DNA of 64,000 nt from Verrucomicrobiales bacterium (GTDB lineage: Bacteria > Verrucomicrobiota > Verrucomicrobiia > Verrucomicrobiales > DEV007). The notes under the pieces are model-generated. The model was not told where the DNA came from and made no database searches. It saw only the letters and a list, made by a program, of their open reading frames with translations. The stretch is from assembly GCA_029213195.1 (NCBI GenBank), contig JARGNI010000009.1, positions 1-64,000 of the forward strand. The letters are read 5' to 3'. The stretch's first letter is position 1, and each line of letters starts with the position of its first letter. Of this stretch, positions 1-64,000 are shown one piece after another. The translations under genes and the position numbers were made by a program.

Positions 1-2
1 AT

Positions 3-287
3 AATCATTATACACCTCATACAGAGTACAAGTGGTATTTATGAGATGGCTTCTATGGTGCGATGCTGCCGGAGAAACTCGACAATCTCCTCGTCCCCGT
101 CGCCCTATCAAGCACCCACATCGCGATGTCGGTCCTGCGAATGGAGCCCCTCTGGATGACGACCGGGCAAGTGGCCGGACTCGCCGCCGCAGAGAGCAAA
201 GCCAGCGGAATCGCCGTCGCCAATCTTGATCCGGACCCGCTTCCGAAGGCGCTCGAGATCCCGGTGGATCCCTACGCCGCGATCTAG
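3..287 (+). CDS. FAD-dependent oxidoreductase (PF12831-like), C-terminal fragment, cut by the window edge
   Basis: Only the C-terminal end is present; the rest lies left of the window. The segment around DNLLVPVALSSTHIAMS followed by RMEPLWMTTGQVAG matches the C-terminal signature of PF12831-type FAD oxidoreductases, in which a 'LLVP...S.TH....R.EP..M..GQ.AG' stretch closes the FAD site. The same frame has a TGA at 42-44. The codons before it (NHYTPHTEYKWYL) still look like protein, so the gene may be interrupted, or the upstream codons may be chance. The first Met after the stop is at 63. The family is common in PVC bacteria and usually exported, acting on sugars or related alcohols. The substrate cannot be told from this fragment. 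Fairly sure of the family, unsure whether the gene is intact. Confidence 0.55.
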
Positions 288-543
288 CAGGCCGGGGGGA
301 AACCGCTCCGATCCGCCACGCTCCAGCGCCATCGCCCCGGCAAGGCTGTCCGGCAAGTCGCAGCCCCTGGCACGATGGAATGATCGTTGTCTCGGCTCAG
401 CAACCTTGTCATTCGCGGAAGCAGGGCATCGATCGATTTCTTCCCTTTGTCTCCGGACCTTGGCGCACCTGCGCCCGCCTTTGTCCTTCCTTCACCCCAT
501 GGGCCGAGGGCAACCTCGGGAAGACTCAACCCAGGAAAATCTC

Positions 544-1887
544 ATGCGCTTGAATCCGCTTCTTGCTTCTCTCGCCGCTGGCGCAGCCCTGATCGCCTTT
601 GTGCTGTCCTCGCTCGCCCAGCCTTCGAACCCGGCCGAAACGCCCTCCTACGAGTCGGTCGCCCCGCACGTGGAGGCAGATTGGAAAGCGGGTTTCGCAC
701 GAGCCACGATCACGCCGGAGCGTTTCCTCTGGATGGCCGGCTACGCGGCACGGGACCGCCCGGCGGACGGAAAGCTCACCGATCTCTACGCGAAAGCCAT
801 CGCCCTCGAGGACGAGGCGGGCACGAAGATCGTCATCGTGACCATGGACTTGATCGGGGTGAGCAAAGGCATGAGACTGCGCATCGCTGCCGAGGTGGAG
901 AAGCAGTACGGCCTGGGCCCGGAAAACCTCCTCCTCAATGCCTCGCACACCCACACGGGTCCGCAGATCTACCGGAGCCTCGACTTGCCCGACGAAACGG
1001 CCCTGGAGAACGCCAGGACCCGCGATGCCTGGGAATTCACTTCCGGCTTGGAGGAGACCGTGGTCCGGATCACCGGCGAAGCCCTCGCCGCGATGGAACC
1101 CGCACGCCTGACATGGAACGAGACCCGGTGCGGTTTCTCGATGAATCGTCGACGCAACTACGATCTCCCCGAGGATCATCCCAATGCGAAACGGGGTCCG
1201 AATCCGGCAGGACCGGTGGACCAGGCAGTGCCGGCGCTGCGGGTCGAGGCCGAAGATGGTCGTCCCCTTGGCGTGCTCTTCGGCTATGCCTGCCACACCA
1301 CGTGCCTGGCAGGCTACGAATGGTCGGGGGACTACGCGGGATTCGCCCAGGCCTACCTGGAGGAATTCCGACCCGGATTCACCGCCCAGTTCATGGCGGG
1401 ATGCGGAGGGGATCAAAACCCCTACCCGCGCCGCTCGGGAGTGGTGCCGGGAATCAGCGATGTGATGCTCACCCGGCAGCACGGGAGGTCCTTGTCCAAC
1501 GCGGTGGAAATGGCCTTCTCCACGCATCCGCAGCCGGTGACCGCTCCCCTGAAGACCGCCTACGGAGAAGTGACTCTCGATTTCGACAAGGCAGGCCGAG
1601 CGCCTCACGACTACCCCGTGCAAGTGGTGCGCTTCGGGAATTCACTGACCCTCGTCGCGCTCGGGAGCGAGGTGGTCGTCGACTACTCGCTGCGCATCAA
1701 GCACGAACTGGCAGGCGAGGCCGGAATCTGGGTGGCGGGCTACAGCAACGACTACACCGGTTACGTTCCCAGCGTGCGAATCCAGGAGGAAGGCGGCTAC
1801 GAGGCCAACACCGGGTACGCCCGCAGCACCGAGGAGCGAATTATGGCCAAGGTGCACGAGCTCTACCAGGCGCTGGAGGAAAACTGA
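544..1887 (+). CDS. Exported neutral/alkaline ceramidase-like hydrolase (PF04734 N-domain type)
   Basis: Protein of 447 residues with a signal peptide ending near AQPS. The start at 544 was chosen over in-frame upstream codons because an AGGAAA box lies just ahead and a Sec signal follows at once. Family motifs visible are NASHTHTGPQ (about residue 137), comparable to the ATHTHSGP zinc-site motif of neutral ceramidases, and MAGCGGDQNPYPRR (about 285), at the place where ceramidases carry the GD.(S/N)PN nucleophile motif. It is shorter than true ceramidases (about 650 residues) and lacks their C-terminal immunoglobulin-like domain. Many PVC genomes carry such short versions and their real substrates are unknown, so amide hydrolysis of a lipid or glycoconjugate is an inference. 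It is a single gene on the plus strand, convergent with the ThuA-like gene. Confidence 0.75.
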   Translation: MRLNPLLASLAAGAALIAFVLSSLAQPSNPAETPSYESVAPHVEADWKAGFARATITPERFLWMAGYAARDRPADGKLTDLYAKAIALEDEAGTKIVIVTMDLIGVSKGMRLRIAAEVEKQYGLGPENLLLNASHTHTGPQIYRSLDLPDETALENARTRDAWEFTSGLEETVVRITGEALAAMEPARLTWNETRCGFSMNRRRNYDLPEDHPNAKRGPNPAGPVDQAVPALRVEAEDGRPLGVLFGYACHTTCLAGYEWSGDYAGFAQAYLEEFRPGFTAQFMAGCGGDQNPYPRRSGVVPGISDVMLTRQHGRSLSNAVEMAFSTHPQPVTAPLKTAYGEVTLDFDKAGRAPHDYPVQVVRFGNSLTLVALGSEVVVDYSLRIKHELAGEAGIWVAGYSNDYTGYVPSVRIQEEGGYEANTGYARSTEERIMAKVHELYQALEEN

Positions 1888-2029
1888 CGTGGCGAGAGGA
1901 CGACCTTTCTCCTGACTATCAACGAACGGGCCACCCTTTAATGCCTGCGCTGCCGTTCACCGCGACGGTCCGCTGTATGATTCTGAATGCCAGATCGACC
2001 ACGCCCTTCCGAGAGATACCCTCTGCGGT

Positions 2030-2845
2030 TCAGGGTTTTTCTCCCGTCTCCAGGCCCCAGCGGATCGCATTGGTCAGGAGCTTGCGGAAGTGGGGACGAT
2101 CGTCATCAAAATCCGCCGGATGCCCCAGGGCCGTGTAGAACACTTTGCTTCTTCCCGCCCTGCGGATCCAGGCGAGGGGTTGATCGTGACCATGCGCCTT
2201 TCCCCTCAGGAGAACGGTCGCCTCGGGGTCGAGGAGAGTGTTCAGGTAGAGGTTGTTTTCGCTGCGCCAGTTTGCCGGGAGACCTTCCACGATCGGATGG
2301 TCGGGCTCGATGACGGTTACGTCGGTGCCGAAAGGGCGAGGCGTGTAGCCGCGATTTTCGGCTCCGAGAATGTCCGCGACGAACTCCCACCAGCCAAAGT
2401 GACCAGGAACGAGGGGGCCGCGGACCGCGAAGCCGTGATTGGCCGTCTTGAGAGCGACCACGGGCTTGCCCGCTTTGACGTGATTCTTGATGATCGTGAG
2501 TTGGTCTGCGGGAAGCCCCAACCGTCGGCAGAAGACGACGAGAAGATCGGCGTCCCAGATCGTCTCGATATTCGGGAAACTCGACTCGGACTCCGGAAAC
2601 TCCGCCTCCAGAACCGTGGTGCGGTAGCCGTGCGCGTCGGCGAGTGCCTCCGCGAAAGGTGGGATCGTGCGGGCGGATTCGTAACTGTTGTCATCCTGTT
2701 CGTTGCTGACCAGGAACACGATGTGAGGAGGGTCAGAAACGTCGTCGTCGGCCGCATTCAGGGGCGCGGCGATCGTAGCCGCCGATGCCAGCGCGGCGGT
2801 GCATAGGAGGGCGAGATCCGTCGTCAGCGAAGGCAGAGAATTCAT
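2030..2845 (-). CDS. Exported ThuA-like domain protein
   Basis: Protein of 271 residues with a Sec signal (hydrophobic 9-28, cleavage near NAADDD). The ThuA (trehalose-utilisation) fold of the glutamine-amidotransferase-like superfamily is indicated by ADLLVVFCRRLGLPADQL, then VALKTANHGF, DHPIVEGLP, and the closing GRSKVFYTALGHPADF...NAIRWGLE. ThuA in rhizobia helps turn trehalose or maltitol into 3-keto derivatives. PVC genomes hold many exported paralogues of unknown substrate. It ends 142 bp from the convergent ceramidase-like gene and is followed upstream by a sulfatase on the same strand, which suggests a role in glycan breakdown. A second ThuA-like gene lies at 36740-37771. The two differ in the loop before the conserved ANHGF segment, so they probably differ in substrate. 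Confidence 0.8.
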   Translation of the reverse strand: MNSLPSLTTDLALLCTAALASAATIAAPLNAADDDVSDPPHIVFLVSNEQDDNSYESARTIPPFAEALADAHGYRTTVLEAEFPESESSFPNIETIWDADLLVVFCRRLGLPADQLTIIKNHVKAGKPVVALKTANHGFAVRGPLVPGHFGWWEFVADILGAENRGYTPRPFGTDVTVIEPDHPIVEGLPANWRSENNLYLNTLLDPEATVLLRGKAHGHDQPLAWIRRAGRSKVFYTALGHPADFDDDRPHFRKLLTNAIRWGLETGEKP

Positions 2846-2900
2846 AAGGAAATGACGGTGTCAAATTGCTAGTCGGTTCCCCTACCCCGTTTCCCGAACT

Positions 2901-4391
2901 CTATTTCTTTTTGGTGCCTTTGTTTTTCTTCTTCGCGCCTCCTGCCTGCGGATGTTTGGGGGCTCCACCGCCGTAGGGATGGGCGTCGAAATCAAAACTC
3001 TCTCCGTCTACGTGACGTGGATCACCGGCGGCGATGAGTTCGGTAGTGAGTTGGTCGGATAGCGCCTTCAGATGTTCGGCGTAGGCTTTGTCGCCGGCTA
3101 CGTTGTTCAATTGGTCGGGATCTTTTCTCAGATCGTAGAGTTCGTCAGCAGGGCGTTTGGCGAAGCACCATTCGTACGCCTGGCGGTGGGCGTCATCCTT
3201 GTCCTTGTTCTCGATGATATAAGACTTGGTCGGACCATTGTCGGTATCCGCGTACCAAGCTCCGGGAATCGCAGCTTTCTCCCAGTTCGGCGTTCCGTTC
3301 GGCCAGCGATCAGTGACGTAGTTGCGAATGTAGAGAAAGTCGTGATTGCGAATCGCCCGTGACGGATAGCCACCCATGTCGGGCGCCTCCTGGCTGGGCA
3401 CGTGTCGCTCCTTTCCCGTGAGAATAAAGGGCCGCAGTGCAGCGTCGCCCTTGCCCTCGGCAACGGCGGGCAGCAGGCTCTGACCGGTCATCGCTGCGGG
3501 AACCTCCAGGCCAGCGGCTTCGAGAAAGGTTGGTGCCAGATCGGTGAGGCTCACAAAGCCGTTGATCACTTGGCCGGCTTTCACTTTCGCCCCCCAGCGC
3601 ATCGCCAGCGGAACCTGTGATCCTGAATCGTAGAGATTGCTTTTGCAGCGTGGGAAGGGCATGCCGTGGTCGCCGGTCATGACGATGATGGTATTGTCGA
3701 GCTCACCGTTGGCTTCGAGCAGCGCCAGCGCCTTGGCGACATCCGAGTCGAAGCGCTGCACTTCGAAATAGTAGTCGGCGACGTCGCCGCGCACCTCCTT
3801 GCTGTCGGGAAAAAACGGGAACAGTTTGATCTTCGAAAGATCGATCCCCGATTTTTCACCGGAGTGAAGTTTGTAGCCACGATGGGGATCGCTGGCTCCC
3901 AACCAGAAACAAAACGGTGCGCCGTCCGGCCGAGCCTCGAGAAAATCGGCGAAGCCTTTCGGATACACTTTTCCAGCGGGGTGACGCTCAGCAAATTTCC
4001 CTTCCAATTTGCCAGGACCAAAGCTCTTGCGCCATGATCCCGTGTGGTAACCGGCATCGCCGAGCAGGTGTGCATAGACTTCCAACTCCTGCCGCAGGGT
4101 TCCGTAAAGACTGGCACCCGCACCGAGCCGCCAGTGCCACTGACCAGTCATGATCGAGTTGCGGCATGGCGTGCACGATGGTGACGAAACGTGAGCGTGT
4201 AGAAACAGGGCACCCTCCGCGGCGATACGGTCGAAGGTGGGCGTTTTCACCACCGGATCGCCATAGGCTCCGGCATGTGGCCAGCCCCAGTCATCAGCGA
4301 TGCAAAACAGGATGTTGGGACGGCCTTCAGCGGAGGCAGAGATGGAGAGAAAAGTCGCAACAATGGTCGGGAGCAGAAGGCGGAAGATCAT
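2901..4391 (-). CDS. Exported formylglycine sulfatase (heparan N-sulfatase-like) with Lys-rich C-terminus
   Basis: Protein of 496 residues with a Sec signal ending at about ASAEG. It is an S1-type sulfatase. Metal ligands are in FCIADDWGW (D33, D34), and the maturation motif is C73-T-P-C-R77, where C73 should become formylglycine. GDHGMPFPRCK (about 237) supplies the second metal/sulfate-binding segment. The CxPCR variant and the GDHGMP.PR.K segment resemble the SGSH-like group, also shared with the sulfatase at 13586-15178, to which it looks paralogous. The protein ends in AKKKNKGTKKK, a lysine tail outside the catalytic fold. It lies 55 bp downstream of nothing on its own strand but 55 bp ahead of the ThuA-like gene, so the two may be co-transcribed. 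Substrate unknown; a sulfated sugar is inferred. Confidence 0.9.
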   Translation of the reverse strand: MIFRLLLPTIVATFLSISASAEGRPNILFCIADDWGWPHAGAYGDPVVKTPTFDRIAAEGALFLHAHVSSPSCTPCRNSIMTGQWHWRLGAGASLYGTLRQELEVYAHLLGDAGYHTGSWRKSFGPGKLEGKFAERHPAGKVYPKGFADFLEARPDGAPFCFWLGASDPHRGYKLHSGEKSGIDLSKIKLFPFFPDSKEVRGDVADYYFEVQRFDSDVAKALALLEANGELDNTIIVMTGDHGMPFPRCKSNLYDSGSQVPLAMRWGAKVKAGQVINGFVSLTDLAPTFLEAAGLEVPAAMTGQSLLPAVAEGKGDAALRPFILTGKERHVPSQEAPDMGGYPSRAIRNHDFLYIRNYVTDRWPNGTPNWEKAAIPGAWYADTDNGPTKSYIIENKDKDDAHRQAYEWCFAKRPADELYDLRKDPDQLNNVAGDKAYAEHLKALSDQLTTELIAAGDPRHVDGESFDFDAHPYGGGAPKHPQAGGAKKKNKGTKKK

Positions 4392-4496
4392 GTCCCATTA
4401 TCCATGCGGTCCCGTCAGTAACAACTCCATTCACGCGCCAATCGTTCGCAATTGCGTTTTCCGAACCGACCGCGATCGTCGCTCCACACTTCCCTT

Positions 4497-6380
4497 TCAT
4501 CTGCCTGAGGCACTTCTCTGCGAGAGGGCGATGGGGACATACCCGACTTCCAAACCGGCCGGAGCTGAGACGATCACGCCGCGATCCAAAGCCACCAGCT
4601 GCCCACTGCTGGGCTCAGGCATGAAAGCATTTTCAACCGGCCACTTCGCGTGAATCATTTCGGCCAACTTCTGAAGACGATTCCTTTCCTCGGCAGTCCA
4701 GGAAAACGACCGCAGAGACGGTTGGTCAACGAACCGATACCAGGCATAGGTGACCACTGATCCGTCATTCAAAACGACTTCCCTCCGCTTTGAAGCCGGG
4801 CCAGGAGTCGTCCAAATCCCATTGCCCGGCGACGTGTAGCTTCCCATCTCCGGAATCACCATGAATTCCTGCTCTCGAAGCTTGGTCTCTGCCGGAACTT
4901 CATCCGCCGATACGGCGATTCGGTGTCCACCCACTTGTTTGAAATATTCAGGCAGAGAGGTGAATCCCGATTTTGAATCGGTCCATGACAATCCGAAAGA
5001 CTGCGCTCCCGGAGTTCCATAGATCGCGGTTTCGACATGCTTGTCGAAACCAGCCAGTGGCACCTTCTCCTTTCCCTGGTGAAAGCGGATTGGGACCGCG
5101 GAGAGGGATGGCATCCATGCCTTTTCAGGATCGAAGGATCCCGACGACAGAACCGCGCCTTTCGTGTAGAAGGTGATGTCCTGCATCAAACGGGTCACCC
5201 CCTCGCTGTCGGTGGGAAACTGAATTTTTGGAATTCGAGTGTATGTCGTTCCGGAACGGTCCTTTGCCTCAAAGAAAGGAACGGTGTTGACCTCCATCGC
5301 CCCACTCCCCATCAATCCAGGTCGAGCATCAAGTCCACGCCCGACAATCGTTCGATATCCCTGGGAAAGCCGACTCCAGGTTTGCGGGATGAAGAAGGCA
5401 ACCGGCCCTTTGAAATTCTGCGAGTTGAGAAACAAGGTCCAACTTTGATTTCCCGTAGGGACGCTCGGCCCCTCGGTTTGTTTCGTGAATGGCAAGACCA
5501 TCCACGCGTTCCCCAGCACCTTGCCATTCGCGCCATCTTCAAAAGTCAGGCCGTCGGGTGGCACAAGGAGCCGATTACTCAATTGGGCGATCCCCATTTG
5601 CCGAGGTTCCAGCGCAGTTGTTTTCCCGAATCCCCAACCTGGGCTGGAGATTTCATGATTGTAGCCATTTGGGGTCGCGTTCATACGATACTTCGGGTTG
5701 ACCGATTTGAACTGCGTGCTCACCCAGTAACCCAGCCCTCCTTCAATGGTCTGAAAGACTTCTCGATAGTAGGGGCCACGCTCGGGCCAGTTGTCACGTG
5801 CCACAGTTCCCGGTGGGCACAAAGGTTTCTCAAAATCCCGATTATCCGGGATAATCCAGGTCGATGGCAATCCGATCTGAAAGCGGGACAACTTATCGGT
5901 CACCAGGGGCCAAATGCTGACATAAAAGCTGGTTCCATAGCCATACTCTCTCGGCGGCGGCTCGACCTGCGCAGAAATATAGCCATGGAATCCTCCCGTC
6001 TTCTGCGCAAGAACGGACGCACCCTCTTTCACAAAAAAGTCATCCTGAAACGTGAACCCGATCACCTTTCCGTTCTGCATCCGTAGCCGAAATTCCCTGG
6101 CTCCACTTTCGTAATAAGGATTCGAAGAATCCGTTCTAAGCACCCCTGCTCCTGCCCAAGAGAGCCCCCACTCTTTACCGGCCTTGTTTTTCCAGCGAAG
6201 GCTCGGTTGACCGCCTTGTTGCCCAACAACGATCCGTCCCTCATGCCAACCGTTTTCAATGGGCTCTCGCCGATAGGCCCCCTCGAGAGATCCGAGATCT
6301 TGCCCTCTTGCCGAAAAAGCCGCAAAAAACAACGGGAGCAAAAGCGCCAACCGGGCGGAAGGTTGAATGAGAAACAGCAT
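4497..6380 (-). CDS. Exported protein of unknown function, 627 residues
   Basis: I do not recognise a family. The N-terminus is a Sec signal (hydrophobic 10-24, cleavage near ARGQ). The mature protein is rich in aromatic residues and Gly, Pro and Ser and has no Cys motif suggesting haem. Segments such as WHEGRIVVGQQGG and SLRWKNKAGKEWGL near the start look like a small beta domain. The middle (about 110-400) looks like an all-beta fold, with repeated W, Y and F in short strands. The last 60 residues contain an amphipathic helix (AEERNRLQKLAEMIHAKWP). Base composition is visibly less GC-rich than the neighbouring sulfatase. It is divergent from the esterase at 6592 across a 211-bp gap and lies 105 bp from the sulfatase on its own strand. 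A carbohydrate-related role is only a guess from context. Confidence 0.75.
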   Translation of the reverse strand: MLFLIQPSARLALLLPLFFAAFSARGQDLGSLEGAYRREPIENGWHEGRIVVGQQGGQPSLRWKNKAGKEWGLSWAGAGVLRTDSSNPYYESGAREFRLRMQNGKVIGFTFQDDFFVKEGASVLAQKTGGFHGYISAQVEPPPREYGYGTSFYVSIWPLVTDKLSRFQIGLPSTWIIPDNRDFEKPLCPPGTVARDNWPERGPYYREVFQTIEGGLGYWVSTQFKSVNPKYRMNATPNGYNHEISSPGWGFGKTTALEPRQMGIAQLSNRLLVPPDGLTFEDGANGKVLGNAWMVLPFTKQTEGPSVPTGNQSWTLFLNSQNFKGPVAFFIPQTWSRLSQGYRTIVGRGLDARPGLMGSGAMEVNTVPFFEAKDRSGTTYTRIPKIQFPTDSEGVTRLMQDITFYTKGAVLSSGSFDPEKAWMPSLSAVPIRFHQGKEKVPLAGFDKHVETAIYGTPGAQSFGLSWTDSKSGFTSLPEYFKQVGGHRIAVSADEVPAETKLREQEFMVIPEMGSYTSPGNGIWTTPGPASKRREVVLNDGSVVTYAWYRFVDQPSLRSFSWTAEERNRLQKLAEMIHAKWPVENAFMPEPSSGQLVALDRGVIVSAPAGLEVGYVPIALSQRSASGR

Positions 6381-6591
6381 TGCCCTGTTTTACACTACCC
6401 TGCAGAAATTTGAACTGAATTCCCATGTTCCCAGTTCCATGGAGCAGCGGTCAACGATCGCATCCGTGCAAAGTGTTTCGCATTGCGCATTGAATTGAAG
6501 ACGGGGTAGTTCTTCCTCACGAATTCCGGTGTGTCTTCGCGGAGAGAAAGTCTTTCCTGTTTGTTGCTGCATCCGTTAGGTTCCGAGTTCC

Positions 6592-8448
6592 ATGAAAAAC
6601 AGGCTCCTTGTCATTCTCATCGCGGGCATATCCGTGCCCCTCCTTCGGGCGGAAACACTTCCCCCTCTCGAAGACGGCCAAGCTCCGCAAACGTATGAAG
6701 CACTCTGGGCCGGGTTCGACCCGCAATCCGAACCGCTGGATGTTGAGGTGTTGAAAGAATGGGAGGAAGAGGGCGTCGTTCTGCGGGTGATTCGATATCG
6801 CGTCGGCATATTTCGAGGGAAGAAGGCAATGATGGCGGCAGTCTATGGGTTCCCGAAGAACGGGACGGGATTACCCGGGCTTCTGAACATTCACGGCGGA
6901 GGGCAGTATGCGGACTACAAAGCGGTCCTGACCAATGCAAAACGCGGGTATGCGACGATCACGATCGCTTGGGCGGGACGAATATCGGCGCCGGATTACC
7001 GGGTTTCACCGAACGAAGTGAAGTTGTTCTGGGACGGGAAAACGGATGATCCAAACTACAAGGTGACGACGGACTGGGGTGCCCTCGACGCCTATCACGC
7101 GCCGAGCCGAACAGGAGTAGAAGCGTTTGCCTCGATCCCGAAAGGTGATGGCACTCTCGACGGGGTGGCATCGCCGCGGAACAACAGCTGGTTTCTCTGT
7201 ACCCTAGGGGCTCGCCGGGCATTGACCTTTCTCGAGCAACAACCCGAAGTGGATGGCGATAGGCTGGGAGTCTATGGGCATTCGATGGGAGGAAAACTCA
7301 CGATCGCCACGGCGGCTGCCGATAAGAGGGTCAAAGCAGCGGCCCCTTCCTGCGGAGGAATCAGCGACCGCTACGATGACAATCCCCTGAAGAAGTTGGT
7401 CGAGGATTCTCTGGCGCTCAAGAGTGTCTCCTGTCCGACGATTTTTCTGAACCCGGCGAATGATTTCCATGGCCACATCAATAGCCTGGTCGAAGCCGTC
7501 GAGGAACTGGGTGAAAGCAATGAGTGGCGCGTGACCTGTTCGGCGCACCTGAATCACCGGGATCATCCAGAGAACGAAGTCGCGACTCAGCTTTGGTTTG
7601 ATCAACACCTGAAGGGAACGTTTTCCTGGCCGGCAGCTCCGAAAACAAAGCTGATGTTGAAAACAGCGAATGGCAGTCCGACCTTGGAAATTCAACCCGA
7701 TATTTCCCGTCCCATACTCGGTGTTGAAGTCTATTACACCCAGCAGGGATTGATTGGCAAAGAGCATCACGTCAACCGAATCAATCAGTTCTGGCACTAT
7801 GCCAAAGCCACGGAAAAAGGCGGAGCGTGGACAGCAGACCTGCCCGTTTCCAGTGCGGATAAACCGCTCTGGGTCTACGCCAACGTGATCTATGGGCTCG
7901 ACGAGACTGTCAGCGGCGCAGGCTACTATTATGGCGATTACACCACTGACCGCTTCAATTTGTCCTCACTGATTCAACTGGTTTCGGCGAAGGAGCTTCA
8001 AGCAGCTGGAGTCCAGCCGATGCTCACTCCTTCTACGAATATCGAAACCTTCGAAGGTGATTGGAGAAAGGAATGGTTTTCCTATCAAAACGATGGATGG
8101 GGCATTCGCACCCACAAGGTCTATCACCCCCTTTGGAAAGCTCCTGAGAGCGCGAGCTTGTCATTTGAGGTTTCTACAGAGGCGCCGAACCGAATGGTCA
8201 TCGGTCTTGACGATTCTGCGGCAGAGGTTTCGTTGAAGGGAGGATCGGAGTGGCAAACGATATCGCTCAAAGTCTCCGACTTTCTCAACGCAGAAGACGA
8301 GTCACGTGAAAATTGGGAGGGACTCATGGAATTGCGCTTCATGCCAACTGAGCGGCTTCGCTCTACGGCGAAGGAGGGAAAACCAAAACTCATGGGAGGT
8401 CAATGGAATGGACCTGAGCCGAGATTCCGGAATCTCCGATGGAATTGA
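6592..8448 (+). CDS. Exported alpha/beta-hydrolase, acetyl xylan esterase / dienelactone-hydrolase type, with C-terminal beta domain
   Basis: Protein of 618 residues with a short Sec signal (MKNRLLVILIAGISVPLLRA). An alpha/beta-hydrolase domain spans about 60-350: oxyanion HGGG at 101-104, nucleophile elbow GHSMGG with S231, acid D291 in NPANDFHG, and a catalytic His in NHRDHP (H322 or H325). After it come about 270 residues without hydrolase motifs, rich in W, Y and charged strands, ending with a galactose-binding-like fold (SLSFEVSTEAPNRMVIGLD, about 510-610). Enzymes of this layout remove acetyl or other acyl groups from polysaccharides. Next to sulfatases and a glycosidase-like gene this fits side-chain removal from a decorated glycan. 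It stands alone on its strand and converges with the large gene at 8612. Confidence 0.8.
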   Translation: MKNRLLVILIAGISVPLLRAETLPPLEDGQAPQTYEALWAGFDPQSEPLDVEVLKEWEEEGVVLRVIRYRVGIFRGKKAMMAAVYGFPKNGTGLPGLLNIHGGGQYADYKAVLTNAKRGYATITIAWAGRISAPDYRVSPNEVKLFWDGKTDDPNYKVTTDWGALDAYHAPSRTGVEAFASIPKGDGTLDGVASPRNNSWFLCTLGARRALTFLEQQPEVDGDRLGVYGHSMGGKLTIATAAADKRVKAAAPSCGGISDRYDDNPLKKLVEDSLALKSVSCPTIFLNPANDFHGHINSLVEAVEELGESNEWRVTCSAHLNHRDHPENEVATQLWFDQHLKGTFSWPAAPKTKLMLKTANGSPTLEIQPDISRPILGVEVYYTQQGLIGKEHHVNRINQFWHYAKATEKGGAWTADLPVSSADKPLWVYANVIYGLDETVSGAGYYYGDYTTDRFNLSSLIQLVSAKELQAAGVQPMLTPSTNIETFEGDWRKEWFSYQNDGWGIRTHKVYHPLWKAPESASLSFEVSTEAPNRMVIGLDDSAAEVSLKGGSEWQTISLKVSDFLNAEDESRENWEGLMELRFMPTERLRSTAKEGKPKLMGGQWNGPEPRFRNLRWN

Positions 8449-8503
8449 GATCGACTCCCCCGATGGCTTGGTCCGTTCTCGAAAACCTGAAATCACCTCA
8501 ACT

Positions 8504-8531
8504 GGAATGCCGTCTCCCGCTTCGGCATTCC
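8504..8531. terminator. Possible bidirectional hairpin between convergent genes
   Basis: A perfect 9-bp inverted repeat, GGAATGCCG (8504-8512) and CGGCATTCC (8523-8531), with a 10-nt loop. It lies between the ends of two convergent genes. No U-tract follows on either strand, so it may be a factor-assisted terminator or an mRNA 3'-end stabiliser and not a canonical intrinsic terminator. Confidence 0.4.
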
Positions 8532-8611
8532 TGCTAGGAGTTCGCTCTTTCAACCCCCACCGTCCGTCACCGCGCATTGCCCTGGGCACGAGGGGTGCAA
8601 TGGCGCCGATC

Positions 8612-11600
8612 TCACGCTTGTTCCCCGATCTTCACGACCAGAATCCGAAACCCATCCCCCTCCGGCACAGCCAGTCTCGGCCACTGCGGAATCTTCTCGG
8701 TGACGGGTTCGCTGTACTTGCCCGTGAACGGATCGAACCATCGATAGGTCATCATACGTCCTTGGAACTCCTTCAAGCGTACGTCGATGTGAGAGTTTTC
8801 CTTTGGCACATAGAAGAGGAAAAGAGATTCGCCGTCGTGGAGACAAAAACCGGAAGCACTTTTCTTTTCCCCAGCAATCAGTTGGGCGACGTCGTGTTCA
8901 TGGACGAAATCGTTCATGTGCCGGTAACAGTCGAGCCGGGGACGCTCCGCCGGCGTCAACGCGTTGATATCAGGAACGATCACGTTCCACGCCGCACCCT
9001 GCCAGTAATGGGTCGGGTAGGTACCCGCAAAGACGCATTGCCATGCGCGCTCGAGACAGACTTCAGGTGATGTGTAGTTGCCCTCGAAGACGACGTAGGG
9101 ACTCCGTTCATAGCCACCATGCTCGATGTTGAGGATCGGCTTGCCGGGCATATCGGCGCAGACCTTGCGCATGATGCTGTGAAGTTCCGATCCCCAAAGC
9201 TGTACGGAGATAAAATCGACCCGATCCGTAAATCGGCGGCAGTAGGAATAATCGTGCACCGTAATGAGCCGATCGTAGGCATCGAGTTTGCGGAGCCGCT
9301 CGATCCGGTCGTGGATGTAGGTCACATCGTTGCGGCCATAACCGAGAGCCTCTTTCGACACGTCCCAGATCAGGTTCGGATAGGCCTGGTAGCGTCTCAC
9401 GACATAATCGAAGTACCTATTGTCCGCTTCGGATTTCGCCTCCGGCCAGTTGACCTGCTTGTTCCAGACGTAAATCATGAGGTGTGCGGCAATCCCCTTT
9501 TGATCGAGATACTCGATGACGCGGTCGAGTCGTTGGAAATACCCCACATTGAGCTGCGAATGATCGGGCTCGTCATTGCTGCCACCAAACGGAAACGCGG
9601 TCGGACTCCCGAATTCGTGTTCCGGCTTGAGTCGCTCATCCTTTTTCCAGGTTACGTCATAGGCGAAGACATTCATGACGACCTGGTTGAATCCGTTCTC
9701 CGCCATCTGGTCGATGAAGGTCTTCGTTCGCGGGAAGTCACCAGGATTGTCGGCGTCGAGCGCGAAGAGCCAGTCTACTTCGTAGGCAATCGGAAAATAG
9801 GCTTCCTCGTTCTCGTATTGGAATTGCCGCTTTGCTTCCGAATTGACCCGAATCCCCCCGCGTCTCCCTTTTCGCGCATTGGCTGCATCCAGGATTCCTG
9901 ATCTTCCCTTCAAAGCCGCCAGACTGGAATCTGTCCTGTATTTCCACTCCCCGGAGTGAGGTGGCGTAAATCGAATCACAAATTCGTTCTCTCCATTGTA
10001 GAATCCGGGGACTTCGATTTTCTTTTCTCCCTTCTGAAAAATTGCGGAGAAAGAAACATCGATTGGTTGTTCTGGAAGGTTCTCGACCGGAAAAGAGATG
10101 TCGACAACCTCCCACTGGTGTCCAGAGTGAGAGCTGTCAGGCGAAGAGGCCTCAGCGACCAATGCTTCCTTTCCGCTTTGCGTAACAATCTGCACCGAAG
10201 TGATCGTCGTTCCCTCCTGCATCTGGAGTGTCACTTCGTTTTCCGTCTTGAGCAGGTCCACCGGAAGGTCAGCATCGAGCGGAGCAAAGAATTCGGAAAA
10301 CTCAGCAGCATCGCCGGGGTCGACGGCAATGTCCGTGCCGTTAACCTGCACACCAAAGTTTTCCGTAATTCCTCCGGATCTATGAAGCCCGACAACAAGC
10401 CGAGCGTTTGTGACCCGGTCAGGATTCTCTACCACGACCGGAAACTTGACGGGAACGCCCGTCTTTTTCACGGCTGTTTCCTCTGCATACCAGCGATCCA
10501 GCCGCAACCTTCCAACCGGAGCAAGCGGCTTTTCAAGAACAAGTTGAATCACCGTTGTTTCGTTCACATCGACAGGAACCGCAGAAGCATCCACGGTGTG
10601 ATTCGGTTCAAAAACCACCTCCCCTCCCTGATAGTTCAGCCGTTTCTGCAGCACTTCCGTCGCTTCTACTCTTTCCGCCACTCCGGACAGATCCAGAGCG
10701 AGTTGGCGCCCGCCCATATTCGTCACCGCCAGGGAGATTCGATTTCGATCGTGAACTGCCGTCACATCGAGCCAGTCGCGCGTAAAAGACACCGGCAAAC
10801 GACGCCCGTCGAAATCCTGCCAAAGATCGAAAAAGTGCGCCGTCGTAGTGGGGTCGAAGTCCTTTTTCTCCCAACCCTTCGTGACGTCCGGTTTGGGAGC
10901 GAACGCCGCATCGCCGCTATTCGGATTCCAGGACATGTGCAGAAAAATGAACGGAACAAACAAGTCGATCTGGTCAGGACGCTGCATCGACTTGTTGAGG
11001 TAGGCGCTGTAGGCCATGAGCCTGAACCAGTTGTCCGAGGGGCGCCGACCGTTCTGCAGCGTTCCCGTCTCGGTAACGAGGATGGGCAGCACATTATCCA
11101 CCTTGTGCATATGCGCGCGGAGCATATCGAGGCAGGCTTCGTAGCGACCAAGCAGGTAGTTCGAGTAGCCGGAGCCACGGCGTTCATGAGCTCCCAGCAT
11201 GCCAAGATTCTCATAGAAGTGATGCGAGAAGAAGTCAAGGTGACCACGCGTCTCCTCGATGAAGCGGGCCTGGCTCCGGTAGAGTTCGAAATCCTTCACC
11301 TGGAGTTGCATATAGGCGGAGGACGGTCCGCCGACTTTGACCCCTGGGGCTTTTGCGTGGATCGCTTCGGCGACACGATTGTGAAAATCGGCGAGCAATC
11401 CCCAGCCGTCCTTTCCTGGTGCGAAGTGATGATCCCACTCCGACTTCACGCTGCTTTCGTTCTTTACCTCCCACCAGGTCGAAGTGGACCCGGCATCGGC
11501 GACCTGATCTGCCACGTAGGCAGCGGCGAGTTCGGCCGCTTCGTCAAATCGCTCCACCAGGGGAGTCCCGCGACCTTTTAGCGGCACGGACATGAAATCC

Positions 11601-12529
11601 GGCCAGTCGTTGAAGCATTGCAGAAAGGTTTCCTCCCGCAACTCCGGAATGGCACTTCGAAGCCTCCCGCCCGAGTCCGATCGATCGAAGAAGGTCAGAT
11701 CAGCGGCGCCCGGTTTGTCCTCGCGTTCTTTCAATGTTTCTGGATTCGGGCCCCACCCCTTCGTCAGCGCAGGATTGAATTTCAGGAATCCTCGGGCCGG
11801 GAGAAAACCCTTCTCGTAGGCCCAGCGCTGAAACGACGCGTGGGTGGAGCCCGGCGTTTCATGATAGCGAAACCAGCGATCCCGCTGCAAGTCGCTGGAT
11901 CCTCCGATGGACAATTCGTGTTCCGTATCGATATCAATCACTACTGGTTCCCGGGGCTGGTCCGATCCAAGATCGACATAGGGAATGCGATCGAAGTTCG
12001 GCGAGATGGGAACCTGTGCGTAAAAAACGAGATCATCGATCCGACAAGTCGCCGACTCGTCCTTCATCAGAAACCTGATCTTCATGGGGGCAGGTTTCTC
12101 GTCCGACTCGGGGATGGTCGGCATCTGCACCCGATAGAAATCCGTCACCTGCAAGCTCCGTGGCGGCGCCTTGTCAGGAGAGAAGGGAAACACGTGGACT
12201 TCCTCTATGAGGTCGAGGTTCTCCCCATGAAATCCAAAATGTCGGAAGAAGGTCGCGACCCGTTCCGAGCCGGCGGGCAGATCGATCTCGGTTCCGTGTT
12301 TGATCTCCCGGGTTTCTGCAAAGACAACGACTTCCTTGAGACCGCGCGCCTGCCTTTCACCCACAAATTTTGTTTTGCGATTCTCAATGAAGGAATCGAA
12401 GAGAAAGTCATGCATATCCACCTTGATCTCCCCTTCTTTGCTAAGGGAGAGCGAGTCAACGTCGGCAGCGATCGTGCCGGGAAGGAACGGAAGGACGGCT
12501 AGGGAGAGGGAGAGGAAAACAGGCTTCAT
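8612..12529 (-). CDS. Exported two-module glycosidase: GH86-like (agarase/porphyranase type) plus DUF5060/DUF4038-type module
   Basis: Protein of 1305 residues. The start at 12529 was chosen because a clear Sec signal follows (MKPVFLSLSLAVLPFLPGTI); the longer in-frame start at 12586 would add 19 non-signal residues. The first half (about 30-690) resembles GH86-type beta-agarases/porphyranases: WWEVKNESSVKSEW (a likely acid/base N-E pair), DFFSHHFYEN and LVTETGTLQNG (likely nucleophile Glu), followed by a beta domain. The second half starts with a DUF5060-like immunoglobulin domain (HQWEVVDISFPVEN..., then GENEFVIRFTPPHSGEW.YRT) and continues as a DUF4038/apiosidase-like TIM barrel (NGFNQVVMNVFAYDVTW, NLIWDVSKEALGYG, ILNIEHGGYE, HYWQGAAWNV). 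Each module usually occurs alone, so a fusion suggests two cleavages on one polymer. Substrate assignment is inference; family calls are fairly secure for the second half, moderate for the first. Confidence 0.75.
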   Translation of the reverse strand: MKPVFLSLSLAVLPFLPGTIAADVDSLSLSKEGEIKVDMHDFLFDSFIENRKTKFVGERQARGLKEVVVFAETREIKHGTEIDLPAGSERVATFFRHFGFHGENLDLIEEVHVFPFSPDKAPPRSLQVTDFYRVQMPTIPESDEKPAPMKIRFLMKDESATCRIDDLVFYAQVPISPNFDRIPYVDLGSDQPREPVVIDIDTEHELSIGGSSDLQRDRWFRYHETPGSTHASFQRWAYEKGFLPARGFLKFNPALTKGWGPNPETLKEREDKPGAADLTFFDRSDSGGRLRSAIPELREETFLQCFNDWPDFMSVPLKGRGTPLVERFDEAAELAAAYVADQVADAGSTSTWWEVKNESSVKSEWDHHFAPGKDGWGLLADFHNRVAEAIHAKAPGVKVGGPSSAYMQLQVKDFELYRSQARFIEETRGHLDFFSHHFYENLGMLGAHERRGSGYSNYLLGRYEACLDMLRAHMHKVDNVLPILVTETGTLQNGRRPSDNWFRLMAYSAYLNKSMQRPDQIDLFVPFIFLHMSWNPNSGDAAFAPKPDVTKGWEKKDFDPTTTAHFFDLWQDFDGRRLPVSFTRDWLDVTAVHDRNRISLAVTNMGGRQLALDLSGVAERVEATEVLQKRLNYQGGEVVFEPNHTVDASAVPVDVNETTVIQLVLEKPLAPVGRLRLDRWYAEETAVKKTGVPVKFPVVVENPDRVTNARLVVGLHRSGGITENFGVQVNGTDIAVDPGDAAEFSEFFAPLDADLPVDLLKTENEVTLQMQEGTTITSVQIVTQSGKEALVAEASSPDSSHSGHQWEVVDISFPVENLPEQPIDVSFSAIFQKGEKKIEVPGFYNGENEFVIRFTPPHSGEWKYRTDSSLAALKGRSGILDAANARKGRRGGIRVNSEAKRQFQYENEEAYFPIAYEVDWLFALDADNPGDFPRTKTFIDQMAENGFNQVVMNVFAYDVTWKKDERLKPEHEFGSPTAFPFGGSNDEPDHSQLNVGYFQRLDRVIEYLDQKGIAAHLMIYVWNKQVNWPEAKSEADNRYFDYVVRRYQAYPNLIWDVSKEALGYGRNDVTYIHDRIERLRKLDAYDRLITVHDYSYCRRFTDRVDFISVQLWGSELHSIMRKVCADMPGKPILNIEHGGYERSPYVVFEGNYTSPEVCLERAWQCVFAGTYPTHYWQGAAWNVIVPDINALTPAERPRLDCYRHMNDFVHEHDVAQLIAGEKKSASGFCLHDGESLFLFYVPKENSHIDVRLKEFQGRMMTYRWFDPFTGKYSEPVTEKIPQWPRLAVPEGDGFRILVVKIGEQA

Positions 12530-12783
12530 GCGGATACGATCGATCGGCGTTTCGCCGACACGGCTTGCTATCAAATGTCCGGGCACGCCACAAGGTTAAC
12601 AGGAAAAGAACAGGCAACTCCAATTCCCCCCAACAGGCAGCGCAAAGAGGGGTCAACCGACAACACTTGAATTTCCGCTTCGACCTCTTTGATCTGGAGT
12701 CAGCTGGCGCCAATGCGCTTCCCCCTACCACTTTCGCCAGCATGCGTTCCGTAGCAGATTAGTGGAGGGAAATAGATTTCCCC

Positions 12784-12812
12784 CTGACAAACGCACTCCT
12801 TAAAGATAAATA
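12784..12812 (+). promoter_or_regulatory. Possible sigma70-type promoter of the glutathione peroxidase gene
   Basis: CTGACA at 12784-12789, a 17-bp spacer, then TAAATA at 12807-12812, 16 bp before the ATG at 12829. The -35 match is good and the -10 match is weak. The rest of the 299-bp divergent gap (12530-12828) shows no gene or clear repeat. Confidence 0.3.
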
Positions 12813-12828
12813 CGAGAACTGGCTATCC

Positions 12829-13389
12829 ATGAGAATCTTCGCCCTTGTCCTTCTTGCCGTAACAACCTGTCCCTCCGATGCGAAAGATACTGGGAAAAGC
12901 GACTCCATTCACGACTTCACCGCTCGAAACATCGAGGGCAAAGAGGTTGATCTGGCCGACTACAAAGGGAAAACCGTTCTGATTGTAAATGTCGCCTCCG
13001 AGTGCGGAGTCACCGATCAGTACGAAGTTCTCCAGGCTCTCTACGATGTCTTGAAAGATCGCAACTTCACGGTCCTCGGATTCCCTACCAATGAATTTGG
13101 AGGACAGGAGCCCGGAACCAACGAGGAAATCGCTGCCTTCTGTAAGAAGGAATACAACGTGACATTCCCCATGTTCGCGAAGATCCAAACCAACGGTGAC
13201 GACCAGATCCCACTTTTTAAATATCTCACCACGGCAGACAATCCGGACCAAAAGGGACCTGTGGGATGGAACTTTGAGAAATTCCTGATCAGCAAAGAAG
13301 GAAAACTACTGCGTCGTTTTGGCAGTCAGATCGAACCGGACAGTCCCGAAATGATCGAAGCGCTCAAGGATGCTCTCTCCGAGAAGTAG
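12829..13389 (+). CDS. Exported glutathione-peroxidase-family thiol peroxidase
   Basis: Protein of 186 residues. The family signature NVASECGVTDQY holds the peroxidatic Cys C59 (Cys, not selenocysteine). The tetrad is completed by Q93 in GFPTNEFGGQEPG and W147-N148 in GWNFEKFL. A second Cys, C105 in AAFCKKEYNVTFP, is placed like the resolving Cys of thioredoxin-dependent family members, so thioredoxin may be a better reductant than glutathione. An N-terminal hydrophobic stretch (residues 3-14) is followed by a possible lipobox-like or Sec cleavage region near TTCPSDA, so the enzyme probably works in the periplasm, reducing peroxides. It stands alone, divergent from the two-module glycosidase gene. 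It is less GC-rich than its neighbours. Confidence 0.9.
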   Translation: MRIFALVLLAVTTCPSDAKDTGKSDSIHDFTARNIEGKEVDLADYKGKTVLIVNVASECGVTDQYEVLQALYDVLKDRNFTVLGFPTNEFGGQEPGTNEEIAAFCKKEYNVTFPMFAKIQTNGDDQIPLFKYLTTADNPDQKGPVGWNFEKFLISKEGKLLRRFGSQIEPDSPEMIEALKDALSEK

Positions 13390-13585
13390 GGAGATCTTCA
13401 CTTTACTATACTTTTTCTTTCCAAACGCGCGCACCAGGATGGCAGGATCACCGAGGAGGTTGAGTTCGGATAGGACTTGAACCCTGGCTTGAGTTTTATA
13501 GTGTTTTTTCCAATTCGACAGGACGCACGGTTGATCGGGGTTGTCCGAACCGATCACCGTCCAAATCTGTCACTACGATGTCGCA

Positions 13586-15178
13586 ATGAGAAACCTCTTC
13601 GTCTCTTCCCTTCTACTCGTTTTGGCGTTGACGAATTCCGCGTCCGCCGATCAGCGCCCGAACATCCTGTTCTGCTTTTCCGATGACTGGGGACGCTACG
13701 CGAGCATCTACCGGGATCCGGAGCAACCGGGATTGAACGACGTGATCGACACTCCGACTCTCGATGAGATCGGTCGCAGCGGGGTGGTGTTCAACAACGC
13801 CTTTGTCCCGGCACCGTCCTGCAAACCGTGCCGGGCATCCGTGACGACGGGAATGCCGTTCTATCGGTGTGGGAGCGAGGCGTTCCTTCACAACCAGGAG
13901 TTCGGAAAAGCGAAGGATCCTTACAAATCACTCCCGGGCTTTTCGGAGATTCTCGTCCGAAACGGATATCACGTCATGCACTGGGGAAAGACGACCTCCA
14001 AGCCGGCCAAGCGGACGGATAAGAACCACCTGTTGCCGATCTGTAATTTTTCCCAAGCGGTTTCCGCCGCTGCCGACAAGGAAGCGAGAAAGCAGGAAAT
14101 TTTTTCGTTCGTGCGATCGAATTTTCGCAATTTCCTCGACAGGCAGCCCGACGACAAACCGTTCTTCTACTGGTTCGGCCCACACAACTCGCACCGCGAT
14201 TGGACGAGGGGTTCGGGCAAGGAACTCTGGGGCCTCGATCCGGATTCGCTGAAAGGAAAACTCCCCGCCTTTCTTCCGGACGTCCACGACGTGCGCGAAG
14301 ACGTTGCCGACTACCTCGGCGAGGCCCTGGCGTGGGATGCGATGGTGAACGAACTCTTCGAGGAACTGAAAGCGCGAGGTGAGCTCGACAACACCCTCAT
14401 CATCGTTTCAGGGGATCACGGCATGCCCGGAATGCCGCGCGGAAAATGCAACCTCCACGATTTCGGTTCCATGGTGTCCCTGCTTGTCAGCTGGCCGGAG
14501 CGCGCCAAGGCCGGTCGGAAGATCGACGACTTTGTCAGCCTGATGGACATCGCACCGACAGTCCTTGAAGCTGCGGGGGTCGAGCCACCGGAGCACATGC
14601 TGGCAAAGAGTTTCCTGCCTCTCTTGACCTCCAAAAAGAACGGGAACGTCGATCCGGCGCGGGATCATGTCATCATCGGACGGGAGCGCCACGTCGGTCA
14701 GTCCCAACCGGACCGCATGCCCTATGCCTCGCGTGCGATTCGGACCGCCGACTACCTCTTGATTCGCAATTTCAAGCCGGACCGCCTGCCGATGGGAGTT
14801 GTCTACGACCCGGACGCGAGCCCGGAGGATTTGCTTCAGAATCACTACCTTGCCTACCCGGACATGGACGCCAGTCCGACGAAGGTCTTTCTCATGACGA
14901 ACCGGGAATCGCACGCCAAGTATTATGACTACGCCTTCACCGCCCGGCCGGAATTCGAACTCTACGATCTGAAACGCGACCCCGACCAGGTCGAGAATGT
15001 CGCGTCGAATCCCGAGTACGCAGAGGCCTTGAAGGCGCTGACCGATCGCCTCATGACGACCTTGCGTGAGACCGGTGATCCACGCGTGATCGGCGATGGC
15101 AAGACCTTTGATGAAATGCCCTACGTCGATCCGGACTATCCGCCCAAGCAATGGACGAAAAAGGAGCTGAAGTTTTAG
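13586..15178 (+). CDS. Exported formylglycine sulfatase (heparan N-sulfatase-like)
   Basis: Protein of 530 residues. The start at 13586 was chosen because the signal peptide MRNLFVSSLLLVLALTNSAS begins there; an earlier in-frame ATG at 13541 adds only non-signal residues. Metal site FCFSDDWGR (D33, D34) and maturation motif C79-K-P-C-R83. A second active-site segment, SGDHGMPGMPRGKCN, lies at about 275. The variant CxPCR motif and the closing 'TGDPRV...F' region match the sulfatase at 2901-4391, so the two are probably paralogues with related substrates. The C-terminus (KQWTKKELKF) is basic but not a pure Lys tail. It is the first of three consecutive plus-strand sulfatases, with gaps of 156 and 165 bp that could each hold a promoter. 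Confidence 0.9.
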   Translation: MRNLFVSSLLLVLALTNSASADQRPNILFCFSDDWGRYASIYRDPEQPGLNDVIDTPTLDEIGRSGVVFNNAFVPAPSCKPCRASVTTGMPFYRCGSEAFLHNQEFGKAKDPYKSLPGFSEILVRNGYHVMHWGKTTSKPAKRTDKNHLLPICNFSQAVSAAADKEARKQEIFSFVRSNFRNFLDRQPDDKPFFYWFGPHNSHRDWTRGSGKELWGLDPDSLKGKLPAFLPDVHDVREDVADYLGEALAWDAMVNELFEELKARGELDNTLIIVSGDHGMPGMPRGKCNLHDFGSMVSLLVSWPERAKAGRKIDDFVSLMDIAPTVLEAAGVEPPEHMLAKSFLPLLTSKKNGNVDPARDHVIIGRERHVGQSQPDRMPYASRAIRTADYLLIRNFKPDRLPMGVVYDPDASPEDLLQNHYLAYPDMDASPTKVFLMTNRESHAKYYDYAFTARPEFELYDLKRDPDQVENVASNPEYAEALKALTDRLMTTLRETGDPRVIGDGKTFDEMPYVDPDYPPKQWTKKELKF

Positions 15179-15207
15179 TCATCATACGATGAACTGCTTT
15201 CGACCTT

Positions 15208-15333
15208 TTGCTCACATTCACCTACGCGATTCGTGCAGGCATCCAATCCGTTTTCGGCAGCGACCCCGTAGCCTCCGAAGCGGCCGAAGTGGACCAGATC
15301 GAGGAACACGGGAAGGGATACACGAAGGTCTAA
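15208..15333 (+). CDS. Possible small ORF or gene remnant ahead of a sulfatase
   Basis: A 41-codon frame from TTG to TAA reads MLTFTYAIRAGIQSVF and ends EHGKGYTKV. It has GC-rich third positions and coding-like composition, and it stops one base before the ATG of the next sulfatase. No ribosome binding site is evident and an in-frame TGA lies a few codons upstream. It may be the worn 3' end of a lost gene, a short coupled leader, or chance. I do not recognise the sequence. Confidence 0.25.
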   Translation: MLTFTYAIRAGIQSVFGSDPVASEAAEVDQIEEHGKGYTKV

Positions 15334-15334
15334 G

Positions 15335-16738
15335 ATGAAGCGACACACCATCCTGATTTTGCTCATAGCCACTCTGTGGGGCGCCATCGGCGCATCCGCT
15401 TCCTCCGCGGAACGCCCCAACATCATTGTCATCCTGACCGACGACCAGGGTTACGGCGATTTGGGCTGCTTCGGGGCCACGGACATTGAAACGCCAAATA
15501 TCGACAAATTGTGCCGCGAGGGCATGAAGTTCACCAGCTTCTATGTCACGAACCGATGCTCACCGACGCGTCTCGCTTTCCTGACGGGTTCCCTGCCGGA
15601 GCGGGCGGGCTGGTCGAAGGTCATCTACCGCCACAGCCTGGTAGGAATCCATCCGGATGAGGTGACGGTGGCGGAGTTGATGAAGGAGGCCGGCTATGCC
15701 ACGGGCATGGTGGGCAAGTGGCACCTGGGTGAATTTCAAAAGTTCAACCCGGTCCATCACGGCTTTGATTTCTTCTATGGCTTTCTCCAGTGTGGGGGGG
15801 CAGGCGGGAAAGACGAGGGCATCGCCGGACTGTTCCGCAATGCAGAGTTCCTCGAGAAATCGGCGGGCAAGACCCATGGCCAGTACTCGCCCAGACTGCG
15901 GCAGGCAGGCATCGATTTCATCCGGGAGAACAAGGAAAACCCTTTCTTTCTCTACTACGCCTCGCCACTGCCTCACGTGAAGTGGATCCCGAACGAGAAG
16001 TTCAAGGGCAGCTCCCGGCAGGGAACCTACGGGGATGTGATCCAGGAGATCGACTGGCAAGTCGGCGGGCTCATGGATACCCTCGAGGAGCTCGGCCTGA
16101 CCGAGAACACCCTGGTCGTATTTGCCTCCGACAACGGCCCCCAGCTCAACGTCGAAGGACACGGCAGTTCCGGCCCTCTGCGCGAAGGCAAGTGGACCAA
16201 CTTCGAGGGTGGCATCCGCTCGCCCACGATCATGCGCTGGCCGGCCGTGATTCCCGCCGGCGCGACCAACGAGGAGATCACCTGCATCATGGATCTCCTC
16301 CCGACGTTCTGCGAGTTGGCAGGGGTCGAGGCGCCTGGCGACCGTGTTCTCGATGGGCGGAGTCTCCTGCCCTATCTGCACGGCAAGGAACTGCCTACAG
16401 CGATCCATGACACCTTCATCGTGCCGGGCTCCACGATCCGGCACGGGGATTGGAAGCTGCTGGTCAAGGGTCAAACTCCTGGCGGCAGCAAGTCCGATAC
16501 AGTCGGCAAGACCGATCGGGTGCCCGCAGCAGCTGGTTCCCTATTTCACCTCGAGGAGGATATCGGGGAAACCACCGATGTTTCCCGGCAACACCCCGAA
16601 CGGGTCGCCGAGTTGATGAAGCGGATGGAAGCCTTCGAGGCAGAGCTGAAGAAAAACACTCGATCCATCGGCAGAATCACCGAGGTCCCGGAGGACGTAA
16701 GGAGGAAGCTGGAGAAGAGCGACAAGAAAAAGAAATGA
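15335..16738 (+). CDS. Exported arylsulfatase-A-like sulfatase with Lys tail
   Basis: Protein of 467 residues with a Sec signal (hydrophobic 5-20, cleavage near SSAERP). S1 sulfatase: ILTDDQGYGD (D36, D37), maturation motif C75-S-P-T-R79 with the canonical Pro, GMVGKWHLG (about 126-134), which provides the active-site Lys and His, and FASDNGPQLN (about 265), providing the second metal pair. It would hydrolyse sulfate esters after Cys-to-formylglycine conversion. The maturation enzyme is not in this window. The last residues are EKSDKKKK. It is the middle gene of three plus-strand sulfatases and is not paralogous in detail to the first one, so the trio may attack different sulfate positions on one polymer (inference). 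Confidence 0.93.
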   Translation: MKRHTILILLIATLWGAIGASASSAERPNIIVILTDDQGYGDLGCFGATDIETPNIDKLCREGMKFTSFYVTNRCSPTRLAFLTGSLPERAGWSKVIYRHSLVGIHPDEVTVAELMKEAGYATGMVGKWHLGEFQKFNPVHHGFDFFYGFLQCGGAGGKDEGIAGLFRNAEFLEKSAGKTHGQYSPRLRQAGIDFIRENKENPFFLYYASPLPHVKWIPNEKFKGSSRQGTYGDVIQEIDWQVGGLMDTLEELGLTENTLVVFASDNGPQLNVEGHGSSGPLREGKWTNFEGGIRSPTIMRWPAVIPAGATNEEITCIMDLLPTFCELAGVEAPGDRVLDGRSLLPYLHGKELPTAIHDTFIVPGSTIRHGDWKLLVKGQTPGGSKSDTVGKTDRVPAAAGSLFHLEEDIGETTDVSRQHPERVAELMKRMEAFEAELKKNTRSIGRITEVPEDVRRKLEKSDKKKK

Positions 16739-16903
16739 GGAAAACCGGATATTGAATGCTCGATGCAAGCCCTCGGCTGCGGGTCGGATATCGAATCTCC
16801 TTTCTCGGAAGTTCAAATACCTGAGAGCTTCTCCACCTGCATAACCGAAAAACCGTTGCACCCATTCTGGAAACCCGGCTAACTACCTCCCGAACTCATC
16901 TCC

Positions 16904-18307
16904 ATGAAATTTCTACTGGCCCTCCTCTCGTCTTTCATCGTGTTCTCGTCTTCTGCTGCGGAGAAACCGAATATCATCTACATCCTGGCGGACGATCTCG
17001 GGATCAATGATTTCGGATGCTATGGGCAGAAGATCATGAAGACGCCCCGTATCGATGAGATGGCGGCAGAAGGGATGCAGTTCTTCAATCACTACTCCGG
17101 AAGCACGGTTTGCGCGCCGACCCGATCCTGCCTCATGACGGGTCAGCACACGGGGCGGACTCGGGTTCGTGGAAACGGCCCATCGCATTTGAAACCGAAC
17201 GATGTCACGGTCGCGGAGGTGCTCAAAGAAGCCGGATACGCTACGGCATTCGTGGGCAAATGGGGACTGGGTGAAGAGGGCACACCCGGCATACCTACTC
17301 GACAGGGATTCGACTTCTTTTTCGGCTACCTCAACCAGTCCCGCGCCCACCGCTTCTACCCGGACTTTGTCTGGCGCAACGATGAGAAGGAATTATATCC
17401 TGACAATCCAACCAAGCGGGAGACTTACATTCACGACCGTTTTACCGAAGAGAGCCTGAACTGGATCGAGGAGCAGAGCGAGAGCGATGCCCCCTTCTTT
17501 CTCTACCTCGCCTACACCCTTTCCCACGTCGACCTCGATGTCCCGCAAGACTCCATGGCACCCTACCTGGAAACCATCGAAGAAGACGGTCCCTACAAGA
17601 ACCCCAACTTCCCGAATCGGGGGTATCGGAACCACCCCACCCCACGAGCCTGCTTCGCCGGCATGACCTCTCGATTGGACCGGGACGTCGGCAGGATTCT
17701 CGACCTGGTCGACCGTCTCGGGATCTCCGAGAATACGCTGGTGATGTTCTCGAGCGACAACGGCCCGACTTCTGCCGGTGGCGCCGACCCGGAGTTCTTC
17801 GACGGAAACGGAAAGTATCGGGGAATCAAACGGGATCTCTACGAGGGCGGGATCCGCGTCCCTCTCCTCGCACGCTGGGCGGGCACCATCGAAGCCGGAT
17901 CCAAGAGTGATCACGTTTCCACGCACTGGGATCTCATGGCTACGGTGGCCGAGTTGGCTGAGACCACTCCCCCGGCTGAGCACTCCGGCATTTCGTTCGT
18001 TCCCACTCTCCTTGGTAGCAAAGAACAGGAAACCCATGACTACCTCTATTGGGAGTTCTATGAGCGGGGCGGAAAACAGGCGATTCGCAAGGGAGATCTC
18101 AAGGCCGTTCGACTCAACCGGATCAAGACCGGACCCGAAGGCCCCTGGGAAATCTACGACCTGTCCTCCGATCCCAGCGAAGAAGAGAATCTTGCTGCCC
18201 GACGACCTGAACTGCAAGCCGTCTTCCACAAGATCGCCAGGGAAGCCGCGACCGAGAATGAGTTCTTCAGCTGGAACGCACGGGCTCAGAAGAAAAAGAA
18301 GAAGTGA
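16904..18307 (+). CDS. Exported arylsulfatase-A-like sulfatase with Lys5 tail
   Basis: Protein of 467 residues with Sec signal MKFLLALLSSFIVFSSSAA. Metal-site Asp pair in YILADDLGIND (D30, D31), maturation motif C70-A-P-T-R74, active-site segment AFVGKWGLGEEG where the usual His of GKWHLG is replaced by Gly, and FSSDNGPTSAGGADP (about 285). The loss of that His in the GKWHLG motif is unusual and may shift substrate choice or weaken activity. The C-terminus is AQKKKKK. It is the third of three plus-strand sulfatases; it then converges with the arsJ gene across 63 bp. Confidence 0.92.
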   Translation: MKFLLALLSSFIVFSSSAAEKPNIIYILADDLGINDFGCYGQKIMKTPRIDEMAAEGMQFFNHYSGSTVCAPTRSCLMTGQHTGRTRVRGNGPSHLKPNDVTVAEVLKEAGYATAFVGKWGLGEEGTPGIPTRQGFDFFFGYLNQSRAHRFYPDFVWRNDEKELYPDNPTKRETYIHDRFTEESLNWIEEQSESDAPFFLYLAYTLSHVDLDVPQDSMAPYLETIEEDGPYKNPNFPNRGYRNHPTPRACFAGMTSRLDRDVGRILDLVDRLGISENTLVMFSSDNGPTSAGGADPEFFDGNGKYRGIKRDLYEGGIRVPLLARWAGTIEAGSKSDHVSTHWDLMATVAELAETTPPAEHSGISFVPTLLGSKEQETHDYLYWEFYERGGKQAIRKGDLKAVRLNRIKTGPEGPWEIYDLSSDPSEEENLAARRPELQAVFHKIAREAATENEFFSWNARAQKKKKK

Positions 18308-18370
18308 GATCCCTGCAGGAACTTTCTACCAATCTATCCGGAAGCCCGCACTCCATCCGGCATCCGAACC

Positions 18371-19621
18371 CTACGCCGGAGCCACTTCGGTCGGCACCTC
18401 CCGGGGTTTTCTCGGGAGAGCGATGGTGATCAACACTGCCGTGAGGACCAACCCAGCACTGGTCCAGAGACATCCCGCCAATCCCGTTTTCAGATACATC
18501 ACTCCGGAGAGGAGGGTGCCGACGAGTCGTCCGCAAGCATTCGCCATGTAGTAGAATCCGACGTTGAGCGCGACCTTATCGGAGTCGGTGTAGGCAAGAA
18601 TGAGGTAGGAGTGCACCGATGAGTTCACGGCAAACACGATCCCGAACACGGCCAACCCAACCAGGATCGCGATGGTCGGATGAAAATCGAACTCCACCGC
18701 TGCCGCGATCCCTGCGGCAACGAAAGCCAGCGCAATGCCCCAGAGGAGCGCGCCCTTCGCCGCCGATTCGATCTCAGCTCCCACCTTGCGACGAATGAAG
18801 GAAGGGGCCGCCGCCTGGACGATCCCGTATCCAATTACCCAGGCTGCCATGAACGCGCCGGTCTCCCAGAAGGTCCACTCGAGTACTTCGGTCAGGAAAA
18901 TGGGAAGCCCGACGACGAACCAGACATCCCGAGATCCGAAGAGAAAGAATCGGGCCGCCGAGAGGAGGTTGATCTCTCGACTCTTCGCGAAGAGCTTGGA
19001 AAATTTGACCTTCTCCCTGGTCTTCCCCATGTCACCTTTCAGCAGGAAGAGAGAGACGATGAGGATCAGGAGGAGCGCTCCCGCCATCGCCCAGAGCGCG
19101 ACGGCAAACCCGAGCCAGGTGAGGAGAACCGCACCGAGAAAAAACCCGACGCCCTTGAGAGCATTCTTGGACCCGGTCAGGATCGCGACGAACTTGAAGA
19201 GGAGGCGTTCCGAGTTCGAGGACTCTTCCTTCGAAGGCACGAGGAGCTTGATCGCACTCTTCGAACTCATCTTCGTCAGGTCTTTCGCAATGCCCGAAAG
19301 TGCCTGCGATCCCATGACAAAGGCTACGGAGAGAACCGCTGTCCACCCTGGGTCAAGAAACGACAACATCGTCAGGGCAAAGATCTGGATCGTAAGCCCG
19401 GCAAACAAGGTTGCCTTGAGCCCGACTCGCGAGCCGACCCATCCTCCAAGAAGATTCGTCAGAATCCCGCAGAATTCATAGAGCAGGAAGAGAAAGGCAA
19501 TCTGAACCGGCGAGTAGCCCAACTCGTGAAAGTGCAGGAGCACCAGCATCCGCAAGGCCCCATCCGTGATCGTAAACCCCCAGTAGGCGGTCGTGACGAG
19601 AGAATAGTCGCGGACATTCAT
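18371..19621 (-). CDS. arsJ: ArsJ-type MFS exporter of 1-arseno-3-phosphoglycerate
   Basis: Protein of 416 residues with about 12 hydrophobic segments and no signal peptide, so an inner-membrane MFS transporter. The opening MNVRDYSLVTTAYWGFTITDG, the region SGIAKDLTKMSSKSAIK and the motif SRDVWFVVGLPIFL are those I associate with ArsJ. The stronger argument is context: it is the last gene of an arsR-GAPDH-arsJ set on the minus strand, 27 bp after GAPDH. Known role of this pair: GAPDH uses arsenate in place of phosphate to make unstable 1-arseno-3-phosphoglycerate, ArsJ exports it, and it decays outside to arsenate. The result is arsenate efflux without arsenate reduction. No arsC, arsB or acr3 gene is seen nearby. 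Confidence 0.9.
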   Translation of the reverse strand: MNVRDYSLVTTAYWGFTITDGALRMLVLLHFHELGYSPVQIAFLFLLYEFCGILTNLLGGWVGSRVGLKATLFAGLTIQIFALTMLSFLDPGWTAVLSVAFVMGSQALSGIAKDLTKMSSKSAIKLLVPSKEESSNSERLLFKFVAILTGSKNALKGVGFFLGAVLLTWLGFAVALWAMAGALLLILIVSLFLLKGDMGKTREKVKFSKLFAKSREINLLSAARFFLFGSRDVWFVVGLPIFLTEVLEWTFWETGAFMAAWVIGYGIVQAAAPSFIRRKVGAEIESAAKGALLWGIALAFVAAGIAAAVEFDFHPTIAILVGLAVFGIVFAVNSSVHSYLILAYTDSDKVALNVGFYYMANACGRLVGTLLSGVMYLKTGLAGCLWTSAGLVLTAVLITIALPRKPREVPTEVAPA

Positions 19622-19648
19622 GACAAAGGTCGCAAAACAGGATCAAGT

Positions 19649-20665
19649 CTATGCCTCGGGCAGGGAAGTGGCTACTTTCTCTACCAGGTCCATCATGCGA
19701 TTGGCGTAGCCCCACTCATTGTCATACCAGACCAGCAACTTCACCTGCGTTCCGTCGACGACCATGGTGGAAAGTCCATCGACGATGCCAGAGCGGGGAT
19801 CGTTCAGGTAGTCGGTTGAGACGAGAGGACGATCCTCGTAACCGAGGATACCAGCCAGGTTTCCCTCGGACGCCTCTCGCAATTTCGCATTGATCTCCTC
19901 GACACTCGTTTCTCGCTTCACTTCGAAGACGCAATCGGTCAGGGAGGCATTGAGCAACGGAACCCGCACCGCGACTCCATTCAGTTTCCCTTTGAGATCC
20001 GGATAAATCATCGTGATCGCCTTTGCCGATCCGGTCGTCGTCGGGATGAGAGAATTGAGCGCCGAACGCGCACGACGGAAATCCTTGTGAGGCGCATCGA
20101 CGATGACTTGGGTGTTGGTGACATCGTGAATCGTGGTCATGAGACCGTGCTCAATCCCGAATTCTTCGTGAATGACTTTCACAACAGGAGCAATGCAATT
20201 TGTCGTGCAGGAGGCCGCGGTGACGAGATCGTGCACGTTTGGATCGTAGAGATCGTCATTGCAGCCCATGACGATGTTCAACGCACCCTCTTTGACCGGA
20301 GCAGCAACCACCACCTTGCGGGCACCACCATCGAAGTGCGGTTGGATGGACCCCGGAGTTCGGAACGCACCCGAGCTCTCCACGACGATATCGACTCCCA
20401 TTCCCGCCCAGTCGATGGCACCGGGATCGGCATGCTCGCTGTAGGTGATGCGCTTCCCTTCCACCGTGAAGTGATCCTCACCTCCCTCGATCTCTCGATC
20501 CCATCGTCCATGGACGGTATCGAATTCGAGCAGGTGCGCGGCCAGTGCCGCTCCGCCTTTCAGTTCATTTACATGGACGATTTCAAACTCGTCGCTGTCC
20601 CAGGCGGCTCGAAAACCGAGTCGCCCCATCCTGCCAAATCCGTTGATTCCAATTCGAATGCTCAT
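19649..20665 (-). CDS. gapdh (ars-linked): Glyceraldehyde-3-phosphate dehydrogenase of the arsenate-resistance operon
   Basis: Protein of 338 residues. The start at 20665 was chosen because the Rossmann motif [12 protein letters not shown] then sits at residues 6-17 as in the family; the longer frame to 20752 has no support. Catalytic C153 lies in ASCTTNC (151-157). The C-terminal segment SYDNEWGY-like reads [16 protein letters not shown], as in GAPDH. Reaction: oxidation of glyceraldehyde-3-phosphate with NAD and phosphate, or with arsenate here to give the ArsJ substrate. The position between arsR and arsJ marks it as the ars-dedicated copy; the housekeeping GAPDH should lie elsewhere. It follows arsR by 29 bp and precedes arsJ by 27 bp, so a single transcript is likely. 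Confidence 0.92.
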
Positions 20666-20694
20666 GGTCTTGTTCTCAGTAAAATTCGTGGAAA

Positions 20695-21045
20695 TCAGGA
20701 AGCGCATTCCTGCGGAGTGCAGGAGTCCTCGGCACAAGGCTCCGGGAGGCAAAGATCGGGACGGCCCTGGCAGCAGTCTTCCATCAGGAACTGCATGAGA
20801 ACCCGCATCCGTTCTGTCCGAAGTCGATAGATGATCGAACGCCCCTCCCGCTCGGCATCGACCAGCTCAGCGTGATTCAATTCCTTGAGATGAAAGGACA
20901 AGGTGTTCTTCGGGATACCGAGCGCTCGGGACAAATCCCCCGCACACATCCCTTCTTTTCCCGCTTTCACGAGAAGACGGAACACCTGCAGGCGGACAGG
21001 CTGGGCAAGCGAGTTCAAAACGGTGACGGCATCACTGATTTCCAT
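20695..21045 (-). CDS. arsR: ArsR-type As(III)-sensing repressor
   Basis: Protein of 116 residues. The winged helix-turn-helix DNA-binding domain covers about 10-80 ([21 protein letters not shown] is the recognition region). The usual alpha3 CVC metal site is absent; only C34 occurs there. Cysteines cluster in the C-terminal tail: C91-C92, C99, C104, C109 and C114. A CC plus nearby Cys at the C-terminus is the As(III) site in the Acidithiobacillus-type ArsR, so this repressor should sense trivalent arsenic by that site. Three further Cys add to the usual set. It should repress its own operon with GAPDH and arsJ. The ATG at 21045 overlaps an inverted repeat. Confidence 0.9.
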
Positions 21046-21067
21046 AGTTCCAGAACCATTGAACTAT
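21044..21067 (-). promoter_or_regulatory. Candidate ArsR operator overlapping the arsR start codon
   Basis: A perfect 7-bp inverted repeat, ATAGTTC (21044-21050) and GAACTAT (21061-21067), with a 10-bp spacer that also contains a GAAC half-site. It overlaps the first bases of arsR and its ribosome binding region. The place, symmetry and half-site length fit autoregulation. No binding data exist here. Confidence 0.55.
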
Positions 21068-21259
21068 TAGGAAAAGAATCAACTCGAATCATGGATTTGG
21101 GAGGTAACAGTTTCGTCACTCGTCTGCCTCTTCACAAAAAGCCGAGGCTGCGAATCTCTCACCGGAAGCGGCATTCCGGAAGCTAAGTTATCCACGCTCC
21201 AGAGCCTCCGTCAGCTCATTCACATCGGAGACGAGCTCATTGGCTCCCGCTTCCAGCAT

Positions 21260-21838
21260 TTACTCATCCGTCCCATAGCCCCACCTCACGCCGACGGTAG
21301 CGAGGTCGTTGAGGCGGCCAGCGCGCATATCGAAAGCGGTGTCCCCAATCATGACACCTGCGCCTCGGGGCAGGTCATGAATCTCGGAAAAGTGAGCGAT
21401 CAACTCTGCCTTGTCGACGAAGCGCCCATCGAGCTCGGCTCCGTAGATCTCCTCAAAGTGATGATCCAGTTGGAAATGAGTCAGGATCTCCCTTGCCATT
21501 CCCCTGGGTTTTCCGGTTGCCACGAAGAGCCGGTATCCCTCTTCACAAAATCGCTCGAGGAGTTCGCGCATCCCGGAATAAACATCGGCTTCGAACTTAC
21601 CTCCCCGGTTGAGCCGCTCGCGGTAGAGCTCGACCGCTCTCTCCGTTCGGATCGGATTCGAATCTCCGAGGAGGATCTCGAAAGTCCCTCGGAGCGGAGG
21701 TCCTATGAAAGGAGTCAATTCGTCATGTTCTCGGAGCGGTTCGCCCAATGCCTCCAGGGCATAATCCATGCTCGCAAGGAAGCCAGGTTTCGGGTCGGTG
21801 ATCGTCCCGTCGAGATCGAAGAGGAGAAAGGGTTTCAA
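21260..21838 (-). CDS. HAD-superfamily phosphatase, phosphoglycolate-phosphatase-like, truncated by an in-frame TAA
   Basis: The frame gives 192 residues. Motif I is FDLDGT (D8, D10), motif II is FVATGKPRG, the motif III Lys lies near DKAELI, and motif IV is VMIGDTAFDMRAG. The cap domain spans about 15-85. It would remove phosphate from a small sugar phosphate or phosphoglycolate in the cytoplasm. The TAA at 21260-21262 ends it inside the conserved C-terminal stretch (WGYG). The same frame continues without a shift from ATG at 21259 down to TAA at 21188-21190 (23 codons, starting MLEAGANELVSDVNEL). That is exactly the tail HAD proteins of this type have. It follows arsR on the same strand by about 215 bp. 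The truncated product may lack a final helix; function is uncertain. Confidence 0.8.
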   Translation of the reverse strand: MKPFLLFDLDGTITDPKPGFLASMDYALEALGEPLREHDELTPFIGPPLRGTFEILLGDSNPIRTERAVELYRERLNRGGKFEADVYSGMRELLERFCEEGYRLFVATGKPRGMAREILTHFQLDHHFEEIYGAELDGRFVDKAELIAHFSEIHDLPRGAGVMIGDTAFDMRAGRLNDLATVGVRWGYGTDE

Positions 21839-21936
21839 AATGAAGAGAAAGCTGGCCGTGACCTAAGCCCGAGACCTAACCCGGTTTGGTCTCGGATTCA
21901 ACAGGGTTACCTGCCGCTTCGCTCAGCCAATCATTT

Positions 21937-22950
21937 TCACTGCTCGATCAACTCGAGCATCGCCTCGGCCATCGCTTCCCCGATCAGCCAATGGGACTCG
22001 CCATTGTGCTTCCAGTGATACCCGAAATTCGATGGGGATTTCTCTCTCGGACGATCGAAGTCTCTTGTCTCCACTGCCGCGACCGTTCCCGCGAGATCTG
22101 GATACTTCTTCGGGTCGGCGATGGATAGTTGCATATCGGCCAGTTGAGCCCGGATGCCGCCGTCCTTGCCATCCTTGGGCCAACCGATCATTCCAGTATT
22201 GGCGATCACAAAGCGAAGCTCGGGCGCATTGAGATCCTTGCGAACATCGTGAATCAGGTTCTCCAGATTCTGCCCATACTCTTCCACCATCTCCTTGCTC
22301 CCCCCGTCGTTCCACCCCTGGTGCCAACCGAAGCCGACCAACTCGGGCGTGTATCCTTTGAGGTCTGGGAATTCGTCTTCGAAGTTCGCCAGCACCGTCT
22401 TGATAATCTCGATCATCTCCCGATAGTAGGCTCCAGGTTCGCGCTTTCCTTTTCCGAGCTCGGTGTCGCCGGAACTGGGAGGGCGGAAGTCGACGCCAAG
22501 GTCCTTCCCACCCCACGCCGTCTTGATGAGGAGAACAGGTTCGGAAACGGCACTGCCGATGACATGCCCGAAGGCGTATTCCGGACCGATCCAGTTTCCC
22601 TTTCCAAAGCCCGGAGCGAGAGCGCCCTTCTCAACTCCCTTCTCGTAGGTGAAGTGGATAAAAACGTCATCGCGAACGAGCCATTTCCCCTCGGCATCCA
22701 CGATGGGCATTTTCCCATTCGGTCCAAATTTCTCCGGCTGCTCCCCGATGAGCCAACGCATCGAGCCGATACCACCCTCGATCTCCTTGCCGCTTCCCTC
22801 GGGATCGAAGCCCATTTCCATTTTCCCATGCCCCACCATGTTGGATTGTCCGGCGAGAATGAACACCTTGAGTTCCTTGGCACCCGCCAGAGAAGCGGTG
22901 AACAAAGCGGGGACCAGAAGCCATCGAGAGAAGCGGAGGAAGAAATGCAT
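21937..22950 (-). CDS. Exported SGNH/GQSNM acetylesterase (sialate-O-acetylesterase-like, SASA domain)
   Basis: Protein of 337 residues with Sec signal MHFFLRFSRWLLVPALFTAS. The nucleophile motif is LAGQSNMVGHG, with S36. A second active-site region, VGFGWHQGWNDGG (about 235), holds the His and Asp expected for the family, and KTAWGGKDLG (about 145) gives oxyanion Gly. SASA-domain proteins cleave O-acetyl groups from sugars, and CE6 members from xylan. The setting among sulfatases and esterases suggests polysaccharide deacetylation in the periplasm. It lies 98 bp upstream, on the minus strand, of the HAD gene and is divergent from the small NTF2-like gene at 23053. Confidence 0.85.
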   Translation of the reverse strand: MHFFLRFSRWLLVPALFTASLAGAKELKVFILAGQSNMVGHGKMEMGFDPEGSGKEIEGGIGSMRWLIGEQPEKFGPNGKMPIVDAEGKWLVRDDVFIHFTYEKGVEKGALAPGFGKGNWIGPEYAFGHVIGSAVSEPVLLIKTAWGGKDLGVDFRPPSSGDTELGKGKREPGAYYREMIEIIKTVLANFEDEFPDLKGYTPELVGFGWHQGWNDGGSKEMVEEYGQNLENLIHDVRKDLNAPELRFVIANTGMIGWPKDGKDGGIRAQLADMQLSIADPKKYPDLAGTVAAVETRDFDRPREKSPSNFGYHWKHNGESHWLIGEAMAEAMLELIEQ

Positions 22951-23052
22951 GACCCGATCATGCCTGACCGAGATGATTCGATCAAGCCCAGCCCGCTCAC
23001 AAAGTACAATCTATGTTCTGGATTCGAGAAAAGCTTTCGCTAGCATCTCGGG

Positions 23053-23565
23053 ATGAAGAAGCCCTGGAGCCTCCTGTTTTTCGCCCTTCTCGCCGCCGGC
23101 TGGGGACTTGCCTGCGTCTCTGCCGAGGAGGCCGAATCTTCCACTCGACTCGCGGAGTTGGATGCCTACTGGCAGGAAGTCTCTCGAGCCGTACGCGAAG
23201 GCGACTTCGCAGCCTACCGTGCGACCTGTCATCCCGAGGCAGTCCTGGTGTCAGGAAAATCGGAGAAAAGCTATCCCCTCTCCCAGGCCCTGGCGCGTTG
23301 GCAGAAGGAATTCGACGCGACCCGGGATGGCACCATGCAAGCCGACGTCGAGTTCCGGTTTTCCCAGCGATTCGGAGATCCGGCGACCGCGCACGAGACT
23401 GGGATCTTCCGCTATTCGGCAACCAAGGAAGCGAAGGAAACGACCGTGGAATACATCCACTTCGTGGCCCTGCTGATCAAGAAAGCCGACGGCTGGAAAA
23501 TCCTGATGGAGCACCAGGCTCGTCCGGCGACTCAAGAGGAGTGGGAGGCTTTGGCGAAAGACTGA
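23053..23565 (+). CDS. Exported SnoaL/NTF2-like (DUF4440-type) small protein
   Basis: Protein of 170 residues with a Sec signal (MKKPWSLLFFALLAAGWGLACVSA). The mature part begins with an N-terminal helix (LAELDAYWQEVSRAVREGDF), followed by ATCHPEAVLVSG and a beta-rich half closing with VALLIKKADGWKILMEHQARPA. This is the cone-shaped NTF2-like layout of DUF4440 proteins, which bind or isomerise small ligands. No catalytic residue can be assigned. It ends 18 bp from the convergent DUF1552 gene. Function unknown. Confidence 0.75.
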   Translation: MKKPWSLLFFALLAAGWGLACVSAEEAESSTRLAELDAYWQEVSRAVREGDFAAYRATCHPEAVLVSGKSEKSYPLSQALARWQKEFDATRDGTMQADVEFRFSQRFGDPATAHETGIFRYSATKEAKETTVEYIHFVALLIKKADGWKILMEHQARPATQEEWEALAKD

Positions 23566-23583
23566 ATCCCGGTCCAACCAGAC

Positions 23584-24966
23584 CTATCCCATGAACTGCT
23601 GAATCGGGCCGGTCTGGTCCAGCTTCTTGCGGGCCATTTCGAGATCGAGATCGCCGTAGTGCTCGATCGGGTTCCCGTGCGCATTGAGCAGGGTGGTATA
23701 CCAGTTACCGAGAGTCTTGTGTCCTTCGTTCCCAAGAAATGGCAGGCGAATGTAGCGCCCCGCAATATCCAGGTTGCAGTTATCGCCTGACAGGATGACA
23801 AAGGGCGACTCGAGACCGATGCCGTGATGGGTTTCCCCGTTCTCCGGGAAGTACATGATCATCGTGTTGTCGAACATCGTACAGTTTCCTTCGGGAACTT
23901 TCTTGAGCTCGTTCACCATGGTGCGGATCTGGTTGACGTGACTGATCCGAATCTGTTCCCGCGTCTTCCATGCGGGAACTCCTCCAAAGGCTTCGTCGTG
24001 TCCCAGGGGGTGAATTCCGACCCGGTCCGTTTCATTGCCAGGGAGCCCCGTGATCGGTGTACCCAGGTCGTCGATGGTATAGGTGACGACATTGGTCAGA
24101 CCTGCTTTCAACGCCGCGATGAGAACATCGGTCATCGCCGCCTGCTTCTCCGGGGTGCTTGCGTTGGCTCCGCCGTTGTCATGAACAGGGTCAAGTTCGG
24201 GCAGGTACTGGGCGAGCGAGCCGGATAGCTCGATGAGCTTCTTGTTGCGCTCGCGAATCGACTCGATCGACTCGATTTGAATCTCCTGGCGTTTCTTCTC
24301 GTGTCCCTCGATTCCGCTGACCTTGAGCCATTCCCGACTCTGCAGAAACGACAGCATGTCGTTGTCCGAATTGACAGCTTCGGGATTCAGGACCGACTTG
24401 AACAACTCGCTGCGTGCCGTATCCGGATCCGCATAGCAATAGTTCCGGGTCTGGGGAGCCGGGGCCGAGTAGCCCGAGACGATTCCAGCCCTTCCCTGGG
24501 CAAAGGAGAGCTCGACGTGACCGAAGGGAGAAGGAAAGAGCTTCGCCAGCTCGAAATCAATCGTCGTTCGCTTGATCGCGCTGAGGGTGTTCCGATTCGA
24601 CTTGAAACAGCCCATGACCGAAGAAAACGAGTAGTGCACGTTCTCACTCATCTTCGCCGAGAGCCCTTGGAGAATCGTCATGTTCTCCTTGTGATCGTCA
24701 AGACCTCGCAGCCACTTGGGCAACTCGTGTCCATCCAGGTCCACCTCGAGCGGTTGCTTCTCCTTATCGAGGGCTTTTTCCTTCTCGGAGAAATCGAGAA
24801 GAGCAGTTTCGAGAGGTCGAATTCCGCTCGACTTCCGGATGAAGATAAAGCGCTTCGGATTCCCCAGGCTCCCCGCGGCAGCAAAGGACTGGTGGAAGGA
24901 GGGTGCCAGGGCCATGGCTCCGGCACCCAGTCCGGCGGTTTTCAAAAAGTGTCTTCGGTCGGTCAT
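23584..24966 (-). CDS. DUF1552 family exported protein (Tat)
   Basis: Protein of 460 residues starting MTDRRHFLKTAGLGAGAMAL, a twin-arginine signal. It then follows the DUF1552 pattern: FIFIRKSSGIRPLE, a middle with GLSAKMSENVHYSFSS, and the conserved closing GDNCNLDIAGRYIRLPF...NAHGNPIEHYGD. Function unknown; the family always seems to sit next to large DUF1592/DUF1588/DUF1585 cytochromes in PVC bacteria. That partner is here, 4 bp upstream. The exported protein may be the catalytic or docking part whose electrons pass to the haem partner (inference). The predicted fold is alkaline-phosphatase-like in related DUF1501 proteins, but whether that holds for DUF1552 cannot be seen from the sequence. 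Confidence 0.88.
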   Translation of the reverse strand: MTDRRHFLKTAGLGAGAMALAPSFHQSFAAAGSLGNPKRFIFIRKSSGIRPLETALLDFSEKEKALDKEKQPLEVDLDGHELPKWLRGLDDHKENMTILQGLSAKMSENVHYSFSSVMGCFKSNRNTLSAIKRTTIDFELAKLFPSPFGHVELSFAQGRAGIVSGYSAPAPQTRNYCYADPDTARSELFKSVLNPEAVNSDNDMLSFLQSREWLKVSGIEGHEKKRQEIQIESIESIRERNKKLIELSGSLAQYLPELDPVHDNGGANASTPEKQAAMTDVLIAALKAGLTNVVTYTIDDLGTPITGLPGNETDRVGIHPLGHDEAFGGVPAWKTREQIRISHVNQIRTMVNELKKVPEGNCTMFDNTMIMYFPENGETHHGIGLESPFVILSGDNCNLDIAGRYIRLPFLGNEGHKTLGNWYTTLLNAHGNPIEHYGDLDLEMARKKLDQTGPIQQFMG

Positions 24967-24970
24967 GGGA

Positions 24971-27900
24971 TCAGTCCTCGATGGGTTTACGATAGATGAA
25001 GGAATCGGAAGTGAGCAGGGAAACGATCACGGCATCAAAACTGCCGCCACTCTCCAGGTAAGCCTGCTCCGCGTCCATCAGGGTCTTCGAATCGGACAGG
25101 AACTCATTGCGACCCAGGAAATAGCGGAAAGCATGCCGAATGATCGACTGTCGAACGCGGCGTGATTCAGCCAGGCGATCCGCCAGATCGATGGCATTGT
25201 CGAGCTCGCCGTCGAGGGATTCGTTCCCGGTTCCTTCGAGGTACCCGGAAGCGTCGACGGGAAGAGTCTTGTAGACGTCGCGGAGATCGAGCAGGTGATT
25301 TCGTTTCGGGGCCTCGTCGGGCCTCTTTTCGATGAGATGCTCGGGATACTCGAGATACTCCTCGATGCGATAGCGACCGAAGTCGTCATAGATTTCGAAG
25401 GGGTAGCCCAGCGGGTTCATCTTCTCATGGCAGTGCCAGCACGATCGAGTTTCGGTGGCACTGGCAAGGCGATCACGGAGCGTCTTGTGATGGTCCTCAG
25501 GAATCTGGGCATCGACGGTGATGGGCACATTGGGGATGGTGTCGGCGAGCAGTTTCTCGCGCACGAACTTTCCACGGTGAACCGGATCGGTCTCGGTATT
25601 GAAGGCATGCGCAACAAGCCAGGCCGGATGAGTCAGCATCCCCTTGCGGTTGGGCACCTTGGCCGGCTGCACCGCCGACCAGTGCCAGTTGTCCTTTCGG
25701 TAACCCCAGAACTTGGCCACGTTTTCGCCCGGCATGAAATCGGAGCCGTAGCCGCGATAGAGATCGAATGGCGCCGCATCCTTCTGCCCCTTGTCGAGTC
25801 GGGCCGTGATGGAGGTGAGAGATTTCTTGAACAAGGTCAGGCCATCTCCCTGGCGATTGCCGGATTCCAGCTTGTCAGGATTGATGCTTCGCATCGGCTC
25901 CTTCCGCAGGAACTCGCGATGCTTGGCCAGTTCTTCGTAGTCGAAATTCTGCCAGCCAGTATCCTTGAAGTAGGCATAGATCCGCTTGATTTGATCGGAC
26001 TTCTCCTGCATGCGCTCGTTGTCCCCATCGTGATAGACGTAGAACTTCTCGGTACTGAGCAACTGCTCGAACACGTTCTGATCCTTTTCGAGAATGTATT
26101 CGACGAGACGGTCCGCCTCGTTGACGAGCCGACTGGTGGCATTGGCCAATCGATCTCCCCCGAACCGCTTCTCGTCCTTGAAGATTTCGAGCGCCTTGGG
26201 GTATCCGAAAAATTCGCGGAAGAAGCGGAGCTCCCGGATGGGAAGACTGGTGCTGTTGTCGTTGAAATTCTTATCCTCGAGAATGGGATCGATGAGGGTA
26301 TGCACATCCCGCCGCGCGAGGAGGCGCTCGATCTCACGCCTGTAATCTTCGCGGGTGTTGAGCCTGTCACCCTGCGCTGCTGCGACAAGCTCCTCATCCG
26401 GGCTCTGGTCGGTCAGGGCATAGGCAAGGGCATAGCTGGCGTCGCGCGGAGAAAGCATGCGACGGCCGTGTGCATCCGGCTCCCCGGTGCCGAATTCATT
26501 GCGATAGGCAAATTCGCTCGAGAGCAGGAAAGTCTGGATCAGTTTCTGCACTGCCTTGCGGCGCCCCAGTTTGTCGACATAGGCCTGAGTCAGCGAAACG
26601 TAATCGGATCTCTCTTCCGCGGTAGGAGCACGCTCGAGAATCAGGGTCGAAACCTGGTCGACCAAGGTGGCCAGCAACTCTTCACTCGGAGGCCCGGCGT
26701 CGATACGTTCCTGCACGAACTCCTGCTCCCATTCGGAAAGGCAGCGCTCGATGAGGGACGCGTAGCGGTCCCCCTTCTTCCGGTGCTTCCCGATGGACGC
26801 ATGAATGGCCTCCATCTCCTCTTCCGCCAGCGGTTTGTATTCCAGCGGCTTGATCTTGCGCCGCATCCCTTCCGCAGCCTCGCGGATCTCATCCATGTAC
26901 TCCCGCAGGATCCCCATGCGGCCCTGGATCTTGCGTTCGTGATCCCCGCGGTAGAACCAGGTCCGCTCGCAAAGCGCACGAAATTCTTCGTCGGCTTTCT
27001 GCGCATGCTCCGGCTCGTAGAGATAGCGATAGACGGTCTCGGCGCCTTCCAGGTTCTTCAACATGTTCTGCGCCACATGGATGGGAGCTTTCTTGTATCC
27101 GTCCCCTTTTTCCAAGGGCTTCAACTCCACGGGTTCAAAATCCGGGAGAAGCGACTCGTGCTGGTCACCGTGAACCTCCTCGCAGATCCTCTCGATGAAG
27201 TTCTCGAGAAACTCGTGTCGCGAAGACAAGGTCTCCATGTGGGACTCTTCGAGGGCCAGGATCTCCGTGACCGCTGGCAAGTATTTTCCTCCTCGCTTGG
27301 GGACGTGACGGTCGGTGATGAACTCCGAGACCTTTTGCGCATTCGTCAGCATGCTGGAGAGATGCCCTCCCGTCAGGTCTTCGTTCGCGTAGTAGCGCAC
27401 ACCGACGGTCTTCGGCAGGAGAAAGGGATTGGCCAAGGAAACATCACGAATCTTCTTACTCCCCACCACCTCGAGTCGCTGTTTCCCCCGCCTCACCGTG
27501 GCCCGGGTCTCGAGGATGCGCTGGAATTTGGCATTGAAGATATACTCGCTGATGAGCCAGCGGCGGTCGCGGGTAGACCCAGGCAGATCACGATACTCAC
27601 CGGAAAACAATTTCTCGTGATCGACATAGTTGCCGTATTCGGGCTTCTCGAGTTTTCCTTCGAGGGTCGAAGCCTGGTGTACCTGGAGTTCCGCCGAGAC
27701 AACGGCGAGGATCGCCGCACGCTCTTCCTCGCTCGGCTGGTCTTCTTTCTTCGGAGGCATGTGCTGGAAGAAGAGCTGTTCCTGCATCCGGTTCAACAAG
27801 TCGAGACGCTTCGACGTCTCCATGCCGACCAGCTGGTCGAGGCGAATCTCCCCTTTCTGAACATCCGCGTCGTGACAGGTGTAGCAATAGTTTGCGAGAA

Positions 27901-28069
27901 GGTGATCAATCTCCTCCGGAACCTGGAACGAGGGAACTTCCCCTTCGACCTTTTCCTCGACGCCGTTCTCGGAAGCGCTCGTAAAAGTGGCAAGCGAGAA
28001 AGACATCAGGAACAGAACGATCGCAGCATTCCAGAACGAGGTTCCGGTTTCTGATGATGACTTGAACAT
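24971..28069 (-). CDS. Large dihaem exported protein (PSCyt/DUF1592-DUF1588-DUF1585 type)
   Basis: Protein of 1032 residues with an N-terminal hydrophobic signal (about 12-31). The first haem site CYTCH lies at 62-66 in LLANYCYTCHDADVQKGEIRLD, the PSCyt1-like start. The central DUF1592-like core spans about 500-700. Near residue 876 RSCWHCHEKMNPLGYPFEIYDDFG marks DUF1588 with the second CxxCH. A C-terminal DUF1585-like part ends in SDSFIYRKPIED. It forms an operon with the DUF1552 gene (4 bp gap). Role unknown; the family is typical of PVC bacteria and linked to polysaccharide or glycoside oxidation by context only. Confidence 0.9.
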   Translation of the reverse strand: MFKSSSETGTSFWNAAIVLFLMSFSLATFTSASENGVEEKVEGEVPSFQVPEEIDHLLANYCYTCHDADVQKGEIRLDQLVGMETSKRLDLLNRMQEQLFFQHMPPKKEDQPSEEERAAILAVVSAELQVHQASTLEGKLEKPEYGNYVDHEKLFSGEYRDLPGSTRDRRWLISEYIFNAKFQRILETRATVRRGKQRLEVVGSKKIRDVSLANPFLLPKTVGVRYYANEDLTGGHLSSMLTNAQKVSEFITDRHVPKRGGKYLPAVTEILALEESHMETLSSRHEFLENFIERICEEVHGDQHESLLPDFEPVELKPLEKGDGYKKAPIHVAQNMLKNLEGAETVYRYLYEPEHAQKADEEFRALCERTWFYRGDHERKIQGRMGILREYMDEIREAAEGMRRKIKPLEYKPLAEEEMEAIHASIGKHRKKGDRYASLIERCLSEWEQEFVQERIDAGPPSEELLATLVDQVSTLILERAPTAEERSDYVSLTQAYVDKLGRRKAVQKLIQTFLLSSEFAYRNEFGTGEPDAHGRRMLSPRDASYALAYALTDQSPDEELVAAAQGDRLNTREDYRREIERLLARRDVHTLIDPILEDKNFNDNSTSLPIRELRFFREFFGYPKALEIFKDEKRFGGDRLANATSRLVNEADRLVEYILEKDQNVFEQLLSTEKFYVYHDGDNERMQEKSDQIKRIYAYFKDTGWQNFDYEELAKHREFLRKEPMRSINPDKLESGNRQGDGLTLFKKSLTSITARLDKGQKDAAPFDLYRGYGSDFMPGENVAKFWGYRKDNWHWSAVQPAKVPNRKGMLTHPAWLVAHAFNTETDPVHRGKFVREKLLADTIPNVPITVDAQIPEDHHKTLRDRLASATETRSCWHCHEKMNPLGYPFEIYDDFGRYRIEEYLEYPEHLIEKRPDEAPKRNHLLDLRDVYKTLPVDASGYLEGTGNESLDGELDNAIDLADRLAESRRVRQSIIRHAFRYFLGRNEFLSDSKTLMDAEQAYLESGGSFDAVIVSLLTSDSFIYRKPIED

Positions 28070-28261
28070 GAATCACTAAATGACTTTCGAGAAAAGGAGC
28101 CCGTATCTGCAAGCTGCGGCACTCCGACTTCTCGAGCGAAAAGTTTATGCGGAGCGTACGAGTTGCCTAGAGAAAAATCTCCGTAGTCCCGGTGGCAAGC
28201 GACACGATGAAGGTATGCTCGTGATGTTGTCACGGCAGAGGGAAAATCATTTACTCCCCAC

Positions 28262-30595
28262 ATGATTCGAACCATTTCGCGGCGCCTCAGTTTCAAACTT
28301 CTTTCCGTTCTTTCTCTCCTGGGATGGGGAACACGCAGCCGCGCCCAGGTGGCCGGACCGGCCATCCCTGAGGAAAGCACTCGACTCGACCGATGGGATA
28401 CGACTCACGACCGGGTCTTTCTCGGGGGGCAGTTCTGGGCCAACCCGATGGAAGACTGGCAAATCGAAAACGGCTGGGCACAGTGCCAGGTCAGTTCGGG
28501 AAAAAGGAACATTCAATCTCTCACTTACCAAGTCACCAATACCGCACAGCCATTCCAGATGTCCGTGCGGGTCGCCCGACCAGAATCACTGGAAAAAGAC
28601 CAGGGAGCCGGTTTTCGCATCGGGATTCGCAGCGAACTCAATGAAGTGAAGAGCAACTGCTTTGCCGGTGGTGGAATCGACGCAGGGGTCTCGGCGCAGC
28701 AACTCCTTCTCGGAAGAAAGAAGGCTCCGTTGACCGGAACCTTCCAGGAAGAAGCCATTCTCATTCTTGCCGGAGCTCCCATCGACGGAACCGACCAATA
28801 CCGCCTGATGCTGAGTGCTGTCTCCCGGGAAGGCGAAGATCTTGGGAGGATCGAAACGAAAGTGAAGAAGGAAGCCATCCTCGGCAACATCGCCCTGGTC
28901 AGCCAGATCGGAGGCGGCCCGCGGGGGCGCAAAGTGGAGACCGCCTGGCGTTTTACCGACTGGAGAGTGATCGGGGATGCGTTTACCGAATCAGCCGACC
29001 AGCGCTTCGGCCCCCTTCTCTGGACGCAATACACCCTGCACGATAGCCGTGGGGACGAAGGATTCGTCCTCAAGTTGAGCGCACTGGTCGGGCCGATGGG
29101 GGAGAAGGATCACCGCGAAGTCGATCTACACGTCGAGAAGAATGGTGAATTCGTCTCCCTCGCCACCGCGGAGATCGACGAGGACGCCTCCCTCGCCTTG
29201 TTTCGAATCCCCAACTGGGACGCCTCGAAAGACACTCCTTTCCGCGCCGTTTACCGGGAGAAGGGTTCCGACGGAAAAGAGTATCCCGATGAATGGGAAG
29301 GAACGATTCGGGCCAATCCCAAAGGCCGCCCGCTTCGCATCGGGGCCATGACCTGCCAGAACGACTACGGCTTCCCCTATGCCCCGGTCGCGGAGAACAT
29401 CGTCAAGCTCGATCCCGACCTCCTCTACTTTTCCGGCGACCAGATTTACGAAAGCCACGGAGGGTTCGGAATCATCCGCCGTCCTGCCGCTCCCGCGATT
29501 CTCAATTATCTCCGCAAGTTCTATCAACATGGCTGGGCGTTCCGTGAAGCGATGCGAAATGCACCCACTGTCTGCATCCCGGATGATCACGATGTCTTCC
29601 AGGGGAACTACTGGGGAGAAGGTGGCGCTCCAATGAAAAATCTGGACCAGGGTTCTTCCTCGAAGGGAGGCTACATCCAACCTGTCCGCATGGTGAATGC
29701 CGTTCACCGCACCTGCACCGCGCATCATCCAGAGCCCTACGACAGCGAACCGATCGAGCAGGACATGAGCGTCTACTATGGCGAACTCGTCTACGGCGGA
29801 GTCGGCTTTGCTATTCTCGGTGACCGCCAGTGGAAGAGCGGACCGGAGCGAGTCGATACCGGAAGAGGCCGTGCCGACCATGTCCTCGATCCGAACATCG
29901 ATACCGCCGCTCTCGACCAGGAAGGACTGGTGCTTCTCGGTGAAAGGCAGGAACAGTTCCTCGAAGCCTGGGCCGCAGACTGGACGGGACACACGATGAA
30001 GGTGCTTCTCAGCCAAACGCCCTTTGTCGGGGCGGTGACTCATCACGGCAAGTATGACGGCTTTCTGAAAGCCGATCTCGATTGCAATGGCTGGCCCCAG
30101 ACTCCCCGAGATCGAGCCGTAGCCATCCTTCGGAAATCAAAGGCACTCCATATCAACGGTGACCAGCACCTTGCGAATGTCGCTCAGTATGGTGTGGAGA
30201 AGCAACGCGATTCCAATTGGTCTTTCTGCACACCCGCCATCTCGGCCGGCTATCCTCGCTGGTGGCGCCCCGACGAATTGGGCCGACCAAAAACGAACCG
30301 TCCAGCTCACGGGCTCGACAACACCGGGGAATACGAGGATGGATTTGGAAACTACGTCTATGTCTACGCGGTCGGAAATCCCGAGGTTGGCAAAGCGAAA
30401 AACCGTTATGACAAAGCCCACGAGAAAGGAAGCGGGTTCGGTCTCGTCACCGTCGACACCGAGGCCAATACCTACACGCTCGAGGCCTATCGGTTCCTGA
30501 TCGATGCGACCGATGAGAAACCGGGAAACCAGTTCCCCGGCTGGCCCGTCACGATTCACCTGGAGGAAAACGGCGGGGAGAACCGACTCGGCTGA
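28262..30595 (+). CDS. Exported PhoD-like metallophosphatase
   Basis: Protein of 777 residues with a signal sequence (hydrophobic 11-22, cleavage near SRAQ). A PhoD-like metallophosphatase domain shows DLLYFSGDQIYESHGG (about 386-401), VCIPDDHDVFQGNYWGEGG (about 437-455) and HINGDQHLANVAQYG (about 628-642), which provide the Asp, His and Asn metal ligands of alkaline phosphatase D. About 370 residues stand before it, and their first part (about 60-245) looks like a beta-rich lectin or LamG-like fold. The protein is longer than Bacillus PhoD (about 580). It would release phosphate from phosphodiesters or monoesters outside the cytoplasm. It is divergent from the dihaem gene across 192 bp, ends 10 bp from the convergent next gene, and shows no Pho box. 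Confidence 0.85.
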   Translation: MIRTISRRLSFKLLSVLSLLGWGTRSRAQVAGPAIPEESTRLDRWDTTHDRVFLGGQFWANPMEDWQIENGWAQCQVSSGKRNIQSLTYQVTNTAQPFQMSVRVARPESLEKDQGAGFRIGIRSELNEVKSNCFAGGGIDAGVSAQQLLLGRKKAPLTGTFQEEAILILAGAPIDGTDQYRLMLSAVSREGEDLGRIETKVKKEAILGNIALVSQIGGGPRGRKVETAWRFTDWRVIGDAFTESADQRFGPLLWTQYTLHDSRGDEGFVLKLSALVGPMGEKDHREVDLHVEKNGEFVSLATAEIDEDASLALFRIPNWDASKDTPFRAVYREKGSDGKEYPDEWEGTIRANPKGRPLRIGAMTCQNDYGFPYAPVAENIVKLDPDLLYFSGDQIYESHGGFGIIRRPAAPAILNYLRKFYQHGWAFREAMRNAPTVCIPDDHDVFQGNYWGEGGAPMKNLDQGSSSKGGYIQPVRMVNAVHRTCTAHHPEPYDSEPIEQDMSVYYGELVYGGVGFAILGDRQWKSGPERVDTGRGRADHVLDPNIDTAALDQEGLVLLGERQEQFLEAWAADWTGHTMKVLLSQTPFVGAVTHHGKYDGFLKADLDCNGWPQTPRDRAVAILRKSKALHINGDQHLANVAQYGVEKQRDSNWSFCTPAISAGYPRWWRPDELGRPKTNRPAHGLDNTGEYEDGFGNYVYVYAVGNPEVGKAKNRYDKAHEKGSGFGLVTVDTEANTYTLEAYRFLIDATDEKPGNQFPGWPVTIHLEENGGENRLG

Positions 30596-30605
30596 GCCAG
30601 GTCAA

Positions 30606-31892
30606 TCACCCAGTCTTCTCCAGGTTTTTCTCGAGAACCTGCATCGTCTCTCTCTGTCGTTTCTCGACGAACGCGCGAGCCTTGGCAGCCTTGACTTTCG
30701 CCGCCTCGGGATCCGTCGCCATCGCGAGAACGGTGGGCACGATCGCCTCCTGGTCCTCGTCCGAGTCGTGATCGAAGAGCCAATCGCCCAAGCCGATATC
30801 CTCCCACATGAATCCTTTCGAGGTCTGCTCTGCAAATCGGCACACGATCGCGGGGACTCCGTGGCCGATACACATGATCGGTGAATGCATTTCATTTCCG
30901 AAGAGACCGGCACTCCTGACATACACACTGACGGCTTCCCCGGTGAGCCAGTAGTCCGGACGCCAGACCACCTTTTCGAGGATCTCCTCCGGGAGCTTAT
31001 CGATGATCATCTCCTTGCCGACAGCCATCTGGGTTCGATCCTCGGGACAGACCAGCACCTTGAGATCGGTCTTCGTCACCACCTCGATGATGGCTTCCCG
31101 CAGCGGAGCATGATCGTGTTCTTTCAACTTTTCGTTTCGCGCATGCTTCACCTCATCGAAGGCACGCCCCTCCTTGATCAGCCAGTAGGGGGTGTAGCGA
31201 AGCCGCGGGATGCAGCAGAGAAACTTTCCCTCCTCGAGCCCGTGAGCGGAAAGAAAGGCCTCGGCCTTTTCGTCATCGCGAAGATCGCAGGCAAACGCGC
31301 CATCAGGTCCGAACTCCATGACCGGAGAGTTCGCCCCAAGGCTCTTCGCCAACTCGAGCGACTTGCTGTCCCGGAAGAATACGAATTGTGCTTTCGTCAG
31401 GACATCAATGGACTGTTGAATCGCCTCCTCGGTCCGGGCGGTAGTCGCCGATGATTTCTTTCGCGGGAAAGTGATCCCGTAGATCCCATACGGTTTTCCC
31501 GTCTCCTTCTCCCAGCGGACAAGATCTTTCTCCGCGACAATCGAGGCCCCGGAACCGTGGAGAAGGAAATCACATTCCTCGAAGGCCGTCGCGAGTTCCT
31601 TGCTTCCCTTCTTGGCAATCTTCAGCCCGGGAAACTCCGCAAGAAGCAACTCGTCGACACCGTTGTCGACATTCGACGGCCACAGGGTGACTTCCACCTC
31701 GGGAAGATGATCCCTGAGGATGCGGAGCACTCCCGGAGTGTGGGCGATGTCGCCGATGTTGACGGTTTGCCAGGAAGATCGAAGAAGCACCCGCTTCGGA
31801 GTTTTTCCCTCCACGGCCCGGGATAAGGCCGTGGCGAGAGCGGATCCCCCAAGAACCGCGAGGGCAGTGCGTCGATTGGTCTTTCGATTCAT
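30606..31892 (-). CDS. Polysaccharide pyruvyl-transferase family protein with export signal
   Basis: Protein of 428 residues. The domain (about 35-385) matches the polysaccharide pyruvyl transferase family (PF04230): [40 protein letters not shown], then VCPEDRTQM and [16 protein letters not shown]. The family moves pyruvate from PEP to sugars. The N-terminus [17 protein letters not shown] reads as a twin-arginine signal. Family members in capsule synthesis are cytosolic, so export is odd, since PEP is not expected outside. It may be a non-transferase paralogue. It converges with the PhoD gene. Confidence 0.8.
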
Positions 31893-32057
31893 GAAGGAAA
31901 GAGAAAACAGAATCGGAATGTTTCCACTGGAAAGGCCGCCCTCAACCGGCCCCCACCCCTCCTGTCCAAAGAGTGAGGTGTCGACATCATAACGCGTTCA
32001 CGTTCTTGTGAATGGGTGGGAATCAAGGCGATCCTGCATGGACCGAACGGAGCCGTT

Positions 32058-34745
32058 TTGAACCCTTCCCTTCCCATCTTCAGGCGATCCCGGACGCTCG
32101 CGCTTCTGCTCGTTCTCCTCGGGCAAGCATTTGTCCCAGTCTTCGCGACGCCTGCGAACAAGAAGGCGCTCGCGAAGGTTTTCGGCCCACACCTTCCCGC
32201 TCAACGCGATACCTGCGCAACCTGCCATGTCGCAGCCGAGGCGCATGGGGCGGAATCCCTGGAAGACTTTCCTCACAATGCCTTCGGAAAAGCCCTCCAT
32301 TCCCTCGATGGCCCGATCCGGGATCGCATCGGGATCGCCCTCGACGAGGACAGTGATGGAGACGGGATCACAAACCGCGACGAAATCCTCCTCGGGCTCC
32401 CCCCTGGCACTTCGAACCAACAGGGTCAGGTCGTTGACTCAACCCTCTTGCGTGAAAAAAAAGAAGCCTTCGCGTCCTGGCAGAAACGCTACCCCTGGGA
32501 GCCTTTCGCTCCTGTGATCCGCCCCACGGTTCCGGTGCCTGAAAACGGAGACTGGGGCACCAACGCGATCGACGCATTCCTCGCCGAAAGTCACCGTGCC
32601 CAGGGATTGAAGCCACGCCCCGAATCCCCTCCCGAAGTCTGGCTTCGCCGGGTTTCCCTGAACTTGACCGGACTTCTTCCCAGGACGGAAGAAATCGTCG
32701 CCTTTCGAAAGTCTTATTCCGAAGCTCCGCAACAGGCCCGGGAAGAAGTCGTCGATCGACTCCTCACCAGCCCTCAATACGGCGAGCGATGGGCGAGACA
32801 CTGGATGGATGTCTGGCGCTACTCGGACTGGTCGGGCTACAAGGACGCGGTCCGGGTCAGCCAACCGCACATCTGGCGCTGGCGGGACTGGATCGTCGAA
32901 TCGTTGAACGAGGACAAGGGATACGACCAGATGATTCTCGAGATGCTCGCAGCAGACGAAGCGATGCCGACGGACGAGAACTCTCTTCGAGCCACCGGCT
33001 TTCTCGTCCGAAATCACGACGTGGGAAGTCGCGACGTCTGGCTCGACAACGTGGTCAGCCACACCTCGCAGGCATTTCTCGGGATCACGATGGGATGCGT
33101 GAAGTGTCACGATCACATGTATGACCCGATCCCGATGGAGGAATACTACTCGATGCGAGCCATCTTCGAGGGATACCATGTCCGAACCGATCGGGTTCCC
33201 GGTCAACTCGACCCCAAGAAGGAAGGACTCGTCCGGGCCTACGCGCGCACTCTCGCACCGAAGACCTATCTCTTCGAACGAGGGGACGAACGGTTTCCTG
33301 TGAAAGACAAGCCGATCACCCCTGCCGTGCCCGCGGTCCTCGGCGGAACCTTCGACATCGAAGAAATCCAGCTTCCAAGAGAAGCGTGGCAACCCTGGCG
33401 ACGGGACTTTGTTCGTCGCGAGATGAAAGAAGAGAAACTCGCGGCCATCGAATCTGCTCGCGAGAGACTGGCCAAGCAGCAGGCGTCCGGCCCCGCAAAG
33501 CCAACCTCTCCCGAGGTAAAGCGCGAGGCGGAGCTCGGACTCGCGAAGGTCGAGGCGAAACTCGCCGCTCTCGAGGCGGAGTTCCTCGCGGAAGACAGGG
33601 AAGAGGACCTGGGACGGGAATCGGAAGAATGGATCGCGGCCGCTCGCTCAACCCTGACCTTGCAACGCGAAGCCAACTTGATCGAAGCACAGTGGAAGAA
33701 ACAAAAAGGAGAGAACGCCCTCTCCTCAGGCGAAGCGGCCCTCCAGACCGCCAAGGAAAAGAAAGACAATACCAAGGAGGCGGCGGCAAAGAAGAAGATC
33801 GCCGCAGCGAAAAAGGAGATCGGAGACACCGAGAAAGCGATCGCCGCAGCGGAGAAAGCCAAAAAGAAGGAAGTCACCACCAAATTCACCGAGCGCCAGA
33901 AAAGCCATCCGAACCGTTCCAATGGGCGTCGCCTCGCCTTTGCCCGCTGGCTCACTGAAAAGCGGAATCCGCTGACCGCTCGAGTCGCCGTCAACCATGT
34001 CTGGCTGCGACATTTCGGTCAGGCCCTGGTGCCGACCGTCAATGAATTTGGTGCCAATGGCAGGGAACCTCTTCATCCTGCCCTCGTCGACTGGCTTGCC
34101 GCAGAGTTCATGGAGTCCGGGTGGAGTCTTCAAGCGCTTCACCGAAAGATCGTCCTCAGTTCCGCCTACCGCATGAGCGGAACTCCGGAAGCGGAGAACC
34201 TCGCTCGCGATCCCGACAATCTCTACTACTGGCGAATGCCTTCGCGTAGGATGGAAGGCGAGATCGTCCGGGACAATCTCCTCTGGGTTTCCGGGAAACT
34301 GGACACGACGATGGGGGGACCGGAGATTCCGCAGGGCGAGGCGATGAAGACTCCCCGTCGTTCGCTCTACTTTCGCCACGCGCACGAGAAGCTCGTCGAA
34401 TTCGTTCAGATCTTCGATGGGCCCAAGGTATCGGAGTGCTACCAGCGAGTCGAAAGCGTGCAACCTCACCAGGCTCTCGCCCTTCACAACAATCCCCTGA
34501 CGGAAGCCTCGGCTTCCGCCCTCGCCGAAGAACTTGCGGAACAGGCGAAAGGTGACTCGAGACGCTTCATCGACCTCGCCTTCTTCTCCCTCCTCGGTCG
34601 GGAGGCAAAGCCGGAAGAGATCGCACTCTGCGAGGAATTCCTGACCGATTCCGAATCCGGTTCGGAAACCGCGAATCCCGAGCGGGCCCGGAAACGCCTT
34701 CTTACCGTCCTCTTGAACCACAACGATTTCATCACGATCCGATGA
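32058..34745 (+). CDS. Exported monohaem DUF1549/DUF1553 protein with long internal coiled coil
   Basis: About 895 residues from the TTG at 32058, which has a GGAG box 5 bp upstream and starts a clean signal peptide; a GTG at 32016 is the alternative and would add 14 residues. A haem motif CATCH lies about 50 residues in, then a Ca-binding-like DEDSDGDGITNRDE. DUF1549 follows (LRRVSLNLTGLLPRTEEI, ERWARHWMDVWRYSDW), with the MGCVKCHDH segment carrying a second CxxCH. Next comes about 155 residues of Lys/Glu/Ala-rich coiled coil, then DUF1553 (NGRRLAFARWLTEKRNPLTARV, QALHRKIVLSSAYRMS). It overlaps the DUF1501 gene by ATGA, so the two are co-translated. Function unknown; this pair is typical of PVC bacteria. 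Confidence 0.9.
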   Translation: MNPSLPIFRRSRTLALLLVLLGQAFVPVFATPANKKALAKVFGPHLPAQRDTCATCHVAAEAHGAESLEDFPHNAFGKALHSLDGPIRDRIGIALDEDSDGDGITNRDEILLGLPPGTSNQQGQVVDSTLLREKKEAFASWQKRYPWEPFAPVIRPTVPVPENGDWGTNAIDAFLAESHRAQGLKPRPESPPEVWLRRVSLNLTGLLPRTEEIVAFRKSYSEAPQQAREEVVDRLLTSPQYGERWARHWMDVWRYSDWSGYKDAVRVSQPHIWRWRDWIVESLNEDKGYDQMILEMLAADEAMPTDENSLRATGFLVRNHDVGSRDVWLDNVVSHTSQAFLGITMGCVKCHDHMYDPIPMEEYYSMRAIFEGYHVRTDRVPGQLDPKKEGLVRAYARTLAPKTYLFERGDERFPVKDKPITPAVPAVLGGTFDIEEIQLPREAWQPWRRDFVRREMKEEKLAAIESARERLAKQQASGPAKPTSPEVKREAELGLAKVEAKLAALEAEFLAEDREEDLGRESEEWIAAARSTLTLQREANLIEAQWKKQKGENALSSGEAALQTAKEKKDNTKEAAAKKKIAAAKKEIGDTEKAIAAAEKAKKKEVTTKFTERQKSHPNRSNGRRLAFARWLTEKRNPLTARVAVNHVWLRHFGQALVPTVNEFGANGREPLHPALVDWLAAEFMESGWSLQALHRKIVLSSAYRMSGTPEAENLARDPDNLYYWRMPSRRMEGEIVRDNLLWVSGKLDTTMGGPEIPQGEAMKTPRRSLYFRHAHEKLVEFVQIFDGPKVSECYQRVESVQPHQALALHNNPLTEASASALAEELAEQAKGDSRRFIDLAFFSLLGREAKPEEIALCEEFLTDSESGSETANPERARKRLLTVLLNHNDFITIR

Positions 34746-36232
34746 GCGAATCCCCTTTTCCTTCCCGCCGACGATTTCTCGCGGACACCGGCATGGGTGC
34801 CACCGGCGTGGCTCTCGCCTCGATTCTTTTTCGGGACGGAGAAGCCGCTGCCTCGCAGGTTTCAACGGGTCCTGATCCACTTGGTCGATCCCACTTTCTC
34901 CCCAAGGCCAAGTCGGTCATCTGGATCTTCAATATCGGTGGAGTCTCCCATCTCGAGAGCTTCGACCCCAAGCCGATGCTGAATCGGTATGCCGACAAGT
35001 CGATCGACGAAACCCCCTTCGCGGACATCGTCGATCCGAAGCGGGTCAATGAGAACCTCCTCGATCCAAAAAAGGCGGAGCGGGAAGTCTACAAGAAGAT
35101 CCTGCCGCTCCAGACCGGTTACAAGAAATACGGAGAAAGCGGGATCGAGGTCAGTGACTGGTTCCCCCACATGGGTTCCATGGTCGACGAGATGACAATC
35201 GCCCGCGGGATGTGGACGATCGACAACAACCACGGTGCCCAGCTGACCTATCACACGGGTCGCAAGATCACGGAGGGGGCCTTTCCCACCGTCGGAGCCT
35301 GGGCTAGCTATGGACTCGGCACGCTGAACTCCGATCTGCCCGACTTTGTCGTTCTTGGCAACCCGAGCGCCGACTGCTGCGGCGCCGCCTACACTCATGG
35401 TGGATCCTATCTCGGACCGCAATACGACGGAGTTCGGCTCAAGGTGGATCCGAAGAACCCACTGAGCTTTGTCCAGCCAGCCGATCCGTCCCTGAGCGTC
35501 GACGAGCAACGAGAGAACTTCAGTCTTCTCGGACGACTCAACCGCCTCGCCGGAATCGAGTATCCCGACGATCAGAAGCTCCAGGCTCGGATCAAGAGCT
35601 ACGAACTGGCCTTCCAGATGCAGACCGCCGTCCCCGAAGTGATGGATCTCGAGAAGGAACATCCCGAGATCCGGACGATGTATGGTCTCGATCAAAAAGA
35701 GACGAAACCCTTTGGAGAGAAATGTCTCGCCGCTCGTCGACTTGTTGAACGAGGCGTTCGATTCGTCCAACTCTTTCACGGATACACCGGAAACGCCGGG
35801 GCCTGGGATTCGCACCGCGACATCCAGAAGAATCACTCGCGGCTCGCCAGGCAGGTCGACCAACCGGTGGCCGCGCTGATTCGCGATCTCAAGCTCCGGG
35901 GACTTCTCGACGATACGCTCGTCGTATGGGGAAGTGAGTTCGGACGAACCCCGGGAGCAGAGTTTCGGGACAAGAACGTCAACGGGACGGGTCGCGATCA
36001 CCACCCACAGGGATTCTCGGTAGTCATGGCAGGAGGAGGAGTCAAGAAAGGACACGTTCATGGAGCTACCGACGAACTTGGTTTCCATGCCGTGGAGGGA
36101 CGGCACTACGTGACCGATCTCCATGCGACAGTTCTCCACCAGCTCGGGCTCGATCCGAGGAAGCTGGAAGTTCCCGGACGCAAGCGTCTCGACCGGGATT
36201 TCGGCGAAGTCATGCACGGTGCGCTCGCGTAG
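34742..36232 (+). CDS. DUF1501 family exported protein (Tat)
   Basis: Protein of 496 residues with twin-arginine signal SRRRFLADTGMGATGVAL. DUF1501 features: VIWIFNIGGVSHLESFDPKP near residue 58 (metal-ligand-like in this alkaline-phosphatase-superfamily clan), LNSDLPDFVVLG, GAWDSHRDIQ, and the closing VWGSEFGRTPG...GRDHHPQGFSVVMAGGGVKKG. DUF1501 is related to the alkaline phosphatase/sulfatase fold but its reaction is unknown. The start codon overlaps the stop of the DUF1549/DUF1553 gene (ATGA), which fixes the start and indicates translational coupling. The GNAT gene at 36261 follows by 28 bp and is probably on the same transcript. Confidence 0.92.
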   Translation: MSESPFPSRRRFLADTGMGATGVALASILFRDGEAAASQVSTGPDPLGRSHFLPKAKSVIWIFNIGGVSHLESFDPKPMLNRYADKSIDETPFADIVDPKRVNENLLDPKKAEREVYKKILPLQTGYKKYGESGIEVSDWFPHMGSMVDEMTIARGMWTIDNNHGAQLTYHTGRKITEGAFPTVGAWASYGLGTLNSDLPDFVVLGNPSADCCGAAYTHGGSYLGPQYDGVRLKVDPKNPLSFVQPADPSLSVDEQRENFSLLGRLNRLAGIEYPDDQKLQARIKSYELAFQMQTAVPEVMDLEKEHPEIRTMYGLDQKETKPFGEKCLAARRLVERGVRFVQLFHGYTGNAGAWDSHRDIQKNHSRLARQVDQPVAALIRDLKLRGLLDDTLVVWGSEFGRTPGAEFRDKNVNGTGRDHHPQGFSVVMAGGGVKKGHVHGATDELGFHAVEGRHYVTDLHATVLHQLGLDPRKLEVPGRKRLDRDFGEVMHGALA

Positions 36233-36260
36233 AAACAAGTCTTCTCCCGAGGTCCCCCTC

Positions 36261-36719
36261 ATGCTTCTTCGCCCTGCCACGAATCAGGACCGTGCTGCGA
36301 TCGAGGATCTCATCTTCTCCATCCTCCGCTCCTATGGACTGGAACCGGCTCCCGACTCGACGGATGCCGACCTGCAGGATATCGAAGGGAATTACCTTGA
36401 GAATGAGGGCCGATTCGATGTGCTCGTATCCGACGAAAATCAAATCGTGGGAACGGTCGCGGTTCACCGGACCACCCCGGCTCTCTGTGAACTGCGGAAG
36501 ATGTATCTCTCCCCTCCCATGAGAGGAATGGGCTGGGGAAGAAAGTTGCTGGATCACGCTCTTTTGTCCGCACGCGCGCTCGGCTATTCCCAGGTCTGGC
36601 TGGAAACGGCCGAGTCCCTCCAGGAAGCGCACGCCTTGTACCTCGCCTACGGTTTCACCCCTTTCGAAGGCCCACACTGTTCCGCGCGATGCGACTTTGC
36701 CCTCGTGAGAGATCTCTGA
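36261..36719 (+). CDS. GNAT-family N-acetyltransferase
   Basis: Protein of 152 residues, cytosolic. The start at 36261 was chosen because the GNAT fold begins there (MLLRPATNQDRAAIEDLI) and a GAGG lies 8 bp upstream; the frame reaches back into the DUF1501 gene without support. Acetyl-CoA motif: LSPPMRGMGWGRKLLDHAL (about 87-105). The C-terminal motif B is LYLAYGFTPFEG. Substrate unknown. It lies 28 bp after DUF1501 and is convergent with the ThuA-like gene 20 bp on. Its link to the exported neighbours is unclear. Confidence 0.88.
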   Translation: MLLRPATNQDRAAIEDLIFSILRSYGLEPAPDSTDADLQDIEGNYLENEGRFDVLVSDENQIVGTVAVHRTTPALCELRKMYLSPPMRGMGWGRKLLDHALLSARALGYSQVWLETAESLQEAHALYLAYGFTPFEGPHCSARCDFALVRDL

Positions 36720-36739
36720 AACCAGGGTTGGCCCCAAGA

Positions 36740-37771
36740 TCAGCGATAGGCCTCCGGTCTCTTCGGAACGACGCCGAGTTTCTCGTAGTTGAAGCCACTC
36801 TCCAGCGGCTCGTAGTCCCCGACGATCGCGACACTACTCTTGGGTGAAATCTCATTCTCCATTTCCAATCCCCAGTAGACCGCATTGATGACAAGGCGAC
36901 GCAATCCCGCGCTTTCGAGATCCCGCGCGCTTCCCATGGTAGATTGGAAAACCCGGGCTTGCTCTCCGTTGCTCGTTTCCCACATTTTGCACCACGCCAC
37001 AGGGAGAGGCTTTTTCTCCACGTTGGGTTCATCGTCCGGTTGCCGCCCCATCAGCGGCTGCCCCCAGACGAGTGGCACGCAACCTTCGGGGAGACTCGTC
37101 CCCTCCTTGTAGGTTCGATAGACATCTGACGGTCCCCAGACGTCCTCCACTCCCTGGACAAGGGGATGCTCGGCATGTGCTTCATCGATGGATCCCCGAG
37201 TCGAATCGGCATGCCATCGCCCATGATGCCCCATGAAGGCACCGCCAAGAATGTCCCGACCGAAGTTCACTCTCTTTCCCTCTCGCTCGTAGGGCAGTGG
37301 CCCGCGAAATCCATGGTTCGCGGTGCGTAAGGCGAGAATGGGTTTCCCGGAGTCGAGATAGTCGACCATTTTTTCCAGCTGTTCGGGAGGGAGTGTGAGG
37401 AGCCGATGAAAGAAGATCACGAGATCCGCCGAGGCAAGATGCTCGAGCCCGGGGATCGAGTGTTGCTGGAACGCCTCCTCTTCCCTTTTCTTCGGGTATA
37501 CGGGCATGGTGGGATCCACCTCACCTTTCTTGTTCACTCCGAAGAGGACCGTGCAGTCGAAGCCATGATGCGTACTCAGGATCCTGGCCATCATCGGCAT
37601 GGCCTGCTCGCTACGATACTCCTGATCCGCGGCGATCAAAACAATGTGCTTCCCCTTCCCCGGTCCATCCCCACCGGAGTAGGTGAGCCAGAGTTCACTC
37701 TCGGGAACGGGATGTTCCGCAGCGAAAGCCAGAAACGGGAAAAGGAAAGAAAAGAGGATGCGAGTCGTCAT
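36740..37771 (-). CDS. Exported ThuA-like protein, last gene of the pentahaem operon
   Basis: Protein of 343 residues from the ATG at 37771, where a Sec signal starts (MTTRILFSFLFPFLAFAAEH). ThuA fold: KHIVLIAADQEYRSEQAMPMM, ADLVIFFHRLLTLPPEQL, ILALRTANHGF, then HPLVQGVEDVWGPSDVY and the closing ARVFQSTMGSARDLESAGLRRLVINAVYWGLE. It differs from the protein at 2030-2845 by a longer loop (about 170-210) rich in His. It lies 34 bp after the beta-propeller gene on the same strand, so it is the third gene of a transcript with the pentahaem cytochrome. By analogy to rhizobial ThuA it may act on 3-keto sugars; context puts it near redox proteins (inference). Confidence 0.85.
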   Translation of the reverse strand: MTTRILFSFLFPFLAFAAEHPVPESELWLTYSGGDGPGKGKHIVLIAADQEYRSEQAMPMMARILSTHHGFDCTVLFGVNKKGEVDPTMPVYPKKREEEAFQQHSIPGLEHLASADLVIFFHRLLTLPPEQLEKMVDYLDSGKPILALRTANHGFRGPLPYEREGKRVNFGRDILGGAFMGHHGRWHADSTRGSIDEAHAEHPLVQGVEDVWGPSDVYRTYKEGTSLPEGCVPLVWGQPLMGRQPDDEPNVEKKPLPVAWCKMWETSNGEQARVFQSTMGSARDLESAGLRRLVINAVYWGLEMENEISPKSSVAIVGDYEPLESGFNYEKLGVVPKRPEAYR

Positions 37772-37804
37772 GGAGTACAGAGAGGAACAGCGAACCATCC
37801 CGTC

Positions 37805-39295
37805 TCAAGGTTGGGGAATTTCATTCACCGTGTAGTAGGCTTTTTTGTGAAGGAGCGGCTTCCCTTCCGCCGACCTCATTGCGGGAAGTCCGAAATCGTG
37901 GATGTGTCCCTCGACCATGGAATCGAGAGTGATCCTGACCGACATCCCATCCGGAGAAGGAACCGCCTTCACCACCGTGGGCGAAGTGTGATCCACCTCC
38001 GGGCTTCCATACCCCGCCGCATAATTGTGGGTATAAGTCGTGATCTCGAAAACCTCGGGCCGGGCTGCCACGCCGGGATCGACGGGAAGGGTAAAATGAA
38101 AGAGAAACCCATCTTCCTGAATATTGATTTCCCGGATTTCGAACGGCGTCTTTCCACTCCAGTCGATTCGCTGGATCGCGAAGGGCTCCTCACCCCGGAC
38201 CGGCCATTGGCGGTTCGTCGTGAATCCGCCTGCAATGAGCTGCCCCTTCGGAGAAAACTCGACATTCATGATCCCGGTCGCGAGACCTTCACGAAAGGGA
38301 TAACAGGCCCCCTGCCAGACACCATTCACCTTCTCCGTCGTCGCTCGCAGAATGATACTCAGGGTGTAATCCCCGAGAAAAATCTGATCCTCGAAGGGGC
38401 CGAACTTTCCTCCCGTCTGGTTCAGGCGAAAACCGGAAATCGATCGTCCCATCTTGATGTAGGGAAACCGGATCACCGGAGGCACGAGTTCCTTGACTCG
38501 CTTCTTCTCGACCTGGAGTCGCGAGGGCGTATTCGGCTCGACGGATGGAGCATCCATCCCCGGAACGAAGGGATACCAATTGTAGCTCGCCGGATGCCCC
38601 AGGAATCCACCCGGCTTCAGGTGCTTGAGCGAACAGCTTCCATTCCACGGTCCCTGGCTCTCGATACAGAACATGGCTCCCTCGGCATTCGGCCCGACAC
38701 CTCCTGGACTCCGCAGCCCACTGCAGATCGGGATCATCTTCCCTTCCGGCGTCACCTTGACGGCCCAACCGCGAAACAGATTATTGGAATGATAGGAACC
38801 GCTCAGGCCCAGCGCGACCCAGATATTCCCCTCGGGATCGTGCTTCGAACCAAAGGCAAACTCATGGCCTTCGGCGTAGCCCCAGTTGTTGGTCAGGGTT
38901 TCATACTCGTCCGCCACCTCATCTCCATCGAGATCCCTGATTCGGGTCACTTCTCCAAACTGGGTCGCCGTCATCGCCCCATCCTTCCACGAGAGCCCGA
39001 AGATCTCGTCCTGACCGCTGGCGAAGAGATGATACTTCGGAGCGGGAGGATTCTCGAAAGCACCTTCGATAAAGTAGATGTCTCCCCTGCGGGTTCCGAC
39101 AGCGAGCCGACCATCCGGCAGAATCTCAAAACTCCCCGGGCGCATCGGAACTCCCGGTGGAATCGGAATCGTCACGATGGGGTAGTACTCGGCTTCGGCC
39201 TGCGCCGTGCCCCAGGCTTCACCCAGATCCTCGGCGGGAAGGAATGGCGCGAAGGACAGGACCGAGAGAAGAATGCAATTTCGAAAGGTTACCAT
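37805..39295 (-). CDS. Exported beta-propeller protein (glucose/sorbosone-dehydrogenase-like)
   Basis: Protein of 496 residues with a Sec signal (MVTFRNCILLSVLSFAPFLPA). Repeating blades read PGSFEILPDGRLAVGTRRGDIYFI, FGLSWKDGAMTATQFGEVTRIRD, EFAFGSKHDPEGNIWVALGL and VKVTPEGKMIPICSGLRSPGGV. That is the six-bladed glucose/sorbosone dehydrogenase-like or DUF7133-type propeller found beside PVC cytochromes. Its ATG overlaps the stop of the pentahaem gene (ATGGTAA). PQQ or another cofactor cannot be shown from sequence. If it is a dehydrogenase, the pentahaem protein is the obvious electron acceptor (inference). Confidence 0.8.
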   Translation of the reverse strand: MVTFRNCILLSVLSFAPFLPAEDLGEAWGTAQAEAEYYPIVTIPIPPGVPMRPGSFEILPDGRLAVGTRRGDIYFIEGAFENPPAPKYHLFASGQDEIFGLSWKDGAMTATQFGEVTRIRDLDGDEVADEYETLTNNWGYAEGHEFAFGSKHDPEGNIWVALGLSGSYHSNNLFRGWAVKVTPEGKMIPICSGLRSPGGVGPNAEGAMFCIESQGPWNGSCSLKHLKPGGFLGHPASYNWYPFVPGMDAPSVEPNTPSRLQVEKKRVKELVPPVIRFPYIKMGRSISGFRLNQTGGKFGPFEDQIFLGDYTLSIILRATTEKVNGVWQGACYPFREGLATGIMNVEFSPKGQLIAGGFTTNRQWPVRGEEPFAIQRIDWSGKTPFEIREINIQEDGFLFHFTLPVDPGVAARPEVFEITTYTHNYAAGYGSPEVDHTSPTVVKAVPSPDGMSVRITLDSMVEGHIHDFGLPAMRSAEGKPLLHKKAYYTVNEIPQP

Positions 39296-42009
39296 CGGTA
39301 TTCCAGGATGAGTTTCGTTTGTCCTGCAGGAAGAGTGATCGGGAGTAGTAGCTCGGCAGGTTCCCCGTCCCGCAGCACAGCATCGAACGCAGCTGGTATT
39401 CGCAACTCAATGCCGCCAACGGCATACCGGCCCTCGGCAACCCGCTTCACCTCAGAACCCGCAGCGGCACGGAAATAGAACTCCTCCTGCGGCTCAGCGA
39501 CCTCAAAGGTGAGGACTCTCCGAAACCACCCACGGCCCGCTTCATCGATCCGGTCTTCGAAGAAATCTTCCACCGCGACCTCGCCGTAGCGATAGCGAAA
39601 CGTGGGCCGACGACGCTCATCGAGAAGGTAGCCGCGGAACTGGTAGCCCTGATCCTGGGGAAAGAGGTAATCAGTCTTCCCCTTGTAAGGCCAGTCGTCA
39701 TCCATGGATTCGAGACGGGAGAATGGAATGCCCGGTGGGAAAGCGATTTTTTCACTCCCGATCGCGCGGAACGAACCATGATTGACACTCGCAAAGTCTC
39801 CCTTCCAGAGAAGCCGAAGCGCCATTTCCTCGGAATCGAAGGCGAGGTTGACCCGCTCCGGATACCCCACCCCGATTCCACGGAATCCGGCCGTTCCCCT
39901 GCCCCGGACGATCTCGGCGACATTGCTGACCCGGATCTCGTTGGACTGCCGAGACAGCCCCCTCGGCTTCTTCGCCCGGGGTCCGTCTTCGAGGTAGTTC
40001 CAGAGCGCTTCGATCTGCCGAGCCGGATCCCCATCGAGCACCTCCGGTCGGACCGACTGACCACCCGGCCAATAATTGGGCATGATCACCGTGGAGTGGA
40101 AACGCTGCGGGTTCCGCATGTAGAGATGAAACCAGTTTTTCTGGATGCGGTCGGTGAGATGGACGATATCGAGCGCTCCCGCCCCACCCGCTTCCTGTCC
40201 GTTGTAGTCATGACAGGCGATGCAACTGAATCCCTCGGCCCCGATCATCTCGTAGCCTGCATTTTTTGATTCGAGAATGTCCGAAACCTCGGGCAGCACG
40301 ACATCCTCGAGGCGATCGACCTTTGCCAACAGATCGATCAGGTCTCCGACATTGGCTTCGCCGTATTGCGGCATCGAAGCGTCGAGATAATGCCTCTGTC
40401 GCTGCCCTCGCAGGAGCACATCCCCCATCCACTGAGGAGTCAGCTTGGCTCCGACATGAGAAAGCGGAGGAGGAATCCGCCCCTGGTTTCCGAGCTCGGG
40501 TTTCGTGGTCGTGAACCAGGCTTCTCGTTTCGGATCGATCCCGCCGACTCCCGATCGGTCGTGACATCCGATGCAGTTGAGCGAAACCATGGCCCGACCA
40601 ATCTTCTCGTGATCCTCGAGGAGGGTGGTCTCCACCTGGGGCAGGACGTCCTTGATCCAGGATCGCTGCGCATCAGAAAGCGCAAACCTGGGAGTCTCCG
40701 AGCCTGTAGGGTCGAGGCATCCTTTGTCCGCGGAAAGTTCCGCGAACCCAGACCATTTCATCGGAGCCACTCCAACATCATCGTGGCAATTGGCACACCC
40801 CAGTCTCCCGAAATGTTCCCGCCCTCTCGCTGCCGATTCGTCATCCAGGGCAAGCTGCTTGAAGGGAGCAACCAGCTCGCGCGACGCCTGGAGAAGTGAC
40901 GAGGCAATCGGTGCTCGCTTCCCGGATGGATCCTCCATCTCGAACGCAAAGGCCGGCTCTCTCCCAGTATGGAAATAGGTCAGGGAAATTTCCCGCAACC
41001 CTTTCTCCATTTCCACCGCCCCTCGAAAGTCTTTGGGACCCCGCCTGTTGCTTGGCTCTTCGACGATGACATCCTGCCCGTCGATTCGCAGGAAGCCTCC
41101 ATTCATCTTGAGATGAAATGCGTATTCGCCACTCTCCGGAAGATCGATCCATCCGTGATACACGACCGCCGTCTGATGAGCGAGCCTACCCAGGCTCTCG
41201 AGGGAAAAGTCATCGACGAGACCGGCACGTTCCGCCGCGACGGAGTCACTCTCCAATCCTTCCCAGACCCGCCCTCGGTAGAGAGTGTAGTTCAGGGATC
41301 CGGGAACCTGGGTCTCCCGCAACAGGTAGTGAGCAATCTGCTCGACCTCCCGTCCCGGGAGATTCATATGCGGCATCCGACCGGAAGGGCGAACCTGGAG
41401 CGGATTCTTCAGAAACTCGGTGAGGCTCTTCACGCTGTATTTTCTCTCCAGGTCTCCCAGCGGGGAGGACGAGTCGCGAAGCAACTCCTCCCCTTCCTCA
41501 TCCCGGGGCGAATGACAGGCGACACAGCCCCGCGAGTGAAAGAGCTTCTCCCCTGCTGCTGCGGCGACGGAATCCGGGGCCTGCAGCGAAAATTGGGCGG
41601 GCTTCAAGGAAAGAAGAAAATGAACGAGGTCGTTCGTGGTCTGGTTTTTCTCCGCCTCACTCATTCCCTGCATCAGGTCCGGCATCGTCGTTCCCGGCTT
41701 GGTCCCGTGTGGATCGGCGAGGAAGGCCTTGAGGTAGTCCGGGTGGACCCGCGAACCGACACCAGAGAGTCGGGGAGCCTGTTTCGACCGCTCCGCAAAG
41801 GGGGCTTCCGAAGAGTGGCAGGCCACGCAGTTCAACTCCTCGAGAAGCACGAGACCTTTGATCTCCGGACCGACCTCGCTGCGGTCCAGCCCCGGTATCA
41901 TTACGCCCTCGGCGATCTCGTCCGCTTGCGCTCGCGAAATACCCGCAAACACACTCAACAAAACAATGAGAAGACCGATCCTGGTCCATTTCGATCGAGC
42001 TGGAATCAT
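39289..42009 (-). CDS. Exported pentahaem c-type cytochrome with embedded PA14-like domain
   Basis: Protein of 906 residues with a signal peptide (hydrophobic 10-25). Five CxxCH motifs: CVACH at 61 and 162, CANCH at about 404, CIGCH at about 478, CIACH at about 596. Between the second and third sites sits a PA14-like beta domain (about 225-350: RGRVWEGLESDSV, YHGWIDLPESGEYAFHLKMNGGFLRIDG), a carbohydrate-binding fold in other proteins. A further roughly 280 residues after the last haem contain no haem site. It is the first gene of an operon with the propeller (start/stop overlap) and the ThuA-like protein. Probable role: accept electrons from a sugar dehydrogenase at a glycan surface. The combination of five haems and PA14 is unusual; function unknown. 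Confidence 0.88.
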   Translation of the reverse strand: MIPARSKWTRIGLLIVLLSVFAGISRAQADEIAEGVMIPGLDRSEVGPEIKGLVLLEELNCVACHSSEAPFAERSKQAPRLSGVGSRVHPDYLKAFLADPHGTKPGTTMPDLMQGMSEAEKNQTTNDLVHFLLSLKPAQFSLQAPDSVAAAAGEKLFHSRGCVACHSPRDEEGEELLRDSSSPLGDLERKYSVKSLTEFLKNPLQVRPSGRMPHMNLPGREVEQIAHYLLRETQVPGSLNYTLYRGRVWEGLESDSVAAERAGLVDDFSLESLGRLAHQTAVVYHGWIDLPESGEYAFHLKMNGGFLRIDGQDVIVEEPSNRRGPKDFRGAVEMEKGLREISLTYFHTGREPAFAFEMEDPSGKRAPIASSLLQASRELVAPFKQLALDDESAARGREHFGRLGCANCHDDVGVAPMKWSGFAELSADKGCLDPTGSETPRFALSDAQRSWIKDVLPQVETTLLEDHEKIGRAMVSLNCIGCHDRSGVGGIDPKREAWFTTTKPELGNQGRIPPPLSHVGAKLTPQWMGDVLLRGQRQRHYLDASMPQYGEANVGDLIDLLAKVDRLEDVVLPEVSDILESKNAGYEMIGAEGFSCIACHDYNGQEAGGAGALDIVHLTDRIQKNWFHLYMRNPQRFHSTVIMPNYWPGGQSVRPEVLDGDPARQIEALWNYLEDGPRAKKPRGLSRQSNEIRVSNVAEIVRGRGTAGFRGIGVGYPERVNLAFDSEEMALRLLWKGDFASVNHGSFRAIGSEKIAFPPGIPFSRLESMDDDWPYKGKTDYLFPQDQGYQFRGYLLDERRRPTFRYRYGEVAVEDFFEDRIDEAGRGWFRRVLTFEVAEPQEEFYFRAAAGSEVKRVAEGRYAVGGIELRIPAAFDAVLRDGEPAELLLPITLPAGQTKLILEYRW

Positions 42010-42132
42010 AAAACGCTTCGCAGACTACGAAGTCCGTTCCGATTTTCCGATCCAATTTTTCCACAATCGAAGGCGCGATCACTGTCACTCTGCGTCTTTA
42101 CATCGGAAAGCGACTCCTGTTAGATCCGCCAC

Positions 42133-43713
42133 ATGTCTCGGATCCTTCGGCTCTTTCTCCTCTTTGTTCTCACGGCCCATCAGTCGGCTTTCTCCGAAAA
42201 CGAGCCGTCGCTTCCCAATATCGTCATCATTTACGCGGACGATCTCGGCTTTGGCGATCTCTCCTGCTACAACCCGGAATCCGCCTACGAGACTCCACGG
42301 CTCGACCGCATGGCGAGCGAGGGCATCCGGTTTACCGATGCTCACAGTCCCTCCACGATCTGCTCCCCCTCCCGCTATGGCCTCTTCTCCGGCCAACAGA
42401 TCTATCGCTCGACCGGTCGAGGCGGGGGTGCCTTCGAAGGTCCCGGTGGCCCGAGCTATTTGAAACCGGGCACCCTGACCTTGGGAGGAATGCTCCAGGA
42501 AAAAGGCTATCGCACCGGAATCTTCGGAAAATGGCACGTCGGCCTGACCTGGTTCGATGAGAACGGAGAGCGGCTGGGAGGTGGCTTTGAGAATTCTCTC
42601 CTCATCGACTACGAAAAGAGTATGCCACTCGTCGACGGCCCGAATACCCGGGGATTTGATGAAGCCTTCGTCACCCCCAACTGCCCCACGACCGACCCCC
42701 TCTATCTTTACATCGAAAACGGAATGGTCCCGGTCCCCGCGAGCATGCGGCACAAGCGGGACACCCTTCCCAACCCCGGAGGCAAATGGCGCTGGGACAA
42801 CGACGAAGGATGGAAGGCTCCTGGCTACCAATTCGTCGATGCTGACCTCCTCTTTTACGAGAAGACCGAGGCCTTCATTCGTAAGCATCGCGAGGAGCAT
42901 TCGGAGTCGCCGTTCTTTGCCGTGTTCTCCACCCAGATCGCTCATGCTCCCGTGCTCCCCTCGCCTTCCGTCGAGGGCAAAACAGCAGGAGGACCGCGGG
43001 GCGACTTTGTCTTCGAGTTGGATGTCCTGACCGGGCGGGTCCTCGATCTCCTTGCAGAACTCGAAATCGACGACGAAACCCTCGTATTCTTTCACGCCGA
43101 CAACGGCGCGGAAACCATGCATGTCGCGTGGATGCGAGAAGACCACGACCACGACCCTTCCGGGGGATGGCGAGGAGTGAAGCGAGATGGCTGGGAAGGC
43201 GGCCATCGCGTGCCCCTCATCGTAAGATGGCCCGGAACGATCCCGCCAGGCCAGGTCTCCGACCAGATGACCAACACCACGGACTTCTTCGCGACGATCG
43301 CTTCTGTCGTCGGCTACCCTCTCCCGGATAATGCGGCCACCGACAGCTTCGACATGCTTCCCGTTCTTCTCGGAAACCAGGACCCGGCGAAATCAGTTCG
43401 ACCTCACCTCCTCACCCAGAGCTTCCGCGGAGAGTTTCAGATTCGAAAAGGAGACTGGAAGTATCTCGATCACAAGGGCTCCGGCGGAAACGGATATGAC
43501 AAGGGAATCCTCGCTCCCTATGCTCTTCCAGAATCCGAGCCCGAAGCCCCGGGCCAACTCTACCATCTCGGCAAGGATCCCGGAGAGACAACGAACCTGT
43601 ATTTCAAAGAAGAGGAAAAACGGAAAGAACTCCAGGCCCTCCTCGAAGAATTGAAAACCAGTGGAAGAAGCGCACCCCGCAATCGACAACCCCTTGGACC
43701 CCTTCCCAAATAG
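42133..43713 (+). CDS. Exported arylsulfatase-A-like sulfatase
   Basis: Protein of 526 residues with Sec signal (hydrophobic 5-15, cleavage near SAFSEN). S1 sulfatase: IYADDLGFGDL (D36, D37), C77-S-P-S-R81, GIFGKWHVG (about 135-143) with the canonical Lys and His, and FHADNGAETMH (about 318), where the usual DN pair is present but followed by an insertion. It would desulfate a sugar sulfate outside the cytoplasm. It precedes the sialate-O-acetylesterase-like gene by 20 bp, so desulfation and deacetylation are probably co-expressed. It is divergent from the pentahaem operon across 123 bp. Confidence 0.93.
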   Translation: MSRILRLFLLFVLTAHQSAFSENEPSLPNIVIIYADDLGFGDLSCYNPESAYETPRLDRMASEGIRFTDAHSPSTICSPSRYGLFSGQQIYRSTGRGGGAFEGPGGPSYLKPGTLTLGGMLQEKGYRTGIFGKWHVGLTWFDENGERLGGGFENSLLIDYEKSMPLVDGPNTRGFDEAFVTPNCPTTDPLYLYIENGMVPVPASMRHKRDTLPNPGGKWRWDNDEGWKAPGYQFVDADLLFYEKTEAFIRKHREEHSESPFFAVFSTQIAHAPVLPSPSVEGKTAGGPRGDFVFELDVLTGRVLDLLAELEIDDETLVFFHADNGAETMHVAWMREDHDHDPSGGWRGVKRDGWEGGHRVPLIVRWPGTIPPGQVSDQMTNTTDFFATIASVVGYPLPDNAATDSFDMLPVLLGNQDPAKSVRPHLLTQSFRGEFQIRKGDWKYLDHKGSGGNGYDKGILAPYALPESEPEAPGQLYHLGKDPGETTNLYFKEEEKRKELQALLEELKTSGRSAPRNRQPLGPLPK

Positions 43714-43733
43714 AATCAATACCTTTCCCCACT

Positions 43734-45698
43734 ATGAAAACCCGAAGCCTATCATTCCTACCCATCCTCCTGCTGATCTCTGCGGCTGCCCTCTGCCTGG
43801 AAAAGGCATCCAGCGAAGAAGTCAACCCGATCCGCGGTGAAGACCTGATCCGATCTCCTGCCATCGGGGAGGGTCTCTGCGTTCACAACGCCTTCCAGTC
43901 CCACATGGTCCTGCAACGGGGCAAGGAGATTTCTATCTGGGGTTGGGCCTCTCCTGGAGAAGAGGTCACCATTTCTTTTGGCAATCATACAGCAACGGCA
44001 ACGGCGGCCGATGACCGAAGTTGGGAAGTCTCTCTTCCGGCGCTTCCCGCCAGCTCCGAACCCGAGTCGCTCACGGTGAAGGGAAAGGATGAGACTCTGA
44101 CCTTGGAGAACATTCTCGTCGGTGATGTCTGGATTCTCGGAGGGCAGAGCAACATGGAGTTTCCCCTTGAGAGGGTCGAAAACGGAGATCTCGAGATCGT
44201 TTCCGCCAACTATCCCGAGATTCGCATCCTCACCGTTCCTGCACAAAACGGCCCGGAACCAAAGAAGGGGTTTGCCCGACTTCACGAGTGGAGCAGTTGG
44301 TCCAGTCGACACTTCCGCAAGGGAGATTGGGACGTCTGCACCCCCGAGGTTGTTCGCGAACTCTCTGCCATCGGCTATGTCTTTGCCCGGCGCCTCCACA
44401 TGGCGTCGCAGGTTCCTATCGGGGTCATTGACGCTTCCCGAGGTGGGACCACGGTAGAAACCTGGACCCCGATCTCGGTCCTCGAATCGATCGATACCGA
44501 AGAGGTCGGAAGCCTGCTCGCAACCTGGAAAGAGAAAGTCGACGCGTGGGATCCGGAAGAAGATCTCGCCAATCGTATCCAGAGACACGAACAGTGGGTC
44601 GAGAAAACGAAGAAAGAGGGCAAGGATCCCAGCAGCCGGGAAGTCCCCACCGATCTTCGCCCGGGTCCGGCAATGGACCAGAACCGACCCGGAAACTGCT
44701 ATGCCAGCATGATCGCTCCACTTGAAGGTCTCGCCGTCAAGGGCGCGATCTTCCACCAGGGGTTCAATAATGCCCTCGGCGGAGGATCCGCAGGAGCCGA
44801 GATGTACTACCAGGTCTTCGGGAAAATGATCGAAGCCTGGAGAACAGCCTTCGAAGATCCCGAAATGCCCTTTGGCATCATCTCGCTCTGCACCGCTGGA
44901 GATCCCCAGACACGGGAAGACTACCTCGAGAAAATGCTGAACGACGGCATCTACATTCGAGAGGCACAGTACAAGACCTTTCTCGATCTCTACAACGCGG
45001 GAGACACCAACATCGGTTTTGCAAGCAGCTTCGATCAACGTCGCTCCTGGTATCACCCCCAGAAGAAACTCCCGGTCGGTGAGAGAATCGCGCGTTGGGC
45101 GCTCTCGACCCAATACGGACTCGAGCAGAGCATCGAGTGGAAGCCCCCGATGCTCACCGAGATGATCGTCGAGGAAGGGCGGATCATCCTCAAATTCGAC
45201 ACTACCGTGAAAGCGATCGACGACAAACCAATCTCTGGATTCGCCATCGCAGGAGAAGACCGTCGTTTCCAGCCGGCAGATGCTGACTTCCTTGTCATTG
45301 GGACCGATGATCGAAACCGACCGAAAACGGACAAGAAGGCCGTCGTCTTGACAAGCCCTCATGTCTCGAACCCGATCCACTTCCGTCATGCCTGGGGAAG
45401 AAACCCGGAAACCAACCTCCAGCGAACCGATCATACCGACATTCCCTTTGCCACCCAGCGTAGTGACGACTGGAAGATGGAGGAAGTCCCCGAGAACTAC
45501 TCCGCCTTCATCCAGGACAATCCGAGACGATTGAAGAGCATCGCACAGCGTGACCTCCGGCTCGACGATCTCGAACGCAAGATCCAGGAAGCCAAGGCCT
45601 TCCTCGAAGAGAACGAAGAGAAATACAGGGAGGACAGGGAGAAAGCAGAGGCGGAGAAAGCCAGGGAACGGGAGAAAGCCGCTGCGGCCCAGCCTTGA
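43734..45698 (+). CDS. Exported sialate-O-acetylesterase-like protein with charged coiled-coil tail
   Basis: Protein of 654 residues with a Sec signal (MKTRSLSFLPILLLISAAAL). Domain order: an N-terminal beta domain (NAFQSHMVLQRGKEISIWGWA), then a SASA domain with nucleophile motif ILGGQSNMEF (S about 140). The catalytic His region reads GAIFHQGFNNALGG (about 340), where the WYQGESN of most SASA enzymes is altered. IFHQGFNN still holds His-Gln-Gly. The last 55 residues are an Arg/Glu/Lys/Ala-rich helix (ERKIQEAKAFLEENEEKYRE...), unlike family members and perhaps a spacer or binding tail. It would remove O-acetyl groups from a sugar. It lies 20 bp after a sulfatase. Confidence 0.85.
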   Translation: MKTRSLSFLPILLLISAAALCLEKASSEEVNPIRGEDLIRSPAIGEGLCVHNAFQSHMVLQRGKEISIWGWASPGEEVTISFGNHTATATAADDRSWEVSLPALPASSEPESLTVKGKDETLTLENILVGDVWILGGQSNMEFPLERVENGDLEIVSANYPEIRILTVPAQNGPEPKKGFARLHEWSSWSSRHFRKGDWDVCTPEVVRELSAIGYVFARRLHMASQVPIGVIDASRGGTTVETWTPISVLESIDTEEVGSLLATWKEKVDAWDPEEDLANRIQRHEQWVEKTKKEGKDPSSREVPTDLRPGPAMDQNRPGNCYASMIAPLEGLAVKGAIFHQGFNNALGGGSAGAEMYYQVFGKMIEAWRTAFEDPEMPFGIISLCTAGDPQTREDYLEKMLNDGIYIREAQYKTFLDLYNAGDTNIGFASSFDQRRSWYHPQKKLPVGERIARWALSTQYGLEQSIEWKPPMLTEMIVEEGRIILKFDTTVKAIDDKPISGFAIAGEDRRFQPADADFLVIGTDDRNRPKTDKKAVVLTSPHVSNPIHFRHAWGRNPETNLQRTDHTDIPFATQRSDDWKMEEVPENYSAFIQDNPRRLKSIAQRDLRLDDLERKIQEAKAFLEENEEKYREDREKAEAEKAREREKAAAAQP

Positions 45699-45768
45699 GG
45701 AAACGCCGCCTGTTCAAGTATTCTCTGCCGTTGACCCAAGCTCCATGTTTGACTAGCATTTGCCCACC

Positions 45769-47301
45769 ATGATTTTTCGCATCCTCTTCTTTCTCTCCGT
45801 TTTCGCGACGACCTGGCTCCTTGCAACTCCATCCTCGTATGCCAATCCCAATGTCATCATCGTGATGGCGGACGACCTCGGCATCGGTGATATCTCCCCC
45901 ACCAATCCGGAGTGCAAGATCAAGACGCCCCATCTCCAGAAGATGGCGGACGAAGGAATCACCTTTCTCGACGCTCACACTCCGAGCTCGGTCTGCACCC
46001 CGACCCGCTATGGGCTCCTGACAGGTCGCTACAACTGGCGGTCCCGCCTTGCGAAAGGGGTCCTGAGCGGAACCAGCGAACACCTCATCCCCGCCGATCG
46101 CCCCACGCTCGGGCATCTCATGAAGGGAGCCGGATATCACACCGCAATGATCGGGAAGTGGCACCTCGGATGGGACTGGGCCAAGGACGGAAAGAAGATC
46201 GACTTTACCAAGCCGGTCAAAAATGGACCGGACATCAATGGCTTCGACTACTACTACGGTCACTGCGGATCCCTCGACATGCCCCCCTACGTGTGGGTCG
46301 ATACTGGGAAGATCACCGCACAGCCGGAACGCGAAGAAGGAGTTACGAGACAGGAGAGTCCTTATGGCTGGTATCGCAAGGGCCCAATCAGCCCCGACTT
46401 CGAGATCGATGAAGTGCTGCCCCACCTCTTCGACAAGTCGGTCGAGTATGTGAACTCCCGCAGCGAGGAAGCAAAGAACGGAACTCCCTTTTTCCTCTAT
46501 CTTCCCCTTCCCGCTCCGCACACTCCCATCGTCCCTGTTCCACCCTTCAAGGATGCGAGCGGGATCAACCCCTACGCCGATTTCGTGATGCAGATGGATC
46601 ACCACATGGGAGATCTCATCAAGGCCGTGAAGGACGCAGGTCTCGACGACAACACGCTGATCGTCTTCACCAGTGACAACGGCTGTTCTCCGCAAGGGAA
46701 CTTCGAAGTGCTTCGCGAGCACGGGCATGATCCGAGTGCCGGGTTCCGCGGTCACAAGGCGGACATTTATGAGGGCGGTCACCGCGTACCGCTCATCGCG
46801 CGTTGGCCCACTTCCATCGAAGGGGGTGCCTCCACGAGCGCACTGGCCTGCCTGACCGATCTCTACACCACCCTCGAAGACATCACCGGACAGGAGCGAA
46901 AGCCCCTCGGCGGTGAAGATGGCTTCAGCCTCGTTCCCGTTTTTGAAGGGAAGGAAACTTCCGGTCGGGAAACTCTGATCAGCCACTCCATCGGAGGCTC
47001 CTTCGCAATTCGTCAGGGTCCGTGGAAACTCTGCCTCTCCGGAGGAAGCGGCGGTTGGAGCGATCCCCGGGAGCCAGAGGCCAAGAAAAAAGGCCTGCCC
47101 CCCATGCAACTGTTCCATCTCGACGACGATCCTGCCGAGCAGAAGAACCTCGTAGCCGAGAAACCTGAGAAAGTGAATGAGCTGTTGCGGCTGCTCGACA
47201 AGGAAGTGAAAAACGGGCGCTGCACCCCAGGCGAAGCGGTCGAGAACGACCGGGACGTAGAGTTCCTCCCCGCCGGAGTCTCATTTCCCGAAGCCGGCTG
47301 A
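45769..47301 (+). CDS. Exported arylsulfatase-A-like sulfatase
   Basis: Protein of 510 residues. The ATG at 45769 was chosen over the in-frame TTG at 45760 because MIFRILFFLSVFATTWLLA is a complete Sec signal. Metal site VMADDLGIGDI (D35, D36), C76-T-P-T-R80, MIGKWHLGWDW (Lys/His present) and FTSDNGCSPQGNF (about 300). A second Cys two residues after the DN pair is uncommon and may form a disulfide. The C-terminus shows no Lys tail. It follows the sialate-O-acetylesterase-like gene by 70 bp and may be in the same transcript as the sulfatase at 42133. Confidence 0.93.
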   Translation: MIFRILFFLSVFATTWLLATPSSYANPNVIIVMADDLGIGDISPTNPECKIKTPHLQKMADEGITFLDAHTPSSVCTPTRYGLLTGRYNWRSRLAKGVLSGTSEHLIPADRPTLGHLMKGAGYHTAMIGKWHLGWDWAKDGKKIDFTKPVKNGPDINGFDYYYGHCGSLDMPPYVWVDTGKITAQPEREEGVTRQESPYGWYRKGPISPDFEIDEVLPHLFDKSVEYVNSRSEEAKNGTPFFLYLPLPAPHTPIVPVPPFKDASGINPYADFVMQMDHHMGDLIKAVKDAGLDDNTLIVFTSDNGCSPQGNFEVLREHGHDPSAGFRGHKADIYEGGHRVPLIARWPTSIEGGASTSALACLTDLYTTLEDITGQERKPLGGEDGFSLVPVFEGKETSGRETLISHSIGGSFAIRQGPWKLCLSGGSGGWSDPREPEAKKKGLPPMQLFHLDDDPAEQKNLVAEKPEKVNELLRLLDKEVKNGRCTPGEAVENDRDVEFLPAGVSFPEAG

Positions 47302-47321
47302 CTGGTGAAACGAATTCCGTC

Positions 47322-48806
47322 TCAGCGAAGTCGAATCCCCTGTGCGCCTGGATACCACGCCGGAAGGGATTCGGCTTCCTCCTCGAAGATCTCGAGAATT
47401 TCCGGACTCACATATTTCTTGTGAGCGATGACGTTGTAGACATGCTCGTCGAACCACCCGTCGTAGAGCGTCCAGGTTCCCTTGTTGCCCTTGTCATCAC
47501 CCCAACTGTTCTCCACGAGCCACTTGGCGGGTTTTCCATCGATGAGGTCGACCCCCATCAGGACCATGGCGTGATTGGAGGCACCGGAAAGAAAACGTGA
47601 CCGGTCCGCCTTCGAAAAGGGCATCTCCATACCGAACAGTGTTTCGTAGTCGAAGAGATCATTCTCCATGAGCCCGTGCTCCCTCGACTGATCGACTCCC
47701 ATATTCACCGCGAACCATGGAGGCTCATTGGCGAGAATGGACTTCACCGCAATCTCCTTGAGATCTTCCATCTCGATGTTGACGAAATTCATGTCCGGCT
47801 GCCCGACGATATTCCGGGCTCGAGAAAACTCGTAGTGCCTCCCGGTAGGCTGAGCGGGATCGTGATAGAGGGCCACGTACTCGGAAAGGTCGACCCCGAC
47901 AAAGTCCTCGTAGAAACTCTTGGGAGTATAGGATTTTCGATCGGTCAGGGTTTCGTCCATCGGCCCGGGCATCTCCTGTGATTTGTTCTCCTCTTCCCCG
48001 TTCTCTTTTTCTTCGCCCTTCTTCTTGCGTTTGAAACGCCACTCGAATTCCCGCGGCGGCTCGCCCAGGTTCAAAACGAGGAAACGGTAAACTTCGGACA
48101 TCGCGTCCGACTTCCGCTTCCGTAACTCCGCGACATTTGCTCCTGCTTCACTCGCCTCGAGGATTACTGCGGCACGGGAACGCAGCAAACGGGCAAGCAC
48201 CACGTTCATCGTCCGAGTATTCTCGCTGCTGTGTGTCTCGGGCATGACCGTGGAAGGAACCGTTCCATACTTCTCGATGAGAGAGGTCACGTAGTTCCAC
48301 CAGCCTCCGTCGCCCACCATGGCTTCGTTGATGAGTTCCCATTCTCGATCAAGGCGATCGACATCGCGAAGTTCGATGACCTGCTCGAGGTAGAGATTCG
48401 ATTTCTCCATCTTGTCCCAGAAGAGGAGAAAAGCAGCCGAGAACTCGAATTCCTCCATTCCCATTTCGTGAATCACGCGCGGGCGCATCGCGTTGAACCC
48501 GGCGAACATCCAGCAACGACCCGACGCTTTCTGGTTGGTGATCCCCTTGCCCTTGATCCGATGACTGAAGTGCCCATCCTCACCTCGAACGATCTCACGA
48601 TTGAGTGCCAGCGAATTGATATCCGAGTTCGTAATCGCGTTGAACCGGGCCCTATCCTCTTCATTCAGTTCGAAAGAATCCTGGAGATTCTCAATCCATT
48701 CCGGAGTGAGAGCACCTTCGGGTCCTGGTTGGGCGGAGGCATGGCGGGAATTCATGAGATCAAAGAGGAGAATGGAAAAAGCGAAAACGAAGGCGATGCG
48801 AATCAT
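47322..48806 (-). CDS. pepC: Exported PepC/bleomycin-hydrolase-like C1 peptidase
   Basis: Protein of 494 residues of the C1B papain group. Active-site Gln and Cys occur in NQKASGRCWMFAG (Q92, C98), the His in SNHAMVLMGVDLIDG (about 418) and the Asn in VENSWGDDKGNKG (about 440). PepC and bleomycin hydrolase are normally cytosolic hexamers of about 450 residues. Here residues 3-18 form a Sec-like signal ending at HASAQ, so the protein should be exported. A Lys/Glu-rich loop of about 25 residues (around 267-290) interrupts the catalytic domain. It is convergent with a sulfatase 20 bp away and divergent from the gene at 48988. Possible role: trimming peptides or deactivating aminocompounds outside the cell (inference). 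Confidence 0.88.
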   Translation of the reverse strand: MIRIAFVFAFSILLFDLMNSRHASAQPGPEGALTPEWIENLQDSFELNEEDRARFNAITNSDINSLALNREIVRGEDGHFSHRIKGKGITNQKASGRCWMFAGFNAMRPRVIHEMGMEEFEFSAAFLLFWDKMEKSNLYLEQVIELRDVDRLDREWELINEAMVGDGGWWNYVTSLIEKYGTVPSTVMPETHSSENTRTMNVVLARLLRSRAAVILEASEAGANVAELRKRKSDAMSEVYRFLVLNLGEPPREFEWRFKRKKKGEEKENGEEENKSQEMPGPMDETLTDRKSYTPKSFYEDFVGVDLSEYVALYHDPAQPTGRHYEFSRARNIVGQPDMNFVNIEMEDLKEIAVKSILANEPPWFAVNMGVDQSREHGLMENDLFDYETLFGMEMPFSKADRSRFLSGASNHAMVLMGVDLIDGKPAKWLVENSWGDDKGNKGTWTLYDGWFDEHVYNVIAHKKYVSPEILEIFEEEAESLPAWYPGAQGIRLR

Positions 48807-48823
48807 GTTCGGCGACGGTAGCA

Positions 48824-48991
48824 GTGGACAAGTCCGAATGGCAATCTTTTGCGTTCCTGCAGTCGCTTTTCAATCCCGGCGATAATGCTACCTTCGAAAC
48901 GATGAATCTGGTTCCTCCGATCGTTTCCTGTGCTGCCCTGGGATTTGCTGCTCCAGCCGGCGACGAGACCAATGCCCTCATTTCCCCATGA
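48824..48991 (+). CDS. Possible small ORF coupled to the GH99-like/esterase gene
   Basis: A 55-codon GTG-to-TGA frame (internal ATG at 48902) whose last codons overlap the next ATG as ATGA. The translation, with SEWQSFAFLQSLFNPGD and later SCAALGFAAPAGDETN, looks coding-like, but this is the divergent promoter gap of pepC and the next gene and no ribosome binding site is clear. It may be chance. Confidence 0.2.
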   Translation: MDKSEWQSFAFLQSLFNPGDNATFETMNLVPPIVSCAALGFAAPAGDETNALISP

Positions 48992-50937
48992 GACACCTCC
49001 TCCTTTTTTCCCTGTTTCTCCTGATCATCTCTCCCCTCGCTCCGGCGAAAGATGCTCCCAAGGTATTTGCCCACTACATGCCTTGGTATTCGACCAAGGA
49101 AGTGAGCGGGCATTGGGGATACCACTGGACGATGGACCACTATGATCCCGACTCGATCCGATGGGATGGCCGACGCGAAGCAGCCTCGCATGACTACCCT
49201 CTCATCGGACTCTACGATTCGCGAGATCCGGTCGCACTTGAATACCAGGTCCAGCAGATGAAGCTCGCCGGAATCGACGGAGTGATCATCGACTGGTATG
49301 GGATCCGGGACTTTCGCGACTATGCGGCCCTGCACGAATCCACCCAAATGCTCCTACCCATCCTGAAACGGGCCAATATGCAGTTTTCGATCTGCTACGA
49401 AGACCAGTCGATCAAGCACATGGTATCGAGCGACAACCTACCAGAGGAAGAAGTCCTCGCTCATGGGAAAGAGGTGATGCGCTGGATGGAGGAAAACTGG
49501 TTTCAGGATAAGTCCTATTTGAAGATCGATGGACGTCCCGTCCTTCTCGTCTTCGGCCCCCAGCACTTCAGCGCATCCGAGTGGGAGGAACTTCTCGCCG
49601 TGTCGGAGACTTCTCCGCTTTTCTACACCCTTCCCCATCTCGCCGAAGCCTCACCGGACAAAGCCGTCTTTGGTTGGCCTCCCGTTGTCGGCGGGAAATC
49701 CGTCAACTCCGCCGAGTGGACCAAGAACCTGGTCTCCCTCTACGAACGAGAGACACCGGCCATCGCGGTCGCCTTCCCCGGTTTTCAGGACATCTACCGA
49801 CAGGCCGGACTTCACGATTCCTACGGATTCATCAGCGACCGAGACGGCGCGACCTTTCGCGAAACCCTCGACCTCGCTTGGAAGAGTGGTTCTCCCGTAG
49901 TTCAGGTTACCACCTGGAACGACTATGGCGAAGGGACCGTCGTCGAACCGACCTGGAAGCTCGGCTATCGCTATCTCGAGATGCTTCAGGAGCGGGTCGA
50001 CACCGAGTTCGAACCGAGAGACCTTCGTCTCCCAGCCCAGCTGTATCGCCTTCGCAAGCAGCAGGGAAACACCCCGGATTTGCAGCAGGTCTCCGATGCC
50101 CTCCTATCGGGAGATCTCGCACCCGCTCGTAAGATCCTGACCCAGGCAGAACAAGAAGCTCGGAAAGAGCCGGCATTTTTCTTCGAGGAAGATACGGAAA
50201 AGAACTCCCGCTATCGTCTCTTCCGAAATATCCCCTATCGCGAAGGGGAAGCCCGATGCCACCTGGATCTCTATTACCCTTCCGGAGGAAAACCCTACTC
50301 CACGGTGGTGTGGTTCCATGGAGGAGGTATTTCCAAGGGCAACAAGTCCATCCCCGTCCCCCTGAGAAACAAAGGGGTCGCCGTGATTTCCGCCAACTAT
50401 CGGCTCAGCCCCTTCGTCGAGGCACCGGTCTACATCGAGGATGCAGCCGCGGCCGTCGCGTGGACCCTCAAGAATATCGGGAACTATGGAGGGGGCTCTC
50501 CCGAGTCCGTTTTTGTCAGCGGACATTCGGCAGGCGGCTATCTCGCAAGCATGATCGGACTTGACCCTCAATGGCTGGAAGCAGAAGGATGCAAGACAGA
50601 GGATCTCGCAGGCATCATTCCCTTCAGCGGGCACACCATCACCCATTTCACGGTGAGGAAGGAAATGGGAATCGGCGGGAAGCAGCCCGTGATCGATTCA
50701 TTTGCCCCCCTGTTTCATGTCCGCAAGGAGGCTCCTCCCCTGCTCCTGATCACCGGCGACCGGGAACTCGAACTCCTCGGTCGCTACGAGGAAAACGCCT
50801 ACTTCTGGAGGATGATGCAGGAAGTCGGACACCCTGACACAACATTACGAGAACTGGAGGGCTTCGACCATGGCAAGATGCCCGAGCCAGCCTTTCCTCT
50901 TCTCCTGCAATTCATGAAGAGCCACTCAAGTCACTGA
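48988..50937 (+). CDS. Exported fusion of a GH99/GH71-like glycosidase module and an alpha/beta-hydrolase esterase
   Basis: Protein of 649 residues with a Sec signal (MRHLLLFSLFLLIISPLAPA). Residues about 22-345 resemble the GH99/GH71-type endo-glycosidase clan: VFAHYMPWYSTKE, MKLAGIDGVIIDWYGIRD, LVFGPQHFS, and VVQVTTWNDYGEGTVVEPTW, the closing family motif. Residues about 345-405 are a linker. Residues about 405-649 are an esterase: HGGGISKGNK (oxyanion, about 450), GHSAGGYL (nucleophile Ser about 515), ITGDRELEL and GFDHGKM for Asp and His. One protein would thus cleave a glycan backbone and strip an acyl group. A sulfatase follows on the same strand by 24 bp. Each half is secure, the combined role is inference. 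Confidence 0.85.
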   Translation: MRHLLLFSLFLLIISPLAPAKDAPKVFAHYMPWYSTKEVSGHWGYHWTMDHYDPDSIRWDGRREAASHDYPLIGLYDSRDPVALEYQVQQMKLAGIDGVIIDWYGIRDFRDYAALHESTQMLLPILKRANMQFSICYEDQSIKHMVSSDNLPEEEVLAHGKEVMRWMEENWFQDKSYLKIDGRPVLLVFGPQHFSASEWEELLAVSETSPLFYTLPHLAEASPDKAVFGWPPVVGGKSVNSAEWTKNLVSLYERETPAIAVAFPGFQDIYRQAGLHDSYGFISDRDGATFRETLDLAWKSGSPVVQVTTWNDYGEGTVVEPTWKLGYRYLEMLQERVDTEFEPRDLRLPAQLYRLRKQQGNTPDLQQVSDALLSGDLAPARKILTQAEQEARKEPAFFFEEDTEKNSRYRLFRNIPYREGEARCHLDLYYPSGGKPYSTVVWFHGGGISKGNKSIPVPLRNKGVAVISANYRLSPFVEAPVYIEDAAAAVAWTLKNIGNYGGGSPESVFVSGHSAGGYLASMIGLDPQWLEAEGCKTEDLAGIIPFSGHTITHFTVRKEMGIGGKQPVIDSFAPLFHVRKEAPPLLLITGDRELELLGRYEENAYFWRMMQEVGHPDTTLRELEGFDHGKMPEPAFPLLLQFMKSHSSH

Positions 50938-50961
50938 CCTTTCTTTCTTCCCCTTCCATTC

Positions 50962-52407
50962 ATGCGATTCCTGTCTTTCCTACTCTCCGCATCTCTCGGA
51001 CTCCTCGCGACAACTCGCTCGGAGGAACGCCCCAACATCCTCTGGATTTATGTCGATGACATGAGCGACTGGATGGGTTGCTACGGTCATGATGCCGTCG
51101 AAACGCCCCACATCGATTCCCTGGCGCGAGAGGGGATCCGTTTCGAACGGGCCTACATGCCCTCACCAGTGTGTTCCAGCACCCGCTCGGCCCTGATCAC
51201 CGGCACGATGCAAACGACTCACGGTCTTCACCGCCATCGCACGATGATCAAGAAACCGTTGCCGACCGGCGTCACCCCTCTGCCCACTCTGTTTCTCAAG
51301 GCTGGCTATACCACCTTCAACGAGGAAAAGGAAGACTACAATTTCACCTACGATCGCGACGACCTCTTCTCGAAAGACTTCGATCGCCCGAAGATGAGAG
51401 GGCACCTCATCGGACGCGATGTCTCCTTTCTCGAACAACTCCATGGGAAGCCTTTCTTCGGCCAGATCCAATTGAAGGGCGGAAAGTTCGGCGGAGAATC
51501 CGGTTCCAAGTATCCATCGGAGAGCCGGGTCGACGAGGCAAAGGTGCGCGTGCCACCCTGCTACCCCGACACCCCGGTGATTCGCAACGCCATCGCGAGA
51601 CACTACGAGCAGGTGGTCGAAACGGACGAGCAGGTCGGGGCCATCCTGAACGGACTCAAGAAACACGACCTCTGGGAGAACACCATCATCCTTTTCTTCA
51701 CTGATCACGGATCCCCCCTGCCTCGGGGAAAACAGTTTCTCTACGAAGACGGCACCAAGGTCCCCCTGATCGTACGATTCCCGTCATCAATGGAAGCACC
51801 TGCCGAGCCCGGAACGGTACGAGACGATCTCGTCAATGGAATCGACATCTCAGCTACGACGCTCGCACTGGCGAACCTTCCCATTCCGGAATCGGTGGAA
51901 GGAAGGGATCTCTTTTCCCAGGACCACGAGCCGAGGGAGTTCGTAATCTCGGCCCGGGATCGATGCGGAATCGCCGTCGACCGAATTCGCTCGGTCCGCA
52001 CGGATCGCTATCGCTACATTCGAAACGATCTGACCGACCGAGCCCTCTATCAATCCCAGTATCGCGACAAGTTTGCAACCCTCGTCGAGCTTCGGGAGAA
52101 GTTTTCCGAGGGGCAGCTGACTCCCCTACAGGCCTCCTACCACCGTGCCGAAGATCGCCCCGAAGAAGAGCTCTACGACCTCGAGACCGACCCTGACCAG
52201 GTCAACAACCTCGCCAATGACCCAACTTGTCAGGAAGTCCTGACAAGACATCGCCAAATCCTGGACAAATGGATCAACGAGACCGGGGACAAAGGACAGG
52301 TCATGGACAGCCAGGAAGAACTCCGCAGAGTCTACGAAGTGGCCAAGGGAAAGGTGGAGTCGCCAGAGTTCGAGTTTCTCAACGAAGCAGGAGAGAAAAA
52401 GGACTGA
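50962..52407 (+). CDS. Exported sulfatase with a CSSTR maturation motif
   Basis: Protein of 481 residues with a Sec signal (hydrophobic 3-16). Metal site IYVDDMSDWMG (D32, D33), maturation motif C71-S-S-T-R75, where Ser takes the place of the usual Pro at the third position, and FTDHGSPLPRGKQFLYEDGTK (about 237-257). It shares this DHG.P..RGKQ.LY segment with the sulfatase at 56558, so the two form a subgroup. Whether a CxSxR motif is converted to formylglycine is untested here; Pro-to-Ala/Ser variants are known to occur in S1 sulfatases. It lies 24 bp after the GH99-like/esterase gene, in a likely operon, and convergent with DUF1080 across 10 bp. Confidence 0.9.
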   Translation: MRFLSFLLSASLGLLATTRSEERPNILWIYVDDMSDWMGCYGHDAVETPHIDSLAREGIRFERAYMPSPVCSSTRSALITGTMQTTHGLHRHRTMIKKPLPTGVTPLPTLFLKAGYTTFNEEKEDYNFTYDRDDLFSKDFDRPKMRGHLIGRDVSFLEQLHGKPFFGQIQLKGGKFGGESGSKYPSESRVDEAKVRVPPCYPDTPVIRNAIARHYEQVVETDEQVGAILNGLKKHDLWENTIILFFTDHGSPLPRGKQFLYEDGTKVPLIVRFPSSMEAPAEPGTVRDDLVNGIDISATTLALANLPIPESVEGRDLFSQDHEPREFVISARDRCGIAVDRIRSVRTDRYRYIRNDLTDRALYQSQYRDKFATLVELREKFSEGQLTPLQASYHRAEDRPEEELYDLETDPDQVNNLANDPTCQEVLTRHRQILDKWINETGDKGQVMDSQEELRRVYEVAKGKVESPEFEFLNEAGEKKD

Positions 52408-52417
52408 CGACTTTCGC

Positions 52418-53440
52418 CTACTCCGAATCGGGGATGACGGGAGCGAGGTAGATGTCCCGATATTTCACCGAGGTGTGGTCGCCCTGGAGGTAGATGGGCC
52501 CGGGCGCCATCGGATTCGTACGGATCGCCCCACCGGTTGGTCCGATCACCGGCTGGTTATCGACGACCTTCACCCCGTTGAGGACAACGGTGACATGTCG
52601 ATCGACCAGCGTGAGGTCGTAGCTTTGCCACTCGCCCGGAGGACGACCAGCATTGATGGACGGAGCGATGCGGCTGAAGATCGATCCGACCCCGATGATG
52701 CCCTGCATGCGGCTGTCACGATCCACAACCTGAGCTTCGTACATTCCGCGAAGATACACCCCGCTATTGCGATCCGCTTCGATGAGGAATTCGATATGAA
52801 GCCAAAAGTCTTCGAACTCGGCTTCCGTCCTGAGATTGGCATGATCCCCTGTCGCGCTGAAATCCGTTTTCGGAGTCGCATTGATCAAGAGTCCGTCTTC
52901 GACCCGCCATCCATTGATCTTGTCCTCCTCGTGAGGACGCCAACCCGTCAGGTCTTTCCGGTTGAAGAGAGATATGGGATGACCAAAGCGAACCTTCGAG
53001 AGATCCGGAGGAGTCGATGGCATCGGCGGGATCGCAATCCCGGTGAAAGCGACCGCCTCTCCTTCCCCTCCTTTTTCGGGAACCCGCCGAAGAACTCCGT
53101 CCAACTTTCCTCCGGTGATCCCCACCTCCACGGTTTGCTTGAGAAATTCCTGGCTCCCTTTCGCTCTTCTTTTTTTCTTCAGCGAAAAGCGAACTCGACC
53201 GTCTTTCACTTCCTCGATCGCGTAGGGCCCTTCGGGGCCGACGTAGACTCGCATTCGGACCATTGCCCTCCCCCCTTCCTCGTAGATACTCATCCAGGCG
53301 GGTTCTTCCGAATCCATCTCCAGCGACCAGTCACCCCTGAGCTCCTCCGGTACAAGTGAAATCGCAACGGACTCTCCTCGCAAAGGGGCGACCAGAGTAG
53401 AGAAGAGAAAAATCAGGATGATCTGCTTTGAGGAATTCAT
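52418..53440 (-). CDS. Exported DUF1080 protein (3-keto-disaccharide-hydrolase-like)
   Basis: Protein of 340 residues with Sec signal (hydrophobic 6-18). An N-terminal segment (about 25-130) is a beta domain of unknown type. The DUF1080 concanavalin-like domain (about 155-340) shows ISLFNRKDLTGWRPHEED, INGWRVEDGLLINA, NSGVYLRGMYEAQVVD and GEWQSYDLTLVDRHVTVVLNG. Some DUF1080 enzymes cleave 3-keto glycosides after prior oxidation of C3. The stop of the upstream isomerase gene overlaps its start (ATGA), so the two are co-translated, which supports a shared sugar pathway. Confidence 0.9.
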   Translation of the reverse strand: MNSSKQIILIFLFSTLVAPLRGESVAISLVPEELRGDWSLEMDSEEPAWMSIYEEGGRAMVRMRVYVGPEGPYAIEEVKDGRVRFSLKKKRRAKGSQEFLKQTVEVGITGGKLDGVLRRVPEKGGEGEAVAFTGIAIPPMPSTPPDLSKVRFGHPISLFNRKDLTGWRPHEEDKINGWRVEDGLLINATPKTDFSATGDHANLRTEAEFEDFWLHIEFLIEADRNSGVYLRGMYEAQVVDRDSRMQGIIGVGSIFSRIAPSINAGRPPGEWQSYDLTLVDRHVTVVLNGVKVVDNQPVIGPTGGAIRTNPMAPGPIYLQGDHTSVKYRDIYLAPVIPDSE

Positions 53441-54309
53441 GCGTTGAAAATGGAATTCAGTTTCTTGAGATTGGACCGGTAAGCTTCGACGGCATTCATC
53501 CCCTGGGGACGTGATGCCTCCATGATGAGCCAGTCGCGATAGCCCGCTTCGACTAGCGAGTCGCGAAATTCCTCGAAGTCGACCTCCCCATCACCGATCA
53601 GAGATTTCCGCTCCTTGCAGTGAACCTGGCAAATCCGCTCGGCTCCGAGATCGACGACTTCCTGGTATATGTCGTAACCCATCGCCAGGGAATTGGCAGA
53701 GTCGTAATACACCTGAATCGCCTCGGACCCGACTCCTTCGATGATCCTGAGATGTTCCGTTGCGGAGAGATAGGATTCGATGCCGAGAATCACGCCGGCG
53801 TCCTCCGCTTTCTTCGCAACGGTCTTCAGCTTCTCAACGACCTTGGCCATCAACTCGGGTTTTCCGTTGATATCCCCTTTTCCGAAAAAGGCGAGGAGGC
53901 AAACCTTTGGCGCCTCGGCAGGATTCTCCTTTTGCATGGAAGCCAGGGTATCGATCGCGTCGCTCACCCATCCGATCGCCTCCGGCGTGGTCGCAAGGGG
54001 CTCTTGGTTCAACACCCCCATCCCGAGAGAGGCCATGCGGATCCCGGTATCCTCGACCCGCTCGTAATACTGGTCGCGCACTTCGCGATCCCTTAGGTCA
54101 AAATCGGACCCAGGAGTACTGAAGCTGACCTGGAGCCCCTCGACCCCGATCTCTTTCCCGACCTCGAAAGCCCCAATATTCTGCTTCATCCCCAGGTTCC
54201 AATCGCACACACCAATAGGAAACCGTTGCTCCGTCTCTGCCCGCACCGCAGCAAGATAGGAAACGGCACCAAGGGAACAAAGTTTGAGGGAAGCGCGACG
54301 GGATTTCAT
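53437..54309 (-). CDS. Exported sugar phosphate isomerase/epimerase-family TIM barrel
   Basis: Protein of 290 residues from the ATG at 54309, where a Tat-like signal begins (MKSRRASLKLCSLGAVSYLA); the longer frame to 54447 lacks support. AP-endonuclease-2-type TIM barrel: FPIGVCDWNLGM, EVGKEIGVEGLQVSF, EDAGVILGIESYL, IQVYYDSANSLAMG, QVHCKERKSLIGDGEVDF and the closing WLIMEASR. The Glu, Asp, His and Glu metal ligands seem to be present. Family members isomerise or epimerise sugars, some 3-keto sugars. It overlaps the DUF1080 gene by ATGA, so both act together, probably in the periplasm. Confidence 0.85.
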   Translation of the reverse strand: MKSRRASLKLCSLGAVSYLAAVRAETEQRFPIGVCDWNLGMKQNIGAFEVGKEIGVEGLQVSFSTPGSDFDLRDREVRDQYYERVEDTGIRMASLGMGVLNQEPLATTPEAIGWVSDAIDTLASMQKENPAEAPKVCLLAFFGKGDINGKPELMAKVVEKLKTVAKKAEDAGVILGIESYLSATEHLRIIEGVGSEAIQVYYDSANSLAMGYDIYQEVVDLGAERICQVHCKERKSLIGDGEVDFEEFRDSLVEAGYRDWLIMEASRPQGMNAVEAYRSNLKKLNSIFNA

Positions 54310-54496
54310 GACCTGGGCTCGGAGAGAGTCTTTTCTGATTTTCAGAGAATGGTCGATCAACTGGGGAAAGAAAGCAATGCCCTCTCGGCAGCCCTTTTCG
54401 TGGATCGAACGATTCCCCTGCATACTGGTGCCAACGATCACAGCCATGTCACAACGATCCCCCCGTCGGCAGTTCCTCCCTTGCCCCAGGTGCGCC

Positions 54497-54994
54497 TCAG
54501 CGCTTCATCGCTCTCCTTCTCAGGATGAACAGGACAAGATAGCTGAGGAATGCAAGCCCGATCGGAATCCCCACGATCCACTCCATCATATCTTCTTTCC
54601 CCAAGACCTTCCCCACTCCATAGAGAACGAGCGGGATGAGGTAGGCAAAGAGAAAGAAAGTGAAGGTGAGGCCGAGACGCAAACCCACTTCCTTCCGGGA
54701 AGGACGACCCCTCTGACGCCCGGAGTGATCTGGATTGATTACCTTCTGGCACTCTTCATCGACTCTTTGCCAGACGAGACGGCATCCCGACAGACAGAAG
54801 AAGACCGCCGCCAGCATCGTGAACGAAAACAGGAGGTAATGCCAATCCGGTGGTTCCGGAGAACGGACACTCTCTCGGAAAAGAAGAAACCTGCGAACTG
54901 AGAGAAAGAGGAACAAGATTGCCTCCGGAATCAGGATCGCCGTCGCAATCATGGCAAGCATGCGATAGAGGGTGGGCTTCAGCAGAATCCTCAT
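54497..54994 (-). CDS. Small integral membrane protein of unknown function
   Basis: Protein of 165 residues from the ATG at 54994; an in-frame ATG at 55045 would add a stretch without membrane character. Four likely transmembrane helices: about 11-32, 50-73, 108-127, 137-157, with a positive loop (about 75-105) between the second and third. No family is recognised. It lies on the same strand as the propeller gene, 131 bp downstream of it, and may be expressed with it. No motif gives a function. Confidence 0.6.
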   Translation of the reverse strand: MRILLKPTLYRMLAMIATAILIPEAILFLFLSVRRFLLFRESVRSPEPPDWHYLLFSFTMLAAVFFCLSGCRLVWQRVDEECQKVINPDHSGRQRGRPSRKEVGLRLGLTFTFFLFAYLIPLVLYGVGKVLGKEDMMEWIVGIPIGLAFLSYLVLFILRRRAMKR

Positions 54995-55125
54995 GCGGAA
55001 CGAATCTGCCAGAAAGCCGCCGAAAGTCGATCCCTCGATCGGCAAATGACGAGGATCGATCTTCCTGCTCCCACGATCTACTTGGATTCCGAATCGGACT
55101 CGATCGCGATCACGCTGACCTTGCG

Positions 55126-56424
55126 TCAGCGCCGAGCCGTGACCTGTCCCATTCGATTCTTACAAAGCACCCAATCGCCTGCGACGGTGACGTGACACCA
55201 GGCATCGCCAGGGCCACCAGAGGTGGCACCGGAAATCTTCGAAAGTTCTCGGTAGTCTTCAGGGGAGTTTGGGAAGCCATCGACCAACACCAGGGAACAA
55301 TCGCCACCATACGCGAGCAAGCGATCATCGGCGGTGTAGACCAAGGAAGCTCCGTCCCCGAACATTCCGCCCTCCCATTCCATCTCGCCGGTGTCCCAGT
55401 CAAGACAATAGAGCCGGCGACCCGCGAAGTAGATCTTTCCACCCGCCACCACGGGACTTCCGACATGGGAGGCGAACAGCTCCTCCCAGACCTTCTCCGC
55501 CTTTCCCTTCGCAACACGAACTTTTCGAATGGCACGATGGGTGTGATACGAACTGATCAAAACCTCATTCCCCAGAACCGCAGGGGTCAGGATGTTGTTC
55601 GCCCAATCACTCTCCCAGGCATGAGTCGCCAAGGTCTTTCCTTCGTTTCCCTTGTCGACTCGCACCACGATCAAGTCGTAAAGAGCGAGACACGCAACGC
55701 AGGGAACTTCATCGATCGTGATGGGAACCGGACCTCCTGTGTGACCGGCGGGACGGTTGTATTCGGAGGTCCACAATTCCTTTCCAGTCTTGGGATCAAA
55801 AGCGATCAGGGTTCCTGATTTCGCACCGACTTCCACGATCAACTGGTTTTCCACTATCAGCGGAGACGATGTGTAGCCGTAGTCGCGAAGGCCACCGCCG
55901 ATCTTCGGGCGCTGTTCCACTGCATACTCGTCGTAAAGATTTTTTTGCCAGATCAGCGTTCCGGAGTTCGAGGGATCCCATGCCCGGAGCGCTCCATCGC
56001 AACCGAGGGTAAAAAGCAATCCAGTTGTCGGATCGAACTCTGGAGTCGCCGTCGTCCCTCCATATCTCCTCTGGTCTCCTGCGGCAAACCTCCCGTGCTT
56101 CGGAGCCGGATAGGATTGCCCCCACTTCTTTTTTCCAGTGGCGAGATCGAGAGCATGGAGCCACTCCGCAGAATCCTTCCACCCCATAACAAACACCTGG
56201 TCTCCCACCACGAGTGGCGAGGTGGAACCCTCACCTGCTTCGAAAGACCAATCCGCTTTGATCGGCAACCACTCTTTCCCTTCCTCGTATCCGGAGTCCC
56301 CGGCAATGACGCCGTTTCGGTTCTCTCCCCTCCAGTGCGGCCAGTCTGCCGAGATGGAGGTCCCGAGGAAAGCGAGTGAACACACGACCAGGAAAACACC
56401 TCGGGAAACTCGCAACCATCTCAT
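55126..56424 (-). CDS. Exported PQQ-like beta-propeller protein
   Basis: Protein of 432 residues with a Sec signal (MRWLRVSRGVFLVVCSLAFL, cleavage near SISAD). The mature part opens with WPHWRGENRNGV, the usual start of PVC PQQ-like (WD-type PQQ_2) propellers. Blades repeat the pattern G.VY.LD..TGK..W: HALDLATGKKKWGQ, IAFDPKTGKELW, YCLDWDTGEMEWEG. Real PQQ enzymes bind Ca and PQQ by Glu, Asn and Asp plus a vicinal Cys pair; I see no such pair. So this is probably a structural or scaffold propeller, not a proven dehydrogenase. Context is a run of sulfatases and sugar enzymes. Confidence 0.85.
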   Translation of the reverse strand: MRWLRVSRGVFLVVCSLAFLGTSISADWPHWRGENRNGVIAGDSGYEEGKEWLPIKADWSFEAGEGSTSPLVVGDQVFVMGWKDSAEWLHALDLATGKKKWGQSYPAPKHGRFAAGDQRRYGGTTATPEFDPTTGLLFTLGCDGALRAWDPSNSGTLIWQKNLYDEYAVEQRPKIGGGLRDYGYTSSPLIVENQLIVEVGAKSGTLIAFDPKTGKELWTSEYNRPAGHTGGPVPITIDEVPCVACLALYDLIVVRVDKGNEGKTLATHAWESDWANNILTPAVLGNEVLISSYHTHRAIRKVRVAKGKAEKVWEELFASHVGSPVVAGGKIYFAGRRLYCLDWDTGEMEWEGGMFGDGASLVYTADDRLLAYGGDCSLVLVDGFPNSPEDYRELSKISGATSGGPGDAWCHVTVAGDWVLCKNRMGQVTARR

Positions 56425-56557
56425 GACACCACCTATCGCACAACGGGAGCAGGAGGAATCCTGCGTCTTCGTGAGATAATGATAGGCCCGTGTGGGCCAT
56501 ACCGAGTGAGAATCCCAAGTAGATTCGGGACATTCGGATCGAGAGCGAAGAACGCCC

Positions 56558-58006
56558 CTACTTCACCCCGAGTTCCTTTTCCCACCATTCGAGATAGGCT
56601 CGATTGGGGCCTTCGGGATCGAGGCCACGACGCCTCATGCGTTTTGCATAGGTATCCCACTTCTCCTCCATGACTTTCTCGAGATCGACCGTCAGGCTCT
56701 CGTCGACCGCTCCCTGGTCTCCGGTCTCTTCCATCCAACGATCGAGAGCCTTGCGCAGGCTGTCGAGGGTTTCGGTGTATTCGGGATCGCCCGCGAGGTT
56801 CTTCATTTCATTCGGATCCGCCCGCAAGTCATAGAGCTCTTCTTTCGGACGAGTCTCTGCCATGAAGGGGGAAGTCCACTTCCCTTCCTCGTGAAGCACT
56901 CGCATGACGGTATCCACCGGATACCCCGCCCGCTTGTAGCCACTGTGCTGCATATAGGGGATATCCGGATGGAAATTGCGGATGTATTTGAAATCTCGCG
57001 TCCGAACCGAACGGATACGATCTGGTGCATCACCACAGCGATCCCGTGCCGCGAAGAGCATCTCGTGTCCGGAAAAATCCGGGTCCATAAGATTTGAACC
57101 GACGAGACGATCGGGAACATCCACTCCCGCAGCCGCTAGAGTGGTGGGCATCAGGTCGATCAGGGAAACCAGCCGGTCGTCCACTTTCCCCGCCTCGATT
57201 TTCCCAGGCCAGCGAGCGATCATCGGGACATGGAGTCCCCCATCGTAGAGCCATTGCTTCCCGCGCACATGAGGCCTGCCATGATCCCCAAAAAAGATCA
57301 CCAGGGTGTTCTCGGCGAGGCCTTCCTCATCCAGTCGATCCAATAGGATTCCCACCTTCTGATCGAGGATCTCGATACTGGCCAGGTAGTTGGCCCAATC
57401 CGCGGTCGTCACCGGATGCTCCGGGTAGTAGGGAGGGATGGGAGCATTCGGGTATTTTTTCTCTGCCTGCACAAACGCCCGATGAGGCTCCTTGAACTGC
57501 ACCTGGGCAAAGAAGGGCTGGCCATCCTCTCTCTGGGTCCAGTCCTGTCCATCAAAGAATTCGCGAGGGTCATAGATCCAGTTGAAGTGCGACTTGGCGA
57601 GACGCTTGTCAGGAGTCTTGCCGCCTCGTCCATTCGTGACGAAGTAGCCGGCCTTCTGCATCTCGGCGGTGACCGTGGTGGCCGAATCCGGAAGCGGTTT
57701 CTTATCCCGGGTATCATGATGATGACCTCCGATCGTGGTCTGATAAAGCCCGGTCTGGAATGCCGTTCTCGAGGAAGAGCAAACCGGTGCCGTGGCGAAC
57801 GCATGGGTGAACCGAGTTCCTTCCGCCGCCAGTCGATCGAGATGGGGAGTATCCACATCGGGATACCCGTAACATCCCAGCTCGGGTCCCAGGTCATCGG
57901 AAATGATCCAGAAGACATGGGGGCGATCGTCGGAAAAGGACAACAAAGGGATCAGAAAGAATCCAGAGAGAAAGCCTCGAAGTGATCGAAGAAGCGGAAA
58001 AGACAT
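56558..58006 (-). CDS. Exported sulfatase with a CSSSR maturation motif
   Basis: Protein of 482 residues from the ATG at 58006, where a Sec signal starts (MSFPLLRSLRGFLSGFFLIP). Metal site WIISDDLGPEL (D37, D38), maturation motif C76-S-S-S-R80 with Ser for Pro, and FGDHGRPHVRGKQWLYDGG (about 238-256). It belongs to the same subgroup as the sulfatase at 50962. The longer frame to 58204 gives an unlikely N-terminus. The 245-bp upstream region is AT-rich and probably holds divergent promoters for this gene and the cytochrome-c peroxidase. Confidence 0.9.
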   Translation of the reverse strand: MSFPLLRSLRGFLSGFFLIPLLSFSDDRPHVFWIISDDLGPELGCYGYPDVDTPHLDRLAAEGTRFTHAFATAPVCSSSRTAFQTGLYQTTIGGHHHDTRDKKPLPDSATTVTAEMQKAGYFVTNGRGGKTPDKRLAKSHFNWIYDPREFFDGQDWTQREDGQPFFAQVQFKEPHRAFVQAEKKYPNAPIPPYYPEHPVTTADWANYLASIEILDQKVGILLDRLDEEGLAENTLVIFFGDHGRPHVRGKQWLYDGGLHVPMIARWPGKIEAGKVDDRLVSLIDLMPTTLAAAGVDVPDRLVGSNLMDPDFSGHEMLFAARDRCGDAPDRIRSVRTRDFKYIRNFHPDIPYMQHSGYKRAGYPVDTVMRVLHEEGKWTSPFMAETRPKEELYDLRADPNEMKNLAGDPEYTETLDSLRKALDRWMEETGDQGAVDESLTVDLEKVMEEKWDTYAKRMRRRGLDPEGPNRAYLEWWEKELGVK

Positions 58007-58251
58007 GAAGAGAATCAAATAGGGTTCAGCCCATGAGGCAACCCTGTTTCCTTGTCGAAAGCCATCTTCCACACTTAGACCATCCACCCCAATCCCAGGC
58101 CTGAATCCCCAGCTTCTCCCCCCTAACCACCCCTCCTTATTCTTAAAGTTGCGAAATTTAACAATACTGAAACACAAAAATTCCGATTCTTCTGGTAATT
58201 GCATATCAATGTGGTGGTATACCTACTAGAGAAAAAGAGATTTCGTGAGTT

Positions 58252-59595
58252 ATGAACCGCTTGCCACTCCTTTCGTACCTATTCCTCGGTTTGTATCTAT
58301 CCCTTCCGCTGGTAGGGAGTTTGCGGGCCAATGATTCCGGCTTCCCGGAACATTCCGAAGAGAAGGTCCAACTGGGCCAGATGTTGTTCTTCGACAAGAT
58401 CCTCAGCGGGAACAAGAATATCTCGTGTGCCTCCTGTCATCACCCTCTCACCTCGACGACCGATGGGCTCAGCCTTGGTATTGGCGAGGGAGGCCGTGGC
58501 CTCAGCCTCGCGAGGATGCTGGAAGGAACGTCTCCGACGAGCTTCGATATCCGTCGCCGGATCCCTCGCAATGCACCGGCCCTCTTCAACCTCGGACATC
58601 GAGAGTTTCGAGTGATGTTCCATGACGGACGGGTTCAAGTCGACTCACGATCTCCGTCTGGATTTTCGTCCCCCGCAGGAGAACAACTCCCGGCAGGTTT
58701 GGAGTCGGCCCTCGCCGCGCAGGCGATGTTTCCTCCCACCTCCAATGACGAGATGGCTGGCATTCCTGGAAGCAACCCTGTTGCCGATGCCGCGAAGGCC
58801 GGCCAGTTCGCCGGCCAGAATGGAGTCTGGGAACTCCTCGCAGCTCGAGTCCGAGCCATCCCCGAATATGTGGGTCTGTTCCAGAATGCGTTTCCGAGCC
58901 AGGTGAAGTCCGCTTCACAGATCACCTTCGTTCAGATCGCCAATGCGATCGCGGCCTTCGAGTCGGAAACCTAGCGCGCCGATCGCTCTCCGTTCGATCG
59001 ATTCATGGAAGGCGACCAGGATTGCATGAGCAAGGAAGCGCGCGCGGGTCTCGATCTCTTTCTCGGACGGGGCCAATGCGCGACCTGTCACTCGGGTAGG
59101 TTTCAAACGGACCATCGCTTTCACGCGATCGCGATGCCACAGATCGGCCCCGGAAAAGGCGATGGCGAATACGGCAACCATGACTTCGGGAGGGAGCGCG
59201 TCACAAAGAACGAGAGCGATCGCTACAAATTCCGAACCCCGAGTTTGCGAAACGTTGCCCTCACCGCTCCCTACGGTCATTGCGGAGCCTACCCGGATCT
59301 GGAAAGCGTGATTCGTCATCACCTCGATCCCGGTGGATCACTTGTGAGCTACAATGCTGCCGCAACCCGCATGCCCAACACCAATGCCCTGACGAGCGAT
59401 GATGCCGCGGTGATGCAGGATCAAAACCTGTTGGGCGAACTCGCGTCTCAAAGCGAGATCGACCGGATCTCTCTGACGGACAAAGAGGTATCCCAGATCA
59501 TCGACTTTCTTCACTGCCTCACCGACCCGCGTTCTTTGAATCTTCTGCGCGATATCCCGGCAAGGGTCCCCAGCGGATTACCGATCTCCGACTGA
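58252..59595 (+). pseudogene. Di-haem cytochrome-c peroxidase (CcpA/MauG family), interrupted by an in-frame TAG
   Basis: One frame of 447 codons with a TAG at codon 241 (58972-58974). The first part has a signal peptide and haem motif CASCH (59-63) with HHPLTSTTDGLSLGIG. The second part resumes in the same frame: after TAG, RADRSPFDRF, then CATCH at about 276-280 with HSGRFQTDHRFHAI, and the C-terminal VALTAPYGHCGAYPDLESVIRHH typical of the family. The 'F...SPFDRF' stretch around the TAG is conserved in this family and normally continuous, often with Trp or Phe there; a TGG-to-TAG change would explain it. Two separate products from 58252 and from an ATG at 59005 would each hold one haem. Periplasmic peroxide reduction is the family role. 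Confidence 0.8.
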
Positions 59596-59631
59596 AGACA
59601 ACGGCGCGATTCGCCTACGACGGTTTTCGAT

Positions 59632-60826
59632 TTATTCCGCACGCGACATCCAGTCCCGGAGCGAGTTCCTCTTCTTTCTCAGAAACTCCCGCTTCACAAG
59701 AAAGACAAATCGAACCTGGTTCCGAAAGCTGGGTGGCATCATCCAGTGCGATGAGATCTCGTACTGATTGCCTTGAGAATACCCATACTTGTAGCTTTCG
59801 TTTCCGGAGAGGAAATCCACCACCTCCACTCCGTCCCGCTCCACCCAGGAGTCGATCCGGCGCAAGAGAAGGCACTTTCCCGGAGCAAGATTTCGCTGTG
59901 CCAGGTCGAAGGCTTTCATATACCCGAAGTACTGCCTTCCCCTAACGAATCCACAATCCATCGCAAGAATTTCACCCGGTCCCCCATGCAGAACGGACAA
60001 CTGCAGTCCGACCTCCGGATCACAGGCCACGGCGACAAGCAGCCTCCGTATCCGCGCATCTTGAAAGGGACTTTCTCCCTGCTTCCGAAAATGGAGGACA
60101 TGATAGCTGGAAAGCTCTTCGATCTGCTCTCGATCGATTTCATCCGATCGAAGCATCTCCACAGAAGCCTCCGGTCTTTCTCGATCCAGTCGTTTCAAGG
60201 AACGTCGAAAGTCCTGACGGGTTTTGCTAGGGAGAGTTGCGAGATAAGATTCCATCCCACTGCCGACCTTGGCGAAGGGACAAGGCACGAAGGACCGAGA
60301 AAAACTGAGATATTTATCGAAGTTCGTTTTCCGATCCCGAATCAGGGGAGCCAGCCATCCTTCACTGGAGGCTTTCTCGACGTACAGGGAACTACGAGGC
60401 GAGTTTCGGAAAATCCATCTCCAGGCCATCTCCAGGCCATCTCGAATCCCATCTCGGCATCGCTTTGGCTCCTCGCAATAATATCCTGGTAATCACAGAT
60501 GCCATCTGCGGCGAGACGAATTCCATCCCCAATTCGATAGCAAGGCATGATGGCCCGTGGTTCACCTCCTGAAGAAACAAGGAATATGAGCATTTCATCA
60601 TACTCATCGATGAATTCCTCATACCAGGTTCGATTCCAAGTGTAGGTCTGGAAGGGCGCAGCATCCTGGAGCGTCAATGATCTCCAGGCCGCCTCGATTT
60701 GGTCTAACTGATCGAGTGATCGCAAAACCCGAAGTTGCGGTAATCGAGGGGGTGGTGCCGAGCTTCTTTCTTTCGCTCCGACGAGAGGGTCGGACGGACT
60801 CGTGGGATAGCGGTAGCTGAACTCAT
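59632..60826 (-). pseudogene. GNAT/CelD-type acyltransferase broken by two frameshifts
   Basis: Two frames read as one protein if repaired. The upper part (to about 60430) contains LRSLDQLDQIEAAWRSLTL and AAPFQTYTWNRTWYEEF, the start of FemAB/CelD (BcsL-type) GNAT proteins. The lower part (60429 to 59632) contains SYLATLPSKTRQDFRRSLKRL and DFLSGNESYKYGYSQ, the matching C-terminal half. Between them lies an 11-bp tandem duplication (60415-60436) that shifts the frame; deleting one copy joins the halves at EMAWRWIFRNS. The ATG at 60826 overlaps the stop of the DUF6875-like gene (ATGA) but its own frame ends in a TAG near 60704. A missing base in a C5 run near 60752 would correct it. Confidence 0.75.
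60415..60442. repeat. 11-bp tandem duplication inside a GNAT gene
   Basis: The plus-strand unit CCATCTCCAGG occurs at 60415-60425 and again at 60426-60436, followed by CCATCT at 60437-60442. Eleven is not a multiple of three, so the second copy shifts the frame of the GNAT gene. Removing one copy restores it. Confidence 0.9.
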
Positions 60827-61533
60827 GATGGAAGCGATTCGTGGGTAGTGTCCTTGGTTCGGGAAATCGTGTTGACCACCTTGTCCCATCTCCAGGCGAT
60901 CTTTTGGCGAAAACGCCAGATAGGTCCTCCCAGATGACGAAGATGGGCGGGTGGATCCCCGAAGGTGTCGCGATACGTTTCTCGCCATTTCGGGACCTGG
61001 CAGATAAAACGCCAGTCCGACTCGATGAAGGTCCTGAGGACATACATCGGGGCGGGCGATCGAAGGGCAAAGAGACGACGATTGAAAGTCGTCGCCAAGG
61101 GACAGGAGGGAAAGAATTCTCCCACAAGGATCCCACGACGGAGGAGTTCGTTTTTGATCGCCCGCGACGGATCGGTTGCCTCGAGGAGACGTGCGCCGCG
61201 CACTCCCGGAAGGATCAGAACGAGGCAACGGAGTCGAGGGTCGGACGCCTGGATTTCGGAATCAAAACTATCTGCAGCTTCTCGTAGGACGGCATCCAAC
61301 ATCTCATCGCTCGGCTCTCGATCCTGGAGGGACGAAGCTTGGAAAAAGAGACTCTGATCCTTCATCGACGGCCCGACCATGGGGCAGATCGCCTCGGTTC
61401 GATTCCGCTTCTTCACCTTCTGCAGCGGAAAGGTCGCCGCCCACTCCGCACAACGAGCGATGCGTACGGAATCCTCCGCCGAGAAGCCGTCAGCGACCCA
61501 TTTCCGGGAATCCCGCGCCTGAGTGGGTGGCAT
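60823..61533 (-). CDS. DUF6875-like cytosolic protein, first gene of a two-gene operon
   Basis: Protein of 236 residues from the ATG at 61533, no signal peptide. The order of motifs (AICPMVGPSM, then LRCLVLILPGV, ILVGEFFPSCPLATTFNRRLFALRSP and CQVPKWRETYRDTFGD) fits my memory of the DUF6875 family, whose function is unknown. I am not certain of this assignment. Two conserved Cys (in ICP and SCP) and the ending RDTFGD are visible. Its stop overlaps the ATG of the GNAT gene (ATGA), so both were meant to be co-translated. An AT-only palindrome lies 50 bp upstream of the ATG. In similar arrangements such proteins sit by GNAT or biosynthetic genes; here no other partner is seen. Confidence 0.6.
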   Translation of the reverse strand: MPPTQARDSRKWVADGFSAEDSVRIARCAEWAATFPLQKVKKRNRTEAICPMVGPSMKDQSLFFQASSLQDREPSDEMLDAVLREAADSFDSEIQASDPRLRCLVLILPGVRGARLLEATDPSRAIKNELLRRGILVGEFFPSCPLATTFNRRLFALRSPAPMYVLRTFIESDWRFICQVPKWRETYRDTFGDPPAHLRHLGGPIWRFRQKIAWRWDKVVNTISRTKDTTHESLPS

Positions 61534-61881
61534 CAAAACCGAAGATCGCGACAGGGTGCCGGACCGATGAACTACTCCAGATAAAATTATAATTATTATA
61601 ATTTTAATACGAAGGTAATCGTTTTCAACTGCTTTCTCGCAATGGGACCCTCATCCGGACATTTCGATCCGCATGATGGAAGGCCTGTATCCAATCGGGC
61701 GACATCTCTCGGATGCGGACTGTCGGGCGTCTTTGAAAGACTTTGCCTCGCAGCTCTGTTTCGACGCGGAGGACCGACAGACCTCCGAAGTCGACCTCGA
61801 AGCAATTCGCGAACTTCGAGAGAATATTGAAAAATCGCACCCTTCCCCTCCCGGAGCAGAGGATTGATCCAACTCTTGCGA
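61534..61881. other. 348-bp intergenic gap with AT-rich promoter region and one weak small ORF
   Basis: The left part (61578-61625) is AT-rich with the palindrome. A 64-codon plus-strand frame at 61673-61867 (starting MMEGLYPIGRHL) has a charged, helix-like translation but no ribosome binding site or family match, so I do not call it a gene. Nothing else is seen. Confidence 0.5.
61583..61605. promoter_or_regulatory. Perfect AT-only palindrome upstream of the DUF6875-like gene
   Basis: AAAATTATAAT and ATTATAATTTT form an 11-bp perfect inverted repeat with a single T in the centre. It is made of A and T only inside GC-rich surroundings. It lies about 50 bp before the ATG at 61533. It could be an operator or a promoter element for the DUF6875-GNAT pair. 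Confidence 0.5.
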
Positions 61882-63738
61882 TCAGGGTAGCTTCTCGGGA
61901 CCGCTGCTGTCGAGTTCCGTGGTTGGAGCCACCAGTTTCTCGGATGGATCAAATACGAGACTGATGAGGACATCTCCCTTAGACGGATCATTGAGCCGGG
62001 GAGTCTCCACCTTGAGAACCTCATCCGTGATCCGAAAAACAACGAGTGCATCCTCCCCATACATCGAGAGAAACGACTCGTAGGAGAATTCTTCATTCAG
62101 CGTGGTCTTCTTGATCACGGCGCCCTCTTCCACCATTTCTTCAATCTCGGCCGATGAGATTGCTCGATTACCGAAGAGGCGACCATTGAATTCTGCCGAA
62201 GCACTTTGTCGCTCCGACTTCTCGTGGTCCACCGGCTGAAGTTGGAAAACATGAGAAGCTCCTAACGAATGCCCCAAGTTGATACAGGCCAGGGTATTGA
62301 CCTGATCGTTTGGGGTGCTCGCGACCATATTTCCGATCCCGACCAGATCGATCTCCTCCGAGGCATACTCGGACAGGACATTTGCGTTCACCGAAGGCAG
62401 CCCCGCCATCCGGGCACTGGAAGTGACCTCGTAGTTGGAGTCCAACATGAGAACGCGGAAACCAGCGTCCTGCACGAGTTTCGCCACCTCGATCGTCCAG
62501 CGACGCACTCCGACAAAGAGAATCCCCTGGGGATTCTTCATAGCGATACCAAGCTGTTTGGCTACAGGTGCCGCAAGAAGCCCATAAAATGCCACCGTAC
62601 CGACGATGACAAAGTAGGTCACCGGGACAATGCGTGCCGCCTCCGGTGCGAAAGCCCCACCACTCGCCGCGAGTTCGAGCGCAAACACGGAGGAAACCGC
62701 CGCTGCTACGATCCCCCGTGGCGCCATCAGCGAGAGAAAGACTTTTTCCCGAAAGCTGACACTTGAGCTACCTGCCAGGCTGATAAAGACACTGGCCGGG
62801 CGAACGATCACGATGAGCGCGAGGAGAAACAGCAAGGCCTCTTTCCACACCATCTGGATATCATCGATCCCGATCCGAGCGCCCAGGACGATGAAGAGGC
62901 AGGAAATGAGAATCGTCCTCAGGGTCTCCTTGAACTCCACGACATGTCGGATCTTGGCTCGCTCCTGGTTCGCGAGGCCGATCCCGATGATCGTCACGGT
63001 GAGCAGTCCCGACTCGTGCTGGATCAGGTTGGACACGGTAAAAAGCAGCAGGCCGACGGTGAGGACGACCACCGACTGCAGAAAATCTGGAATCCAGTGC
63101 CAGCTCAAGGCAAAGGACAGGGCCCAGGCCGCAGCGTATCCGAGACCGACTCCCACGAGCAGAGTCTTTCCCAGACCAAGAAGAACTCCTGTCGCTCCCA
63201 TTGGTCCATGTCCATGTCCATGTCCGAAAAAGACCCCAAAGACCAGGACAGCGAGAATCGCGCCTACGGGATCGATCACGATTCCCTCCCATTTCAGAAT
63301 CGAGTTTACCGAACGCTTCGGCTTCACCGTTTGCAACAAGGGGCCAATCACCGTCGGGCCGGTCACCACCAGGATCGCGGAAATCAAGATCCCGACCTGC
63401 CAACTGAATCCACCCACGTAGTACGCGGCGAGGGACGAAAGAACCCAGGTGACGAGGCTCCCAAGACCGACGAGACGAAGAACGGCGGTTCCAGCCTCCT
63501 TCAGTTCCGAGAACCGCAGGGTCAGCCCGCCTTCCAGCAGGATAATTCCTACAGCGAGGGAAACGAGGACGAAAAGGGTCTGTTGGTCGACAATCTCGGA
63601 CTGGTCGTAAAACTGCCCAGCGAGGAAACCGGTTCCCAGCAGGAGCAGGATCGAAGGCAGCTTGAGTCGCCAGGCGATCCATTGCGCCCCGATACCCAAG
63701 AGAAGAACCAGGGTGTAGAAAATAAGTCTTTCGTCCAT
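61882..63738 (-). CDS. CPA-type Na+(K+)/H+ antiporter with RCK (TrkA-N-like) domain
   Basis: Protein of 618 residues from the ATG at 63738 (MDERLIFYTLVLLLGIGAQW). About 12-13 transmembrane helices fill residues 1-400. The ion-binding region includes SAILVVTGPTVIGPLLQT, a CPA1-type place, and LKWEGIVIDPVGAILA. The cytosolic C-terminal half (about 405-618) begins with an RCK/TrkA-N Rossmann segment (ILFVGVRRWTIEVAKLVQDAGFRVLMLD), where the glycine motif is modified, and ends in a possible RCK-C lobe. It exchanges monovalent cation for protons for pH and salt balance, as fits a marine life style. A His-Gly loop (about 166-172) may bind metal. No neighbour is linked. Confidence 0.9.
   Translation of the reverse strand: MDERLIFYTLVLLLGIGAQWIAWRLKLPSILLLLGTGFLAGQFYDQSEIVDQQTLFVLVSLAVGIILLEGGLTLRFSELKEAGTAVLRLVGLGSLVTWVLSSLAAYYVGGFSWQVGILISAILVVTGPTVIGPLLQTVKPKRSVNSILKWEGIVIDPVGAILAVLVFGVFFGHGHGHGPMGATGVLLGLGKTLLVGVGLGYAAAWALSFALSWHWIPDFLQSVVVLTVGLLLFTVSNLIQHESGLLTVTIIGIGLANQERAKIRHVVEFKETLRTILISCLFIVLGARIGIDDIQMVWKEALLFLLALIVIVRPASVFISLAGSSSVSFREKVFLSLMAPRGIVAAAVSSVFALELAASGGAFAPEAARIVPVTYFVIVGTVAFYGLLAAPVAKQLGIAMKNPQGILFVGVRRWTIEVAKLVQDAGFRVLMLDSNYEVTSSARMAGLPSVNANVLSEYASEEIDLVGIGNMVASTPNDQVNTLACINLGHSLGASHVFQLQPVDHEKSERQSASAEFNGRLFGNRAISSAEIEEMVEEGAVIKKTTLNEEFSYESFLSMYGEDALVVFRITDEVLKVETPRLNDPSKGDVLISLVFDPSEKLVAPTTELDSSGPEKLP
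63205..63222. repeat. Triplicated 6-bp unit in the antiporter gene
   Basis: Three copies of TCCATG in a row. On the coding strand they encode alternating His-Gly of a loop between membrane helices. Unit length six keeps the frame, so copy number changes would lengthen or shorten the loop by two residues per copy. Confidence 0.7.
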
Positions 63739-64000
63739 CGTGTCGTCATCCCGAGAAGCATTCCACAAGCCAACACTTCACTGTCAGAAACCCTTCGACG
63801 GAATCTCGGACATGGCAACCTGCAGTGGTGACCGACTCGGAAAAAGATGAGAAACCCTTTTGCGGAGTCGTAACCTGTGTCGAGGATGTAGGATGAAAGG
63901 TTACGATCGGTTTCCCTTTTCATCCGCCTCGATTCCTTTCTTTGCCTAACTTATGTGTTCTTCTTCGACTCAAGCCCTGCGAAAAAGAAGCATCGTCCTC

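Follow-up and report, generated by a model that had tools for sequence, protein, structure and literature searches.

The stretch of DNA analysed here (the window, 64,000 nucleotides) belongs to the draft genome, 95% complete, of an uncultured Verrucomicrobiales-like bacterium. From open reading frame coordinates, three neighbouring genes were identified, all on the minus strand: a gene for a pentahaem c-type cytochrome (39289-42009, 906 aa), a beta-propeller gene (37805-39295, 496 aa) and a gene of the ThuA family (36740-37798, 352 aa), the start codon of which, judged by eye, lies possibly 9 codons further in. The cytochrome stop and the propeller ATG overlap by 7 nt (39289..39295, minus strand), and a spacer of 6 nt separates the propeller and ThuA genes. 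The three closely spaced or overlapping genes reported in an earlier inspection of the DNA (the sequence-only reading) were thus found with exactly these coordinates. The protein which that reading had called ThuA-like matched PF06283 with 40.6 bits, above the cut-off of 33.4. No description of the three-gene set was found among the titles and abstract starts listed from the open-licence literature.

The genes had also been assigned to one operon. Loci were compared for the best 80 of 391 propeller relatives, a partly redundant sample in which 67 propellers remain at <95% identity, and in 27 of these the three genes are adjacent. Among these best 80 of 391 relatives, the cytochrome adjoins the propeller in 67 loci, the 7-nt ATG overlap is kept in 62, ThuA directly follows the propeller in 46 and the full triad stands side by side in 38. 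Both pair and triad recur in other species and in other families of the order. The order of the genes is conserved, which confirms that they form a real unit, beyond chance gathering. Of the 77 loci that extend at least 1.3 kb downstream (among the same best 80 of 391), 30 lack ThuA, so that the cytochrome–propeller core works without it. Orthologues of both core proteins are present, without an adjacent ThuA, in Rubritalea profundi SAORIC-165 (L079). The ThuA-less loci and the partial redundancy of the relatives, with 67 of the 80 propellers more than 5% apart, speak for chance neighbours with unrelated roles; this is extremely improbable given the conserved overlap and the recurrence in other families, and is already contradicted by the natural fusions presented below. 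In L120 and L146, genes for PSD1 and DUF1501 separate the cytochrome gene from the propeller gene; in L071 they immediately precede the cytochrome, a position that PSD1 alone, without DUF1501, takes in L123. A fixed partnership with PSD1/DUF1501 was rejected, as they are only occasional partners.

The cytochrome is made of two class-I haem domains, a PA14 insert, three further haems and a C-terminal beta domain. It was classified as a c-type multihaem cytochrome by its CxxCH sites and by a PF00034 match of 82.1 bits (cut-off 21.3), which was also obtained for 46/46 members of the cytochrome alignment A3; export was judged by eye only. The five CxxCH sites already noticed in the sequence-only reading are located at residues 61, 162, 405, 479 and 596 and are invariant across the 46 rows of A3. 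Alignments A2-A4 hold complete, length-filtered and partly de-duplicated members only. In 60 complete orthologues taken from the loci of the best 80 of 391 relatives, five sites were counted in 58 and four in two, the two four-site orthologues standing outside A3. A candidate distal methionine was found for four haems, all encoded on the minus strand: Met109 in 45/46 rows for haem 1 (CVACH, residues 61-65, 41815..41829), Met212 in 46/46 for haem 2 (CVACH, residues 162-166, 41512..41526), Met546 in 46/46 for haem 4 (CIGCH, residues 479-483, 40561..40575) and Met643 in 46/46 for haem 5 (CIACH, residues 596-600, 40210..40224). The stretch from haem 3 (CANCH, residues 405-409, 40783..40797, minus strand) to haem 4 contains no Met kept in at least 42 of the 46 A3 rows; Cys431 is present there in 46/46. 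A SoxX match (TIGR04485, 65 bits, cut-off 61) spans residues 60-135 of 906 only, and SoxX identity was set aside because this short model covers one of five haem domains.

The model of residues 236-381 (40867..41304, minus strand) matched PA14 structures with Z values of 17.0 to 15.0, and a PDB sequence search with the cytochrome gave one PA14 lead. The Pfam model PF07691 matched 20 of the 46 A3 members (E<=0.01) but not the window cytochrome itself, so the PA14-like insert of the sequence-only reading stands by its fold. Its proposed sugar binding is weakened. At the position of the usual Asp-Asp (DcisD) calcium motif, residues 303-304 read Asn-Gly in each of the 45 A3 rows that align there, with a gap in the remaining one; a same-genome paralogue (L148) has SDDGS at this motif. 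Because of the replacement, assignment of the domain as a calcium-dependent sugar binder does not hold. The fold of the C-terminal beta domain (residues about 692-906, 39292..39936, minus strand) resembles the periplasmic domain of YidC. DUF6797 (PF20601) was detected in 9/46 A3 members (E<=0.01, best 1.6e-4) and not in the window cytochrome. The PSCyt1 to PSCyt3 models (PF07635, PF07583, PF07627) gave no match in the window cytochrome at E<=0.01, and PSCyt3 was matched in 2/46 A3 members (best E 0.0019).

Residues 33-382 of the propeller were predicted to adopt a sugar-dehydrogenase-like fold, the C-terminal beta part lying outside the fold match and being barely covered by the fold search. 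The six best fold matches are sugar dehydrogenases by their titles (Z 29.3 to 27.3), with the best non-dehydrogenase at 23.4, in agreement with the dehydrogenase-like propeller proposed earlier. The predicted fold is common to soluble PQQ sugar dehydrogenases and AA12 (Z 29 to 24), from which the window propeller differs in that no sequence match to them was obtained, that its PQQ site seems incomplete in the part that can be aligned and that no PqqC was detected in its group. PF07995 (GSDH) did not match the window propeller at E<=0.01, and hhalign and hmmsearch likewise revealed no profile-level similarity, the hhalign comparison with PF07995-type sequences reaching a probability of 5% in an implausible register. 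A paralogue at C114 scored 31.9 bits with PF07995 (cut-off 25). PDB sequence searches with the propeller and with ThuA gave nothing useful. The propeller stays below the cut-offs of both PF23500 (DUF7133; 25.1 bits, cut-off 27) and TIGR02604 (22.1 bits, cut-off 122.2). The former is passed by a fusion (L152, 29.5) and by the same-genome paralogues L002 (35.3) and L003 (35.6), of which neither reaches the latter (30.4 and 38.8, respectively).

A polar residue set is kept in 45/45 propeller orthologues, with H144, E145, Q214 and Q328 among the conserved residues. In distant propeller relatives, R195 and Q328 are kept in 26/26 and H144 in 21/26. This conserved set bears on the sequence-only reading, for which a propeller lacking any cofactor or substrate pocket would have counted against a sugar-oxidising system. 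Such conservation, expected of an active site, argues against a propeller that serves as a non-catalytic sugar binder or dock, while other dehydrogenases, for instance exported Gfo/Idh proteins, use the cytochrome as a conduit or as an oxidant of peroxidase-like type. That arrangement is improbable; it is consistent with weak matches to DHOR (diheme peroxidase-type) in 4/46 A3 members, with the lack of a conserved Met at haem 3 and with one Gfo/Idh family, Tat-type by eye (one member tested), in the flank of four loci.

The cofactor site of soluble PQQ sugar dehydrogenases comprises a His, an Arg, a QGP motif, an Arg pair and a Lys. H144, R195 and the QGP motif of the propeller can be matched to this site by eye; the Arg pair and the Lys were not located in the by-eye alignment. 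PqqC was detected in 0/56 genomes of the group, own genome included. As no control genome matched PqqC either, a phylum-wide search was used as positive control and gave PqqC in 8/387 genomes, six above cut-off. PqqE was found above cut-off in 0/56 group genomes; below cut-off its model is useless, with weaker matches in 41/56 group genomes and in 14/14 controls. Judging from these searches, PQQ, the usual cofactor of such enzymes, seems to be missing from the group's own synthesis, and uptake would be possible. An ordinary PQQ-dependent sugar dehydrogenase supplied with PQQ from outside is quite improbable. The best fold matches being PQQ-type enzymes agrees with it, as do the QGP motif and Arg195, which can be aligned with the sGDH motif, and the E. 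coli control genome, in which PF07995 is present and which is not known to make PQQ. A plain PQQ enzyme is made less plausible by the PqqC and PqqE searches, hhalign and hmmsearch, the absence of PqqC from the group contrasting with its presence elsewhere in the phylum; residue 344 points the same way, being Asn or His in 45/45 orthologues and Arg in 20/26 distant propellers.

Natural fusions suggest the chemistry of the partners. In one relative, ThuA and propeller are fused in a protein of 838 aa. A single chain of 1586 aa carries ThuA, PF06439 (3-keto-disaccharide hydrolase), LamG, haem and DUF6797, with a propeller match of 82 bits; the connection to keto sugars drawn in the sequence-only reading is thereby found within one natural protein. 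In a hand-picked set of 22 DUF6797 proteins, of which 20 also match a propeller, CxxCH is present in 18 and a cupredoxin in the remaining four. This exchange of haem for cupredoxin favours electron transfer as the role of the haem protein and supports the earlier proposal that the haem chain takes electrons. ThuA, PF01261 or PF06439 is attached in 5/22 of these picked proteins, two of three ThuA calls and one of two PF01261 calls being below the Pfam cut-off; both sub-cut-off ThuA parts are nevertheless similar to the ThuA of the window (178 and 194 bits). A PF01261 gene lies directly upstream of the own-genome C53 module, and PF06439 and PF01261 genes are found in the window roughly 10 kb past the gene for the cytochrome. 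The DUF6797 proteins resemble the window unit in combining a propeller and a redox domain, at times with ThuA, and perhaps in the DUF6797-like domain; they are single chains, whereas the window parts are separate genes.

The sequence-only reading had considered the locus a candidate for an undescribed system, which is not supported. Proteins uniting propeller and haem have already been recognised as a family in PVC bacteria (TIGR02604, DUF7133), and the literature describes PSCyt haem genes next to sulfatases. The family (TIGR02604/PF23500, including Lac161_ORF7) shares with the window unit a propeller joined to c-type haem and its occurrence in Verrucomicrobiota; the window unit differs by its split over three genes, its five haems, its PA14 domain and a propeller below both cut-offs. 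It is a split variant of this family, in which the function is unclear. Purified Lac161_ORF7 (TIGR02604, HEAT and cytochrome) hydrolyses lactose with a Km of 1.8 mM and was reported as a beta-galactosidase (PMC5342196). Because of this relative, a non-oxidative propeller, acting as glycosidase or lyase with the haem protein used for a different step or for binding only, has to be weighed. The conserved H144, E145, Q214 and Q328 speak for such an enzyme; it would leave unexplained the haem motif or cupredoxin in 22/22 picked DUF6797 proteins, and the TIGR02604 score of the window propeller is far below cut-off, which makes this alternative unlikely. Planctomycete-specific cytochromes are described in PMC5615132 as haem proteins with CBM including PA14, often near sulfatases, and were suggested there to mirror glycoside hydrolases, nothing being known of PSCyt functions according to the same text. 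The window cytochrome is alike in haem, PA14 and sulfatase proximity and differs in that PSCyt1 to PSCyt3 domains were not found in it. In the periplasmic LacABC and DUF1080 3-keto-glycoside pathway (PMC9007349), oxidation comes first and cleavage of the keto sugar follows. This oxidise-then-cut logic would be shared, with LacABC making the keto sugar there and the propeller here.

At least 8 sulfatase genes are present in the 64-kb window. A divergent sulfatase (42133..43713, plus strand) and a SASA-type esterase (43734..45698, plus strand) have close relatives (887 and 1006 bits, respectively) beside the cytochrome–propeller pair of one other locus (L153). A sulfatase match was obtained in the examined flank of only 16 of the 80 loci (best 80 of 391 relatives).

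Taken together, we hold, with slightly less than even confidence, that the haem chain is fed by an exported dehydrogenase of glycosides, the product of which is probably a 3-keto sugar, and that ThuA processes this product. The substrates in this genome would be sugars, probably from sulfated polysaccharide. The propeller would bind a glycoside and remove two electrons from one of its hydroxyls, C3 being the likeliest position, and the electrons would pass through the neighbouring pentahaem protein to the respiratory chain. The keto sugar might then be handled by ThuA as hydrolase, eliminase or isomerase; if this is indeed the substrate of ThuA, glycosides would be opened by oxidation first. 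These steps would presumably take place in the periplasm; the surface location given in the sequence-only reading is unsupported, the N-termini being signal-peptide-like by eye only. The lack of PF07995 profile similarity, the failure to detect PqqC in the group, the unlocated Arg pair and Lys of the PQQ site, the reported beta-galactosidase Lac161_ORF7, the ThuA-less loci, the ThuA and PF01261 calls below the Pfam cut-off and the low sulfatase count in the best 80 of 391 loci speak against this oxidative reading.

A further proposal, speculative and rather improbable, is that the locus represents a new redox glycoside-opening class. The propeller, of sugar-dehydrogenase type, would have replaced PQQ by a different cofactor, which could be formed from residues of the protein itself (Trp/Tyr 217, with Cys221 in this clade), electrons would go to interchangeable haem or blue-copper partners, and enzymes of ThuA, PF01261 or PF06439 type would cut the keto sugar. 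PVC bacteria possess many haem proteins near sulfatases, the role of which is open, and the locus bears on this question. The role is directly testable because the system offers three separable parts, of which two are encoded by overlapping genes, fusions naming the partner chemistry, the haem/copper exchange and a named strain, Rubritalea profundi SAORIC-165. If true, the redox glycoside-opening class would give PVC bacteria an equivalent of glycoside hydrolases directed at sulfated polysaccharide.

The three genes of the unit lie on the minus strand, coding for the pentahaem cytochrome (39289-42009), the beta-propeller (37805-39295) and the ThuA-family protein (36740-37798). Their close packing, noted in the sequence-only reading, was borne out: the cytochrome stop and the propeller start share the motif ATGGTAA, and 6 nt separate the propeller from the ThuA gene. 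The window represents 64 kb of a 5.9 Mb draft genome in 115 contigs, and the ORFs scanned include at least eight sulfatase genes (2901-4391, 13541-15178, 15335-16738, 16904-18307, 42133-43713, 45760-47301, 50962-52407 and 56558-58204). A 1324-aa protein (8612-12586) displaying DUF5060, an apiosidase-like catalytic domain and a beta-porphyranase C-terminal-like domain is possibly an enzyme of sulfated algal galactans. About 10 kb past the cytochrome gene, two genes on the minus strand that share 4 nt (52418-54447) encode a PF06439 3-keto-disaccharide hydrolase and a PF01261 TIM barrel, likely a keto-sugar pair. Two further PVC cytochrome-type systems were noticed in the window, a PSCyt2-PSD1 and DUF1501 pair (32016-36232) and a PSCyt3/PSD protein paired with HXXSHH (23584-28069).

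Conservation of the gene order was considered across genomes. Cytochrome matches above 1100 bits were obtained in eight of the 56 genomes of the group (G000, G001, G018, G024, G036, G043, G049, G055), with the propeller following within 0.5 kb in seven of them and at about 2.2 kb in G055. In an even draw of the phylum, the cytochrome was detected at E<=1e-150 in two of 387 genomes, the own genome being one, and the unit is therefore patchy. Scanning one genome per species uncovered 391 propeller relatives; the analysis covered the best 80 of them, which share at least 73% identity. The cytochrome is adjacent in 67 of these 80 loci (62 with the 7-nt ATG overlap, 5 otherwise), and stands apart on the same strand in seven (0.45 to 7.1 kb). 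It was not found in the other six: four with less than 1.2 kb upstream, including L084 where a different gene takes its place, L125 with 2.3 kb, and L092 across 9.9 kb. ThuA lies directly downstream of the propeller in 46 of the best 80 loci and at 8.2 kb in one; it was not found in 33, three of which offer less than 1.3 kb of room. The complete trio is side by side in 38 of the best 80 loci, or 27 of 67 propellers once reduced to <95% identity; the gene order thus recurs in other species.

Genes are interposed between cytochrome and propeller in L100, L108, L120, L135 and L146; the tested member of one interposed family is a prolyl-oligopeptidase, and PSD1 and DUF1501 are interposed in L120 and L146. 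A sulfatase match was obtained in the flanks of 16 of the best 80 loci, many flanks being short, and sulfatases are thus not constant partners. One locus, L153, keeps the window neighbours SASA (1006 bits) and sulfatase (887 bits) together with a cytochrome-propeller pair. A small gene family occurs in four of the best 80 loci (L079:6448-7248, L078, L082, L084), immediately preceding the propeller in L084 and the cytochrome in the other three; its tested member matches PF07737 weakly (21.7 bits, below the cut-off of 27.4). In five ThuA-less loci (L107, L126, L132, L133 at 4183-6111, L142), the propeller is followed by a HODM-like gene and a glucuronyl-esterase/FGE-sulfatase-like protein, labels based on profiling one member of each.

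The claim of a dehydrogenase-like propeller stood at the level of the predicted fold. The model is good (pLDDT 87.2, pTM 0.89), and its six top structural matches are soluble PQQ-type sugar dehydrogenases (Z 29.3 to 27.3), followed by sGDH and AA12 entries from Z 24.7 downward, mixed with other propellers at Z <=23.4. Rows 1-16 obtained with Foldseek are sugar dehydrogenases by title. Pfam gave DUF7133 alone, below cut-off; against sugar dehydrogenase sequences, hhalign produced no usable match and hmmsearch was insignificant for the window protein. In 45 propeller orthologues and 26 distant relatives, R195, G215, S285, Q328 and W364 are invariant, position 214 is Q/E and position 217 W/Y throughout, and H144 is kept in 45/45 and 21/26, respectively. 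These conserved residues show the pattern of a putative pocket. PqqC was detected in none of the 56 genomes, the own genome included, and in eight of the 387 genomes of the phylum (six above cut-off). PqqE was above cut-off in none of the 56 genomes; weaker matches came from 41 of them and from every one of the 14 controls.

The five CxxCH sites reported for the cytochrome are invariant across the 46 rows of an orthologue alignment; two orthologues outside this alignment have four. Candidate distal ligands in the alignment are Met109 for haem 1 (45/46), and Met212, Met546 and Met643 for haems 2, 4 and 5 (46/46 each). For haem 3, no conserved Met was found before haem 4, but Cys431, between the two haem sites, is invariant. 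The AlphaFold model (mean pLDDT 81.5, pTM 0.67) indicates that the insert at residues 236-381 is rightly called a PA14 fold: this part matches 6qe7 at Z 17.0 and a PA14 domain with bound sugar at Z 15.0 to 14.6. Calcium-binding PA14 domains display a loop with Asp-Asp. Asn-Gly occupies this loop in 45 of the 46 rows (MNGG in 31), the remaining one having a gap, which makes the usual sugar-binding mode doubtful despite the correct fold; the own-genome paralogue L148 has SDDGS in its PA14. Residues 698-906 resemble the periplasmic domain of YidC (Z 11.8; 3.1 A over 156 residues). Nine of the 46 aligned members touch DUF6797 (PF20601) at E<=0.01, and a profile of the C-terminal region matches six paralogous proteins at E<=1.2e-4, and not the PF20601-bearing L155 (E 0.81). 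The first haem domain scores above the cut-off of the NCBIfam equivalog SoxX (65 against 61 bits), and automatic annotation may therefore call the cytochrome SoxX.

The window ThuA matches PF06283 with 40.6 bits (cut-off 33.4). The gap between complete ThuA genes adjoining the unit in other genomes (608 to 488 bits against the window ThuA) and the best ThuA elsewhere (223 bits) or in a fusion protein (244 bits) marks the ThuA of the unit as a separate subfamily. Fusions were also found: L152 carries ThuA and propeller in a single 838-aa frame adjoining a five-haem PA14-bearing cytochrome, and L155 combines ThuA, PF06439, LamG, haem and DUF6797 with a propeller match (82 bits) in one frame of 1586 aa. 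Together with L155, 21 proteins hand-picked among the 65 DUF6797 matches listed (L160 included) were analysed. PF20601 is present in 22/22, PF13442 in 15, PF00034 in 14, the propeller match in 20 (not L235 and L254) and CxxCH in 18. All four proteins devoid of CxxCH (L160, L248, L253, L254) contain a cupredoxin that exceeds the Pfam cut-off, and in the own genome the C79 propeller adjoins a cupredoxin protein. As haem is exchangeable for blue copper, the haem domain is most simply taken as an electron carrier. Five of the 22 proteins bear attached enzymes (ThuA in three, PF01261 in two, PF06439 in one), some below the Pfam cut-off (ThuA in L160 and L254, PF01261 in L253); the ThuA parts of L160 and L254 score 194 and 178 bits against the window ThuA. 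A PF01261 gene is located directly ahead of the C53 pair of the own genome. The attached enzymes are indicative of a keto-sugar chemistry. Another own-genome paralogue (L150:9068-12150) is a 641-aa propeller whose C-terminal part looks CBM-like by eye; its partner gene codes for a one-haem protein.

On the best reading, the propeller would be an exported glycoside dehydrogenase, the cytochrome its electron chain and ThuA a keto-sugar enzyme of the same system, acting here probably on sugars set free from sulfated polysaccharide. A characterised 3-ketotrehalose hydrolase carries PF06439 and periplasmic hydrolysis of 3'-ketolactose is proposed, but an endo-xanthanase/lichenase is placed in the same family (PMC9007349); levoglucosan use involves comparable genes (PMC7676230), presumably of PF01261. 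Lac161_ORF7 speaks against the oxidative reading: this propeller-HEAT-haem protein, which belongs to the same broad family, hydrolysed lactose, and the relevant section mentions no redox test (PMC5342196). Lac161_ORF7 may be a true glycosidase, or a redox glycosidase observed via its end product.

The suggestion that the system is undescribed was weakened: the family is already named and PSCyt haem genes adjoining sulfatases are published, in a paper stating that their functions are unknown (PMC5615132). Among the papers listed, none was found to describe the split form with its three genes and conserved overlap, a propeller partner combining five haems and a PA14, the exchange of haem and cupredoxin on DUF6797 proteins, the replacement of ThuA, PF01261 and PF06439 by one another on a common core, or a dehydrogenase-like propeller in genomes where PqqC was not detected; these features would be new within a family itself known.
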